Positions 1-64,000 of a stretch of 64,000 bases of DNA are shown here, in pieces (positions within the stretch are counted from its first letter, which is position 1; each line of letters begins with the position of its first letter). The notes under the pieces were generated by a model that saw nothing but the letters and a program-made list of their open reading frames with translations, was not told the origin of the DNA and did no database searches. The position numbers were made by a program, and so were the translations under genes. Source of the stretch: Rhododendron vialii. Lineage: Eukaryota > Streptophyta > Magnoliopsida > Ericales > Ericaceae. Location: the NCBI RefSeq assembly GCF_030253575.1, contig NC_080566.1, forward strand, positions 13,424,501-13,488,500, in the 5' to 3' direction.

Positions 1-279
1 CACACAGCATAGCGTGCGAGGAACCACATGTCACGTTGCCCAACCCCCCTTCCCACTCTCTCTTTCTCAACCACAAAAAATCATTTGCAGTTTTAAGTCC
101 ACGTTTTCCCCCTCCACGCAACTAAGGATAATGCATAATGGTCCCCAAACAATGTCCAGAGCCATTCTTTCAACTACTCCTACTATGAGAAGCTCACTGC
201 AGTAGCTTTCTTCACTCTCTCCTCTTCCATCTTCATCAGGTTTCCTGCAGCAATTCCGGCTCAGCTTCTGGGGGAATAA
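1..279. other. 5' flank of the CGLD27 gene
   Basis: Short pyrimidine-rich sequence upstream of the first ATG of the gene at 280. It probably contains the promoter-proximal region and 5' UTR. I see no convincing TATA box or other named element. Confidence 0.4.
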
Positions 280-3200
280 ATGCTGAGGCTGAACTTGTAC
301 TGCTCTCTAGTGCCTGGTCCAAGACAATCACCGTTAGTCAAGACTGGAATCAGCAGTTTTGATTCATGGGTAATTGGGTATCACAGAGCACAGAAGCTAC
401 CTCAGAGGATCAATGCAAAGGCTGTAAAAGATGAGATGGATGGAGGCACAAGAGGATTACCCAGTCCGAGTTGGGACCCGGGGCTCGAAGTCGAGGTCCC
501 TTTCGAGCAAAGGCCGGTATGTATACGCACTCGCAACTTCGCACGACTCCCTTGAATAGTTCTTTTCGTTCATGTACTCTGCTTGTTAAAAACTCGTTTG
601 AGATTGACTCATCATGGAAAATGGATGAATTCGGCTGCAGATACATTCATACATCCGAAAACCAATACTTGAGTCAATGTAAAAGTAGTCTCTGAGTAAG
701 CCGTCTTGGGTTGGGGTATTTTTCTCCATCTAATGTATGAACTCTTTCTGCTCATGAGAGCGGCTTAAGTTCAGCTAGTTAAGAACTCGTCCTAGATCGG
801 CTCGTTATGTAACAAATTAAGCTTGAGGTTAAAGCTTGATACTTTTCCGAGCTTAGCTCAGAAAGTAGGTATGACATGTAGCCGTACGACTGTATAGAAG
901 CCAAGTTACTCGAGTTTATCAGCTTGTGTGAGGTTGTTCCAACCCCTGTTTCATTTTGGCTTCCATTTTTGTATTTTGGGGTTTTAGAAGCACGAGCAAT
1001 GACGAGTTTTGAAAACACCCATTGTATTGATATCGTTTATACTTTTGTGCAGAAAAAGATTGTTGAGAATCTGAAAACATCATTTTGGATTTTGGTGTTT
1101 CATGAAATGTGTTTTCGGAAATTTTTCTGATATCTTCCAAACACACTTCACCATTCGGAAAGTGGAAATGGAGAATGGAGATGATGTCAACCTGTAGCAA
1201 TCCAAGCATGCCTACATTTTGAAACCTCATTAACTAACAAACGAAGCTTGAACGACCAAATAGTTGGTTCTACTAGGCTTCTTTTTTTGCAATGTTTTCA
1301 CTGAATGCAAGGGGAGAAAATAATTAAGAACCTTTGCTTAAGTCCGTACAGAAAAGTGAGATTTTTGTTAATGAAGTCTTACCTTTTTTTATTTTTGGTC
1401 AAGCGGAAAATGAAGTCTTACCATTAGCAAATCACCACTGACAGTAATCTGGTTATATGATAGGTTAACGAGTATTCATCCCTGAAAGATGGTGGTTTAT
1501 ATTCATGGGGCGAACTGAGTCCAGGTTCATTTTTCCTGCGTCTAGGAGGTCTCTGGCTGGTGACTTTCACTGTTCTTGGGGCGCCAATTGCAGCTGCAAG
1601 CTTCAATCCTTCAAGGGTAAGATAACAATCTATGTCCATGGATCCTTCAAAATCCGTACAGTATCGGATAAGGTTATGACATGAATATAGGACATGTTTG
1701 CTTGGACAATAACTTAACAAGCAGATTTTCTGAATTCAATTCTTCACGAGCTATGGACATATAGAACCCGTTTAACATGCATGAAAGGGTCTAAGACAAC
1801 AAGTAAACACCATTTAAGCTAGAAAATAGAAGTTTTATAGAGTATTTTACATATGATGGCTTGTTTCTGAATCCTCAAATCAAATATTATGCCTAGGCAA
1901 GTACCCGCACCCGACATCCCCACCCGAGTCCAAGTAACATAGCAGCAAAATTACCTTGAACTATAAAGAGGAGAAGTTGTAAAAGAAACTCCATATTTTC
2001 AATCTAGATTGAAGCACAAAGACAGATTCTGCATACTGTCTTTCATTTTTCTGAATTCATACTCAATGGTTGAAGTTTGAACAGCCCATACAAAAATTCT
2101 TGATAAGTATGTTTTAATGCTAAAACCATCCCAAGTTGGTGATCAAATAAAGTTTTTAATCCATATCAGCCTGAGCAGCAATCTCACATTTTAATATCTC
2201 ATCACCTGTAGAATCATAGGTGATTGATGCTTCAAAAAGTGAATAAAGGATATCGAGAAGAAAGACATTGAAATGCAGACACATCACAACTCAGGGATAA
2301 ACTACAAGTATGGTCATGAAACAACATAATGCTGCAAAGTAAATCAAGTAGTTTATATATTCCTACTTTTGCAGGAACCTCTACGATTTGCGCTTGCAGC
2401 TGGAACGGGGACCCTTTTTCTTGTGTCACTAATTGTCCTGAGAATTTACCTGGTATCCTCTCATTCATGTTAAAGCCATTTCTTACTGCAGTACGTGGAA
2501 TATTAATTGAGAGATTACAGAAAACCGTTGAAGAGAAACAACTGCATCAGTCATGTGCAGACTATATCACCATGAGATTAGAATGGCTGAGCAACTTTAG
2601 TGCAGACTACTACAATGAGCTCGAATACTGCAAATATATTTTCCATTCCTCTTTCTCTTCTCCTTGTTGAGCTATATATGTTCAATTGCTTTGATTCTCT
2701 ATCCATATATCCTACCGGTCAACGTGTATGAAGTGACGACTGTTCTAGGCGTACCCACTTAATCTGAGGAAGGCACAGAATTTGAAATTCTTATAACCAA
2801 TAAAGGGGACGACTGCATTCAAACAAAGTCCTGTTGAATTCAAATGTTATGCCGAATAAAATTAAGACCAAGAGGTTGAAGTTGAACATGCCTTCACTCA
2901 TGGTTTATCTAAAGAGGCAAACGATTTAATGTAAGTCTCTTCTACATAAAGCAAAGACATGATGTCATATCCAGACAAGATGCCATGTATGAAGCTCTCT
3001 AGGGAAGAAGGGTATTACAATAGCATTGAGTTTCCTTGCCCAAGCAAATGTGCACATGAAGCAAGCCTCTGTGCTAACGCCTAATGGGTATGCTTCAAAA
3101 GTAGTGATGGTACTTGTAACTACACATGTTCGTCCATTTGGAAAACTTATTGCTACAGAAATTGTATCTTGTCAGCAGTGGTTAATAAAACCTCCTAACT

Positions 3201-4598
3201 TTAAGGTTTGTGGCTGTCTTGGTAATGAAATTGTCCGTCTCACAGGGATGGAGCTATGTTGGTGACAGACTTCTATCAGCTGTGATACCTTATGAAGAGA
3301 CCGGATGGTATGATGGACAAATGTGGGTAAAGCCACCTGAGGTTAGTGGCTTTTCATTTGGTCATTCACACTATCGTTTATGGGGGAATGGCTTTGGAGG
3401 CCTGGACTCACATTTCCTTAAGATTAAGTATTCAGGTAAAATTTTGGGTGTGGTACATAAGAGCATCCAGAAAGGGAATGCCACTGGTAACATCAACAAA
3501 TATACCAAACCAAAATCAAAAAGCTTTTACCTTTACATCCACTTCAGTGGCAGCCTCTAAATTCTTGACAAAAGGTAAGACAGTGTTCCATTGTTGCAGG
3601 AACAACCCCCACAACCCAAACCGCGCGCCCCACCCCCCCCCCCCAGAATTCTCTCGGACTTTTTATTCGCTATACTCATAGACATAAAAAATCTTGTCTA
3701 GTGTAACAGGATTGTTTTGTACACCAAGTGTTACAACTGTCAACTAGAGTTAGAGATAGACCACGGAGGATAAATAGAATGAATCAGTTCAATAAGAAGG
3801 GTGAGAATTAGCACATGCACAAGAACAATCTAGGTGTCTTGGACCCTACCCTTGATAACTTAATTAACTGTCATTACTCTTTGCAGATCCTGGCTCGGGA
3901 CAGATTGTTGGGCTCATATAAGGTACTAAAAACTACTTAATAAATCATCAGGATTCATCCAATTTGTAATACTGCAGAACATCACAGTAACGCTATATTT
4001 CTCAGAAGAGGTTACATACCAAACCAAATTGAATGTAAAAATGCATGCCAATTGGTTGCGACTTTCTGTTAACAAGCAGTATAAAGGGGCCTCCATGTGC
4101 ACATATCGGCATTTAATGGCAATACAAACAGAACCACACACAAAGAAACTGAAAAGACTGATAGCAACTCTTTTTGCCTCCAGGTCAAACCAGTCATCAA
4201 ATTGCTGAAACAAACGCTAGTCGGAACAGGGGCATTACTCGTTTCAGCCGTCATGTTATTTATCTTTGCTACCCCGGCAGAGGATTTCATTCAGAACACT
4301 TTCGGAACACCAATTCCGGCATCCAAGAACAGCAAATTCAACTTAAGGTACTTAAAACCACACATCAAGTCTCCAAAACTACAGCTCACATCTACTAATG
4401 TTACTTTTTTTAATTTCTCAATCTAAAATATATAGAAAGGAGGAGCTGCTAAGGTTACCAGTGGAGGTGAAGGCTGACGATGATCTAGCAGCAGCTGCTG
4501 CTGAGGCTGCAGATGGAAGGCCGGTCTACTGCAGAGATAGGTTTTATCGTGCATTAGCAGGTGGCCAGTACTGCAAATGGGAAGACCTAGTGAAGTAG
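280..4598 (+). CDS. CGLD27: CGLD27 (DUF1230) plastid membrane protein, 7 exons
   Basis: Exons 280-516, 1464-1616, 2375-2452, 3246-3341, 3887-3922, 4184-4347 and 4436-4598 all have GT-AG borders and join in frame (927 nt, 308 aa). Residues 1 to about 50 look like a chloroplast transit peptide. The family signature follows around residues 74-86 (VPFEQRPVNEYSSL), spanning the exon 1/2 junction. Three hydrophobic segments fit membrane helices: about 100-122, 135-156 and 210-228. The C-terminus has an alanine-rich stretch and ends YCKWEDLVK. This matches 'Conserved in the Green Lineage and Diatoms 27' (DUF1230, related to algal/cyanobacterial Ycf36), a plastid protein; the Arabidopsis member is linked to growth on low iron. 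Biochemical function is not known to me. The ATG at 280 is chosen because it gives the transit peptide and the whole frame is open. Introns hold repeat debris and a C13 tract near 3640. No lesion is seen. Confidence 0.9.
770..880. repeat. Degenerate GAGCT/CTCG-rich dispersed repeat in CGLD27 intron 1
   Basis: Words such as agatcggctcgtt, aagcttgaggtt and ccgagcttagctc resemble the 'agctcggctcg' repeats at 28.6, 30.3, 36.0, 41.3 and 54.9 kb. Probably an old non-autonomous hAT-type remnant. Boundaries are uncertain. Confidence 0.35.
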
Positions 4599-5734
4599 TA
4601 CTTCAAGAGGAAAGGAAACGCATCGAATCACTTTCACATTTCAAGTCATCTGCATACATGCTTCATTATCTGTAATCGAGAAAGTCTACGTGCACAGATT
4701 TGTATGCATAAGATCCAGACACACGTGTCCGGAACTGTTTGATGCACTTTGGTCTGCATAGAGAGGGGCCACATGCATGAGCTAGTTTCGGATATATATC
4801 TGTGTGTTCAGATTTTTCCACACAAATTTGTACATGTAGCATTACCCAACCTCACATTTACTGTGTGATATCCACGTGCAACTGTCCAAATCTACGTGTT
4901 TCCATCTGTATCCGTAAGCATTGCTCCTAGGGTTAAAGGAAATTCAATATACTCACTAGTCACTACTTCGTCATTTTGGTGCAAATTGGAATCAAATTGC
5001 TAAAGGAATCAACGTCAGAGATTTGGGAGAAGTGATTTACTAATGATTGAGACCGATAATGGAACTCATTTTGATTAATGTAAATGAGAAAATCTTTTTA
5101 ACTGGCGAAGCCGTGAATAGTTGTTTACGGAGCCAATTGCGACCGTCCAAGAGTGCAGAAGGTATACTGGCCTTAATTTTCCAGCCTTGAATTTGGTTGG
5201 GCTATGAGAAAGCCCAATAAAAGGTGAATTTGGTTAGGCTTTTTTTGGAAGATTTGGTTGGGCTTTCAAGCCTGGTCACGCATTGAACGTAAGATCCTTC
5301 AGGTACCAGACCACCTGAAAAAAAATAAAAATAAAACGTTTCATACTTTTTTAAGAGCTGTGCTACTTGTGCACAGACTTGCCAAAAAGAAAGAAACATA
5401 AAAATTGTACCAAAAAAGAAGAAAAAAAGATAAAATCATTCCTTTTTCGGGGTGGATTACCAAAGTGGGGTCGACATACTATGCAAATATTGCTTTTGAG
5501 AAACAAATTTTTTACAATATAATAAAAACAGAAAAAGAACAAAATTATTATATTACTTACAAGAAAAACCCAAATGTGAATTCTTTTACATTTTTAGATA
5601 TTGACCACTAATTCCCCATGGAAACAATAAATCCAAATGATGCGTCCCAATGCACCACACTACTTACGTGAAGACTTCCATCACAAAGTATATTGCACTA
5701 CGTGAGAATAAGTTATTTCCAGATGAGGTAGAAA
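4599..5734. other. Intergenic, no gene seen
   Basis: This covers the CGLD27 3' UTR (unlocated poly(A) site) followed by A/T-rich sequence. Frames are short and show no recognisable family. No structured repeat was recognised. Confidence 0.5.
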
Positions 5735-5945
5735 CCCCATTGTGGACCCCATCGTGTATTCATTGCGGTAATCTGAACCATTTATTTTGTGGGGCTCGTA
5801 CATTATAAGTTTATAAGCGTAAAAACCAGCTTGATCGCACAATAATAAGTATATCAAAAATTGAATTCTAGTTTATAAATAGACGGTCATAGACATTTTA
5901 ACTTAAAAATTATTGACAAAATCAAAGCCGTCCGTTGTTCCACTT
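5735..5945. repeat. Truncated palindromic MITE (one arm plus centre)
   Basis: The arm with 'aatctgaaccatttattttg' and the centre 'tataaatagacggtca' match the left arm and centre of the element at 6621-7027. The mirror-image right arm is missing, so this is a truncated copy of the same family. Confidence 0.55.
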
Positions 5946-6049
5946 GAGTGCTTCCCCTTCTAATGACTTCATCTCGAATCGGGATCAAAGGAGGATCCTT
6001 TAATGGGACTTCTATAAACTAGAATTTAATTTTTTATATACCTATAGAC

Positions 6050-6446
6050 AGTGGCGGAGTCAAGATTTTCGATAAATAAGGTCAGAAATTTGAACTATGT
6101 GTAATTCATAAACGAAACCCTTGATTTATTTTGAGGAACAAACAAACTAGCGCTACGTTTGAGAATTTTGTGGGTAGAGATTGTATTTTGACTCTTTTTC
6201 CCCTTAAGTACAAACCCCTTATATGGACTAAGGCAAAAATAAATTTTAAAGTTGGGTAAAATTAGTAAAAATTGGGTAAAAATTAGGGAAATGATTTTGT
6301 CACTCCATTTTTTTTGTTAACGCCACTCCCCTACAAGTGTATTTTTGTGTGAGTGGCTAAATTAGCAGCCAAAAATTATACATATTTCTATGAAAATTTG
6401 GCAGTCAGTGGGGTCGGCTGCCACCCCTCTATGTCCCTCCACCACT
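6050..6446. repeat. Possible DNA element with AGTGGCGGA-type termini
   Basis: The sequence agtggcggag at 6050 faces tccaccact at 6438-6446, forming an imperfect terminal inverted repeat. There is no coding capacity. The target duplication is not clear, so the call is tentative. Confidence 0.35.
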
Positions 6447-6620
6447 TCGTATATATAGATGTCTGATAAAGCTGTTTTTTTTTTTTTTTTGCGTAAATAC
6501 AGTACTATTTTGCGAGCTCTACAAAATGAATGGTTTAGAATCTTTAGATTAATGCATTGAACGTACGTTAGGGCTCTCAAATGGCGATGGCGGAAGCCCC
6601 TCATCCGAACATAACTTATT

Positions 6621-7027
6621 GAGAATAAATTCTATCCACCACCGCCCATTATGGGCCCCACCGAGCGTCTATCATTGTAATTTGAACCGTTCATATTATA
6701 AGACCCGCCGTATAGTATTGCTATGCAAAAAATTAGCTTCATCAAAAGTCGATAGATATGTCAAAATTTGAATTTTGGCTTATAAAATGGACGATCAGAT
6801 TTCTGTCAATAATAATAAAGATAAACTGTCTATTTTACAATGCAAAATTCAATTTTTGATACTCCTATCGATGTCCGATCAAGTTGATATTTTTTTTTGC
6901 ATGGATACACTATTAATTATGTGGGATTTACAAAATGAACGGTTCAAATCAACAATAAAAACACGGTATGACCGAAAAAGGCGGTGGTGAAAAAGTGGAG
7001 TTTTTCACTGCGGGTAGAAAGAATTTA
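6621..7027. mobile_element. Palindromic (foldback) MITE
   Basis: The two halves are reverse complements over most of their length. Examples are ccaccaccgcc (6636-6646) against ggcggtggtg (6980-6989), and tttgaaccgttcat against atgaacggttcaaa. The outer ends (gagaataaattct / agaatttaatctc) extend the inverted repeat. The centre holds no reading frame of note. RNA read through it would fold into a long imperfect hairpin. Confidence 0.75.
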
Positions 7028-7046
7028 ATCTCTAACTTATTTTCTT

Positions 7047-7260
7047 TTTTTGTGACAAAAGTGAGCTAGAAGATTTTATTAATCTGACAGGCAGAAACGT
7101 TTATACATCAGAAAGTGACGAATCTCATGGGGACAAGATGAAAGTCCACATGTCGGACAAACCACAAGAAATCGCCTGTTTAGCACAAACATGTGCGGCC
7201 CTATTACTCCGTACAACAAAACTAAACTCACATGCTATTTTGCATGGAAGGACGTGTACA
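7047..7260 (-). repeat. Possible LINE/SINE 3'-end remnant
   Basis: A T-rich start (tttctttttttgtgacaaaa) is followed by ttttattaatctgac. Read on the minus strand this is an A-tailed 3' end after 'attaataaaat', like the better-supported retroposons at 12373 and 44468. No target duplication was identified. Confidence 0.3.
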
Positions 7261-7479
7261 TAAGAGATTAGCTGTCACTACATAAGAGATTAATTTCTGG
7301 TTAATCAATTAACTTGTCTCCCCGATAAAATTACTGGCCAAACCAAAGGGATAAGAAGATAAGATGGAGATTAGGAGAATTTCCCATAATAAAGATTAGC
7401 TTGACATACTACTAATTAATTCCACGCTTCAAGCCGGCCGTGTTTTCCTCTCAAGCTTACACCTCTCACAACAGAACAA

Positions 7480-7496
7480 CACGTGTACGACACGTG
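7480..7496. promoter_or_regulatory. Two G-box/ABRE motifs upstream of the LEA gene
   Basis: CACGTG occurs at 7480-7485 and again at 7491-7496, about 100 bp before the LEA start codon. The motif start points are 11 bp apart, roughly one helical turn. ACGTG-core elements in pairs are the classic bZIP (ABF/ABI5) sites of ABA- and seed-maturation-responsive genes. A TATA-like catataa lies at 7524-7530. Motifs are seen; regulation is inferred. Confidence 0.6.
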
Positions 7497-7596
7497 TTAA
7501 ACTCACAGACAACCAGAAACTGCCATATAACGACCAACCCACCCTTCAAACGAACCAATAGCAAATCCAAAAATACATTTTGAGAGAGAGAGAGAG

Positions 7597-7878
7597 ATGG
7601 ATAAGGGTGGGGAGCAGCAGGTGAGGAAAGCAGATCTGGAGGGAGATCAAGAGAAGAAAGATAAGAGGCTGGAAGGGTTACCATTGGAGAGCAGCCCCTA
7701 CACGCAGTACAAGGACGTGGAGGATTACAAGCGTCAGGGGTACGGCACCCAGGGCCACCAGGAGCCCAAGGGCGGGCGCGGCGGTGGATCCACCGACGCG
7801 CCCACCCTCTCCGGCACCGCTGCCGCCGAGGCTCAGCTCTTCCCCACTGACGTTGCTACCGGCCGCCGCGCTTCTTAG
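7597..7878 (+). CDS. Group-6 LEA protein (PvLEA18 / LEA_6 type)
   Basis: A single-exon, 93-aa, very hydrophilic protein without Cys or Trp. The family core is residues about 28-54, including GLPLESSPYTQYKDVEDYK and GYGTQGH. It is followed by a Gly/Arg-rich turn and STDAPTLSG, all typical of the PvLEA18-like LEA_6 family. These are intrinsically disordered, heat-soluble proteins that accumulate in maturing seeds and under water deficit. Expected length is about 70-100 aa, so it looks complete. The ATG at 7597 directly follows a (GA)n 5'-UTR tract. Paired G-boxes upstream fit ABA control. The G+C-rich 3' half contrasts with the A/T-rich surroundings. Confidence 0.88.
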   Translation: MDKGGEQQVRKADLEGDQEKKDKRLEGLPLESSPYTQYKDVEDYKRQGYGTQGHQEPKGGRGGGSTDAPTLSGTAAAEAQLFPTDVATGRRAS

Positions 7879-9073
7879 TTAACTTCACCGCTGATATGCA
7901 TGTGTAAAGGTTATTAAGTTTTAAGCTTTTGGAGTAACTTTTTCTGTGTGGGCCCTTGAGATTTGTTTATGGGGTTCCGCTTGTTGTATGGTTTCCTAAT
8001 GTATGAGTGGTTCACCACTTTTTAATCTACTACTAGTTAATAATGACATCTTGTTAAAGATTAATGACATTGTTGGTGCTGTGGAACCGCTTTTCTACCA
8101 TCTCTTCTAAAATTAATTGATGGTAGAAATGGTTTCAATTAAATCTTTTATGGTATTCGATATCGCATCCGCAAGTCTGTTTTTATAGCGATCGCAAAGA
8201 GTGATATTGTGTAACCAAATTCATAGGACATTCCGGGCCCAACCTTTATAGAGACCAGCACAAACGGCAAGTTGGCAACAGCCTTTACAGAGACCGGCAG
8301 ATCGGCACAAACGGCACGCACATCTCAAGAGCCTCCTATATAGGCTAGGCATATGTGTATAAGGAAAGTTGATTTTTGCTAAAAATCTGGAAATTGTTGC
8401 ACATCCGTTATGATTAGCCTAATTTAATTTCATGTTTTATGCAACGATGCGCATGCAAATTGCGTTTTCAAGATACATCATATGCAACGATGCTAAATAT
8501 TATAAGCACAAACAATTACTAATTTTCCAGGATACGATCTTAACATTTCACAACTCGCTAATCGCACGATGCTAAAAGTTATAAAGAAAATATAGTGAAT
8601 TAAAAGGGACGGTAAAAAAATCATTGATTAGATTATCTACCCTAATGTCTTCAAAGATGAAACATCACTTGGGAAATTGGAAAAATTGTTAACTTTAGAA
8701 TGAAACATAGGGATAGGAATTAGCTATTGGGCTTAAGTGTTTGTGGTGTTACTTTTGTGGCTCTGGCATTTTATGCCAGAATTTGGAGACAGATAGGGAC
8801 AGTTTTTATCAGTTGGAAGAGTACGGAGCTGACCCAAGCCATGTTGAAGAAGATGGATGCCAAGAGAAGTAAATTACCCTAGTACTCATCTCTTATCTAT
8901 TTAAATAAATGTAACAGGAATTTTTGGAAATAATATTATAGCTTGTAATGGACTTTATGTTCCTTTCTATTTAGTAAATATTAAATTAACGTTTCTAAAA
9001 ATCAGTACATTTCTCAATCAAAAAAGAGTTCAAAAAATATACACAATCCTAATCTAACTTCAATAGTTATACG
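7879..9073. other. Intergenic, no gene seen
   Basis: LEA 3' UTR followed by A/T-rich sequence. An imperfect direct repeat lies at about 8250-8315 (agagaccagcacaaacggca / agagaccggcagatcggcac). No coding region or element end was recognised. Confidence 0.45.
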
Positions 9074-9642
9074 CAAATTGTAACGACCCTGATTTTTGGT
9101 AAATAAAAATTTCGTTAAATATTTAAATTTTGTTTTAATTACTTGTTTTTACTTTTAAAAATTCATTTTAATTTCTAATAATCCGTCATAATTAGATTTA
9201 AGCCCTTAATAATGTTTTTCTTGACTAAGAGTCCTACATGGCAATTAAAGTTAGCTCCCAACCGATTAGTTGGAGGAACCAAACTACCATCTCACCTAGT
9301 TATACTTTCCTAACCCTAAATGGACCTTTTTGACCATCTTCAAACCTTATGAACCCCTCCAAACCCTATTGAACCATTAGACCATAGTAGTGACCATTTT
9401 ACTCCCATTACTAGTCATTTCAAACCCTAATTATCACCAATATTCCCTTGTCCATTGGACAATAAATGTTAGGAAAAATATTATCCTTTGGATAATAGAC
9501 ATTTGACTTGCCAATGTATATAACCTTGACTAGACAAGTCATAGCCATCATTTTGCTTCCAAAAGAAGCAAAACTAGCCATGACATGCATGCCAACCTAG
9601 TTTTTAGTCTTAAGCCAATTATTCTAAGATTACTTTCCTAGA

Positions 9643-9695
<53 letters not shown>

Positions 9696-9718
9696 TTATA
9701 TATGTAAATATATATGTA

Positions 9719-9758
<40 letters not shown>

Positions 9759-9800
9759 GAGAGGAGAGAGAGGGGAGGCCGAGAGAGAGAGAGGGAGATG
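9643..9800. repeat. Compound microsatellite (GT)n(AT)n...(GA)n inside the LTR
   Basis: A run of tg dinucleotides gives way to at dinucleotides. After a short spacer, a long ga tract with gaga-rich variants follows. The split LTR copy has the matching tract at about 42479-42540 (reverse strand) with different lengths, so the array came in with the element and has changed since. Confidence 0.9.
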
Positions 9801-11027
9801 GAGTGAGGTGTGTGTAGTGTTTTGTACACTCCAACAAGCAACCTTATAGCCTTAAGCCTATTTGACAACTTTACAACCCATTTCTAGTCTTCCAAAGTAC
9901 AATCATAGCCATCATCTTGTTCTTTCTTCCAAGCAAGCCCTTTCTAGGATAAGACAACCCATGAACCCTTCATAATAACCTAAGATTTGGCCTAGGATGG
10001 AAGTGACAAGTCATGGAAGGCATGGCATGCTTGAAATGACAAGACATGGAGTAAAATCCAATGGGTAATGGGAGGGAGAGGCGGCCGGCCATGGGGGGAG
10101 GAGAGGAGCCCAAATTTTTGTTATAAATATGACCTCATACTCACCATTCAACTCACACCTTCACCTAGCAACTTCTCTCTCTAAGAAAGTCTTGTGTTTT
10201 GCTTGTTCTTGCCTAGTTCTTCCTTGTTCTTCCTAATTAAGTTCTTCAAGAAACTCATCCTAACACCCCTTTTCGATCTAAAAAGTTCAAGTAGTTTAGT
10301 CAAGATCAAGTTTCGAGAGAAACCTTTCTCTTTCGAAACTTCCGAAAGCATACCGTAAGAAGTTACTCCGTCCGACGTACCATTTCTCTCCGTAGTCGCT
10401 ACTACCGCCAAGAAGAACGGTAGATTTTCTCTACTCACCTCCCTAAGTATAAGTAGATTATCCTTATCCCCTATCTCTAAGTATATGTAGAATGTCCCTA
10501 ATCGTTTTCTTTAAGTATATAAGGTTATCTTTTACCTATACGGTTTGGAATGCATGATAATTAACAAACTTGTTTTTGCTAATGGAAGTATGAGCATGTT
10601 GGAATAATCAACTTTTACTCTAATAAACACATGTGTTGTTTTGAATTTCCCACAAAGGAAGAAATAACGGTTTTCGAAAGATAAGACTTTATCGTTGATA
10701 GAAGTATTCGTATTTTGATCTTTAGATGGTTATGAGTATGTGTTATGAATTGTTTGCATTACTTGTCTTGTTGTAAAAGCATAAGTGATTTTCACTCCAA
10801 AGGCGTTCGTACATGTGGCGTTATGCTTTAATTTGTGATTTGAGCATGATTAGTAATATAGAGTTGGATGATCTTGCTAGTTTAGTATCAAGATTACAAT
10901 GAATGATTTATGGTTTCGTATGTGAAAAGTCCTACCGCGGAGTCGTTGCATGAAAACGAGACACAAAAACTGAGAAAGTAGAAACATGACACCTATAGTG
11001 TGTTAATAGCAAAGTATGCTTGAAACC

Positions 11028-11330
11028 GCAATGTGGCCGGACTTGGTAGCTCATTATGTGTGTGGAAACCGCGATGTGGCCGAACTTGGTAGCCCATTAT
11101 GTGGATTGTGAAAACCGCAACGTGGCCGGACTTGATAGCCCGTTGTGTGAATGAAAACTCGCAATGTGGCCGGACTTGGTAGCCCATTGCGTGGATTGTG
11201 AAAACCATAATGTGGCCGGACTTGGTAGCCCATTGTGAAAATTGCCAATGGGGCCGGACGTGGTAGCTTCATTGGTAATATGACTTGGTTATCCGCGGAG
11301 AAGAGCCAATACAAAGTTTTATGTGCCAAT
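11028..11330. repeat. Minisatellite within the LTR, about 45-bp units
   Basis: About five to six imperfect units are built on 'aatgtggccggacttggta', each followed by gcccattgtg-like spacers. The last units degenerate toward 'ccaatgg'. In the other LTR copy this part (about 55810-56160) carries a different internal array based on gggaacccggagcgacgg. Confidence 0.8.
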
Positions 11331-12308
11331 GGGAACCCGGTGCGGCAGAACCATTGTGAGGATACTCGAGAGACTGGAACAGCAGAACCGAGGTTGGGTG
11401 TGTTAAAATGACAATTTGAAAATGTTGATTTGGTTAATGAAAGGTAAAACTCAGAAAATCATGGACATCAACGTTAGTTGAATAGTGAATGCAGATGTAT
11501 CATTGTTAACTATTTTGTCGAATATGTATGAACTATGTGGAAATTATTGAATTTGTGATCATTTGTTCGTAAGTTAAGGGTTAATGGGTATGAGTTACTC
11601 TATTGAGCTTTTGTAGCTCACGGTGTTACCTTTTGGTGACCCTGACATATTATATTGGTGGCGACACTGGTATAATGTGTCAGATCTTATAGATGAACAA
11701 GGTGAACTCTACACCTTGGAAGCTTTTGGAGCCGAGAAGCTGGGCAGAATGGAAGAAAAGGCGTAGCAGTAGATAGGAACCCTAATTTACCCCCCTCATT
11801 TTGTTGAATAAAAGTACTTTTGTTAAGATTATGATGTAATATTGAGCCAGGCTCCATTTTATTTTCAATAAAATTATCCATTTAACGTTTTCAAAATTTG
11901 AGGCGTTACACAAATATGGATCAAATTGGGAAAAAAAAAATCAAAATAAAGCAAATGAAAAGGGCCAAGACTACCCAAAACGTACAACACATTCAATGCT
12001 AACTGATCATCCATCCAAACCACCATTAAATGTAACATAGGATCATTTCGTTAAGTGTCTCCACGGGCTTCGGCTTCGTCTCCATTGAAAAGTCATTGAT
12101 GCAGCTGTGGGCAAATAAGTCAAGATGAAGTTGAGTTTTGGTGGGAACAATTTGAGTTTTGGCGGAAACAATTTGGGTTTTGGAATTAATTATCAACTCC
12201 AATATGACCTTAATTCCTTTATCTATTGGGAGATTTACCTCGCACTCATGTCTTGTAGTTTATAGAAGACATTCTCACGTCTTATAGATGAGGATTAGAA
12301 GAATTTGT

Positions 12309-13205
12309 TGATTTGTTCTAAAAGGTACCAAGAATTGTTAACTGAGAAAACTTAAGGCCTACTTAGAATACTCTTTCTTCTTTTTTTCAGACAAAATTTT
12401 ATTAAAAAACTTAAAAACGGAGACAGTGAAAGAGAAATTCAACAAAAAGTTGGACAATACATCAAACGAGCCGAAGCCCAGCCCCTAAGGTCTAACAAGG
12501 GAGCCCAAAAATAATACAATCAAGCCCACCCGATACCCAAATATACAACAAAGCCCAAAAAAACAAACAGGTCCAAGGAGACCTGCCTGACAGACCCAAC
12601 CCCACAGAACCTTAAACCGCTTCCAAGCCACCGCCGTACAAAATACCGTCGGCATCACCTCCCGGACCAGCACCACCACCCAACTGCCTCACTATTAAGT
12701 AGATCTGGTCACACCCAGATGTATATGACCGGCGGCAGGAAGGAACCTAACAGACCCACTAAGGTAAAACACACGACCTACGATGACAGAGAGAAAACAG
12801 AGATAGGGCAGTGGGAAATCAAGAACTACCGCCAAAACTGCCAAACACCACCTCTCCACAAACCCCCAGGATTACGATCGAGACGAGAAGTTGGAAACTT
12901 CACCGCCAAGCCTACTTAGAATACTTTTAGAGAATTGAGGACTTCTCTTGTCTAGAGTCCTTAATTTTCACTTTAATTAACTAATAGTCTTCTTCAATGG
13001 TAGTTATTATAGATTTTTCTAATTTAAGAACCTCTCGTCAAATTTTCCATTCTTTTTCAAGTATCTCTAAAATGTAGCCACAATCGAATGGTAACCGAAA
13101 ATTCTAGATCGACCTTATAACAAGACATAATAATATCTTTTGCCAAAAAAGAAATAATATATATCTTGATAGTCAAAGAATGAATGTTCGGGGAAAGATC
13201 CTAAT
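12309..13205. repeat. Direct-repeat segment, copy 1 (interrupted)
   Basis: From 'ttgatttgttct' to 'ggaaagatcctaat' this segment matches 15838-16204 closely. The exception is the 537-bp retroposon at 12373-12909 (plus one target repeat), which is absent from the second copy. It is non-coding. Confidence 0.75.
12373..12909 (-). mobile_element. Retroposon insertion (LINE/SINE type) with 16-bp TSD
   Basis: The 16-bp sequence GCCTACTTAGAATACT flanks the insert at 12357-12372 and 12910-12925. The related segment at 15838-16204 has this site once, giving an empty-site comparison. On the minus strand the insert ends in 'taataaaattttgtctg' and an impure A-rich tail, as expected of target-primed reverse transcription. 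No reverse-transcriptase frame is present, so it is a 5'-truncated LINE or a non-autonomous element. Confidence 0.8.
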
Positions 13206-13245
13206 ATCTTCTTCGACCTTATAACAAGACATAATAATATCTTCT

Positions 13246-13640
13246 TTGTCATCGTCGTTTGTGCGTTCTCTCTCTCTCTCTCTCTCTCCATCTAGAACAA
13301 ATGAATGGGAAAGGGATTTTTTTTTACTTGACCCGTGTGTGACTTGGTTACCCGATTCCCATGACCCGTGTCTATTTTTACCCGACTTAGACCCGCAAGC
13401 TCCCCTTTCATTTCCCAGCCGTTGGATTAGATCCAACGGCTTAGAGCAAAAAATCAGGACCATAACAAAATCCGGACGCCCTGACTTGATCAACCCTGCA
13501 TGTATGTATGTGTGTGTGTGTGTGTGTGTACAGTCGTAGATCCGCGACAAGTCCAAGTTGTATACCAGCGAATTCCTTTCTTTTTTCTCAGCCCTTAGAT
13601 GAGATCCAATGGCCCAGATTAAAAGTCCTTACATAAGCAA
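13246..13640. other. Spacer with (TC)n and (TG)n tracts, no gene
   Basis: Contains (tc)n at about 13267-13289 and (tg)n at about 13509-13528. Short frames over these tracts look like repeat translation. No family was recognised. Confidence 0.5.
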
Positions 13641-13696
13641 TATAAGGGATCCCTATAAGAAGCCAATTGTGTGTATGTGTATATATACACAACCAT

Positions 13697-14040
13697 TTTC
13701 AAATGAGGAGATCCTTATTTTAGTTAAAATAAGGACCTCCCCATTTCTCCCATTTTCCGTTCGAATTTCGATGATCCGAGCCGCTTAATGTGTTCAAAAT
13801 GTAATTTTTAAGAGTACCCACAAGAAATCGGCAAAAAAAAAAAGAAGATCGGGAAGGGCTTCAACCAAGCAGTTTTTGTTTGAACCGTTTGATAAAAAAC
13901 AAATAAAACTGCTTGGATGAAACCCTTTCCGGTCATTTTTTTTTGCTGATTTCTCGCGAGTACCCTTAAAATCACTTTCTGAACACATTGAGCGGCTCAA
14001 ATCATCGAAATTCTATCAAGAAAGAGACGTTTGCTTTTTT
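13697..14040. mobile_element. Palindromic MITE, copy A of a four-member cluster
   Basis: Left-arm words (cgatgatccgagccgctta, taagagtacccacaagaaat) are mirrored on the right (gcgagtacccttaaaatcac, ttgagcggctcaaatcatcg). The centre reads accaagcagtttttgtt and its mirror. No protein is encoded. Confidence 0.7.
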
Positions 14041-14104
14041 TAAAAGTTAAGATGGTTTTTAAGGGAAGTGGACTCTGTGTGTGTATGTGTGTGTGTGTAT
14101 TATA

Positions 14105-14465
14105 CGGGGCAGTTCAAGGGACACCCAAAAAAATACCTTAAAAAAATTTAAAATCTCAATTTCATAATTCCCGATCAAATTTTTATGATCTGAACCGTTC
14201 AATATATATAGAATGTGATTTTAAGGGTGCCCGCGAGAAATTAGCAAAAAATATGACCGGAAAGTGCTTATTTTGAGCAATTTTTAATTGAATCGTTCAT
14301 CAAATCTAAGCTAAAAACTGGTCAGATCAAGCCTTTCCGGTCATTTATTTTGCTAATTTCTCACGAATACCCTTAAAATCACGTTCTGATCACATTGAGC
14401 GGTTCGAATCATCAAAATTTGATCGGAAACTATGAGGTGTATTTTAGGTGTCTAATTAGTTGTTT
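14105..14465. mobile_element. Palindromic MITE, copy B
   Basis: Same family as copy A. Left arm: gatcaaatttttatgatctg, aagggtgcccgcgagaaatt. Right arm mirror: tctcacgaatacccttaaaa, tcatcaaaatttgatcgg. The outer ends cacccaaaaaaatac / tattttaggtgtc extend the inversion. Confidence 0.72.
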
Positions 14466-14544
14466 CCGAAACTTTTATATATATATAGACACACACACAC
14501 ACTTGTATCATTTGATGATGCCATGTGAATCGCTAGAAACATGT

Positions 14545-14845
14545 GAAGTGTATGGCTAACTCAATAACGTAAGTTTCGTAAGGGAACTAGAGCAGGCTAC
14601 CACGAGAAAAAAGATCTTCTTTCTAAAGAAATTCGATTCGGAACTATTATATGTCCAAGGTCCAATATTGAAATAATTTCAGAGGTTTTTCCTGATTTTG
14701 TCCGTGTCAACTAAGAATTCGAAATATCTTGACTTTTTTAGAACAGGTTTGAGTCAAATAGCAATGATTCGAAGCACTTCTTTTTACACTATTTCAAAAA
14801 CCCAAGGACTCAATCGTATGGATATATCAGGATCCTATAAGGGAT
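14545..14845 (+). other. Probable plastid-derived segment (NUPT)
   Basis: Phrases such as 'gagcaggctaccacg', 'agatcttctttctaaag', 'gtccaatattgaaataattt' and 'gactcaatcgtatggatat' recall chloroplast DNA, possibly an intron or spacer of the inverted-repeat region. I cannot place the plastid locus with certainty. The segment sits between two MITE copies and has drifted, with several apparent mismatches. No plastid gene is intact. Confidence 0.5.
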
Positions 14846-15165
14846 ATGTTATTTTAATAAAATGCGGACCTCACAATCCCGATCAAATTTTGATGATCCG
14901 AACCGTTAAATGTGATTATAACATGACTTTAAGAGTCCACGGGAGAAATCAGCAAAAAATATAACCGGAAAATGCTTGATCTGAGTGGTTTTCATTGAAT
15001 GGTTCAATTAAAAATTGCTCAAAACAAGCACTTTTCGATCATATATTTTTTGTTAATTTCTCGTGGGAACTCTTAAAATCACATTTTACACACATTGAAC
15101 GGTTTAGATCATCAAAATTTCATCAGGAAATGGGAGGTCCGCATTTTAACAAAATATGTGATCCC
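14845..15165. mobile_element. Palindromic MITE, copy C
   Basis: Outer ends taaaatgcggacctc / gaggtccgcatttta are perfect mirrors. Inner arms carry gatcaaattttgatgatccg and its mirror, and 'agcaaaaaatataacc' against 'tttttgttaatttctc'. Same family as A, B and D. Confidence 0.75.
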
Positions 15166-15254
15166 TCACTTGATCCGTGGTATGTGTGCGTGCGCGCGCG
15201 CGCACACACACACACAAAGCTTCTACTAAGGGTGCCCTTAACTTGTTAAGTTAA

Positions 15255-15480
15255 TGACTTTCTTTTCCTGATCAAATTTTGATGATCAGAACCGTTCAAT
15301 GTGTGTAGTACGTAATTTTAAGGGTACACGTACGTGAGAAATCAGCAAAAAATATGATCGGAAATGGCTTAATTTCAAGCAGTTTTTTCATAAAAATGCA
15401 TGGAATCATCAAAATTTGATCGGGAACAATCTCAAACTCATGAGGTCCGCATTTTACAAGAATAAGGTCGCCCTTAGTAA
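15255..15480. mobile_element. Palindromic MITE, copy D (internally deleted)
   Basis: The left arm (gatcaaattttgatgatcag, agaaatcagcaaaaaatatg) is complete. The right arm keeps only the outer part (atcatcaaaatttgatcggg, gaggtccgcattttac). The inner right arm is missing. Confidence 0.65.
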
Positions 15481-15837
15481 AAGGGGACTAATATATAAAT
15501 AAAAAATAGTTTTATAATTAATATCCAACAAACTTGTACAAAAATACGTAAATGTTCAAAAATAAACAAAAGAAAAGTACAAAAAAACATACACTATTGA
15601 AGTGGTACCATTGTTCTACATTGTTTTAGAGGGTAGAAATCATTTATTATTGAATTTGGGTCGATATTTTCAACTAGTTCTCTTTTAATGTAGATAATCC
15701 ATATAGGATGAGTTAGGCTACAAAAAGAAAACAAAGTGGGCTAAAATTTATTGGGCTAAAATTTTTACAAACAATTTTTTTACTTCTTTTAACCTCACTT
15801 GGGCCATAGCTCAACCTTCACTACATGTACTTCCGCC

Positions 15838-16204
15838 CTTGATTTGTTCTTAAAGGTACCAAGAATAAACTGAGAAAACTTAAGGTCTACTTAGAATACT
15901 TTGAGAGAATTGAGGAGTTCTCTAATCTAGAGTCCTTAATTTTCACTTTAATCAACTAATAGTCTTCTTTAATGGTATGCGTTAGTATAGGTTTTTCTAA
16001 TTTAAGGACCTCTCGTCAAATTTTCCTTTCTTTTTTCAGTATCTCTAAATTGTAGCCACAATCAAATGGTAACCGAAAATTCTAGAACGACTTTAACAAG
16101 ACATAATAATAATAATAATAATAATAATAATATGTTTTGCCAAAAAAGAAATAATATATATCTTGATAGTCAAAGAATGAATGTTCTGGGAAAGATCCTA
16201 ATCT
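15838..16204. repeat. Direct-repeat segment, copy 2 (uninterrupted)
   Basis: Second copy of the segment at 12309-13205. It carries the unoccupied form of the retroposon target (tctacttagaatact, about 15887-15900) and an expanded (aat)n tract near 16105-16133. Confidence 0.75.
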
Positions 16205-16483
16205 AATTTTAAATGTGCTTATTCCCACTAAATGGTGGATCATATGTAAGATTGTAATTCCGTCATTGAAAATGAACTTTTAATTAAGTAATGATAAGTT
16301 ATTCATGAATCTTTCCAATTATCTGACATTTATCTGTATGTTGTTGAAAGTTTAAATAGGATAGATATTCTCCCTTTGCCTTTTTCAATTCCTTGTCCTT
16401 CTCATTTTCCTAAGGCCTTGTAGATCATGGGTAGGTGAGAAAGTGACATCCTTTTTTTTTTGTACTACGTTTACATTATTTTA

Positions 16484-16845
16484 ATTCTGCACAATATGCC
16501 AATATGTCATTTTCTGATGCTAAAATAACTATGTCAAAAATATATATATAATTTGTTACCGTATCAAAAGTCAACAGATATCAACGTTATTGCACACGTT
16601 TGAAGTTATTTGGCACAATCTCAAATCAAGATAATTAGACGAAACACGTCACATGTTTCGGTGCAAATCAAAAAACTTAGATAATGTAGAAGAAATGGCA
16701 TGCGATATTCATCTTTCATGTTTCGGTGCAAATCAAAAAACTTAGATAATGTAGAAGAAATGGCATGCGATATTCATCTTTCAAAGATGGTATTGTCATT
16801 TTTTTAGCATCAGAAAATGACAATGGATTGAGTTGAATTTTGCAG
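16484..16845. repeat. Inverted-repeat element with gtcattttctgatgctaaaa arms
   Basis: The sequence 'gtcattttctgatgctaaaa' at about 16507 is mirrored at about 16804-16822 (ttttagcatcagaaaatgac). Looser matches continue out to ttctgca / tgcagaa. It is non-coding and contains the 65-bp tandem duplication. Confidence 0.6.
16652..16781. repeat. Exact 65-bp tandem duplication
   Basis: Positions 16652-16716 and 16717-16781 are identical (start catgtttcggtgcaaatc, end gatattcatcttt). Perfect identity among decayed neighbours points to a recent event or an assembly effect. Confidence 0.9.
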
Positions 16846-17026
16846 AAAAAAAGCTTGCCAAGCTTTGGCACTAGCTTAATGGTAATGTGTGAACTTGTTC
16901 TCCTTTATAACATATTCTATTCTACAGATAAATATTTGTGCACTCTATTATTTTTATTAATGCACCCTAAATATTAGTCTTCTTGTGTGCTTTAAAAAAT
17001 ATATTGTGTGTGATTTAATATTTGAG

Positions 17027-17772
17027 TTTTTTTTATGAAAATATCCCTCAAACTATCACCCATTTTTTTACTTTGTCCTCGAACTACCAAAATCACCTAT
17101 TTCATCCTCAAACTATCCATATCCCTCCTATTTAGTCCAATTCTTAACTCCATCCAAGATTTTGGATGGAAAAGTAACCACATGCCAATCATGTGACTTT
17201 TTTAAGGGCAAAAATGGGATTTCATCCACCTGACGAAAAATCAACTTCATAGAATCATAGTCACCTCTTTAATCACCATCAATTCAATTTTTCAAGAGGG
17301 GATTGGGTGCTTATTTTGTCTCACAAAATGGAGTTTTTTTTCCCGCGCCGGGTCTTACAAATGGAGTTTAAGAAACGAAGGATGAGCAAAAATTGAAGAG
17401 TAATTAACTATTGTTATGAGGAAATGGATGAGTAATTACTGTCAAGAACTTAATTATGATGTAGCTTCTTGTTGATTTCACGATCTGGTAAGAGAGGGAA
17501 AAGGGTGAGAGGCAATTGCTCCTCATACCAGGAGGAAAGTGGTTGGTCGTTCTACCGATTTTGGGAGTAAAGAGATGAAATCTCATTTTTGCCCTTCAAA
17601 AAGTCACGTGATTGGCATGTGGTTACTTTTCCATCCAAAATCTTGGATGGAGTTAAGAACTGGACTAAATAGGTGGGATATGAATAGTTAGAGGATGAAA
17701 TAGGTGATTTTGATAGTTCGAGAACGAAGTAGAAAAATGAGTGATAGTTTGAGTAATGTTTTCATAAAAAAT
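17027..17772. mobile_element. Large foldback element, about 200-bp inverted arms
   Basis: The arms 17027-17235 and 17578-17772 are reverse complements. Examples are caaactatcacccattttt against aaaaatgagtgatagtttg, and ccaagattttggatgg against ccatccaaaatcttgg. The loop of about 340 bp has no recognisable gene. A target duplication was not identified. Confidence 0.75.
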
Positions 17773-18029
17773 TCTTTAAATTTTAAAGTACTACTAAAAT
17801 ATTATAATTTTAATTTGGGAGTGCATTAATTCACAAGAAAGAGTACAAAAATTATTTTCCTATTCTAAAATCATGTGAGAGGATGCAAGCGATTATATAT
17901 TTGGAGAATGTCTACCACCTACGATAAAAGCAGAACTTGTAGCCCCATGGGTTAATGTGGTTGATTGGTAGGTTTGTTTCCTACATAATCGATCGGGGTT
18001 TAATTTTTGGGGCAGGCCGCAAGCAAGTA

Positions 18030-18201
18030 CTTTCTATGTCCTGTTTTGTTTGTCTATTTCAATGATCATACTAGCTCTAAAAAAATATGCAATATGAATT
18101 GATATATAGTTTTCGATTAGTTATATTAGTTCTCGATATAAGTAATTGAAAAATAGCACAAAATGGAATAATGGACAAAAAAATTAGAGTGAAGGGAGTA
18201 A
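18030..18201. repeat. Stowaway-like MITE, degenerate
   Basis: The sequence tactttctatgtcctgttt faces aattagagtgaagggagta. Between them lies a partial palindrome around ttagttatattagttctcga. This fits a decayed Stowaway-type end pair. Confidence 0.4.
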
Positions 18202-18338
18202 TTTTTAGTGATTAGACCAGGGATGAAATTAGCCAAGATGCATTATGTCATCATCTTGTTAAGCTATTCCAAGTGGAACCATAACATAAACTAAGTGTAC
18301 AAGTTTGACTTTTTCATATAAATCATTAATATTACGTA

Positions 18339-18553
18339 CTCCCCCGTCCTTAAATAATTGTCCGGCGCGCAAAACTAAGCATTACAAAAGATGCATGTTT
18401 TTCATTAAAAATTTTAATTTTTTTTCACAATCTAATAGAACTCATTGCTATCTAATGATTTGTGAAAAAAAAATTGATTTTCTTAACAAAACAAATGCAT
18501 CTTTTTGAAGGCCTAGATTTGCGCATCGGATACATATTTAGGGACTAAGGGAG
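18339..18553. mobile_element. Stowaway (Tc1/mariner-type) MITE
   Basis: Termini CTCCCCCGTCCTTAAATA and its imperfect mirror TATTTAGGGACTAAGGGAG are flanked by TA on both sides (18337-18338, 18554-18555). The inner halves are also mirrored (gatgcatgtttttcatt / aaatgcatctttttg). Size is 215 bp. Confidence 0.75.
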
Positions 18554-18559
18554 TATTTG

Positions 18560-20040
18560 TTTTTGATGAGGTGGGCATTTAGTACAGCGAATTTAAGTCT
18601 CATTCCGTTAAGGAAAATAATTACTTATTTTTTAAATTAAAGGTGATGTATTGTGAGAGAATGACCTATTTCGTAATTAAAGCGGAAAATAGGTACTTAA
18701 AAAATATTGGAATCCGTAATGATGGTAATAAATCTCATTAGGCATGATTACAACCAATAGTGATGATTAAGGAGATTTTTAGTTTTTGAGAACTAATGAT
18801 TAAGGGATTGAAAGAACTGAAACATGCAAATAAGTAAGATGATCGCATACTACCAATGCTGATAGAATAAATGGACAGTGGTAATTAACAAACAAGTTGC
18901 AATTAAAGGAAATTAAATGTGAGATTATTTGCAGGGATGGTTTTAGGAATTTGTGGTAGGGTGTTAAGAAATTTTCTTAACTCTACTAGCTGATTTATTA
19001 ACCAATAAGATATATGTACAAAATCTCATAAATTAGTATAAATATTGCAGTAAAAAAACATAAACTCTATTCTACAAAAATTAACTAAGAGGTGAAATGA
19101 GAACTGAAAAATATATACTATATTTATTTTACAAAAATTTTATTTTTGTTGAAAGTTGTCGTATTGCGTACTAGGCAGTGTTTCGAGAATGGAGGGGGTA
19201 AAATTTACAATTGTCCTAAACGATTTCTCATATTTTGTGTCCATGTTTAACCAGCATATTAACCTACTAAAACCCTTTTAAAAGAAAATTTAGCGAGATG
19301 TTGGGGCTGGCTTTCTCAAAAATATGTTATTTAATTTTTAGGATGACATGATGAGATTTTTTATCGTAATCTTTAAGTTCGAAGAAATATTATTCAAGTT
19401 AACATGGTTTTGGAATGTAGTTGAATTTTTTAAAGCTTTTGTCTGTAATTCTATAAGCTAACTAAACGAAAAAAAAGTAGTTATTTTCATGAATGTGAAA
19501 TTAACACATTTAGACCATCGACAATAAAGATGGAGAAAGAACGCAGAGCATAATTCTTACCCATATAGATTCTTCTTTTGCCCTTTCATTTTTCAAATGT
19601 TTTCATTATGATTATGAATTTTATTTGAGGTAATGTGTTAGGTGTTCAAATGAGAATTACTTGAATTGATGGGCAGTAATATGGTTGTGGTTGAGTGTTT
19701 AATTGATTTTGGGTTGGATATTCAATTCTTTTTGGGTTCAGTGTTCAAGACTATTAGAATTGAGTGTTCATTGACATTTGGATTGGGTGTTTAAAGTAAG
19801 GTTAACCCAAAAATTTTACATGTATTCTAAGTAAATTTTTTTTTTTTTTTGGTGTTCAGTTGACCATGGAATCACAAGACTAGAGCCGCCTCTGATTATT
19901 TGGCACAAGAAGATTTAAAAATTTGATGGAGTCAGCAAACAATTAGAGTTGAAAATAGGGATAACGAACACATCGGGCTTGTTGTTTTCGGTACTCAAAA
20001 CCCTTGTGCATGGTCCCCAATAAATATTCTTTATCTATCT
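18560..20040. other. Gene-free A/T-rich stretch
   Basis: No reading frame with a recognisable domain and no clear element ends. Tracts such as t14 near 19840 and repeated phrases (gagtgttcaattg-like, about 19630-19800) suggest old repeat decay. Confidence 0.45.
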
Positions 20041-20044
20041 TTGA

Positions 20045-20105
20045 AGGAGGGCAAGAAGATAATTCCACATACCAACTCACCTAGGCAATTGCTGACTAGG
20101 GAGAG
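20045..20105 (-). repeat. SINE 3'-end remnant
   Basis: The sequences 'gagggcaagaagataatt' and 'cctaggcaattgctgactag' are the reverse complement of the young SINE-like insertion at 52881-52956. The flanks give no clear target duplication. Confidence 0.5.
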
Positions 20106-22208
20106 GCATATCCACTCATTAGTCTTAAAAATCTTCTTCAAAACACAAAACGAAGAGGGTCGTCATGACTACATGCTTCGATGATATATTCATGACATCA
20201 TACAATCATGAATTATGTGCATGGGCACACTAAAAGGGAGTGGCAATCGATGGAGGCCAGAAAACTATACGACCTCGTAGAGTCAAGAGGAGAACCGAGG
20301 ACTGCCAAATGTCATTGAAGTTGGCTCCTATAGCAATGGTTTTACAGGCTTGGTACAGTTTATGACGCTAGATTCATAAACTTGTACATGACACAAACTG
20401 GACCGTCTAGATTTTAAGTGAATTTAAGTCATCTAGTTTTTGTCATGAACAATTTATTGGATCCAGTGTCATAAATCCTATCATTTTCGATGGTTCTGGC
20501 CAAAATGCTTTTAGGGTCAAAAGCCAAAAGCTTTGCTCCAAAAAATTGACCAATCCTTGTCAATATTATTGTCCCGCCTCATAGAAAACTAGGCCCTGAT
20601 TTAACTTTCTTTGTCTCCCTCGCTCCATAATTAGAAGTTAATGGATCATTCTTTTGCCCTTTTTTTTTTATGTCATTTCTAAAGCTTTTTCCAACGACCA
20701 AAACATCAAATTGATGGGTCAAGTCCTAAAGTCATTGGTAAATTTCATCTACTTAAAAATTGACAAGAAGACATTCGTTCTTAGAATGCGTAGGTCTACG
20801 CAGAGCGTGGAACACATGGAATCAGTCTTGTACCAACTATTGGAGTGAAGAGCAAGCTAGACATAGCTTGACCCCAATCCTAAGGCCGAGGGGCAACCAC
20901 TTCAATGACCCAGTATCCATTTAAGTTTAAAAATTACACATAATTCTGTAGAGAATCAACTTTATGGGACGGAGGGAGTAAAAGAAGATATGTGTAATTA
21001 ACCACACTTTCAAATAACTCTCTCTTCATTTCCATGAGAATGAAGATATGCCTCCCATTACTAGTACCGATTCGTTACGACGGTAGCACCCCTAGACCAT
21101 GTCATCAGAAATGCTATATGATGTATGTGAAGTATATGTCACACTTATAGATGTAAATTCATTAATTTGGTGATATGACATACAGTAGAATACTAGAGAA
21201 ATCTTGATTTGATTCATTGCTTTTCTTCGACTCTTTCTTTATCCACGAGACATGATCCCCAATTAAAAAAATAGGGATGGAAACTATAATTGTAAATTAA
21301 CCATGTTCGAATCTATGGAAGTATTAATTTCACTAGATCATAAATCCACATTTGCAAAAAAATAGCGTTACACAAAAAGCTATAGGTAATATTTGGCGTG
21401 ACAAAGATAAAACATATATATATACTAGGTGCATTGCGACGTGCATTGCACGTCCATCATGCCCGTTGTGGGGATCGATTTTGATTGTTTCTGAAATTAT
21501 AAATGTGGATAAACGTAGCAAAAATTGTATGCATAAGTTTGATCATATGTAGCTGTCTGCAATAATTTTGTTATACATAAGTCGCTGCTATTTATGACTA
21601 ACTACACGACTTTGGCTATAGGTTTATCTATACAATTGCAAAGGGCTAGCATCAAAGTTAGAGTTTTGAAGCTAATGGAAGAAGCTGACTACACACAAAG
21701 CAAAAGCTCGTTTCATGTAACAACATGCCGACTGAAGCAAAAGCTCGTTTCATGTAACAACATGCTGACTGAAACGAATCCCTGCAAAACAAACCATGAA
21801 TTCCTTCATTTCCTTAACTTCCTATTTCGAAACTTTATTTCACAGCTTAAAGCAACAACCAATCAAAAAGATATATACCTTATTTCCAAGATAACCCATC
21901 AATCCTCTGCCGCAAGATATTTTCCTGAAAGAAAGAAGAAGAGAGATCAATTATGAAACTAAGAGAAAAGCAAGTAGCACAACACGAAATAAAAGCTACT
22001 GCTAAGCTAGTAAATACTCAAGCAATTCTGGAGTGTCCAAATCTTTACTTCTCTGCACCACAATTTTCACTTGTAATCGTCTACTAATTCACGTTTAATC
22101 TCCCAACTTAGTCACTTAACAGCATGGTCAATTTACATCCCACATGCATATATTCCAAGGACAACACTGAATTGGCTAAGAAAAAGCATTAAGCAAAAAA
22201 GATAAAAC
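20106..22208. other. Gene-free stretch with small repeats
   Basis: No coding gene recognised. A 36-bp near-exact direct repeat lies at about 21700-21771 (gcaaaagctcgtttcatgta in both units). Near 21418-21465 'atactaggtgcattgcgacg' and 'tgcattgcacgtc' recall termini of plant Helitron-like elements; this is weak. Confidence 0.4.
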
Positions 22209-22442
22209 TTAAAGACAAATTTTCATTGCTACAGATGATAATATTAAGTTGCCATTACCATGTCTGATTACCCAAGCAACACCACTTTGTTTGTTATCCT
22301 TCAACCATGCACCATCTACCACCACATGAACACTGATTGGATCGCCTCCTTGGTGCTCTGAACCACTGGTGTGCTCTAATGTACATTCCGATCTTGGAAT
22401 AACTCTAGAACACTGATCTTCCTTGTTGTGCAGCAAAAACAT
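22209..22442 (-). pseudogene. RNase H-like domain fragment (retroelement-derived)
   Basis: The minus-strand frame contains VVVDGAWLKDNKQSGVAWVI followed by RHGNGNLI. This resembles the first beta-strands of the plant RNase H-like domain (RVT_3), with its Asp-Gly-Ala-Trp start. Only about 45 residues of the domain are present and the remaining catalytic positions are missing. It is most likely the tail of a LINE-type retrotransposon or a fragment of a gene derived from one. Too short to be functional. Confidence 0.55.
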
Positions 22443-22934
22443 AGTAGCATAAGAATTGAACTTTTAACCTAATTAATACCGTAAATGCCATTGTTTCTCC
22501 GAGGAACGGAGTTGGGTTTTTCTCCCATGTGTGTGTCAATCACAGGGGATCCCTCCCCATGTCACACAATTTCCTTTTTCTTTCTTCTACTTAGAAGCAG
22601 CAGATTCATCCACAGGATCACCCTATGATTCATCCAATCGATCATAGACACACACCACGTACCATTAAAACACACACGCACACTCAAACTCTACAACCCA
22701 CCCACCCACCCAAACCAACTGAAGGGAACTACTTTAAAAGAAAATCCATCGTACTATGCTACACATGCTCACATCTACCTACATATCAGTCACATTGCAA
22801 AATTTGGGAGGATGAGAGTACAAACTTAAACTCGAATCGTCATTCCGATAGGATAAAAAAATGAAAACCATAATATTCTCATAAGTCATAATTTCTCATA
22901 AGTCATGCACAAATGTCATACTATAACATAATAC

Positions 22935-23885
22935 TTTCATTCCCAAGGGTTTGGTAATCTACCTGCACCACCTAGTCTAGCTTTTGATTGTAAAGTTGCT
23001 TGTCCGTAAACTGACGAAGGATCCATTGCCATAGATTTCTGGGATGCACCCATATTAACTTCTTGAATGATGTCTTGCTAATTCCAAGCATGAAACAGGA
23101 TGAGATTGGTGCAGGACATGTTTGTACCAGAACGAATGACTAAGTGCACAGGAGTATGGTCAGAGTAATTACAGTGGTCATTTGAGGTCGTACTTGCATT
23201 TGCTGTAAAGCCAAACATGGTCTCAGAGTTGCCTTGGGCTAACTAACTAAATCAAAAGAAACAGGATAAAAATGACCTCAAACTACATAAAAGGTAGTCA
23301 AATATATTGAGCTCATAAAGAACAATATTGAAGTTGACAAAAATGTTCAAACACCTCACCCTTGATTATTCGTTGCTGACTTAAGTACGGCCATCCCATT
23401 GGCACTCATAAGACCTGAAGAATTCCTTGAATCCATCGGTTGAGGGTGTTCAATTCTTTCTTCGTACATTCTTATAGCAAGTAGAGATGGCTGATGGCTG
23501 CCCTATCATTCCTTCAGTTCATACCATTGATAGGGCCACCATGGGCAGGATGGTCAGGGTCCATTCGCTGCAACTTGACATTACACTGTTGCATGAGATG
23601 CAACTGCTGCTGCATTTATAGTTGTTGCTGGTGCTCTCTTGCTTTCATGTGTTGAGTCTGAATTTTATTTTAAGAATAATTAAGGTAAATAATATCTACA
23701 TAAGTTAGCATACATATAATATAAATGAGCATTGAACCAAAAATATATAAAAGAGTCACCTCTATATGAGCTGCTACTGAATCAGATTCTCAGAATGTTT
23801 GACATTCATTCTTGCAATGAAGATGTCCCAAAAGACAGACCACCATTCAAAGAGAAATCCCCCTGGTGCATCAATCGCTACAACA
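22935..23885 (-). pseudogene. LEUNIG_HOMOLOG-like co-repressor pseudogene
   Basis: Minus-strand blocks follow the LUH protein order. About 23880-23790: [18 protein letters not shown] then IFIAR. About 23650-23520: Gln-rich with LMQQ and DPDHPAHGGPINGM. About 23480-23365: MYEERIEHPQPMDS and ANGMAVLKSATNNQG. About 23220-23150: LQQMQVRPQMTT. About 23075-22935: VNMGASQKSMAMDPSSVYGQ. The real protein is a Groucho/TLE-type transcriptional co-repressor with an N-terminal LUFS domain and C-terminal WD40 repeats. Here an in-frame TAA interrupts the Gln-rich block, and frameshifts follow NGM and follow the FIAR block. No WD40 region or intact start is seen. Intron-like gaps remain, so it is a genomic fragment and not a processed copy. 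Confidence 0.75.
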
Positions 23886-25313
23886 TTAACTTCTAAGTTA
23901 CTATCAGATGAATTACTGTCCTACCATCAGTGGGAGATCTACAATTTTTTATGAATTAAAATAATAAAAATTACTTATAGATGAAACAATTAATTCTGCC
24001 AGCAAACAAAAGAGATACACTTACCTATAATTATGTTTGCTAATATGGTCGGAGAGACGATTCTACTTCTCCACAAGATGCGGATGGCTTCCAGCACTTC
24101 CTAACCTCTCTACAGCCAAGAAAAACATACATGCAAAGATTAAATGCAGAATAAAAGAGATTTTGGGAGGAAGAGAGTTTTTTTTTTTTGTTGATTTGTT
24201 TTTTTGCAAGAACATCTAACCGAAGATTCGAGGTATGCTTCGATGGATCTTCCGCGGCTAGAAAACCCTTGTTCAGTGACAAATACATTCCTCAACTCAG
24301 AGTAACCAAATCCACTCAAAAGTACAATTTAAAAAAAAAATTAACACAAAAAAGAATGAGATCAATTCAAAAGAACTTAAGTACATGTATTTTTTCATCA
24401 GAGTGGAGGGTGGTGGGTGAGATAGGAATCAGAGCTTTGCAATTGAAAGAGCCCTAGGTCTAGTTGTTTCGAATCCATCCACTGGTCTTATATCAACTCG
24501 TGGATGGCGGGCACAACTTCGTCAAAATCAAATTCAATAATCTATCAGCATTATGCAGAATACAAAAAAATATAAAGAGTACAATAATCTGCAGAAGCAA
24601 AGCATACTGATCAAACCATATTACAACAATGCTTACACTCGAGAAATGGAATAAGATCCACGAGTGCAGTATCATCTGCTTCAAGATTCCACGGCTTGAC
24701 AGGAACACAATTCTCCGGCTGGAGGCTGGATTCTATTCAGCTTTGAGAATCTTGAAGGATATCTATTCAGCTTTGAGAAGTCCTGCCAGAATAATTCACA
24801 TTCAACATAACCACATTGTACAATTGTATCGTAATAAGTCTGATACACATAGTCTACACAACACAGTTAATGTTGTGGGAACCTGAACAGTAACTTCAAG
24901 AACATATTATCCCTTCCAATTAGAGTTAAAGAACAAGTTATTTCTTGGCATAGCCCATCTACCAAGTTTTATTGAGCATGTTTAGAAAGTTTTAAAGAAT
25001 TTCCTACCAAACCAATCAAGTATAGCAAACAGTGAGATTTCTGGAAAACCCTACATGAAGACCCTCAATACTAACATGCAACAGAAATTAGGAAGGGGGA
25101 AAAAGCAAACATGCAATAGAAATGAAGAAGGAAAAAAACATCAAAACCAGCAAAGCATAACAAACAGAGGAATTTCTGAAAAAACTGGCACAAAATCAAC
25201 AAATCAAAAGTACTCTATGATTTCGAAACAATGAAACCATCAATACTAACATGCATTAGAAATCAAGAAGGGGAAAAACATCAGAAACTAAAATATTAAA
25301 AGATTATGATTAC
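23886..25313. other. Spacer between two minus-strand pseudogenes, no gene
   Basis: Short frames only. The missing upstream LUH exon (LisH region) could not be found here, nor could the last exon of eS30. An imperfect repeat 'tctattcagctttgagaa' occurs twice near 24733-24779. Confidence 0.4.
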
Positions 25314-25580
25314 TGGCGGTAACGAAGCAGCGGTCGTACTGCATGCGCTTGTGAGCCCTGCCACTTGGCTTCTTCGTCTTGTCCTGTTTGGCCACCTTCG
25401 GGATTTGGCCTCTCACCTTACCTGCACAAGCTAGTGATCCGTGATCCTTTCCTGCAAAAAGAACAACCCAAAATTAACCAATAGGCACACAATCAAGGAT
25501 AATCGTCTACACATTTCGAGAAATCGATTCAAAACCCTAAAAGGCATCACAAAGAAGCCAGTGATTGAAATCAATACCAT
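25314..25580 (-). pseudogene. Ribosomal protein eS30 (RPS30) pseudogene
   Basis: ATG lies at 25580-25578. An intron-like stretch follows, and an exon at 25451-25314 encodes [30 protein letters not shown] and [15 protein letters not shown], clearly the basic eS30 core of the small ribosomal subunit. Compared with the near-invariant family sequence (from memory) there are Val-to-Asp, two Arg-to-Cys, Thr-to-Ile, Lys-to-Thr, Arg-to-Ser and Asn-to-Asp changes. The exon-end G before the next intron is A. The first junction (ATG then gtattg) no longer joins in frame to GAAAGG, as if one G was lost. The final exon (VVGFGKKRGPN) is not seen. Keeping intron positions argues for a duplicated, not retrotransposed, copy. 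Confidence 0.8.
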
Positions 25581-26311
25581 CGAGCAGTATCGTCTCAAGG
25601 GGAGGCCGTAGAAGGTGGTCTCCGGAGTCCGGAGCGAACCGGAGGAAGTTGGGCGGAGGCGGAGGAGAGAGAAATAGCAGGGAAGATGTGAAGAGGAGGA
25701 GGGTTTTCTTCGTGGTTGTCGCCATCTGTTATAGTAGATACAAAACTTCACCCAAAAACAAACAAATGTCCACCCCCCCTTTCTGCCACGCAACCCTTAA
25801 AAAAGCCAAGCGAAACCACACCAAAACTGATTCTTATTTAAGAGGAGTAGGATATATTGAAAGTGCAAGAAATGCATATATAGATAAACAGTTTACAAGG
25901 AAAGTGCAAGAATTAGTTGTACATTCAACATTAGCTCTATTCCGAAACAGCCGATCTCCTCCTGCAACTGGTGGCTACATCCAAGACTTAAGAGCCCGCT
26001 TCGCAAGACAGTGAGCCTGGTGGGGTGTCTTTACGTTTGACCTTGATAATCCTGCAAAAAATTCTTGACCAAGATTGCGCAACAAAAATCTGTCAGCAAG
26101 GTACCAAATAATACTGATCGGCCCTTCGTGCTAATTTAACTTACCGACCTTATATTGTCTTGAAAAAAAGAAGCTCGAGTTGAGCTAAAAGTACGTAATA
26201 AATAAATAAACGAGTCTGCAATCGTATCAAATACCTGTTTTCTGTTTTTGTCTGGCCGACTCATGGAAGTGCTGTCAAACAAAAATGAAAAAAAAAAAAA
26301 AAATCAAATGT

Positions 26312-26690
26312 AGTTCCGCTAAGGAATTTTTGGTCTTTTTCGTTTTGTCCTTACTCAAATTTTGTTCGCATTGTTTCGTTTTGCGACCAATTTTCTACCT
26401 CTATTGATTTATTCCGACTAGAGGAATCGGAAAACTATTTTTTTTTCTTTTACCCAAATTTTTATTGTACTTATATCCAAGATAAAACTCAAAAAGCCAA
26501 TTTTTTGGTTTTATCTTAGATATTTCCAAAAGTATTTGGGTAAAAGTCATAGATTTTTTTTCCCGATTTCTCTCGTCAAGACAATAAATAGAGATAAAAA
26601 GTTTTTGGCAAAACGAACAAACGCGGAAAAAATTTGAATAACGACAAAACAAAAAAAGCCTAAAAATTCCTCAGCGGAACTTAGCCTCAT
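26312..26690. mobile_element. Palindromic MITE
   Basis: The left arm (gttccgctaaggaatttttg, cgttttgtccttactcaaat) is mirrored by the right arm (atttgaataacgacaaaac, aaaaattcctcagcggaac). The centre, around gccaattttttggttttatc, is also symmetric. Confidence 0.75.
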
Positions 26691-26834
26691 TTTTTTCGAC
26701 GAACAAAATCACCCATTATATCAAACAAGAAAGTACAACCATACTTGTCCATACAAACAAGACCATATACAAAAAACACTAGCTAAAAACGACCCGACAA
26801 TCAAACAAAGACCCAACAAACTACCCATTCTGGT

Positions 26835-27070
26835 TAACTTTTTTTAAAAGTTAACATTTTTGTCTTTATTTAACTTTTTTTCATGCTTGTTCGTTATGTG
26901 CCAATTCTTTTGACTTTCCGATTTGACGAACCAGAAAAGTAAAAAAAAAAAAAATTTTACTTTTACCCCAATATTTTGAATAAGGACCACTTTTAAGCTC
27001 AAAAAGTCGAAAAATGAATCAAAAAGTTAAAAAAAAATTGACGCAAAACTAAAAATTTAGAATAAAATAC
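26835..27070. repeat. Related A/T-rich inverted repeat
   Basis: The sequence 'taactttttttaaaagttaa' opens a region whose later part (tcaaaaagttaaaaaaaaatt) is roughly complementary. Short words are shared with the MITE at 26312. Boundaries are unclear. Confidence 0.35.
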
Positions 27071-28586
27071 AAACACGGACAAAACAAGAAAAAACTCAAA
27101 AAGTTCAGAGAAACAGGGTTCGATCGAACAACACCCTCACCAAAGTCAATAGAAACACAAACATCCCCTCAACGCCGAAGATACAACTAAACCTGCAAAA
27201 CAAGGATTAGCCTCATTTTGAATAGAAACAATTGTCATGAATTCGAAAAGATAAGAGTATGATCGAGGGGGTGTTTCCGGTAGTGAAAAATTTGTAGATT
27301 TTTATTTGTGGTTGATAAGTTGTTAGGTGTTTTCGGTAGTAAATAAGTTGATGAGAAATGTCAAGTTGTTTTTGGTGGTGAATAATGATGGAAGCAAAAT
27401 AGTAAAATGTGTCAAATTTTTTGTGTTTTTTAAAAAAAAAAAGAAAATACCCCTGATTCATAAGAAATTATACACTTGCAAGATAACTTCCCGTCCACTC
27501 TAGGAGTACTAAACAAGTTTTATTTTTTTAATTAAAAAATCGTTGTAATTTCGTGAACAATACCTCTCCATTAGAAAACAGAAAATGTTGAGGTGGAAAA
27601 TGCTGGTCAATGTAACAAAGATTCCATGGCACCCTTGAGAGAGAGAAATTTTTCATTGCCGAGTGGTATTTGTTAGGCACATCTAAGCTGTCTAATATAC
27701 TTTTGGATGGCTCGGATTGAGACCCTCTTTCTACTCTCACCACAACACTTTTTTTTTTCTTTTTCTCCCTCCAAATTCGAGTCCTCAAAAAACGCAATAA
27801 ACAACTTTGATGCACCAAAAAGGGCACTGAAAATTTTTCCCTTGACAAAGGAAAGCTTAAGGAAGGGGCAACTTTCTCCGTCCACGTCAACGCCACCTCT
27901 GCTCTGCATGTGACCCGACCGTGTACTTTGAACCGTTCCGGTTGGACCAATATTCTAACTTCCAAGTCCATTAGCGGCCTAGACCGTTCGATCTGTTGAA
28001 GCTCTTATTGGACCCGTTTTGATAGCGGAATTTGTTCATTAATTTCTCATAGCTCATCAATAACATTTTTTTTCATTATTTAAACCAAACCTAATCTATG
28101 ATATCCTGGGAAACTTAGGAAGGAGAATAGAGCTTACGAGAATCGAATTCTATCCAGAAGAATGGGGCATAAGGCCTCACTATTGAGGCAGCCATTCATT
28201 TGCGCTCATCAATATTAATATTAAGACATCAAAAACTTAGATGGTAATAAAGTAAAAAGTAATTTTGTGCAAACTCTCTCCGTCATACATTACTTAGTTT
28301 GTGCAAAATATTTCAAGTTTCTGCGGGAAACAGAACTATCAAACAAGATCCATATTACATATTTTTTTATTTCAATAAACCAATTATTTTTAACCTTAAA
28401 ATTTATAAATAAATATTCATTTTTTAAGGGGCTTTTCTGAACGGGGCCTAATGCATATCTACTTTAACAAGTTTGTCACAACTTGCATTTGTTCTTTTGA
28501 CTCTAAAAGTACAAATATTTTGGTACGTACATCCGAAAATAAAAAATATTGGAGACACTTTAGACGGAGGGAGAACATGGGACTTT
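27071..28586. other. Gene-free spacer with decayed repeats
   Basis: Contains degenerate 'ggtagtgaataagttgatga'-type repeats (27270-27400). A stretch near 27640-27730 (ttgccgagtgg, ggatggctcggattgagacc) resembles the element ends at 48.9 and 51.6 kb. A half Stowaway-like end (gacggagggag) lies at about 28563. No gene recognised. Confidence 0.4.
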
Positions 28587-28881
28587 TATTTTAAAGTAGG
28601 GGTTGCAAACGAAATGAGATTCTCGCGCTTGAGGCTTAGCTCGGTTCAACTTGCTTGGTAAATGTGCCGAGTTTTTGACTTTTTCAGTAAATGAGATAAG
28701 TTCAACACTTTAAAAGTAGACTCGTTTATGTAGACTCGTTTACAAATAAGTCAAGTTTGAGCTCGAGTTTAAGGCTAGCTCGTTAAGTAAAGAGTCAAAT
28801 TTTGTAATGCTCGAGCAATTAATCCTAAAACTTAAGCTCTAGCTTGACTCGTTTGCGCCCTACTTAAAATAGATGATGAGT
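28587..28881. repeat. hAT-like non-autonomous element, AGCTCG-rich
   Basis: Ends ttttaaagtaggggttgcaa and its imperfect mirror (ttgcgccctacttaaaat) form terminal inverted repeats. The inside is rich in gagctcgag/ggctagctcg words shared with 30320-30650 and 35880-36190. A target duplication is not evident. Confidence 0.5.
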
Positions 28882-29201
28882 TTATATATATTTTTTAAAG
28901 ATAAATGTATTCCGAAATTATATGGAAATTAGTTTTGGCACTTCAATTTTAACCATTGGCACTCTACTTTGTGCCTTGATTATGTGAGATTGCAAAATAA
29001 AAAATGGAGTGCCACAGGCTAAAAGTGGAGTGTCAAAATCACATCTTAATTATATTATCAAAACTCAATCCTCAAGACTTTTGTTATATATATATATTGA
29101 TCCGCATGATTTTTGTTATATTGGCACAGATGAATTTCAAATGAAATAACTCAGCACAACTTGGGTCAAGGTCTAGTTTTATTTAGTTTCAATTTTGAGT
29201 T

Positions 29202-29512
29202 GTTGTGGGCCCCTCTTGGGCCCGTAACGACGATCGTAATCGTTCATGTTGTAAAGTTCGTCGAGTATGTCATTCACTCAAAAAATTAGGTTAATCGAGC
29301 ATCAATAGGTACATAAACAAAACAGATTTGTACGGAAAAAATGCGATGACAAAAAATAAGTCCAAACTCAAAATTGTCCATTTTTTTCTTGTACAAATAT
29401 ATTTCGTTCATGTACCTATTGATATTCAATCAACCTAATTTTTTGGCGTGAATAACATACTCGACGAGCTCCACAAAATGAACGATTCCGATTGTTATGG
29501 TGGGCCCACAAC
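29202..29512. mobile_element. Palindromic MITE in the PP2C upstream region
   Basis: Termini gttgtgggccc (29202-29212) and gggcccacaac (29502-29512) are exact mirrors. The arms continue with tcgtcgagtatgtcattcac / gtgaataacatactcgacga and catcaataggtacat / atgtacctattgata. The end is about 365 bp before the PP2C start codon, so it may fall in the promoter. Confidence 0.8.
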
Positions 29513-29635
29513 GGCCCATAACTGGAGCAGACTCGACTTGCAGTAAATAGTCTCTCCCTCCAGAGAGGCCCGGTTTCAACCAAAAACAACCCACTTCTTC
29601 TACCTCTCACGGGGCTTTCCCACGGCTTTCCGTCT

Positions 29636-29829
29636 CCTCCTCCTCCTCCTCCTCCTCTCTCTCTCTCTCTCTCTCCCCACACACACACACACACACACTT
29701 CCCATTTCTTAATCAAGTGCTTTTAGAAAAAACAAAACTCCCACTAGTTTTTAGAAAACTCCCAATTCCAGTTCCTCCCTTCCACTTCACCTCAACCCAG
29801 TTTTCAACAACTACAGACACGCCACTGAC

Positions 29830-29868
<39 letters not shown>
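29636..29868. repeat. (TCC)n, (TC)n, (AC)n and (AG)n tracts before PP2C
   Basis: A cluster of simple repeats lies at 29636-29698 and a long (ag)n tract at about 29832-29867, just before the PP2C start codon. They are probably in the promoter and 5' UTR. Confidence 0.85.
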
Positions 29869-29869
<1 letters not shown>

Positions 29870-29876
29870 ATTGAAG

Positions 29877-32800
29877 ATGTTGGAGTCGTGTTACAGGCCG
29901 CTAGAGCGGTGCTTCGGTGGCGGCGGCGGCGGCGGCGGCGACGGACTTCTCTGGCACATGGACTTGAAGCCGCACGCCTCCGGCGACTACTCGATCGCGG
30001 TAGTTCAAGCCAATTCTTCGCTGGAGGACCAGGGGCAGGTGTTCACCTCCCCTTCCGCCACATACGTCGGCGTTTACGACGGCCACGGCGGCCCCGAGGC
30101 GTCTCGCTTCATCAACTCCCACCTCTTCCCTTACCTCCACAGTAACCACCGAACCCTAATTTCCTCCTCAATTTTCCGTTACAATGATTATATGTATATC
30201 TTGTATGGTTGTGCTCTGTGTTATAGACTAGACCGCCATTAATTATTACAACTTTGGATGCAATTACCCTCAGGAGTCCGGCGCTTACGTGTACGTGAAC
30301 CAATCCAACCGTCCGCTAGCGGAGACCTAATTAAAGCCTGCAAACGAACCAAGAACCAAGCTGCACGTGAGCTGCTCGTGGCTTTGCTCGTTTAGTAATC
30401 GAGCCGATTTCGAGTTTTTGGCTTGTTTACTAAACGAGCTGAGCTCGGCACTCAAAAGCTTGGCTCAGGTAGCAAAAGCTCGGCTCGTTTGTATAGGCTT
30501 GGCTGGTTTAAAGGGGCTCGTTAAGTAAATTAGCCAGGCTTGGCTTGTTAAGGGCTGTGGCTTGTTTACAGCCAAGCTCGAGTTTTAGGCTCACCGAGCT
30601 CGAACACTATGAAGCTCGGCTCAACTCTTTTACACCCCTAGCTAGGACAAAGCCCGTATGGACAAGCCCTGAAAGAGTTAGATGGCACCTGAGAAGTGTT
30701 GAAACCTTAGGAGGGTCTTAGGAGGAGCAAACCCTAAGTCCAAGGCCTTGACTACCAACTCAACTCCTTAGGGTTAGTTCTACTCGAAAGTTTATTTGAT
30801 ATAGAGCACTCTAAAGGTTTGTGTGGGCTGTTTTGTTTTTTCTGTTTATCTGTATCTTTTAGGTACAATTTTCCGTTGTTTTTTTTTTGTGGTTGTTTGA
30901 GGTCTGTTAGGTCTTGCCTGTGGCCTGTGGGGCTATGTTGTTTTGCCTCTATTAGCTTTGTTGGCTCTGACCTTAGATGTTATTCCTTTTAGGTTTGGTG
31001 CAATGAAATCTTAAATTACCACCCACAAAAGAGGGCTCGACAGTTAACGATCAATTTTTTTTTTTTTTTTTTAAAATACCGCAACCTAAATCTGAAGCCT
31101 ATTGTAACCATTCTTTTCCTGAAAGAATGAAGAACTTGACTCTTATCCTCGAAAGCTTCTTTTACTAACTACTAAGTATTGGGAAAAACTTGGTTCTCCC
31201 TTGATTTGATTTCAATCTTTTGAAATGGTTGGAGCCCATGTTTAGTCTTTCATGGAGATGCTCAGTTAGGTATTGAGGATTCAAACTTTATAAGATGCTT
31301 GTTGTGTGATTGCAGGGAAAACAGAGGACGTGAGGAAGCTATACTCTTGACTATTGTACTTGTTTTTCACTTGTTATAGGAAAGTTAAAATCGGAATTTT
31401 AAACATTTTTCGATTTTGGTTTCCCAGGGTTTGCTTTAGAACAAGGAGGATTATCAGCTGAGGTGATAAGGAGGGCGTTTGACGCAACTGAAGAGGATTT
31501 TGTGCATTTGGTGACGCGATCATGGGTAGCTCGGCCTCAAATTGCATCAGTTGGGTCTTGTTGTCTTGTTGGGGCGATTACGGATGACATGTTGTACGTG
31601 GCGAATCTAGGGGATTCAAGGGCGGTGCTTGGACGAAGAGTGTCTAATGGGCGGATGAGTAACTCCACTGCTGTGGTAGCGGAGCGCTTATCAACGGATC
31701 ATAATGTTGGGGTTGAAGAGGTGAGGAAGGAAGTTGAAGCGCTTCATCCCGATGATGCCCATATTGTGGTGCATACTCGTGGAGTTTGGAGAATTAAGGG
31801 CATTATTCAGGTAGCAGTTACGGTTTTCTTTTGTTTGCTGTAATGATTGTTATAGTTCAACATCTTCTACAATCTGTGCTTTTGTTTAGATGGGATAAAC
31901 TAGTGTTGGATGTGATTAAGTTGTTATTGTACTTTGTTGTGATCATAACAGGATAAATCTTGTTTGGAAGTTGGAAGTTGACATTCAGTGAGGATAATAT
32001 CATTAAAATGACGCTCTTCATATCCTTTTAGCTTGAAATACTGATATGCATTGCTCAGTAGAATAAGAAAGTTCAGTCATTTCTATTCTTATTGTTTCTT
32101 AAGTGTCATGCGATGCACATCAAGGCCAAAAAAGCATAGTATTGTGCTGTGACACTAATGGAAATATTTCGTTTTCCTCTTTAAGTCCAGGTGATTTGCT
32201 CTTTGCCGTTGGAATGTGAGATGCATTTTCTTATTGTTTTCTTTTTCAAAGTAACCTATTTTGGGATTGATCCTGGTGCAATAACCTTGATAAGTTGTTC
32301 AACTTATTCTCCAGAAAGACAATAACACAAGGAAGAAATTTTCTTTTTTCATCACATCAAGACTACTAATTATGATGGAGGATTAACCTGCACGGAAAAT
32401 AGTGTTCCTATGTTAGTGCTCCTTTAACTTTCTCTTTTTGACTATTTGGAAATCATCATCTTCCTTATCATAAATAGTGATCTGCATTGGAGAATTTGAT
32501 AATGGCTTCTTTCCCCATTGGCATGCGCTGCCATGTGGGCCACCTTTCCCCATCAAAGTAGAAGTGTGGTAGGTTCATGAGGCTAACATATTTTGAGATG
32601 CACATCAAGACCTAAAAAGTGGAACAATCATGCTACTGGTACTAACAATACTTGAGTATTTTTTTCCCGTGTCTTTGTCATAGTGATTTGCTAAGTATGC
32701 TGATAATGTTGTATTCCCTTTCCATTTATGAGATGCACGTTTGTAATACTTAATTTTGGTATGAAAAGATGAATCTATTTGAGGACGACATGGGCCTATA

Positions 32801-34481
32801 ACATTGATAAGTTGTTCAAGATATCCTCAAACATGAAAATAACAGGTTGACAAGAAATTTCCTTTTTCTTCTGTGAATAGTGGCAGCAGTACGCCAGTAC
32901 TCATTGTCATGGAACATTATTCGTGCTTTGTCATCGGTTTTGTCTCTTTATGACTATTTGGAAGTCTTCATCTTCCTTATCCTAGGTAGTTGATGTATTT
33001 CTGTTTCTACTTTAAGTCCAGGTGATTGCTTGGTCTACTGCTGATGATATCTTCACCTTCCAACCATGAGATGCATGTTTTTCCTTTTCCTATCAGGGTG
33101 CTATAGTATAATTGTTGCAGCTAAGCAGAAATAAAAGTTGTTACATGACTCTAATGGTTTTAGTTTCTCTGCCATTGGATTTGACTTTTGAAGGTCACAT
33201 GATATTTCTTGTGCAAGAGAACTTTTAATAAACGCATCCGATGTTCTTTAGATTGAGAGCTGCTAGTTCAACCGTATGTTGATGTTTTGCAATTAATAGA
33301 AATCACACTTGGCCAAACATCTTTTGGATTTTTCTTTTAATTCTTTCCCCTTTTATAGGTATCCAGATCAATAGGAGATGTATATCTGAAGAAACCCGAG
33401 TTTCATAGAGATCCGCGTTTCCAGCAATTTGGATCACCCGTTCCTTTAAAACGAGCTGTGATGTCCGCAGAGCCTTCTATATTGATTAGAAAGCTGAGGC
33501 CACAAGATTTGTTCTTGATATTTGCTTCAGATGGCCTCTGGGAGCAACTGAGTGATGACTTAGCTGTTGAAATTGTCGTGAAAAATCCGAGAGTTGTAAG
33601 TCCTGTCACTGCTTTTTCTTATTCTCTCTTTTCATTTCTGCATTGAGATAATTTGTTGCTAGCTGAGAACTGGGATTACCCTTTCATGTTCTCAACTCAT
33701 GTTCTCAACTCTCAAGAGCTATATCTATTATCTACCAACAAAAAGAAACGGATTATAACAGTAATCCAGCAGATATTTGAGTCCATGCCATGCATGTGCC
33801 TAAATTCTTGCAGTAGTTATGAGAAATTAAAAGTCTCTCTTGTGGGGTAGTAAGTAAAAGTAGTGGATAGGCATAATCTTGAGTTGAATGACCCTTCTGT
33901 CCTTTTATTTTAAAACTTTGCAAGTACCGTGGCAAGGGCATTAAAAAGAAAGAAAGAAAAAGGACAGGACGCTTCAGGATACCAATTGAGGTTTCCTTTT
34001 GAAATAGCATAGATAGTTACATTCCTAATGTTTCCGGTGGCAAAAATGCTAGAGGCACATCAACCGCACTCCTCTCACATACTGGTGGGTCCCGTTGACG
34101 GAATCCACCAACGGGACCCACCAATATGTGAGAGGAGTGTGGTTGATGTGCCTCTTAGGTGATGTGCCCCTAGCACCTCTCGGTGGAATACTGATGTTTT
34201 TCCTTTTCGGCTGTCCTTTTTAGGGAATAGCCAAGAAATTGGTTAGAGCTGCCCTTGGGGAGGCGGCAAGGAAAAGAGAAATGAGCTACGACGACATCAA
34301 AAGAATAAAAAAAGGGGTAAGGCGGCATTTCCACGACGATATCACAGTAGTGGTGGTATATCTGGATCGTGAACGCAGTTCAGCAAATGGGAAATGCACG
34401 GTTGATTGCACTAGTGCCCCTATTGATATTTTCTCGCTTAATTCAGATGAAGCAGATGATACACCACTCACTACTTACTAA
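29877..34481 (+). CDS. Clade-D protein phosphatase 2C (At4g33920-like), 4 exons
   Basis: Exons 29877-30141, 31428-31810, 33359-33595 and 34224-34481 join in frame to 380 aa with GT-AG borders. The N-terminus ([14 protein letters not shown], then eight Gly) and the motif order match plant PP2C clade D, closest to Arabidopsis At4g33920. Metal/catalytic motifs are DGHGG (68-72), GDSRAVLG (150-157), ASDGLWE (272-278) and HDDITV (332-337). Clade-D members are Mg/Mn-dependent Ser/Thr phosphatases; several dephosphorylate the plasma-membrane H+-ATPase and are inhibited by SAUR proteins. The C-terminus [11 protein letters not shown] is typical of this subgroup. The ATG at 29877 is used because the upstream in-frame ATG present in the paralogous copy is ATA here. 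Intron 1 contains an AGCTCG-rich hAT-like repeat and a LINE-like piece; intron 3 holds a hairpin MITE. No lesions seen. Confidence 0.93.
30320..30650. repeat. hAT-like AGCTCGG-rich element in PP2C intron 1
   Basis: Left end 'gcctgcaaacgaaccaagaa' and right end 'cttttacacccctagctag' (reverse: ctaggggtgtaaa) fit the hAT-type terminal style. Between them are many aagctcggctcg words. The PP2C duplicate is broken inside this repeat, near 30558. Confidence 0.5.
30655..31040 (+). repeat. Possible LINE 3'-end fragment in PP2C intron 1
   Basis: The T/G-rich run 'gtctgttaggtcttgcctg', 'ggggctatgttgttttgcc' and 'ggtttggtgcaatgaaatc' resembles a plant LINE 3' region. The same text occurs reversed in the duplicate at about 53880-54110. 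Confidence 0.4.
34039..34172. mobile_element. Hairpin MITE in PP2C intron 3
   Basis: The arm 'gcacatcaaccgcactcctc' with 'tggtgggtcccgttgacgg' is mirrored almost perfectly by 'caacgggacccacca' and 'gagaggagtgtggttgatgt'. The loop is only a few bases. Transcribed as part of the PP2C intron it would fold into a stem of roughly 50 bp, the kind of structure Dicer-like enzymes can process (inference). Confidence 0.75.
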
Positions 34482-36829
34482 AAAATCCTTTGGCGTTGCC
34501 CTATAGATAATGAAAAAATTCACGCCCACCGGCTCTCAAAGCGGGGGGATAATTAGAGGAAGGAGGTGTTGTAACTAACTATGTGGAGGGATATGATAGA
34601 TTGAAGCTGCTGGTTTCCCCAGCTTGGGTTTTGACCTCGTTGCTTTGTTTATTGTTCTTTTGTATGTATTTCTCAAGTGAGATTGTATCAGAATCTTTCA
34701 CATTTGGCACAATTGGAAAAGTTCCCTCTGTATCTGAGCATTTATTTGTATATTAGTAACCATTATTGGTGGTTTAGGCGTTTGATCCTCTTATCCGGAA
34801 GCACAATGCTAGCACATAGATTTGGAAGCACAGATCCGGTAAGTGGGTCTTATTTTTGGGATGGAGCCACATGTCTCGGATGATTCTTGACATATTTGTA
34901 TACACGTTTGCGCATCAAAATTTAAATCGAAACAGAAAACACCTTTGGCAATCAAAACTAAATTCAAAATCACATTCAACATCACTTACCCAACAAGGAA
35001 GACCAACAAAACACGGAAATCAAAGAAAACCGTTGGTAGAAACACATCTCTCTCCATTGGTATTTATAGAATGCATCGATCATAATGGGGTCGAATTTAA
35101 GGCAACACCTCAATGGTGTTGTGGTTGATTGTAGTTGCATTTACCCCATGGTTGAACATGGTTGCATTAAAATGAAACGTCAAAGTCTCCTTCAACTCCA
35201 ACCCTCTCAAGGATAGCGACATCATACACAAAACCAATAGTACCCCCGGCTAGAAAATAAATAAATAAAAATAAGAATACTGAAGAGTGGAGAGAACACA
35301 GGGAAAAAGTATTAAAGTCTGGAAAGGCATATTAGGAATCCTAAAAAATGCGTGAAATGACGTGGATGCCTATGGAAATAGGTGACGTGTACCAAATTGA
35401 GGGACTTGATTGGAAAAATTGGACAAAGTTGTCCTATGATTTTCATGTTCATATATAGCCATCAAGGTGATGGATTAATCTGCTTTCACTGGTGATTGGA
35501 ATCACCAAAGAACCGAAAAACACACATGGCACCTGTTTGGTGATCGCATTGGCGTTTCTTCACTTTCCCCCATAAATGTCTTTGCTTCCGTTATCTTTTG
35601 GAAGGAATCTAACGGAAGTGGTGAAGTGGAGTTTGATCCGAGGCGTAGGGTTTAGAGTGTGACATTTTGAAAAATAAGGGTCTTCAATGCAAGAGTTGTT
35701 TGTAATGCTCTCTTACATGATATGGATCCCAAAGTTTCATACCATGTGAGAGAACCATTAAAAAATAACCATTGCATTGAAAGTTTTCTCCTAAGTGACA
35801 ATGGAGTCAAAGTTCATGGTAGAGAGTGAAATTGACTTGTATTATTTAGGAAAGAACGAACATAAATGAGTCAAGCAAGTAGTTGAAGCTTGGTTTGATA
35901 ACTTAACGAGTTTTAAAATATATATTTTAGCTTAGCTTATTATGGAGACAAATCGATCTCAAACGGGCTTTAATCAAGCCAAACATGAATTGATATCAAG
36001 TAGTTTGAATTTTTTATACATAATAAGCTGAACAAGCCGAGTACTAGCTTGTTCAAGGTTGGCTTGAAATATATTACCGAACTTTAAAACTATGTTCAAG
36101 CTTGGTTTATTTATGTAACAAAAGAATCTTGAACAAGCTTTTAACGAACGAATACAAACTCAAACTTGAGTAGCTTGGTTCGTTTAACCGCCCGAGCTAG
36201 AAACATCTGGTGGTATCTCTGGTGATCTTATTTAGGGTTCCACCCTAATAACCTGGTTAAGGATGGATGAACCAAGTACTAAAGACTCTTTAACCAAGGC
36301 AACTGCACCACCAGCCCATCCGCCCCAAGAGCTCCATTATCACGACTAACTTTTACAAGTTCTTCGAATTCTGGGCAGCATAATTACAAGAAAAGATACA
36401 CAAAAGAAATGAGATACACAGGAAATTTTAACTAACAATTCATAGCGCGTGATGAAATGAAATAGGAGTAAAGGTGATGATTCATTATTGCCCAACTTCG
36501 TTGTCACAAAATAGCAAAGCATAAGTTATTCCTTATTGTGGTGAAGAGGTTCTTAAAGAGCATTTTAACTACCAGCATTTGCAGCTTTCACAGTCTTGTC
36601 AAAAAAAAAAGTTGTTCATAAAGGCATCCAAACCAGACATCCAGGAAAATTTCCTTTCCCTAACATGATCCAAAGCCAACCTATAATACCCCCCCGGAAT
36701 ACAGATTTAGTTATACGATTTACTGAACTGACAGTGACTTGCTTGCGAGTCCTGCGATAAAACTCAACGCTTCTGGAACTGAACTGAAGTCCTACATAGT
36801 TTTGATTCATTTAATCCTAAAATAAAAGG
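34482..36829. other. Intergenic between convergent PP2C and GPN1, no gene
   Basis: Begins with the PP2C 3' UTR. Frames are short and lack family motifs. At about 35870-36190 there is another degenerate 'aacaagccgagtactagctt'-type repeat related to the AGCTCG-rich family. The last part includes the GPN1 3' UTR. Confidence 0.45.
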
Positions 36830-39800
36830 TCAAAATCGAAAACTGGCAACCTCTTCATCTTCATCCTCATCCTCATCTATACCATAATCTTCTTCCTCTG
36901 TCAACCTCTCATCATCGTCTTCTTCGTCTTCCACTTCGCCATCTTCCTCCATCATGGCCTTGCTACTGGTTTCTCTGTCCTTCAAACCGGTGCTCAAGAC
37001 CACAGTCTCCCCCCTCGACTTCTCCATATCTTTCCTCAGCTTTTCCATGTTCTCTCGTCTCCGCTCTTCCTCCAAACGCTGCTTCTCTGACCATCTCTTG
37101 TCAAGATCAGCCCTACAATATCAAACAGTTACAACACAACGGTATTTGATCACGTATTCAGAAACATAAATGTCGTTAGTGGGAAACAATTCATTAAAAC
37201 GCCTTTCAGGGACAATTACATAAAAAAAATAAAAAATTAACCATATTAAAAGTGAACATTTATTGCTCAACATGGCTTCACCCTACACTTGAGGAAAATA
37301 GTAGGAAAAAGTATCGAGTGCAGGCTATACTTGTATGTGTCCATGTACTCTTCTGCACTTGCTTCAATGGCCTTGAAGAAAGCATCCATTCCTGCCCCAG
37401 AAACGGCTGACACTCCTACGGATCTTAGATTCTTATAGAACTCCTCCAGTGCAAGAGAGAGGCTTCTAGTAAGGGTTGATGAGTATGACTGATCTGAATC
37501 TAGCGCCGCATGAAATACCTCAAAATCTTCCATCCACTGCATCGCAGGCAAAGTAATAATACATAGGCAAACAGAGAACGAAGGAACTAAAGGAATCCAC
37601 CAAAAATGAGGGAGAGAGAAAGCCACATGCACAGTACCGAAGCACGTTCAACTTCACTTTGAAGCATCAGTTCCGATAGTCGTTTTGTTGAAAAAAAATT
37701 TAAAAATTCGGAACAAAATACAAATAAAGAAACTCGGGACTCATCCACATTATTACTAGGTATGGCACTGGGCAGCATTTCTGATTCTGATATGAAGAAA
37801 AATAATGATCTCCATATACTTATTGCATGTCTTTTATTTAGAGATTATAAAACTTCTGCCTCCGTCCAGTGCATACCAAATATCTCAAAATGTGCATCCT
37901 TTGGGCTGTAATCACGAGGGAAGTAGATTTAACCAACATTGAGACTGAGCATGGTACCATCATATTATGGAATGTTTCGTCATTACGTCTCCACAACCAT
38001 TTGACATACATTATTGAACAGTTTAAGAGAATGTATGGCATCCACAAATGGAGCAGCAACTACCAGGAATTCTAAATTTTCAACGTATTGCATGGCAGTA
38101 AGGAATTGAAATGGATAATGCTTTATCCAGCTAAAAGGTGTCTAATGGTATTGTTCATCAGCCACTATTACATCTACATTTAAGTTCCCGTGAATCCTGG
38201 CCTATTGGCTTTCTGCCTTCCACGTAACCTTGTAGTGCTTGCAACTTGCTTTCACAGTTATGGGTCTTCATTCTTCAATTCACAAGACCAACTATTTCAC
38301 ATGTTGCTATTCAAATTTCAACCACATTTAGCATCATATAAAGCAGGCTATCAAAGAATTAGTCAGTTCCTACTTTCTCATATGTCATCACCCATCAGCC
38401 TCTTTGGCTTCAATAAATCCATTCATTGATACCTTCAACTTCTCACCAAGATATTGATCTTTGATGGAGGGTTTTCAGCCTTTGACAAACAGAATAACCG
38501 AGCATAACTCAGCCTAGAAGGCCAGTACACATTCAATTTCCCCATCCTATCCTCAAGTCATGCTATTCATGTCACAAACACACATACTACTCCCCTTTCC
38601 TCATACACTACTCCTTTCAATCCACATACTCTCCGAATTGACATTTTGCCATCTAGAAGGATATTTTGTTTTCTTGGAACCCAAACATCCTTCTAATTAA
38701 CCAAGCGTGGCCTTATAGGCACATGAGAAAATCTAACTTTTGAAGTCACATAGTGACAGTATCATATATAGCAGGAACCGTAAATATCCATGTTCCATGT
38801 ATCCATCCATCATCGGAGTTATTACGTAACCGAGTGACCATGGAACATTAGCCAGACCAATACAAGACTTCAAAGGAGATTAATTAGTTGGAATTGGGAT
38901 TTTAAGAGAGCCGGCTTGACTTTTTGCATCAATGCATGTATCGCCAATGAATCACGATTACAACTCTCTGATCTTTTACCAAATATGCTATTTGAATAAG
39001 TGAAAAAAGATTAGAATACCAGAATGTGTACCTAACAGCTCAAGTGAAAGAGAATGCAAACTACCATAACTGAAAAAATTATACACATCAGACACGTAGT
39101 CAGGCAAAACGGTACCTCTAAAGCAAATTGGTGCTGAGCCACATCAGTCTTGTTGAATGCCAACACCAAAGGCAATCGCGTCTTGTAAAGGATGCTACAA
39201 GCATAAAGCATATTGCTCATAAAAGTTTGCGGACTGGCAGAACGGGGCGTATCGACTACGTACGTAACTATGGTGGGAAAGGTCGAAGCAAAGGCCTCTG
39301 TTATTATTGCTCCAGAAGCAGACCAGGTGAAGATCTCAATCTGACCAGGAGTGTCAACAAAAACATAATCAAGTTGATCTGCCCGTTTCTCAATGACTGA
39401 GATGACCTGAAATGTACATTACTAACAATTAGTATACATTGACGAGGCAATGAAAGTATGACAAGGACACATTTGCGCAAATCTTGATCACCAGAAATGA
39501 TGAAGTACAAACTAATCTTCATAAGTTAGCACAACTCTTTCCTGTCTTAACTAGTAATTTGTTCTAAAAAGTGCAAACAAGTTAAGCATTCTTGTCCCGT
39601 TTTCAATCAGCAATTCGACCTATCATAAAACCACAGTAGGACTGCCTTAGATTTTAACATACGTAGAAACAGAACACAACCAATTCAAACAGCAATTTTC
39701 AAGCTAGAAACTTCTCGAACAAAAGTTTTACCTCGTCAAACTTCGTAGCAAACAAGTTTAGTGACGTCAGAATTCCACCATTCGGACCAAGGTTAAATTG

Positions 39801-40335
39801 CTTCATCACTTCCTTGTATTTTACAGTGTCTCTTATATCGATGTTGGCACCAAACGGGAGGGTAAGAACAGCAGGGTCGAGGTTCATTACATAGCCCCTG
39901 ATATTCGAAGCTTGGGTATGACACACCAGACGATTTAAGAATGTTGTTTTTCCACTCCCTAAGAAACATGACGTAGTACTCAGACCATTATAACCCACTT
40001 AGAAAACTTAGACAAGTTGTATCGCTATACCAGAAATACACAATACCTGCCATTCCAACCACTATAATAATAACTGGCTTTCTTTTGAAACTGCATGATG
40101 AATTCCCGATGCCCAAATTCTCCATTGACTTGGAAATATCGTCTTTCTTTTCACCAACCAAAAATCACCAAAATGATGTCAGTCACAAAAATAGGGGACA
40201 TAATAGAGGGTTTTGGAGCAAGGGTGAGTTGCTTACTGCAGTGCTGGATGATCCCCCGGAATCCATTTGCATAGTTGACGCAGCTTCCTCGGGGGTTTTC
40301 GAGTTCTTATTAACGGTATCAGAATCAATATCCAT
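36830..40335 (-). CDS. GPN1: GPN-loop GTPase 1 (XAB1/QQT2-like), 6 exons
   Basis: Exons on the minus strand are 40335-40237, 40128-40047, 39958-39732, 39406-39116, 37536-37331 and 37112-36830. They join in frame (1188 nt, 395 aa) with GT-AG borders. Motifs: P-loop GMAGSGKT (58-65), NLDPAV (86-91), the Gly-Pro-Asn loop in NLGPNGG (116-122), G3 DTPGQ (154-158) and G4 NKTD (221-224). A charged coiled-coil-like segment and a very acidic tail ([16 protein letters not shown]) follow. This is the GPN1 family. In animals and yeast GPN1 is a cytoplasmic GTPase, pairing with GPN3, for assembly and nuclear import of RNA polymerase II; the Arabidopsis homologue QQT2 is needed for early embryo divisions. 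Start at 40335 gives [14 protein letters not shown] 1.6-kb intron lies between exons 4 and 5. No lesions seen. Confidence 0.93.
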
Positions 40336-40656
40336 TTAAAGCGACGGTTTTTGCGTGTTGCGTTCAGTCCTTGGATACCTAAACAACGGAATATGTTTGG
40401 AACACTTTAGACAACACGCACAAACCCTAAACCTAAAAGGTATTAAAAAAAGATGATAATGCTAATTTGTTGTTCCCTTTTTTCTTTTATTTTTTTGCTG
40501 AAGCGAGAAGAAATAAAAAGATCACAACGAGACAATGATGAAATCAAACTGCCAAGCCTAACAACCTTCAATGAATGTTAAAAAAATAAAAGTTTGCGGC
40601 AGAATCAAACAGTGGAACTCTCAGTTTCAATGAGATCTACGAAGAGGAACTCTCAG

Positions 40657-41483
40657 TTTCAATTCCAGGTCTTCCCTTCCACTTCACCTCAACCCTGCTT
40701 TCAACAACTACAGACACGCCACTGATCTCACAAAGAGAGAGAGAGAGAGAGTAACTGCAATTCTCGGACGGAGAGAGAGACAGAGAGTATGTTGAAGATG
40801 TTGGAGTCGTGTTACAGGCCGCTAGAGCGGTGCTTCGGTGGCGGCGGCGACGGAGACGGACTTCCTTGGCACATGGACTTGAAGCCGCACGCCTCCGGCG
40901 ACTACTCGATCGCGGTAGTTCAAGCTAATTCTTCGCTGGAGGACCAGGGGCAGGTGTTCACCTCCCCTTCCGCCACCTACGTCGGCGTTTACGACGGCCC
41001 CAAGGCGTCTCGGTTCATCAACTCCCACCTCTTCCCTTACCTCCACACAGTAACCACCGAACCCTAATTTCCTCCTCAATTTTCCGTTACAATGATTATA
41101 TGTATATCTTGTATGGTTGTTCACTGTGTTATACCGCCATCAATTCTTTCAACTTTGGATGCAATTTCCCATAGAAAGTCCTTTTTTTTTTAATAGCTCA
41201 GGAGTCCGGCGCTTACGTGTACGAACTAATCGAACTCCGCTAGCGGAGCCCTAATTAAAGCCTGCAAACGAACCAAGAACCAAGCTTCACGTGAGCAGTT
41301 CTTGGCTCGGCTCATTTAGTAATTAAATTGAGCTCAAGTTTTTAGCTCGTTTACTAAACGATTCAAGCTCAATACTTTAAAGCTTGGCTTATGTCGCAAA
41401 AGATTGGCTTGTTTGTGTAGGCTCAGTTGGTTTAAAGAGACTTATTAAGTAAATTAGTCTGACTTGGCTCGTTAAGGGCATCC
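40657..41483 (+). pseudogene. PP2C duplicate, exon 1 piece
   Basis: Copy of 29763-30558 (5' UTR, exon 1 and start of intron 1). The frame starts [18 protein letters not shown] 9-bp deletion turns the metal-binding DGHGGPEAS into DGPKAS. The exon end reads ccacacagtaacc instead of ccacagtaacc, two extra bases at the splice donor. Similarity stops at 'gttaagggc' (about 41483), where unrelated sequence begins. The matching exon 2 lies 12 kb away on the other strand. It cannot make an active phosphatase. Confidence 0.88.
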
Positions 41484-41536
41484 GCACAGGACTCTTTAAA
41501 TTTTTGACCAAGTTATACTTTATCAAATGGCAAAGT

Positions 41537-42476
41537 CTTATCTTTCGAAAGCCGTTCTTTCTTCCTTTGTGGGAAATTCAAAACAACATGTGTTTACTAG
41601 AGTAAAAGTCGTTTATTAAACATACTCATACTTCCATTAGCAAAATAAGTTTGTTAATTATCATGCATTCCAAACATTATAAGTGATAGATAACCTTATA
41701 TACTTAGAGAAAGCGATTAAGGATATTCTATATTATACTTTCAACTAGAGAGTAAGGGCATTCTACTTATACTTAGAGATAATGAGAACGAAAAATATCT
41801 ACCGTTCTTCTTGGCAGTAGGGCGGCTACGGAAAATGAGTTGATGATCGGGCTGAGTGACTTCCTACGGTAAGCTTCAGGTGGCTTCGAAAGAGAAAGGT
41901 TTCTCTCGAAACTAGATCTTGGCTAAGCTACTAAACTTTTTGGATCGAAAGGGTGGTCGAGTAGCTGTTTAGTGGCGGCTTAGGATGAGTTTCTTGAATA
42001 ACTCAAGAAGAAACTCAAGAACACCAAGAACAAGGAAGAACAAAGTAAGAATACAAGATTTCTAGAGAGAGAAGTTGTAAGGTTTCAAGGTGTGAGTTGA
42101 ATGGTAAGTGAGAGGTTCTATTTATAGCAAAACTAAATTCTATTACCCAATGAATAAAATTTTCCCTAATAATTATTGTCCAATGGTTAAAAGGGCAATT
42201 ATGATAGGTATGGTATTGTCTTGTCCTAAGAAAGCTTTCTTGCAAGAAAGGATAAAATGATATTTAGGCTAAAGAGTAGTCTTCCCATGTCTAGTCAATC
42301 TTAGGTCTAGGTTGGAAGCAAATCTAGGATATTAAGGCTAGGATTGTGTGCTTGAAAAATACTAGAAATAGGTTGTCACATTGTACTTAGGCTTGAGTGT
42401 GAAGATGGTAAAAGAGATAGCTTGCTTGAGTGACCAAACACATGCACACACTTCACTCTTTCTCTCACTCTCTCGG

Positions 42477-42514
<38 letters not shown>

Positions 42515-43428
42515 ACTACATATATATATATATATGTAGTATAACCATATATGTGTACTTAGAGAATCTAGAAAAGTAACTTTGGTGGGTAATTTTAGAG
42601 TTAGGGCTATAAGTCTTAGGTTTGTATGTATGGCAAGGCTAAAGTTGCTTCTTTTAGAACCAAAATAATGACTTCTTTTGGTATGACTTGTCTTATCAAA
42701 TATATATACACTTTGGTAAGTATAGTTGCTATTATCCAAGAGATAATATTTTTCCTAGCATTTACTAACCAAGGGATAATGATGATAGGTATGACTTTAA
42801 TATGTCTAATCAAATCTAAGTTCTCATTATGGCAAGTTCTTCTCCTATTACTCAAAGGACAAAAATTACCCTAACAACTATTGTTCAATGGGCAAAGAGG
42901 AAAATGATGGGAATGAATATATTCTTGGAAGGAATATTCTTTTGAAAGTGACCTTTCAATTGAGAGAAAGGACAAAGCACTTTCTAGGAAAGTGACTTGA
43001 CCAAGTAAGCATGATGATGACCTTCCTAAGCCTAGAAGGTTCATAAGGGTTGGAGGGGTTCATAAGGCTCAAAGATGGTCAAAAAGGTCCATCTAAAGTT
43101 AGGAGAATGTAACTAGGTTAAATGGTAATTAGGTTTCTCTGGTTGGAAACTAATTCTACTAGCCAAGTAGGATTTCTAGTCAAGAAATGTAATTTAAAGA
43201 TTTTATTTAACTCGCTAGAAAAATATACAAGTGCTTTTATAAGAATACTTGTCTTTAGAAAATGACTAAATTATTCGGTGCGAAAAGATAAAATTTTGTA
43301 AGTCTCAAATCTAATTATGACAGATTATTAAAGTTAAAAGAAAATTTTAAGAGCAAAAATTCAAGTAATTAAAATAAAATTTAAATATATAACGAAAGTT
43401 TTGTTTACCAAAAATCAGGGTCGTTACA
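41537..43428 (-). mobile_element. 5' part of a split solo LTR
   Basis: Reverse complement of the 5' portion of the LTR at 9079-11910 (about 9079-10693). It starts TGTAACGACC at 43428, with the same TATA region (about 42117-42127) and the same (TC)n/(AT)n tract. It breaks off at 'agataagacttt' (about 41537). The flank at 43429-43433 (TTACA, i.e. TGTAA on the minus strand) equals the flank after the 3' part at 56731-56735. Confidence 0.88.
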
Positions 43429-43433
43429 TTACA

Positions 43434-44467
43434 AGCTTCACAACAATAAGATTCAGTAAAGCAAAAAAAAAATTGTATATATTCTTGTGGAGTTGATGGA
43501 CAGAAACAACATATGTTAAGTTCCTCTTGTGGTCAAGAATTTCATTAAACGGCAAGGTTTTGTACATAGGAAACTAATTAAGTGGGAAAAATAGAATCTC
43601 CTCTTCTCCCACAAACAAAGATCCCCAAACCTTTCATAGCTTTTCGAAGGAAGCGATACTAACTATAGAATACATACGGATTTCTATACAAAAAATTACG
43701 AGATGGGATACGTTCGAAGGGTATGATAACATATGCTATAGAGTAATTTTGTAGAGACTATGGGAGTTGTGTCTTGGGTTAAAAAACCAACAGATAAATG
43801 AATAACTTTAACCGAGCTAAGCACATAGGCATAAAAAATTGGTGAAGTTCATATTATATTCCCATGGAGTATGGATAAAGAAATACCCCTAGGTTTAAGA
43901 AATAAAAAATAATGCAAACACATTCCTCAAGCATGACACGACAAAAAAAGAGAGTTTAAATACAGCCCCTCTCACAAAAACTAAGAAAATAGCCCTACAA
44001 TTCATCCAAAAAGAGAGTTCCAGAGTTTGGTTGGAGAGTCAACTATCTCTGGCGATGAGTTTGCCCATGTGATAATATTTTATAACATGTGTGTGCTAAT
44101 CTAATTTGGCAGCTAAACAACCACTAAAATGGGCTAGAAAGGTATGAACTTAGCTATGCAAATTATTTGAATGTTCTATATGAAAGCTAGCTTCAAAATC
44201 AAAATTAAAATTGCAAGCCAGAAGGCTGATTAGAAATACAGAATTCTCATCTATGAATACACCATTAGTTACAATAACATATGAATCACAAAGGCAAGGG
44301 AAAGGCAACACAAGAAGATCAAGCATACGATAATTGTGAGAATGTCGTCCTCGTGTCAAGGAAAATATTAGTACATTTTAGAGCCAAGTTCACTAACGCT
44401 TTGTTTGTGTTTGGGAAAATATTTTTCCGGGGATTGACCATGGGGTAGGTATAAAACAAAAGGAAAC
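43434..44467. other. Gene-free spacer
   Basis: A/T-rich. I saw no domain-bearing frame, element end or repeat match in this stretch. Confidence 0.4.
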
Positions 44468-44790
44468 ACAAAAACCTTTTTTTTTTTTGATCGGCACAAT
44501 TTTTTTTATTAATCCACGAACCGAAGGTACAAAGATTAATAGGAAACGGGAAAAAGACATCACAATCATCGACCTACATCCCAACTATGTTGGCACCTAG
44601 ATCGCGGATAATCATATGCCACCTGTCACCCAAGAAAGGAAAGTTGGCAAGAAGCCAACCACCAGAAAAAGATCGAAAAACCAGCAGAACATATAAACCC
44701 CAAAATAGACAGGGGAACGCAAAACAAACCAACATCAGTCCATATTGCCAGATACAATTTGAAAATTTGAGAATTGATCATTGTTGATGA
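44468..44790 (-). repeat. LINE/SINE 3'-end fragment
   Basis: A poly-T run at about 44478-44489 is followed on plus by 'gatcggcacaattttt' and 'attaatccacgaaccgaagg'. On the minus strand this is a 3' end (...ggttcgtggattaat, then an A tail), similar in style to the element at 12373. There is no reverse-transcriptase domain and no verified target duplication. Confidence 0.5.
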
Positions 44791-45058
44791 CTTTGTGAAC
44801 TTCAAAACCTCATCCAATCCAGGTGCTTTATTGGAATATTGGACGGCAACCTCATCAAATATTCAGTAAACACATGATATAGCAGGAATGACACTTGCAA
44901 AAACTATCCATCAATCTTCATACATCAGCGACACCATGGATGAGTATTACCTTTGGGCATGAAACTCATAAATCACAGTACCGGACTACATGATCAGAGG
45001 GAGAGAGCAGTATCAAAGAACAAGAGTTCCAATCTTCTACCGCCAAACACACAACAGG

Positions 45059-45638
45059 TGATGTAGAACACGTGGAGGCCCAATTTCATGATCAATTAGA
45101 CCGGTCGAAGCCTCGGAAACCCAAATGTTGTTTAATTGCAAATTACCCAATATGGCAACTTTCGAACGAGCTCGGATCGGGCCCAAACTTGGTGGGCTGA
45201 CTTATTTTCGCGTTGCGGTCAATACGCATAACCCTAGTTGATGATCAATGGTGTTTTTGGGCCTAATTCCTTCGATTAGGCCTCAAATTGGACGTTTTTG
45301 CCGTTTTAGAAAATATTTGTTTTGTTAATAACTTTTAGCGTATAATTTATAGAAGTTGATTCTTTTTGGGAAAGTCATGTTTTTCTTTCCTTTTTCCAAT
45401 TTTATTATTTTTCCCAAATTTTGGGAATTTTCTTTTTTGAGTTAGGGTTTTGCTAGGGTTACGCCTTTTTCCTATAAAAGGGGTTCTAACCTAATGTCTA
45501 AGCAGCTTTTTATTAATAATATTCAGACTTTTGTCTTTTTCTCTTAAGGGTTCAAGAACTGTTCGTGGCTACGATCGAGTACCTATCATTCGTTTAATTA
45601 GTACGCAACTAATCTCTCTCGTGAATTCCACTGCGTCA
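45059..45638 (+). mobile_element. 580-bp solo LTR
   Basis: Starts TGATGTAGAACACG, ends CTGCGTCA, and is flanked by ACAGG on both sides (45054-45058 and 45639-45643). It carries a TATA box (cctataaaag, 45471-45480) and an A/T-rich U3-like region. No internal domain is attached. Orientation is inferred from the TATA box. The superfamily cannot be assigned from the LTR alone. Confidence 0.75.
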
Positions 45639-46009
45639 ACAGGAGAGGGGAGTAAACAGATCGTAAACACTAAAAAACCTAATTAAACGTAAACAGATGG
45701 AAAGAGCTTTCGATCGGCAATCAATTAACAGGGAATAGTGATTTACCTACATTATTTGCAAAAATATGACCAAAATCTATGAAATACCTCATATCCTGCG
45801 GCGACAAATTGAGCTTGAGAGAAAGCTTCAAATAGAAACGAGTTGCGGATAGAGATGGAAGAGTGGTGCCGTTTTCTTCCAATCATCAAGACTCCTTTGA
45901 GTACGTAGCTGGAAACTTTGGAGGAAGCTGTATCGATCTGGAGTCCAGATTGGCAGATTGTGAAGGACGTTGTGGGCAAAGATGCCCTATTAGAAATGTT
46001 GATTTTAAA

Positions 46010-46275
46010 TAAAACAAGTTCATTGTAAAAACAGCGTAGTTTTATGTCTCCAAATAAGTGTCCTATTAACCCTATCTTTTTCGAGACACTTTCAACTGTC
46101 CTATCATATTAAATTAAAATAATAAAAAATGTTAAATTCGAAACAAAGAAGTTTATTACAAAAAAATGGCGTAGTTTTATATCTCCAAATAAGTGTCCTA
46201 TTAAATCCAGTTTTTGAGGCACTTTCAACTGCCCTATCGTATTAAATTAAAATAATAAAAAATGTTAAATTTGGT
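46010..46275. repeat. Two tandem units of about 134 bp
   Basis: The sequences 'gcgtagttttatgtctccaa' and 'gcgtagttttatatctccaa' begin matching units that continue through 'aagtgtcctattaa', 'cactttcaactg' and 'aaataataaaaaatgttaaa'. The units differ by substitutions and small indels, so the duplication is not recent. Confidence 0.8.
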
Positions 46276-46794
46276 GTCTAGGCTGACTGCCGCAATTGGG
46301 AGAATCAAATGGAGCACTTTAGGAGGTGGTGCCTCGTTAATAACTTGATAAGGCAGTGTAGAAAAAATGCCATTTTGAAAGTGCCCGTAAATCCCCATTT
46401 TGTTGTACGTGTCGACAATTAGAAACGGAGGGTGTACAACCTTTTAAGCCGCTCATAAGAGCTGGCTGTAACATGGTTGGTATTATTTAGTTATTAATTA
46501 TTATCTTCTATTAGAATTTCATTATAAAGTTTATGTCACAGCATTTTTCTCGAATAAGAGAATTAGAAAAGTATCAAAATATATGCAAAAGTTGAAAAAA
46601 GTTCAAACAATACGATGAAAGTCTGAAAAAAAAATTCAGTATTTTAGTGTCTTTAAAGTCATTTTAACTGAATTTTTGTCAATTTTAGTCTATATATTTC
46701 ACACCTTTTAAATTCTTTTCGTCGAGACAATTGAGAAAACAACTAAAAAATATTCTGTAAATAAGTTCAAAAACCGAGGCCAGAGAGGGTCTAA

Positions 46795-46990
46795 TTAATC
46801 CTCCGTTCTACATGTGAAATTTTGTGTAATATTCGACTGAAAGTATAAACTATTTTTCTTCATATCTTTAAGCATTTATTTAAATAAATAATTGAGATCT
46901 TTAATTTCTTGAAAAACATAAACATATTACGCATTAAAATATATACACGATATTTCATAATGGACTAATGATTTAGAATGGAAGGAGTAT
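46795..46990. repeat. Degenerate Stowaway-like MITE
   Basis: The sequence 'aatcctccgttctacatgtg' faces 'atttagaatggaaggagta' across an A/T-rich centre of about 160 bp. Weak inverted termini of the CTCC..GTCC type. Confidence 0.4.
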
Positions 46991-47394
46991 TTGTTTTCAA
47001 TTATTTTTGGCTTTTGAAAGGACAAGTACTCATTAACGTTGCTTGTAAACAGTTTTTAAATTTTAAGCCGCTATTTATATCCATGTTTTTCTTCAGCAAT
47101 TTTTTATCAGATACCGAGCAGTCTTTTAAGGATATATAATATTTGTTTTAGTCTAGTTTTCACTGAAAAAATCAATTCATTGACATCCATAATTATAATT
47201 GTTCTATGCATTTAATTTTTTATATATAATTTTTTTCTATGATGTTAAATAAAATTAAATTTATTTTCTAAAATGGTCAGGCCATGTCATCATGTTATTC
47301 CATACTTTGGACCGCTGGAGCGGTATTTATTCTGTCTCCACATTTCTTAATTTTCTCAAGAGAAAAAGAAAAGAGCACTCAACTTTTTTTATAA

Positions 47395-47642
47395 GGTGAA
47401 ATTACACGAACATCCCCTCATCTATTCGGTTTAGACACGGACACCCCCTAATCTTTAAAAACGCCCATGGACACCCCCTCATCTTCTACCGTTACCCAAG
47501 GAGCACCCTTCCATTTGAGTACCGTTTGTTGCACGGCAAATGTCAATACTTTTGCCAAATTTTAGACAAAAATGCCCTTTAACGGCAATATATACCCAGT
47601 TGTCTTTCATACCTCATTCCTCATTCTCATTTTATATCAGAG

Positions 47643-47741
<99 letters not shown>

Positions 47742-48650
47742 CGGCAGCCGTGGAAGGTAGCAAGTGGCAACAATAGCTATAGTAGCCACCATAGCCACAC
47801 CAACAACAGATCTAATAGCTGCAGTTAGAGCTACAACTCCAACCAAACCCAAAATTGGGTCGATTCCTACTGCCGTTGTGGAGAAAAAGCCCCCTAGAGG
47901 ACTTCAAATACAAAATGGATGACAAGTAAATGCAAAACAACAAGAGCCCCAATTTTTAAAGGTTATCGAAATCACCACTGTACCACACCTTTCAAAAAAC
48001 CTTATTATTCCCAAACAAAAACCCTAATGTATTCATATATCATATAATATGAACATATACATCTACATTTGCACCATTTAGTAAGAAAATTTAGGATTTT
48101 TTTACATATAAAACATACCTTCTAAAGTAGGGTTTGCCACAATCTACAGCTTTTCTACAGTGTACACGATCCGATGTTCTTCGAAACTTAGGTTTTCTTC
48201 ACGATCTAGGGTTAGCCATGATCTACAATGCAAGTTGAAGAAGGAGAGGAAGAGAGACAGAGGCGCCATGATCGAGTAGAGTGGAGAGAATTTTTTGATC
48301 AAGTGAAGTGTGGCGTATGCTTGTTGCTCCATTTCATAACAAAGGGTATATTTGACATTTCGTTCATTCCGTTAACGGCGTTGAGGTTTTTTTTTTTCCT
48401 TTTCAATAGATGAGGGGGTGTGTATGAGCGTTTTTAAAGGTTAGGGGGTGTTCGTGTCCAAACCAGATAGATGAGGGGGTGTTCGTATAATTTCACCAAG
48501 GGTATATTTGACATTTCGTTCATTCTGTTAACGGCATTGAGGTGTTTTTTCCTTTTTAGTAGATGAGAGGGTATGTATGGGCATTTTTAAATATTAGGGG
48601 GTATCCGTATCCAAACCAGATAGATGATGGGGCGTCCGTGTAATTTCACC
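47395..48650. mobile_element. Mutator-like non-autonomous element with 9-bp TSD
   Basis: The termini GGTGAAATTACACGAACA and its mirror (ggacgcccca..., ending GTGTAATTTCACC) extend about 100 bp as a terminal inverted repeat of 'acaccccctcatct' text. The flanks are TTTTTATAA at 47386-47394 and 48651-48659, a 9-bp target duplication typical of Mutator-like elements. The right terminal region is present twice in tandem (about 48345-48497 and 48499-48650). The interior contains a long (TC)n tract and non-repetitive sequence near 47740-48260 that could be captured host DNA. No transposase frame. Confidence 0.78.
47644..47738. repeat. Long (TC)n microsatellite
   Basis: About 47 uninterrupted tc units. 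Predicted Ser/Leu repeat proteins across it are an artefact. Confidence 0.95.
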
Positions 48651-49134
48651 TTTTTATAAATGCAGTACTCCAAATGTTTTCTTTTTTTAGTACTTAGAAT
48701 TACACACAACAGAAGCACTTAAAAATAAATAAATTATGGAGTGCATTTATAAAAAAGAGGAGCGCCAAAATTATTTTTAAAAAAATGACAAGTTTTGACA
48801 ACCCCGTTGTACGCTTCCACCTCCCACATTTTATTCACATGACATAATGTCAAGTGTGACATTCCCTTATCTTTTGTGATTAAAAAGATGTTAATAAATC
48901 CTGGTTTTCATGGTTTTGGGTTTTGAGAAGTTTTTGGGTGCCGGGTACGACACATATGGTATCTCGTTGGCGATCACAGTCATCCACACGTGTTTTGGAC
49001 GTTTCAGATTTTAGAGAAAGAAAAAGAGGCTAGGAGAGAACTAGAGTGATGGGGTGAGGGGAGAAAGAATGAATAGATCTGGACCGTCCAAAATATGTTT
49101 GGACGGTTAAGATCGCCGACAAGTACAAGCTCGT

Positions 49135-50557
49135 TAGGAGTGTTATTCGGTCGGTTCGGTTCGGTTCGGGGTGGATTTCCCGCACCCCGATCGGGTTCGG
49201 GGTACATAGTCCGGAGACCGATCCCGACCGGTATTAATTTCGGTTCGGTTCGGTTCGGTTCGGTTCGGTCGGGGCGTTCGGGGCGTTCGGTCCGCCCGAA
49301 ATGGGCCTTAGTTGGGCCATTCTAAATACTAACAATAGACTACGGGCTATATTTGGGCCATTTTTTCACCCATATTTGGGCCATTTTCACATGTTTCTCA
49401 CCCATATTTGGGCAATTTTCAACCTTAAGTCAATCACCCATGTTTGGGCCATTTTTTCACCCATATTTGGGCCATTGTACGGTTTGTACCTTCTTTCTTT
49501 TTTTTCAAACACCAATTGAAAAAAAAATTAACATACAACAACAGGGAGAGTATAAAAAGAAGTGCTACAATACTAACATCCATTTGTTTTTCCAACCTTC
49601 AGAAAGCTTACTGGTATCGTATGGAGTAGCCATGGGAGATTTTTTTTTTTTTTTTGCTTAACTCGTTGGAATTGAAAGACCTAGGAAAATAAAAGGCACT
49701 TGAAACTTGAAAAGAAAGCATAGAAGAGTAAAAGGGTCATCTAACTAGAAACAAAATTTTCTCCTAGTTCAATAGTGCATAACCTATTTAATACCTGTGC
49801 AAGTTCCTATTTAAGTGGTCAACAAGTATGCTCAAACAATTACAACTTTCACAAGTACTCTTTCACCTTTTTTTTTTTTTTTTCCAATCGATTGGAAATA
49901 TCTTCTACACTACTATATATAACTTGGAGGACTTAAAGTAATTTAGAACACAGAGAGCAATCGATTGGAAAATTTTGCAAAAACGTCCCCATCTTCGCCC
50001 AACTCCGCTTTATTCAAAAGGAAAAGAAAAAGCCACGGTTATTTAAGGTGTAAAATTGAGCCAATGTGTGGAACAGCATTCCCAATCCAGGCAGAAGAAA
50101 TTGGATTGGTAAGTAATATCACCCCTAGGCCCCCTCTTTCAAGTCAAGTCCTAAAAACTATACTTGATCTGACCAATGAGAGTAACAAAGTAAATAAATC
50201 AAGCAATGAAATTCCAAAAAAAAAAAGTAAGAGCCAAAAGTTAACCATTCAAAATTTTGTTGGAAGTTAACAAATTAAAACAATAAGAGCCAGAAAATTA
50301 AAATAATTTATATAAATATATAAAATATATAATTCGGTCGGTTCGGCCTCGGTCGGTTCGGTCGGTTCGGTCCGCATTCGGTTCGGTTCGGTTCGGTCGG
50401 TATAGATTTCCAGAAAACCGAGACCGAACCGACCTAGGTTCGGTTCGGTTCGGTCCACCCCGAACCGAAAAAAAACTCCCTTGGACCGACCGAAGACCGA
50501 ACCGATCGGTCGGTTTTTTCGGTCTTTTTCGGTCCGGTCGGGTTCGTAACAGCCCTA
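49135..50557. mobile_element. Nested hAT-type element with 8-bp TSD
   Basis: The 8-bp repeat AAGCTCGT flanks it at 49127-49134 and 50558-50565. The termini TAGGAGTGTTATTCGG and, mirrored, TAGGGCTGTTACGAACC are of the TAGGGNTGTTA hAT style. Both subterminal regions carry long (ggttc)n / (gaacc)n arrays in inverted orientation (49145-49290, 50335-50470). The interior has a 'tatttgggccat' minisatellite and a short frame at 49965-50270 of unknown origin. No hAT transposase domain is recognisable, so it is non-autonomous. Confidence 0.78.
49346..49476. repeat. Minisatellite of 'cccatatttgggccattttt' units
   Basis: About five imperfect units of 20-32 bp lie inside the nested hAT element. The reading frame across them repeats WAIF/HIWAI-like text and is not a gene. 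Confidence 0.8.
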
Positions 50558-51062
50558 AAGCTCGTGGTACCTGCTCGGCACCCAAAAATTTCTCATTTTC
50601 AAGGATCACACAGGTTGTTCTATGATCCTTTTAAGGATCACTCCAATTGTATTCAATATTTAGTGTGTTTTTTCCAGAATCATTCACCGTGAACATCTAC
50701 ATCGATTATCGCAGGAATGCCTCTCGCTCGTGAATGAGTTTCGATCATCTTGAGTTGACTGTTGGGTAAAATGAAGTGAATCACTCACATAAAGCGCAGG
50801 CGGGTGCGAGAGCGCGAACTTGAAAGTTTCTTTCAAAAACAAATTTTGTGTATGAAGATTGAGATAGCGAGGGCAGTAGCATAGCGACAATTATTTAAGA
50901 GTGAAAACAAATGCCATGTTGAAGAATTATGAGACTAAGATCATGTTGCGAATCTTTTGGCCAAAAACGAGACCCAAATTCTATATTTAAACTGTATTTA
51001 AAACATTGTTAAAAAAGTTTCAAAACAATCTTATAATAAGTGTCATGATGTCATAATACAAA

Positions 51063-51367
51063 GAGTGCTGCTATTGGTATAGCAGTGGGGCACAGACAGA
51101 GTGTACATCGCATATTTGGGCCCGTCTCTGGTCCAACAAAGATAATCGGAGCTACTTATTTTGTTCAATATATTCTAAAGCGATTTTGGACGCTTCGTAA
51201 ATGCCCTTATCGATGTCCGATGGAGCTGAATTTTTTTACGGGGAACTTAAGTAAAATATATTAAACAAAATGAGCGGCTCTAATTATCCTTGTTGGACAC
51301 GAGACGGATCCAAGCGCGTGTTGTACGCGTTGTCTGTGCTCCAACTGTTGTACCAGCAGCATTTCCG
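51063..51367. mobile_element. 305-bp palindromic MITE with 9-bp TSD
   Basis: TAATACAAA flanks it at 51054-51062 and 51368-51376. The arms are mirrored: gagtgctgctattgg against ccagcagcatttccg, gtccaacaaagataat against attatccttgttggac, cttattttgttcaat against attaaacaaaatgag. The 9-bp duplication suggests mobilisation by a Mutator-like transposase (inference). Confidence 0.78.
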
Positions 51368-51570
51368 TAATACAAATAGACACTGTATAAAGTATTTCCA
51401 AAAGTTTCTGACGACTTTTTTATTTTATTTTTTATAATTGCATTATAACAATTCCTAACATTCACCTCGAGAGACTTCGTAACCTTTTTAAATAATTCAT
51501 ACTAATAGCAACTTAGCAAGCCAAATTGATTTTACAATGAGATGAGAATGCCGAAACAGATAGGAGTTTT

Positions 51571-51712
51571 GAGAAATTTTTGGGTGTCGAGTGAGTATCA
51601 CGTGATGCCCGAGCACGCATCCGGCCTCCATTTTAGCTTTGGACGGCTCGGATTTGAAGAGAAAAAAAGAAGAAAGAATGTTTCAATCTGAACCGTCGAA
51701 CACACACCATGA
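51571..51712. repeat. Solitary end of the 'tttttgggtgcc' element family
   Basis: 'ttgagaaatttttgggtgtc' followed by 'ggacggctcggatttgaaga' resembles the outer element at 48925. It abuts the end of the duplicated PP2C segment at about 51713. Confidence 0.4.
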
Positions 51713-52028
51713 GTACTTTGCTGCCACTATTCACAGATGAAAAAAGGGAATTTATTGTCAACCTGTTATTTTCATGTTTAAGGATAGCTTGAACAACTTA
51801 TCAATGTTATAGCATCATTTCAATGGATTCATCTAATGATACCAAAATAGTAAAGTATTGTACAAACGTGCATCTCCTGTACGGAAAGGTAATACAACAT
51901 TATCAGCACACTTTTAGCAAATCACTAGGACAAAGACACATGAGGAAAAGAACACTCAAGTAGTGTTAGTACCAGTAGCATGATTAATGTTCCACTTTTT
52001 AGGTCTTGATGTGCATCTCAAAACACGT

Positions 52029-52232
52029 TTAGGCCCCGTTTCGGTTTATCCTTTAAAAAATAAATATTTATTTATAATTTTTAAATTTTATAATAGGTTT
52101 AGTTTTAAGATCTATCAAACCCTGCAAAAAAAAAAATTAAAAAATTATTTTCATAAATTCATTATTTTTAAGTTTGAAAATAAGTTTTTTATTTTCTAAG
52201 TATTTTTTTTGGAATGTGGAACCACTTTTTAG
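52029..52232. repeat. Insertion (about 200 bp, A/T-rich) in the duplicate
   Basis: Relative to the parent intron, about 200 bp lies between 'catctcaaaacacg' and 'agcctcatcaacc'. It begins 'taggccccgtttcggttt', the style of PIF/Harbinger or hAT MITE ends. The right end does not mirror it, so the type is uncertain. Confidence 0.5.
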
Positions 52233-52880
52233 CCTCATCAACCTACCACACTTCAACTTTGATGGGGAAAGGTGGCCCACACGGCAGCGCATGCCATGTA
52301 TACAGAAATAAATCAATGCTAATGGGGAAAGAAACTATTATCAGATTCTCTCCAAATGCAGATCACTGTTTATGATAAGGAAGATGATGGACTTCTAAAT
52401 AGTCGAAAAGAGAAAGTTAAAGGAGCACTAACATAGGAACAGTACGTATTTTCCGTGCAGGTTAATCCTCCATCGTAATGAGTAGTACCCTTGATGCGAT
52501 GAAAAAAGAAATTAAATTTCTTCCTGGTGTTATTGTTGTCTATCTGGAGAATAAAGTTGAACAACTTATTATCAAGGTTATTGCACCAGGAGGATCAATC
52601 CCAAAATATGTTCTTTGGAAAAGAAAAACAATAAGAAAATGCATCGCACATTCCAAAGGCAAGTTAAGAGCAAATCACCCAGACTTAAAAGAGGAAAATG
52701 AAATATTTCCACTAGTGTCGACACGGAACAATACTACACTTTTTTGGCGTTGATGTGCATCGCATGACACTTAAAAGGATATGAAGAGCGTCATTTTAAT
52801 CATATTATCCTCACTCGATGTCAGCTTCGAAACAAGATTTATCCTCCTATGATCTCAACAAAGTACAATAGCAACTTAAT

Positions 52881-52956
52881 TGCTACCTCTTCCTAGTCAG
52901 CAATTGCCTAGGTAAGTTTGGTAGGTGAAATTACCCTCTTGCCCTCCCTCAAAAAA
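52881..52956 (+). mobile_element. Short SINE-like insertion with 20-bp TSD
   Basis: The 20-bp sequence AAGTACAATAGCAACTTAAT occurs at 52861-52880 and 52957-52976. The parent intron has one related site. The insert is 76 bp, ends in an A run and contains cctagtcagcaattgcctag and cttgccctccctc, matching a remnant at 20045-20105. It is either very 5'-truncated or a small SINE. Confidence 0.8.
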
Positions 52957-53122
52957 AAGTACAATAGCAACTTAATCCCAGCCAACACTAGTTTATCCCT
53001 TCTAAATGAAAGCACAGAAATAAGGCATAACAGGAAAATGAAAGGTCAACAGAATACCACTTGTAGAAGATGTTGAACTATAACAATCATTACAGCAAAC
53101 AAAAGAAAACCGTAACTGCTAC

Positions 53123-53505
53123 CTGAATAATGCCCTTAATTCTCCAAACTCCACGAGTATGCACCACAATATGGGCATCATCAGGATGAAGCGCTTCAAC
53201 TTCCTTCCTCACCTCTTCAACCCCGACATTATGATCTGTTGATAAGCGCTCCGCTACCACAGCAGTGGAGTTACTCATCCGCCCATTAGACACTCTTCGT
53301 CCAAGCACCACCCTTGAATCCCCTAGATTCGCCAAGTACAACATGTCATCCGTAATCGCCCCAACAAGACCACAAGACCCAACTGATGCAATTTGAGGTC
53401 GAGCTACCCATGATCGCGTCACCAAATGCACAAAATCCTCTTCAGTAGTGTCAAACGCCCGCCTTATCACCTCAGCTGATAATCCTCCTTGTTCTAAAGC
53501 AAACC
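53123..53505 (-). pseudogene. PP2C duplicate, exon 2 piece
   Basis: Same length as parent exon 2 (383 bp), with both splice borders kept and the frame open. Protein changes include DATEED to DTTEED, SCCLVG to SCGLVG, LYVAN to LYLAN and DSRAV to DSRVV. Exons 3 and 4, with the last metal-binding aspartates, are absent, and exon 1 is on the opposite strand at 40.8 kb. It cannot encode a phosphatase. Any plus-strand transcript here would be antisense to PP2C exon 2. Confidence 0.88.
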
Positions 53506-54198
53506 CTGGGAAACCAAAATCAAAAAATGTATAAAATTCCGAATTTAAATTCCCTATAACAAGTACAATAATCAAGACTGTAGCTTCCTCACGTCCTCTG
53601 TTTTCCCTGCAATCACACAACATGCAGCTTATAAAGTTTGAATCCTCAATACCCTAACTAAGCATCTCCATGAAAGACTAAACATGTGCTCCGACCATTT
53701 CAAAAGATTGATATCAAATCAAGGAAGAACCAAGTTTATTCCAATACTTAGTAAAAGAAGCTTTTCAGGATAAGAGTGAAATTCTTCATTCTTTCAGGAA
53801 AAGGATGGTTACAATAGGCTTCAGATTTAGGTTGCGGTAATTAAAAAATAAATAAAAAATTGATCGTTAACTGTTGAGCCCTTTTTTGTGGGTGGTAATT
53901 TAGGATTTCATTGCACCAAACCCAGGAGGAATAACATTTGAGGTCAGAGCCAACAAAGCTAGTAGTGGCAAAACAACATAGCCCCACAGGCCACAGGCAA
54001 GACCTAACAGACCTCAAACAACCAAAAAAAACAACGGAAAATTGTACCCAAAAGATACAGATAAACAGAAAAAACAAAACAGCCCCACAAACCATTAGAG
54101 AGAGATAACCTAAGGAGTTGAGTTGGTAGTCAAGGCCTTGGACTTGGGATTTGCTCCTCCTAAGACCTTGCTAGGTCTCAACAATTCTCAGGTGCTAT

Positions 54199-54809
54199 TA
54201 GTGCCGGCCCACCCCCAAGGCCCAAGAGGCCCGGGCCTTGGGCATCTCCAAAATTCCAAGTTTTAAGAGCACTCAAATATGCGCAAGGCTCAAATCCCGG
54301 ACTTGCACCCCCCTGAGTGTGAGTAACTCGTGACGTGCATTCGGTTAATTGGTTTCTGGATCAATTTTTTCAAATTGCCTCGGTCTTGGCCCATTTCCCC
54401 GAGCGCGCTAGACTTCCCCTTGTGTCTAGCCACATTTACAAGCCCACTAAGGTGCATTTGTCATTTATGGTAGAAATTTTTTTTGTAACTAGCAGACAAA
54501 ACAACCACAAGATTTTAACAAATACACCAAAAATCCAAACAGATTACATACCAATTCTAATTGATGATATCCTCACATTCTGCATGTGTGAGAGAGCTAA
54601 AGCTCCACTAGCTCTAATTTCTTATGTTTTAGCTCGCTAAAACTCTACTCGCTCTAATTTCTAAAGAAAGACCCTGATATCGCTCTAGATCACTAAATTC
54701 ACCATTTAAATATGTGATTGTTGTCGTAGAAATTGTTAAGTATTAAATCTTTAATGATACACTTTTTTTTATTAGGCCTTGGGTACTAAAAATTCTTGGA
54801 CCGACCCTG
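54199..54809. mobile_element. hAT-like insertion in the duplicated segment
   Basis: It interrupts text that is continuous in the parent intron (30685-30700). The termini TAGTGCCGGCCC and, mirrored, CAGGGTCGGTCC are hAT-like. The 8-bp flanks ggtgctat / agtgctgt agree at 6 of 8. The subterminal 'aaggcccaagaggcccgggc' is common in such elements. No transposase. Confidence 0.65.
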
Positions 54810-54944
54810 AGTGCTGTCTAACTCTTTTGGGACTTGTCCATACGGGCTTTGTCTCAGCTAGGGGATGTAAACGAGCCGAGCTTCGTAGTATTCGAACTCG
54901 GCTTGTTTACTAAGCCCGGCCCAGTTGTAAACGAGCTGTGCCCT

Positions 54945-55447
54945 TAGAGAATTCGTATCAGGGACGCTACTTCCCTAATGCTACTATAGTAACCAGCCAA
55001 AAGAGGAAATTGGCCTTGCATCAGTCTGTCCTCTCTTGGCATCAAACTAACATTTGCTACGGTTCATCCTGGAAAATGAAGATGAACTGTTCACAAATTA
55101 AATATTAATTTAATGTTTTCAATTCAAACTTTTCATATTTGGTTTTAGGGTTCTCTTAAGGAGCTCGTTGAAAACCTTAAAGCCAAAAATTCATTATGAT
55201 TATTTAGGGCAAAAAGATTAGAAAAATAAGATATTTGCACCGGTTCAAACATATTAAAAATTGAAAACATGTAATTTTTTAACCATATTTTTTAATATAT
55301 AAACAATGTAAAAAATTAAGTTACCCAATTTTCAATTCGTTTGAATCGGTACGAATATCTTATTTTTTTATCATTTTATCCTATATAAGAATATTTATTT
55401 GAGAAGAGAGTAAGAGTAAAGAGTCTGATGCGGTGAACATTGTAAAA
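54945..55447. other. Sequence at the inversion/LTR junction, no gene
   Basis: It lies between the end of the PP2C copy and the 3' LTR part. It contains 'aaagagtctgatgcggtgaa' (about 55418), resembling the reversed text at about 41484-41510 (ccgcacaggactctttaaat). Both may be parts of one inserted element that carried the breakpoint. Confidence 0.45.
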
Positions 55448-56730
55448 ATGACTATCTTAAGTAATAAAGTGAGTTTTTTGATATTTAGGATGGTTATGAA
55501 CATGTATACTTGAATTACTTGTATTATTTGTCTTGTTGTAAAGCATAAATGAGCTTCACTCCAAAGGCGTCCGTACATATAGCGTTATGCTTTAAGTGGT
55601 GATTTGAGCATGAGTAGTAATATAAAGTGGAATGATCTTGCTAGTTTAGTTTCAAGATTACAATGAATGATTTATGATTACGTATGTGAAAAGTCCTACC
55701 GCAGAGTTGTTGAATGAAAACGCGACACAAAAATTGAGAAAGTAGAAACATGACACCTAGGTTGTGGTTAATGGAATGGTGTGATTTGCAAAAGAGAAAT
55801 ATTTTAGAAATTGTAATGTGGCCGAACTTTGTAGCCCATTGTGAGGAGTGCGTGTGTAAAGTATTTTCGAAAAACCAATGGGAGCCCGGAGCGGCGGAAC
55901 CATTGTGGTATACTCGGGAACCTAGAGCGGGCGGAACCGAGGGATGAATTGTGGTTTGGTTATCTGCGGAGAGGAGCCAACACAATTGGTTTAATGATTT
56001 TCGAAAACCCACATGGGAACCCGGAGTGACGGAACCATTGTGGGATACTCGGGAACCCGGAGCGACGGAACCGAGGGTTTTGAATTGTGGATTGGTTATC
56101 CGTGGATAGGAGCCAATGCCAAATTCAATGTTTTTGCGTGCCAATGGGAACCCGGTGTGACGGAACCGAGGTTGGGTGTGTTAAAAATAATTTTGAAAAT
56201 GTTGATTTGGTAAATGAAAGGAGAAACCAGTGACACGGTCTACGAAATGTCGCGTAAGAGAAACTTAAAAAATCAAGGACACCAATGTTAGATTGGATAA
56301 GTGAATGTGGATGTGTCATTGTTAACTGTTTTGTTAGATACGCATGTACTATGTGGAAATCGTTAATATTATGATCTAATGTTTGTAAGTTAAGGGTTAG
56401 TGGGTATGGATTATTCTATTGAGCTATCGTAACTCCTGGTGTTACTTTTGGTGACCTTAACATATTATACTGGTGGCAACGCTGGTATAATGTGTCAGAC
56501 TTTGTAGATGAACAGGGTGAGCTGTGCACCTTGGAGGCCTTTGGAGCTGAAGAGTTGGCTAGGATGGAAGAGCAGGCGGAGCTGTAGATAGGAACCCTAG
56601 TTTTCCTTCCATGTTTGAATAAAAGTACTCTTGTGAGAGTTATGTTGTAAATATGAGCCAGACTTTATTTAGATATTTAATAAAATTGTTTATTTAACGT
56701 TCCCAAAATCCCAAAATTAGGGGCGTTACA
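55448..56730 (+). mobile_element. 3' part of the split solo LTR
   Basis: Matches about 10700-11910 of the LTR at 9079: cttgttgtaaagcataa, ccaaaggcgtccgtacat, ggtgttacttttggtgacc, ending GGGGCGTTACA at 56730. It is followed by TGTAA (56731-56735), equal to the restored 5' flank of the part at 41537-43428. It contains a gggaacccggagcgacgg minisatellite (about 55875-56170). Confidence 0.87.
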
Positions 56731-57027
56731 TGTAAAACTTCATCAATTTGTCGTGCTTAAGTCCACCTAACATGAGGCATAAGAAGCTATCCTCCGTATA
56801 AAAAATACATTCCAGTTTCATATGAAAGCCCTTACATAGATTATGAAGTTTAACTATGTTCTATAATTTTATGTTATCTTTTAGGGATTTGTAGCACGAT
56901 GGTTTTGTGTTCTTATACATGATACATGACAGCCATTTTTCCTTATTGTATAAATATCTATTTATTCTGTTGCTTAATGATGTTGCCTTCCTACAGAGTT
57001 CTGATACCAGTTTACGAAGAAACGTAA
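56731..57027. other. Spacer before the CACTA transposase remnant
   Basis: A/T-rich. An open frame runs into the transposase-associated domain from 56907, but its first 40 residues have no recognisable match. A CACTA terminus (CACTACAAGAAA-type) was not found. Confidence 0.4.
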
Positions 57028-57649
57028 TGGATAGGAGTTGGATGTATCAATCTCGGTTGACCAATGAGTATTTAAACGGAGTAAAGGGATTCTTGAATTT
57101 CGCATTCCAAAACGCAAGTATCGATGGGAAAATTGTTCGTCCATGAGTAAAGTGTGAAAATTGCAGATGGGTGACACGATCTGAGACAGTAGACCATATG
57201 TGATGGTTTTATCAAAGGTTACACAAAATGGATAGCTCATGGAGAAGCTTTGTCATCTACTACAACTGCTCCGATTCCCAATAATTCTGGTAATACCTTG
57301 GGCACAAATAATAGCATGCGGGAGATGCTGTATGATACATTCGGGATCTCAAATAGAGATATTAGCATGGATGACGTGCCAAATAATGTAGAGTTGTCGA
57401 ACGCAGATGCTAAATTTTTTTAAAAGTTGGTAACTGATGCCCAAAAACCTTTGTACCTTGGGTGTAAAAAGTTTTCAAAACTTTCATTGCTCGTTGAACT
57501 ATTTCACAATAAGTGCCTTGGAAAATGGACTAACGACTCATTTACCCGGCTACTTCGGATGTTAAACAGGGCACTTCCAGAGAGTGAGAAATTGCCCAAT
57601 TCATACTATGAAGCAAAAAAAGTGTTGGTGGAATTAGGCTCTCGTACAA

Positions 57650-60600
57650 AAAGATTCATACTTGCCCTAATGATTGCATGTTGTACTGGAAAGAACATAT
57701 TGATGATACAAAATGTCATGTATGTCATGAACAGAGGTACAAAATTATTGACAATCATGAAGGAGCAGAAGGAATGTCAGCAAAAAAGTGTAAAAAGGTC
57801 CCCATAAAGGTTTTATGCCATTTTTCATTGAAATGTCGTAAAAAATTGAATCTTTTATGAAGTAGCATGATAAAAGTCGCACCAAAGATGGTTGCATGCG
57901 TCATCCTGCCGATTCCCTTGCTTGGCAGACTTTTGATTTCCAACATATGGAATTTGCTACAGATTCACATAATGTTAGACTTGGATTAGCGTCCATGGAT
58001 TTAATCCTTTTCAGATGATGAATAATGTTTATAGTACATGGCCTGTCATCTTGATGCATACAACATGCCACCTTGGATGTGTATGAAACAACCGTACTTC
58101 ATAATGTCGTTGCTTATACCCGGTTGTTCAGCACCTAGAAATAACATTGATGTTTATTTGCAACCATTGATAGAGGGGTTGAAAGAGTTATGGGGGGTCG
58201 GAGTAGATACACTTGATGCTTCAACCAATCAAAATTTTAAGATGCATGCTGCCTTAATGTGGACTATCAATGATTTTCCTGCATATGCAAATTTGTCTGG
58301 GTGGAGCACTAAATGGCGTCTTGCATGTCTATCATGCCATAAAAACACATGTTCTTCTTGGTTGAAATATAGTGGGAAGCACATTTACATGGACCATCAA
58401 CGATTCTTGGAGGATAGCATAAGTTTAGACGAGATAAAAGGTCGTTTAATGGAAAGGAAGAACGCCGGAAGGCACCTTGTCGCTTAACTGGGTCTATGAT
58501 ACAAGATCAACTATGATACAAGATCAGCTAAAAGGTGTTCAATTTAAGTTTGGAAAGCTAGTTAAGGATAATCCTAAGTTGCCATTCAACTGGAAGAAGC
58601 CTAGCATATTCTTCGAATTAGCATATTGGAAAGATAATTTATTGCGACACAATCTAGATGTGATGCATATAGAAAAAAATGTTTGCGACGGTGTGCTTAC
58701 GACATTGTTAAATTTGATTGGGAAATCAAAGGATCATTGGAAGGCACGCGAAGATTTAAAAGATATGGGCATTAGAAGTGAACTTCATCCCATGGAAGAT
58801 GAATCAGGTCAAACATACTTGCCTGTTACATGCTTTTCAATGACTAAAAAGGAGAAAGATATCTTTTACAAAGTCTTAAAAAATATAAAAGTTCCAGATG
58901 GGTATACTTCAAATATTTCAAGGTCTTTCCAGGACAAAGAACATAAAGTTTCTGGGATGAAGAGTCATGACAATCATATTCTGATGCAGCGATTGCTCCC
59001 ATTAGCATTGTGAAGAGTATTGCCTAAGCAAGTGTGGCCCCCTTTGATTAAATTGTGCAATTTTTTTAGAGAATTGTACAGTAAAGTTCTTCATGCTCGT
59101 GACTTGAATTGTTTGGAGAAGCAAATTGCAATAACCTTAACCTTATGTGAGTAAGAAAAGATTCATGCTTGCCCTAATGATTGCATGTTGTACTGGAAAG
59201 AACATATTGATGATACAAAATGTCATGTATGTCATGAACAGAGGTACAAAATTATTGACAATCATGAAGGAGCAGAAGGAATGTCAGCAAAAAAGTGTAA
59301 AAAGGTCCCCATAAAGGTTTTATGCCATTTTTCATTGAAATGTCGTAAAAAATTGAATCTTTTATGAAGTAGCATGATAAAAGTCGCACCAAAGATGGTT
59401 GCATGCGTCATCCTGCCGATTCCCTTGCTTGGCAGACTTTTGATTTCCAACATATGGAATTTGCTACAGATTCACATAATGTTAGACTTGGATTAGCGTC
59501 CATGGATTTAATCTTTTTCGGATGATGAATAATGTTTATAGTACATGGCCTGTCATCTTGATGCATACAACATGCCACCTTGGATGTGTATGAAACAACC
59601 GTACTTCATAATGTCGTTGCTTATACCCGGTTGTTCAGCACCTGGAAATAACATTGATGTTTATTTGCAATCATTGATAGAGGGGTTGAAAGAGTTATGG
59701 GGGGTCGGAGTAGATACACTTGATGCTTCAACCAATCAAAATTTTAAGATGCATGCTGCCTTAATGTGGACTATCAATGATTTTCCTGCATATGCAAATT
59801 TGTCTGGGTGGAGCACTAAATGGCGTCTTGCATGTCTATCATGCCATAAAAACACATGTTCTTCTTGGTTGAAATATAGTGGGAAGCACATTTACATGGA
59901 CCATCAACGATTCTTGGAGGATAGCATATGTTTAGACGAGATAAAAGGTCGTTTAATGGAAAGGAAGAACGCCGGAAGGCACCTTGTCGCTTAACTGGGT
60001 CTATGATACAAGATCAACTATGATACAAGATCAGCTAAAAGGTGTTCAATTTAAGTTTGGAAAGCTAGTTAAGGATAATCCTAAGTTGCCATTCAACTGG
60101 AAGAAGCCTAGCATATTCTTCGAATTAGCATATTGGAAAGATAATTTATTGCGACACAATCTAGATGTGATGCATATAGAAAAAAATGTTTGCGACGGTG
60201 TGCTTACGACATTGTTAAATTTGATTGGGAAATCAAAGGATCATTGGAAGGCACGCGAAGATTTAAAAGATATGGGCATTAGAAGTGAACTTCATCCCAT
60301 GGAAGATGAATCAGGTCAAACATACTTGCCTGTTACATGCTTTTCAATGACTAAAAAGGAGAAAGATATCTTTTACAAAGTCTTAAAAAATATAAAAGTT
60401 CCAGATGGGTATACTTCAAATATTTCAAGGTCTTTCCAGGACAAAGAACATAAAGTTTCTGGGATGAAGAGTCATGACAATCATATTCTGATGCAGCGAT
60501 TGCTCCCATTAGCATTGTGAAGAGTATTGCCTAAGCAAGTGCGGCCCCCTTTGATTAAATTGTGCAATTTTTTTAGAGAATTGTACAGTAAAGTTCTTCA

Positions 60601-62172
60601 TGCTCGTGACTTGAATTGTTTGGAGAAGCAAATTGCAATAACCTTAACCTTATGTGAGTAAGAAAAGATTCATGCTTGCCCTAATGATTGCATGTTGTAC
60701 TGGAAAGAACATATTGATGATACAAAATGTCATGTATGTCATGAACAGAGGTACAAAATTATTGACAATCATGAAGGAGCAGAAGGAATGTCAGCAAAAA
60801 AGTGTAAAAAGGTCCCCATAAAGGTTTTATGCCATTTTTCATTGAAATGTCGTAAAAAATTGAATCTTTTATGAAGTAGCATGATAAAAGTCGCACCAAA
60901 GATGGTTGCATGCGTCATCCTGCCGATTCCCTTGCTTGGCAGACTTTTGATTTCCAACATATGGAATTTGCTACAGATTCACATAATGTTAGACTTGGAT
61001 TAGCGTCCATGGATTTAATCTTTTTCGGATGATGAATAATGTTTATAGTACATGGCCTGTCATCTTGATGCATACAACATGCCACCTTGGATGTGTATGA
61101 AACAACCGTACTTCATAATGTCGTTGCTTATACCCGGTTGTTCAGCACCTGGAAATAACATTGATGTTTATTTGCAACCATTGATAGAGGGGTTGAAAGA
61201 GTTATGGGGGGTCGGAGTAGATACACTTGATGCTTCAACCAATCAAAATTTTAAGATGCATGCTGCCTTAATGTGGACTATCAATGATTTTCCTGCATAT
61301 GCAAATTTGTCTGGGTGGAGCACTAAAGGGCGTCTTGCATGTCTATCATGCCATAAAAAAACATGTTCTTCTTGGTTGAAGTATAGTGGGAAGCACATTT
61401 ACATGGACCATCAACGATTCTTGGAGGATAGCATATGTTTAGACGAGATAAAAGGTCGTTTAATGGAAAGGAAGAACGCCGGAAGGCACCTTGTCGCTTA
61501 ACTGGGTCTATGATACAAGATCAACTATGATACAAGATCAGCTAAAAGGTGTTCAATTTAAGTTTGGAAAGCTAGTTAAGGATAATCCTAAGTTGCCATT
61601 CAACTGGAAGAAGCCTAGTATATTCTTCGAATTAGCATATTGGAAAGATAATTTATTGCGACACAATCTAGATGTGATGCATATAGAAAAAAATGTTTGC
61701 GACGGTGTGCTTACGACATTGTTAAATTTGATTGGGAAATCAAAGGATCATTGGAAGGCACGCGAAGATTTAAAAGATATGGGCATTAGAAGTGAACTTC
61801 ATCCCATGGAAGATGAATCAGGTCAAACATACTTGCCTGTTACATGCTTTTCAATGACTAAAAAGGAGAAAGATATCTTTTACAAAGTCTTAAAAAATAT
61901 AAAAGTTCCAGATGGGTATACTTCAAATATTTCAAGGTCTTTCCAGGACAAAGAACATAAAGTTTCTGGGATGAAGAGTCATGACAATCATATTCTGATG
62001 CAGCGATTGCTCCCATTAGCATTGTGAAGAGTATTGCCTAAGCAAGTGCGGCCCCCTTTGATTAAATTGTGCAATTTTTTTAGAGAATTGTACAGTAAGG
62101 TTCTTCATGCTCGTGACTTGAATTGTTTGGAGAAGCAAATTGCAATAATCTTAACCTTATGTGAGTAAGAAA
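57650..62172 (+). repeat. Three tandem 1,507-bp units inside the transposase
   Basis: Units start at about 57652, 59159 and 60666, each spaced exactly 1,507 bp and beginning 'agattcat(a/g)cttgccc'. They differ by only about ten substitutions overall. Units 2 and 3 share several variants against unit 1: cctggaaat for cctagaaat, agcatatgt for agcataagt, agtgcggcc for agtgtggcc. The same stops and frameshifts occur in all three, so the gene was already dead when amplified. Confidence 0.95.
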
Positions 62173-62185
62173 GGATTACTCCTTT

Positions 62186-62202
62186 CCCCCCCCCCCCCCC
62201 CC
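62186..62202. repeat. C17 homopolymer
   Basis: Directly after the end of the third tandem unit. Length may be unreliable, as for any long homopolymer. Confidence 0.9.
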
Positions 62203-63610
62203 ATTATTTTTTGATATCATGGTGCATACTGAGGCCTAACTTGAGGGGCCAGTTCATTATCGTTGGATGTATCCCATAGAGAGGTATGTTTTATCTTATA
62301 GACTATTTTCAATTTCGTTTATTCATGATATCTCATTTAGTTTTCACTTAGTATTGCCAACTTTTGCTAATAATAGGTATTTAACAACATTGAAGTCAGA
62401 CGTGCGAAATAAAAATTGTCCTAAGGGTTCCATTGCGGAAGGATATTGGCAAAGGAGTGTTTGAGGTTTTGCTATAGGTACTTGGAGGATGTTGGAATGA
62501 GGTTTAGTCGAGTGGGTAGAAATGATGATGAGTGTAGTGCTGTTGCTGTAAGGTTGCCTATTTTCTCAACATAAGGACAGCCGTTTGAAAAAGTAGTGAT
62601 AGAAACCTTGGATCAAGAAACGTTAGTGAAGGCACATCAATATGTGTTGTTCAATTGTGACGCGGTAGACAAATTTTCCAAGTAAGAGACTCACCAAAAG
62701 TAATTTATTTTTAGTTGTATCATAGTAAAGTTGTATTTTTATTACTCATATAATTAACTTGAACGTGCAATCAACACCAGACCATGATAAGAGAACAAAA
62801 TCCTCATCTGCGTTTATGGGAAATCCAATGTATGCATAATGAAAAGTTTGCATCATGGTTTGACAACCACATAAGTATATTGATGATAAGTATTTCCTTT
62901 TTTTCATTCCTTATAGATAAGCATTTTTTTAAATATCTATTAGTTGTTCGAAATAAGTTCAAGACTTGCAACTTGCAGAGGATGAACAACTTTCTGAAAA
63001 GCTTAGAGCTCTAGCTTAGGGTCCAGATGATGGAGGGAAGAGATAAAGAGAATATCATATAAATGGTTTTAGGTTCCACACACGAGAAGTTGAGAGGAAA
63101 ATAAAATTTCAGAATAGTGGGGTAGTTGTTACTGCAACAACAAGAAGTTTTTCAAGTGCTAGTGACAGTAATCCAGTAGTTGGTGATATAGCTTACTATG
63201 GCGTTTTGATAGATGTTATTGAGCTGAGTTACTTCAGAGGGAGGAAGGTTGTGTTGTTTAAGTGCGACTAGATGTCAGAAGGCAAAAACAAAAGGCCAAA
63301 TAAACATGGTTTCACTCTTGTCAATTTTGCACGATTAGTACATGTCAATGAGCCTTTTGTTCTTGCTTCTCAAGTACAACAAGCATTTTATGTTGAAGAT
63401 CCCCTTGACAAAGGGTGGCATGTTGTGATAAGGACAACTGCTAGAGACGGTTTTAATATGAACACAGAGTCATGTATCGATGATGTGGAGACGTATTTGC
63501 AGAGTGAGTCATGTGATGGTCAATTGCAAAATGATCAAGGTGATATCAGTTTGGTTAGAGAAGATGTGCAGGGAACAACTGTAGACACGATTGATGCAAC
63601 GGCAGATTGA

Positions 63611-64000
63611 TGCAACAACAACTTAAGTGGTAGAAGGTGATGGAGTCGAGGGGATTTAGAATCCATTTCTAAATGCTTATATGATGTTTTCAAGGAATAT
63701 GTTGCCTTACCTTTTCTTTTTATTCTTGAAAGTAGATGTTATTTCGAAGACCTTGAATTTCATTTCAGTAGCATAGTGTTTTACTTCTCTAGTTTTTGCA
63801 GAACTGTTTAGCTGAAATAGATACTTGTTTTCTCTGCTTTTGTTAAACACTGATGCATGGTTACATTATTGCCATTAATTAATTGTGCAGCTTCTCTTGC
63901 AGCTTCAAACGATTGAGTTTTATGAAGATTTTTTTCTTCCTTGAATACAAAGAATATGTAGCTGAGTTTCTTCAGCTTTCTTGATTTATTTCACTGTGTC
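63611..64000. other. Sequence after the DUF4216 remnant, no gene seen
   Basis: T-rich, without a recognisable domain. It may be the continuing 3' part of the CACTA element, whose end would lie past the window edge. Confidence 0.4.

Follow-up and report, generated by a model that had tools for sequence, protein, structure and literature searches.

A 13.5-kb segment (41484-54944) of the 64-kb window, the whole stretch of DNA analysed here, is turned around relative to reference copies of the loci it interrupts, as found by self-blastn and a scripted flip. At the level of the sequence the inversion is real; that it was one single 13.5-kb inversion is well supported, and the cause of the flip was probably mobile DNA. 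Small inversions are often ascribed to repeat recombination or random breakage. In the present case, apparent element ends and a target duplication lie at both joins and the geometry is fixed by two independent split loci, which makes a causal mechanism testable.

Two split loci and a single inversion

The first line of evidence is the state of a PP2C gene fragment and a solo LTR, each of which is split, with its parts in opposite orientations. The sequence-only reading had proposed as much, and self-blastn of the window agrees. When 41484-54944 was reversed by script and realigned to the unbroken reference copies, both loci became collinear with them; flipping back mends both at once, as had been predicted. 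The rest of the inverted segment (43434..51718, minus strand) is non-coding as far as scanned.

The reference PP2C gene part is unbroken at 29763..32888 on the plus strand. Its portion 29763-30555 aligns to 40660-41479 on the plus strand (exon 1 and the start of intron 1), while 30594-32888 aligns to 54901-51719 on the minus strand in several pieces, the longest of 1,189 columns at 91% (E=0). This remainder of the fragment (51719..54943, minus) holds intron 1 sequence, exon 2 and a further intron, with a PP2C Pfam match within 53093-53653. After the flip, reference positions 1-926 form one HSP of 990 columns (80.8%), which covers 40660-41617. The main pieces beyond it then come in the right order too; a single secondary piece of 82 columns is misplaced both before and after. 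The joined empty PP2C site aligns across the junction with zero bases lost. The edges had been placed at 41483 on the left and, as aagggc, at 54944 on the right; the homology instead stops at 41479 and extends to 54946, in TAAGGGC. The last seven bases of the 5′ part (to 41479) are likewise TAAGGGC, of which GGGC may be the element's.

The locus had been described as a PP2C duplicate. It is indeed a second copy, but only a 5′ fragment: the probe matched exons 1 and 2 in it, and exons 3 and 4 in the reference gene only. Its exon 1 encodes YDGPKA where the reference has YDGHGGPEA, so that the split copy already was without later exons and part of the DGHGG motif. The K2P distance between the copies is 0.072 overall; the intron beside the left break is 17% diverged, which makes dating from the gene-wide average weak. 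The immediate biological effect of the inversion looks small, the split locus being a partial PP2C copy.

The reference solo LTR (9079..11910, plus) is unbroken and flanked by CAAAT on both sides, according to self-blastn and flank sequence. Its portion 9079-10707 aligns to 43428-41515 on the minus strand, within the inversion (5′ part, 41515..43428), and 10710-11897 aligns to 55473-56709 on the plus strand, outside it (3′ part, 55473..56730). After the flip all LTR pieces are in plus orientation and in order, with the exception of short pieces in a tandem repeat at about 55863-56157 and of GA microsatellite cross-matches. The split copy starts with TGTAACG, ends with GTTACA and has TGTAA as both outer flanks. 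The suggestion that these flanks are one target duplication was confirmed, half of it lying inside the inverted segment (43429..43433, minus) and half outside (56731..56735, plus). Once the flip is allowed for, the copy therefore has the TG...CA ends and 5-bp target duplication of a solo LTR.

The orientations previously assigned to the LTR parts, 5′ minus and 3′ plus, hold, but their inner edges fall by BLAST at 41515 and 55473 and not at 41537 and 55448. The parts meet between reference positions 10707 and 10710, and comparison with the reference LTR revealed no stretch missing between the halves. Extension of the 5′ part past GACTTT was matched in score by 30 of 1,500 random stretches, and back-extension of the 3′ part by 278 of 1,500, so that the LTR edges are approximate. 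The idea of an 8-9 bp duplication (T.ATAAAGT) at the LTR edges was rejected, the 3′ edge not being significant. The junction stretch at 41500..41537, between the left element end and the 5′ LTR half, may be element, filler or LTR as judged by sequence comparison.

Putative element ends at the joins

The left join reads TAA followed by GGGCATCCGCACAGGACTC, and the right join TTA followed by GAGAATTCGTATCAGGGAC (in short form, TAA with GGGCATCCGCAC and TTA with GAGAATTCGTATC). The two TAA copies, at 41473..41475 (plus) and 54944..54946 (minus; TTA on the plus strand), are a putative target-site duplication. A duplication split between the joins is equally expected from recombination with an older MITE insertion.

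The MITE-like end that had been noticed at the left breakpoint is borne out by sequence and similarity tests as end 1, GGGCATCCGCACAGGACTCTTTAA (41476..41499, plus), with its outer side leftward; the left element is some 24-60 bp long and without a second end. At the right join lies a putative MITE of 491 bp (54947..55437), bounded by end 2 (GAGAATTCGTATCAGGGAC, leftward, at 54947) and by end 3 (reverse complement TTCACCGCATCAGACTCTTTA, rightward, finishing at 55437), which adjoins the 3′ LTR half. A palindromic element, which we take to be Stowaway-like, is nested within it at 55207..55381 (52-nt arms, 81% complementary, TA on both sides). The related end at 54947, together with the third end reaching 55437, neither of which the sequence-only reading had noticed, gives the event the look of one mediated by mobile elements at both breakpoints. 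The joins probably represent a pair of ends from a single MITE family whose target duplication is TAA.

It should be noted that ends 1-3 were picked out before their similarity was tested. In a test anchored beside TAA/TTA, the score of end 2 against end 1 was equalled at 5 of 2,500 sampled sites, and that of end 3 against end 1 at one of 2,500, which is end 1 itself (largest null value, 48); end 3 against end 2 was not significant (564 of 2,500). In a free local test, the score of end 1 against end 3 was equalled in 24 of 20,000 cases, whereas ends 1 and 2 were not separable from chance (3,985 of 20,000) and ends 3 and 2 were not significant (6,377 of 20,000). Over 24 bp, 3 substitutions and 3 gap events separate ends 1 and 3, whose similarity halts after about 21 bp.

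Exact matching in the window places GGGCATCCGCAC only at the left join and GCATCAGACTCTTTA only at 55417-55431. With 3 mismatches, GGGCATCCGCAC matches 24 times and GCATCAGACTCTTTA 4 times, including once at the left join; for the latter sequence at least 5 matches arose in 9 of 100 shuffles. The pattern GCATCCGCA-N(1-6)-GACTCTTTA occurs at 2 viral_contigs loci and 19 prokaryote loci, in collections without plant genomes, presumably by chance. The window and these two collections yielded no further copy of the family that would fix its true ends. A full-text search with the end-sequence motif returned no transposon paper among the matches listed, as judged by title.

We take the ends to resemble those of Pong/mPing-type elements. 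The right-hand element is short and non-coding (491 bp, with no ORF of at least 110 aa in the list of 34 ORFs). Excerpts of the literature give a 3-bp TTA/TAA target-site duplication for PIF/Harbinger-type MITEs (PMC2213677). Both PP2C edges carry TAA, yet the stretch they have in common is TAAGGGC, and the duplication is of 3 bp only if the element begins GGGC. The G(N)5GTT motif, required of PIF/Harbinger TIRs in the consulted part of a Medicago survey, was not found, GGGCATCCG being without GTT at the expected place.

Candidate mechanisms

The account we favour, tentatively and at less than even confidence, is a single inversion whose breakpoints are both ends of one MITE family, made by aberrant reversed-ends transposition into PP2C intron 1. 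To the geometry, the TAA flanking the PP2C break, the loss-free PP2C site and the related ends at the joins, we infer in addition an LTR-borne MITE facing a broken end, their capture by transposase and their joint insertion into PP2C. The solo LTR would have borne at least one MITE (54947-55437) and, facing it, the broken end of a second, of a family that would begin GGGCATCC after TAA/TTA. The transposase would have taken the facing ends 1 and 2, anything between them being lost, and would have integrated the pair at a TAA within intron 1 of the PP2C fragment 13 kb away. Each end would have kept its own flank, so that the stretch between donor and target turned around and both PP2C fragment and LTR were split.

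This account is supported by the repair of both loci on flipping and by the LTR target duplication that spans the inversion. According to excerpts of PMC8225341, the predicted product of reversed-ends transposition has a transposon end at each breakpoint, one within the inversion and the other slightly past its far end, and carries target duplications where the segments join; the layout observed matches it. A putative new target duplication, TAA (or TAAGGGC), is split between the joins with the empty site intact, and of the neighbouring elements expected, one two-ended element and one end fragment are present. Against reversed-ends transposition, the left element has no second end, so that the account requires an element broken beforehand; no LTR loss is seen, though separate insertion of two elements should have cost a spacer; the similarity of end 2 to ends 1 and 3 is at chance level in the free local test; and no further family copy fixes the true ends. 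Insertion of a hybrid element from sister chromatids, also considered, predicts ends 1 and 3 to be copies of one end, against which the 3 gap events separating them over 24 bp weigh weakly.

An ordinary MITE insertion in PP2C intron 1, followed by unrelated double-strand breaks in MITE and LTR that were misjoined with staggered copying, is an unlikely alternative. A single element suffices for it; end 3 may have arisen from end 1 by fill-in copying, the two parts of the LTR possibly share about 25 bp, and staggered-break inversions with short inverted duplications are described in the consulted part of PMC8225341. Copies made in the event should differ no more than the older PP2C copies; the 3 substitutions and 3 gap events across 24 bp, set against a K2P of 0.072, argue against ends 1 and 3 having been made in it, and the LTR stretches that might overlap resemble each other poorly, neither objection to breakage being strong.

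Ectopic recombination between a TAA-flanked MITE in PP2C intron 1 and an inverted MITE in the LTR, with later deletion of most of the left hybrid, appears improbable. The right-hand element is two-ended, as a hybrid should be, TAA at both PP2C edges and a loss-free LTR are both expected, and a review, in the part consulted, names this process for such MITE inversions (PMC12595863). However, a whole hybrid with exchanged duplications is due at each join and is found at the right one at best, the left having one end only, and the likeness of ends 1 and 3 over some 21 bp is little for recombination.

The sequence-only reading had pointed to a shared aagggc and to microhomology. The shared stretch is real, and longer (TAAGGGC on both edges), but microhomology is probably not the main point: TAA was apparently duplicated, and the element end starts by coincidence with GGGC, as does the PP2C site. 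Should the left element start at ATCCGCAC, the common stretch would be 7 bp, leaving room for a staggered break or for microhomology. Simple breakage at a microhomology of 6-7 bp, with the MITE-like sequences incidental, is nonetheless quite improbable, since it leaves the related ends at both joins unexplained and an ordinary join predicts one TAAGGGC, whereas there is one per join. An assembly error is very improbable: the region is rich in repeats and the joins are known from assembled sequence alone, but their positions match those of element ends and of a clean empty site rather than the ends of long repeats.

Were the inversion the work of a transposase, this would point to short non-coding elements as direct agents of chromosome rearrangement. 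A narrower reading, in which the inversion is the natural relic of a reversed-ends transposition that paired a PIF/Harbinger-type MITE with a broken element end, is possible but doubtful; were it true, the part of PIF/Harbinger elements in inversions would extend beyond that of passive recombination sites to direct production by transposase. No account of such transposition by a plant PIF/Harbinger MITE was seen in excerpts of the literature matches listed.

Comparison with known inversions

The following comparisons draw on excerpts of the published accounts. The Drosophila Galileo inversion 2z3, ascribed to ectopic recombination, likewise has transposon copies at both breakpoints, but these are two whole chimeric elements with exchanged target duplications, while the left element here is not whole (PMC2775673). 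Alternative transposition of VANDAL21 in Arabidopsis met1 soma and the VANDAL5-linked inversion of the chromosome 4 knob also show neighbouring element ends yielding plant inversions; unlike the present case, they involve Mutator-type elements and somatic or very large events (PMC12312487). The maize Ac/fractured-Ac reversed-ends inversions have, as here, a transposon end at each breakpoint, a target duplication at the joins and one broken partner (PMC8225341). Those are hAT events of about 81 kb with 8-bp duplications, observed as new alleles, whereas the duplication here is presumably of 3 bp and the event an old one, known from its sequence alone.

In Brassica napus, 327-bp PIF/Harbinger MITEs lie at the breakpoints of a 29.8-kb inversion affecting BnaC03.FBA/EFO1 and associated with cleistogamy (Wan et al. 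2022, via PMC12595863). There, two MITEs are described as inserted in opposing orientation; in the present case the left-hand MITE is no more than a short fragment of an end, a gene fragment is affected and the superfamily is only putative. Both are small plant inversions with a MITE at each breakpoint and genes affected at the joins, and with this published precedent the event described here is of a kind already known in plants.

Inversion geometry and the sequences it splits

The window is nuclear DNA of a plant, with a PP2C gene, a CGLD27-like frame, a tnp2 transposase and LTRs. Self-comparison identified two pairs of related sequences in which one copy is intact and the other split. For PP2C, the reference (29763-32888) has same-orientation matches at 40660-41479 and opposite-orientation matches at 54901-51719; the solo LTR reference (9079-11910) matches 43428-41515 on the minus strand and 55473-56709 on the plus strand. 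A scripted flip of 41484-54944 restores the order and strand of both copies, apart from short tandem-repeat pieces, a cross-match of a microsatellite and a secondary piece of 82 columns. In the split LTR copy, TGTAA stands at both outer flanks, once within the inversion and once beyond it, and the reference LTR has CAAAT on both flanks. A single flip thus repairs two loci that are independent of each other, together with a target duplication, as the sequence-only reading of a single 13.5-kb inversion had held, and we regard the inversion of 41484-54944 as established at the level of sequence.

What the inversion struck was probably a pseudogene fragment, because the split copy lacks exon counterparts and a metal-binding motif; we propose no effect on function. 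In a probe search, four blocks of the reference PP2C gene were hit (29865-30128, 31430-31825, 33359-33592 and 34212-34367), and reference exons 3 and 4 had no equivalent in the split copy. Exon 1 of the copy (40786-41061) is open and reads YDGPKA against YDGHGGPEA in the reference, so that GHG, and with it the metal-binding motif, is lost. Intron 1 of both copies (30380-30640; 54861-54943) contains an old repeat rich in GCTCGGCTCGTTT, one end of which resembles ACACCCCTA and is presumably hAT-like; the inversion break falls inside this repeat.

Other repeats are present in the window. Inside the inversion, 47393-48652 is element-like, with inverted ends of about 96 bp (83%), a 153-bp tandem repeat and a (TC)47 run. 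At 57649-62177, three head-to-tail 1,507-bp units lie within a tnp2-type (CACTA) transposase region (Pfam Transposase_21 match in 58035-58484, E=1.9e-52); they differ pairwise at 7, 12 and 7 of 1,507 positions, which points to either a recent triplication in tandem or an artefact of the assembly. Several related palindromic stretches, with 71-85% self-complementary matches in self-comparison, cluster at 13747-15387.

Joins and putative element ends

The left join reads ...GGCTCGTTAA up to the junction and GGGCATCCGCACAGGACTCTTTAA... beyond it; the right join, on the plus strand, reads ...GAGCTGTGCCCTTA followed by GAGAATTCGTATCAGGGACGC..., and the unbroken PP2C reference at the break point is GTTAAGGGC. 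An empty site made by joining 41475 to reversed 54943 aligns across the junction with zero bases lost. Both PP2C edges carry TAAGGGC. The element's end suggests a start at GGGC, in which case the target duplication would be TAA; a start at ATCC would make it 7 bp. PIF/Harbinger elements leave 3-bp TTA/TAA duplications (PMC2213677).

Three MITE-like ends adjoin the joins: end 1 (from 41476, facing left) at the left join, and ends 2 (54947, facing left) and 3 (facing right, to 55437) at the right. Once end 3 is reverse-complemented, it and end 1 have in common CATCCGCA-CAGGACTCTTTA / CA-CCGCATCA-GACTCTTTA. Unanchored, only 24 of 20,000 random window stretches score as well as this pair; anchored, the sole equal scorer among 2,500 sites is end 1 itself. 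With the TAA/TTA edge as anchor for both, the score of end 2 against end 1 is equalled by 5 of 2,500 sampled TAA/TTA-adjacent sites, including end 1 itself, which gives the largest null value (48); unanchored, this pair is not significant (3,985 of 20,000 random window stretches). Ends 3 and 2 show no significant similarity, either anchored (564/2,500 sites) or unanchored (6,377/20,000 random window stretches). These outcomes give good grounds for relating end 1 to end 3 by sequence, and the relation of end 2 to the others rests on its position.

Ends 2 and 3 bound a 491-bp stretch containing a smaller palindromic element (55207-55381; arms 55212-55263 and 55326-55377, 81% complementary, TA on both sides), which we take to be Stowaway-like and nested within the putative MITE. 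The G(N)5GTT motif is absent from the element end, one PIF/Harbinger motif test thus failing; the element could be of PIF/Harbinger type, an assignment otherwise resting on the TAA duplication.

Candidate mechanisms

We tentatively attribute the inversion to aberrant transposition. In reversed-ends transposition, facing ends of two neighbouring direct-orientation elements are inserted jointly elsewhere, with loss of the spacer and inversion of the intervening stretch; a new target duplication flanks the ends, and one element comes to lie within the inversion, its partner just beyond the far endpoint (PMC8225341). The window layout matches this product: end 1 lies inside the inversion beside TAA, and the 54947-55437 element just outside it beside TTA. 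Against this reading, the left element consists of an end alone, and the two LTR halves meet with none of the LTR missing. A broken partner is no obstacle in principle, because the maize cases (PMC8225341) employ a fractured Ac.

Breakage of an older MITE in PP2C, for which one element suffices, appears rather doubtful: end 3 would then have been copied from end 1, and 3 substitutions and 3 gap events separate them over 24 bp. The PP2C copies, which predate the inversion, diverge by K2P 0.072 over 2,867 sites (pieces of at least 110 columns). As an argument against breakage this comparison is weak, because divergence is 17% in the intron beside the left break and the right flank is rich in gaps (17 gap events in 165 aligned bases). 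Ectopic recombination is unlikely, requiring a whole hybrid element, later lost, at the left join too; only a short piece bearing end 1 now precedes the LTR there, and the start of the LTR is placed approximately. Plain microhomology, suggested by the sequence-only reading from a shared aagggc, is improbable: the sequence is indeed common to both PP2C edges, but a microhomology stretch is expected once per join with the sequence of its partner, and what is duplicated here is the PP2C stretch itself. We give assembly error very little credence.

Comparison with known inversions

This kind of inversion is already known, because alternative transposition is an established cause of inversions in plants for Ac/Ds (PMC8225341) and a proposed one for VANDAL elements (PMC12312487), and Brassica napus offers a further precedent. 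What could be new here is a possible causal role for transposase action of a PIF/Harbinger-type MITE. According to a review (PMC12595863), both breakpoints of the 29.8-kb Brassica napus inversion carry a 327-bp PIF/Harbinger MITE, much as MITE-like ends stand at the joins in Rhododendron vialii.
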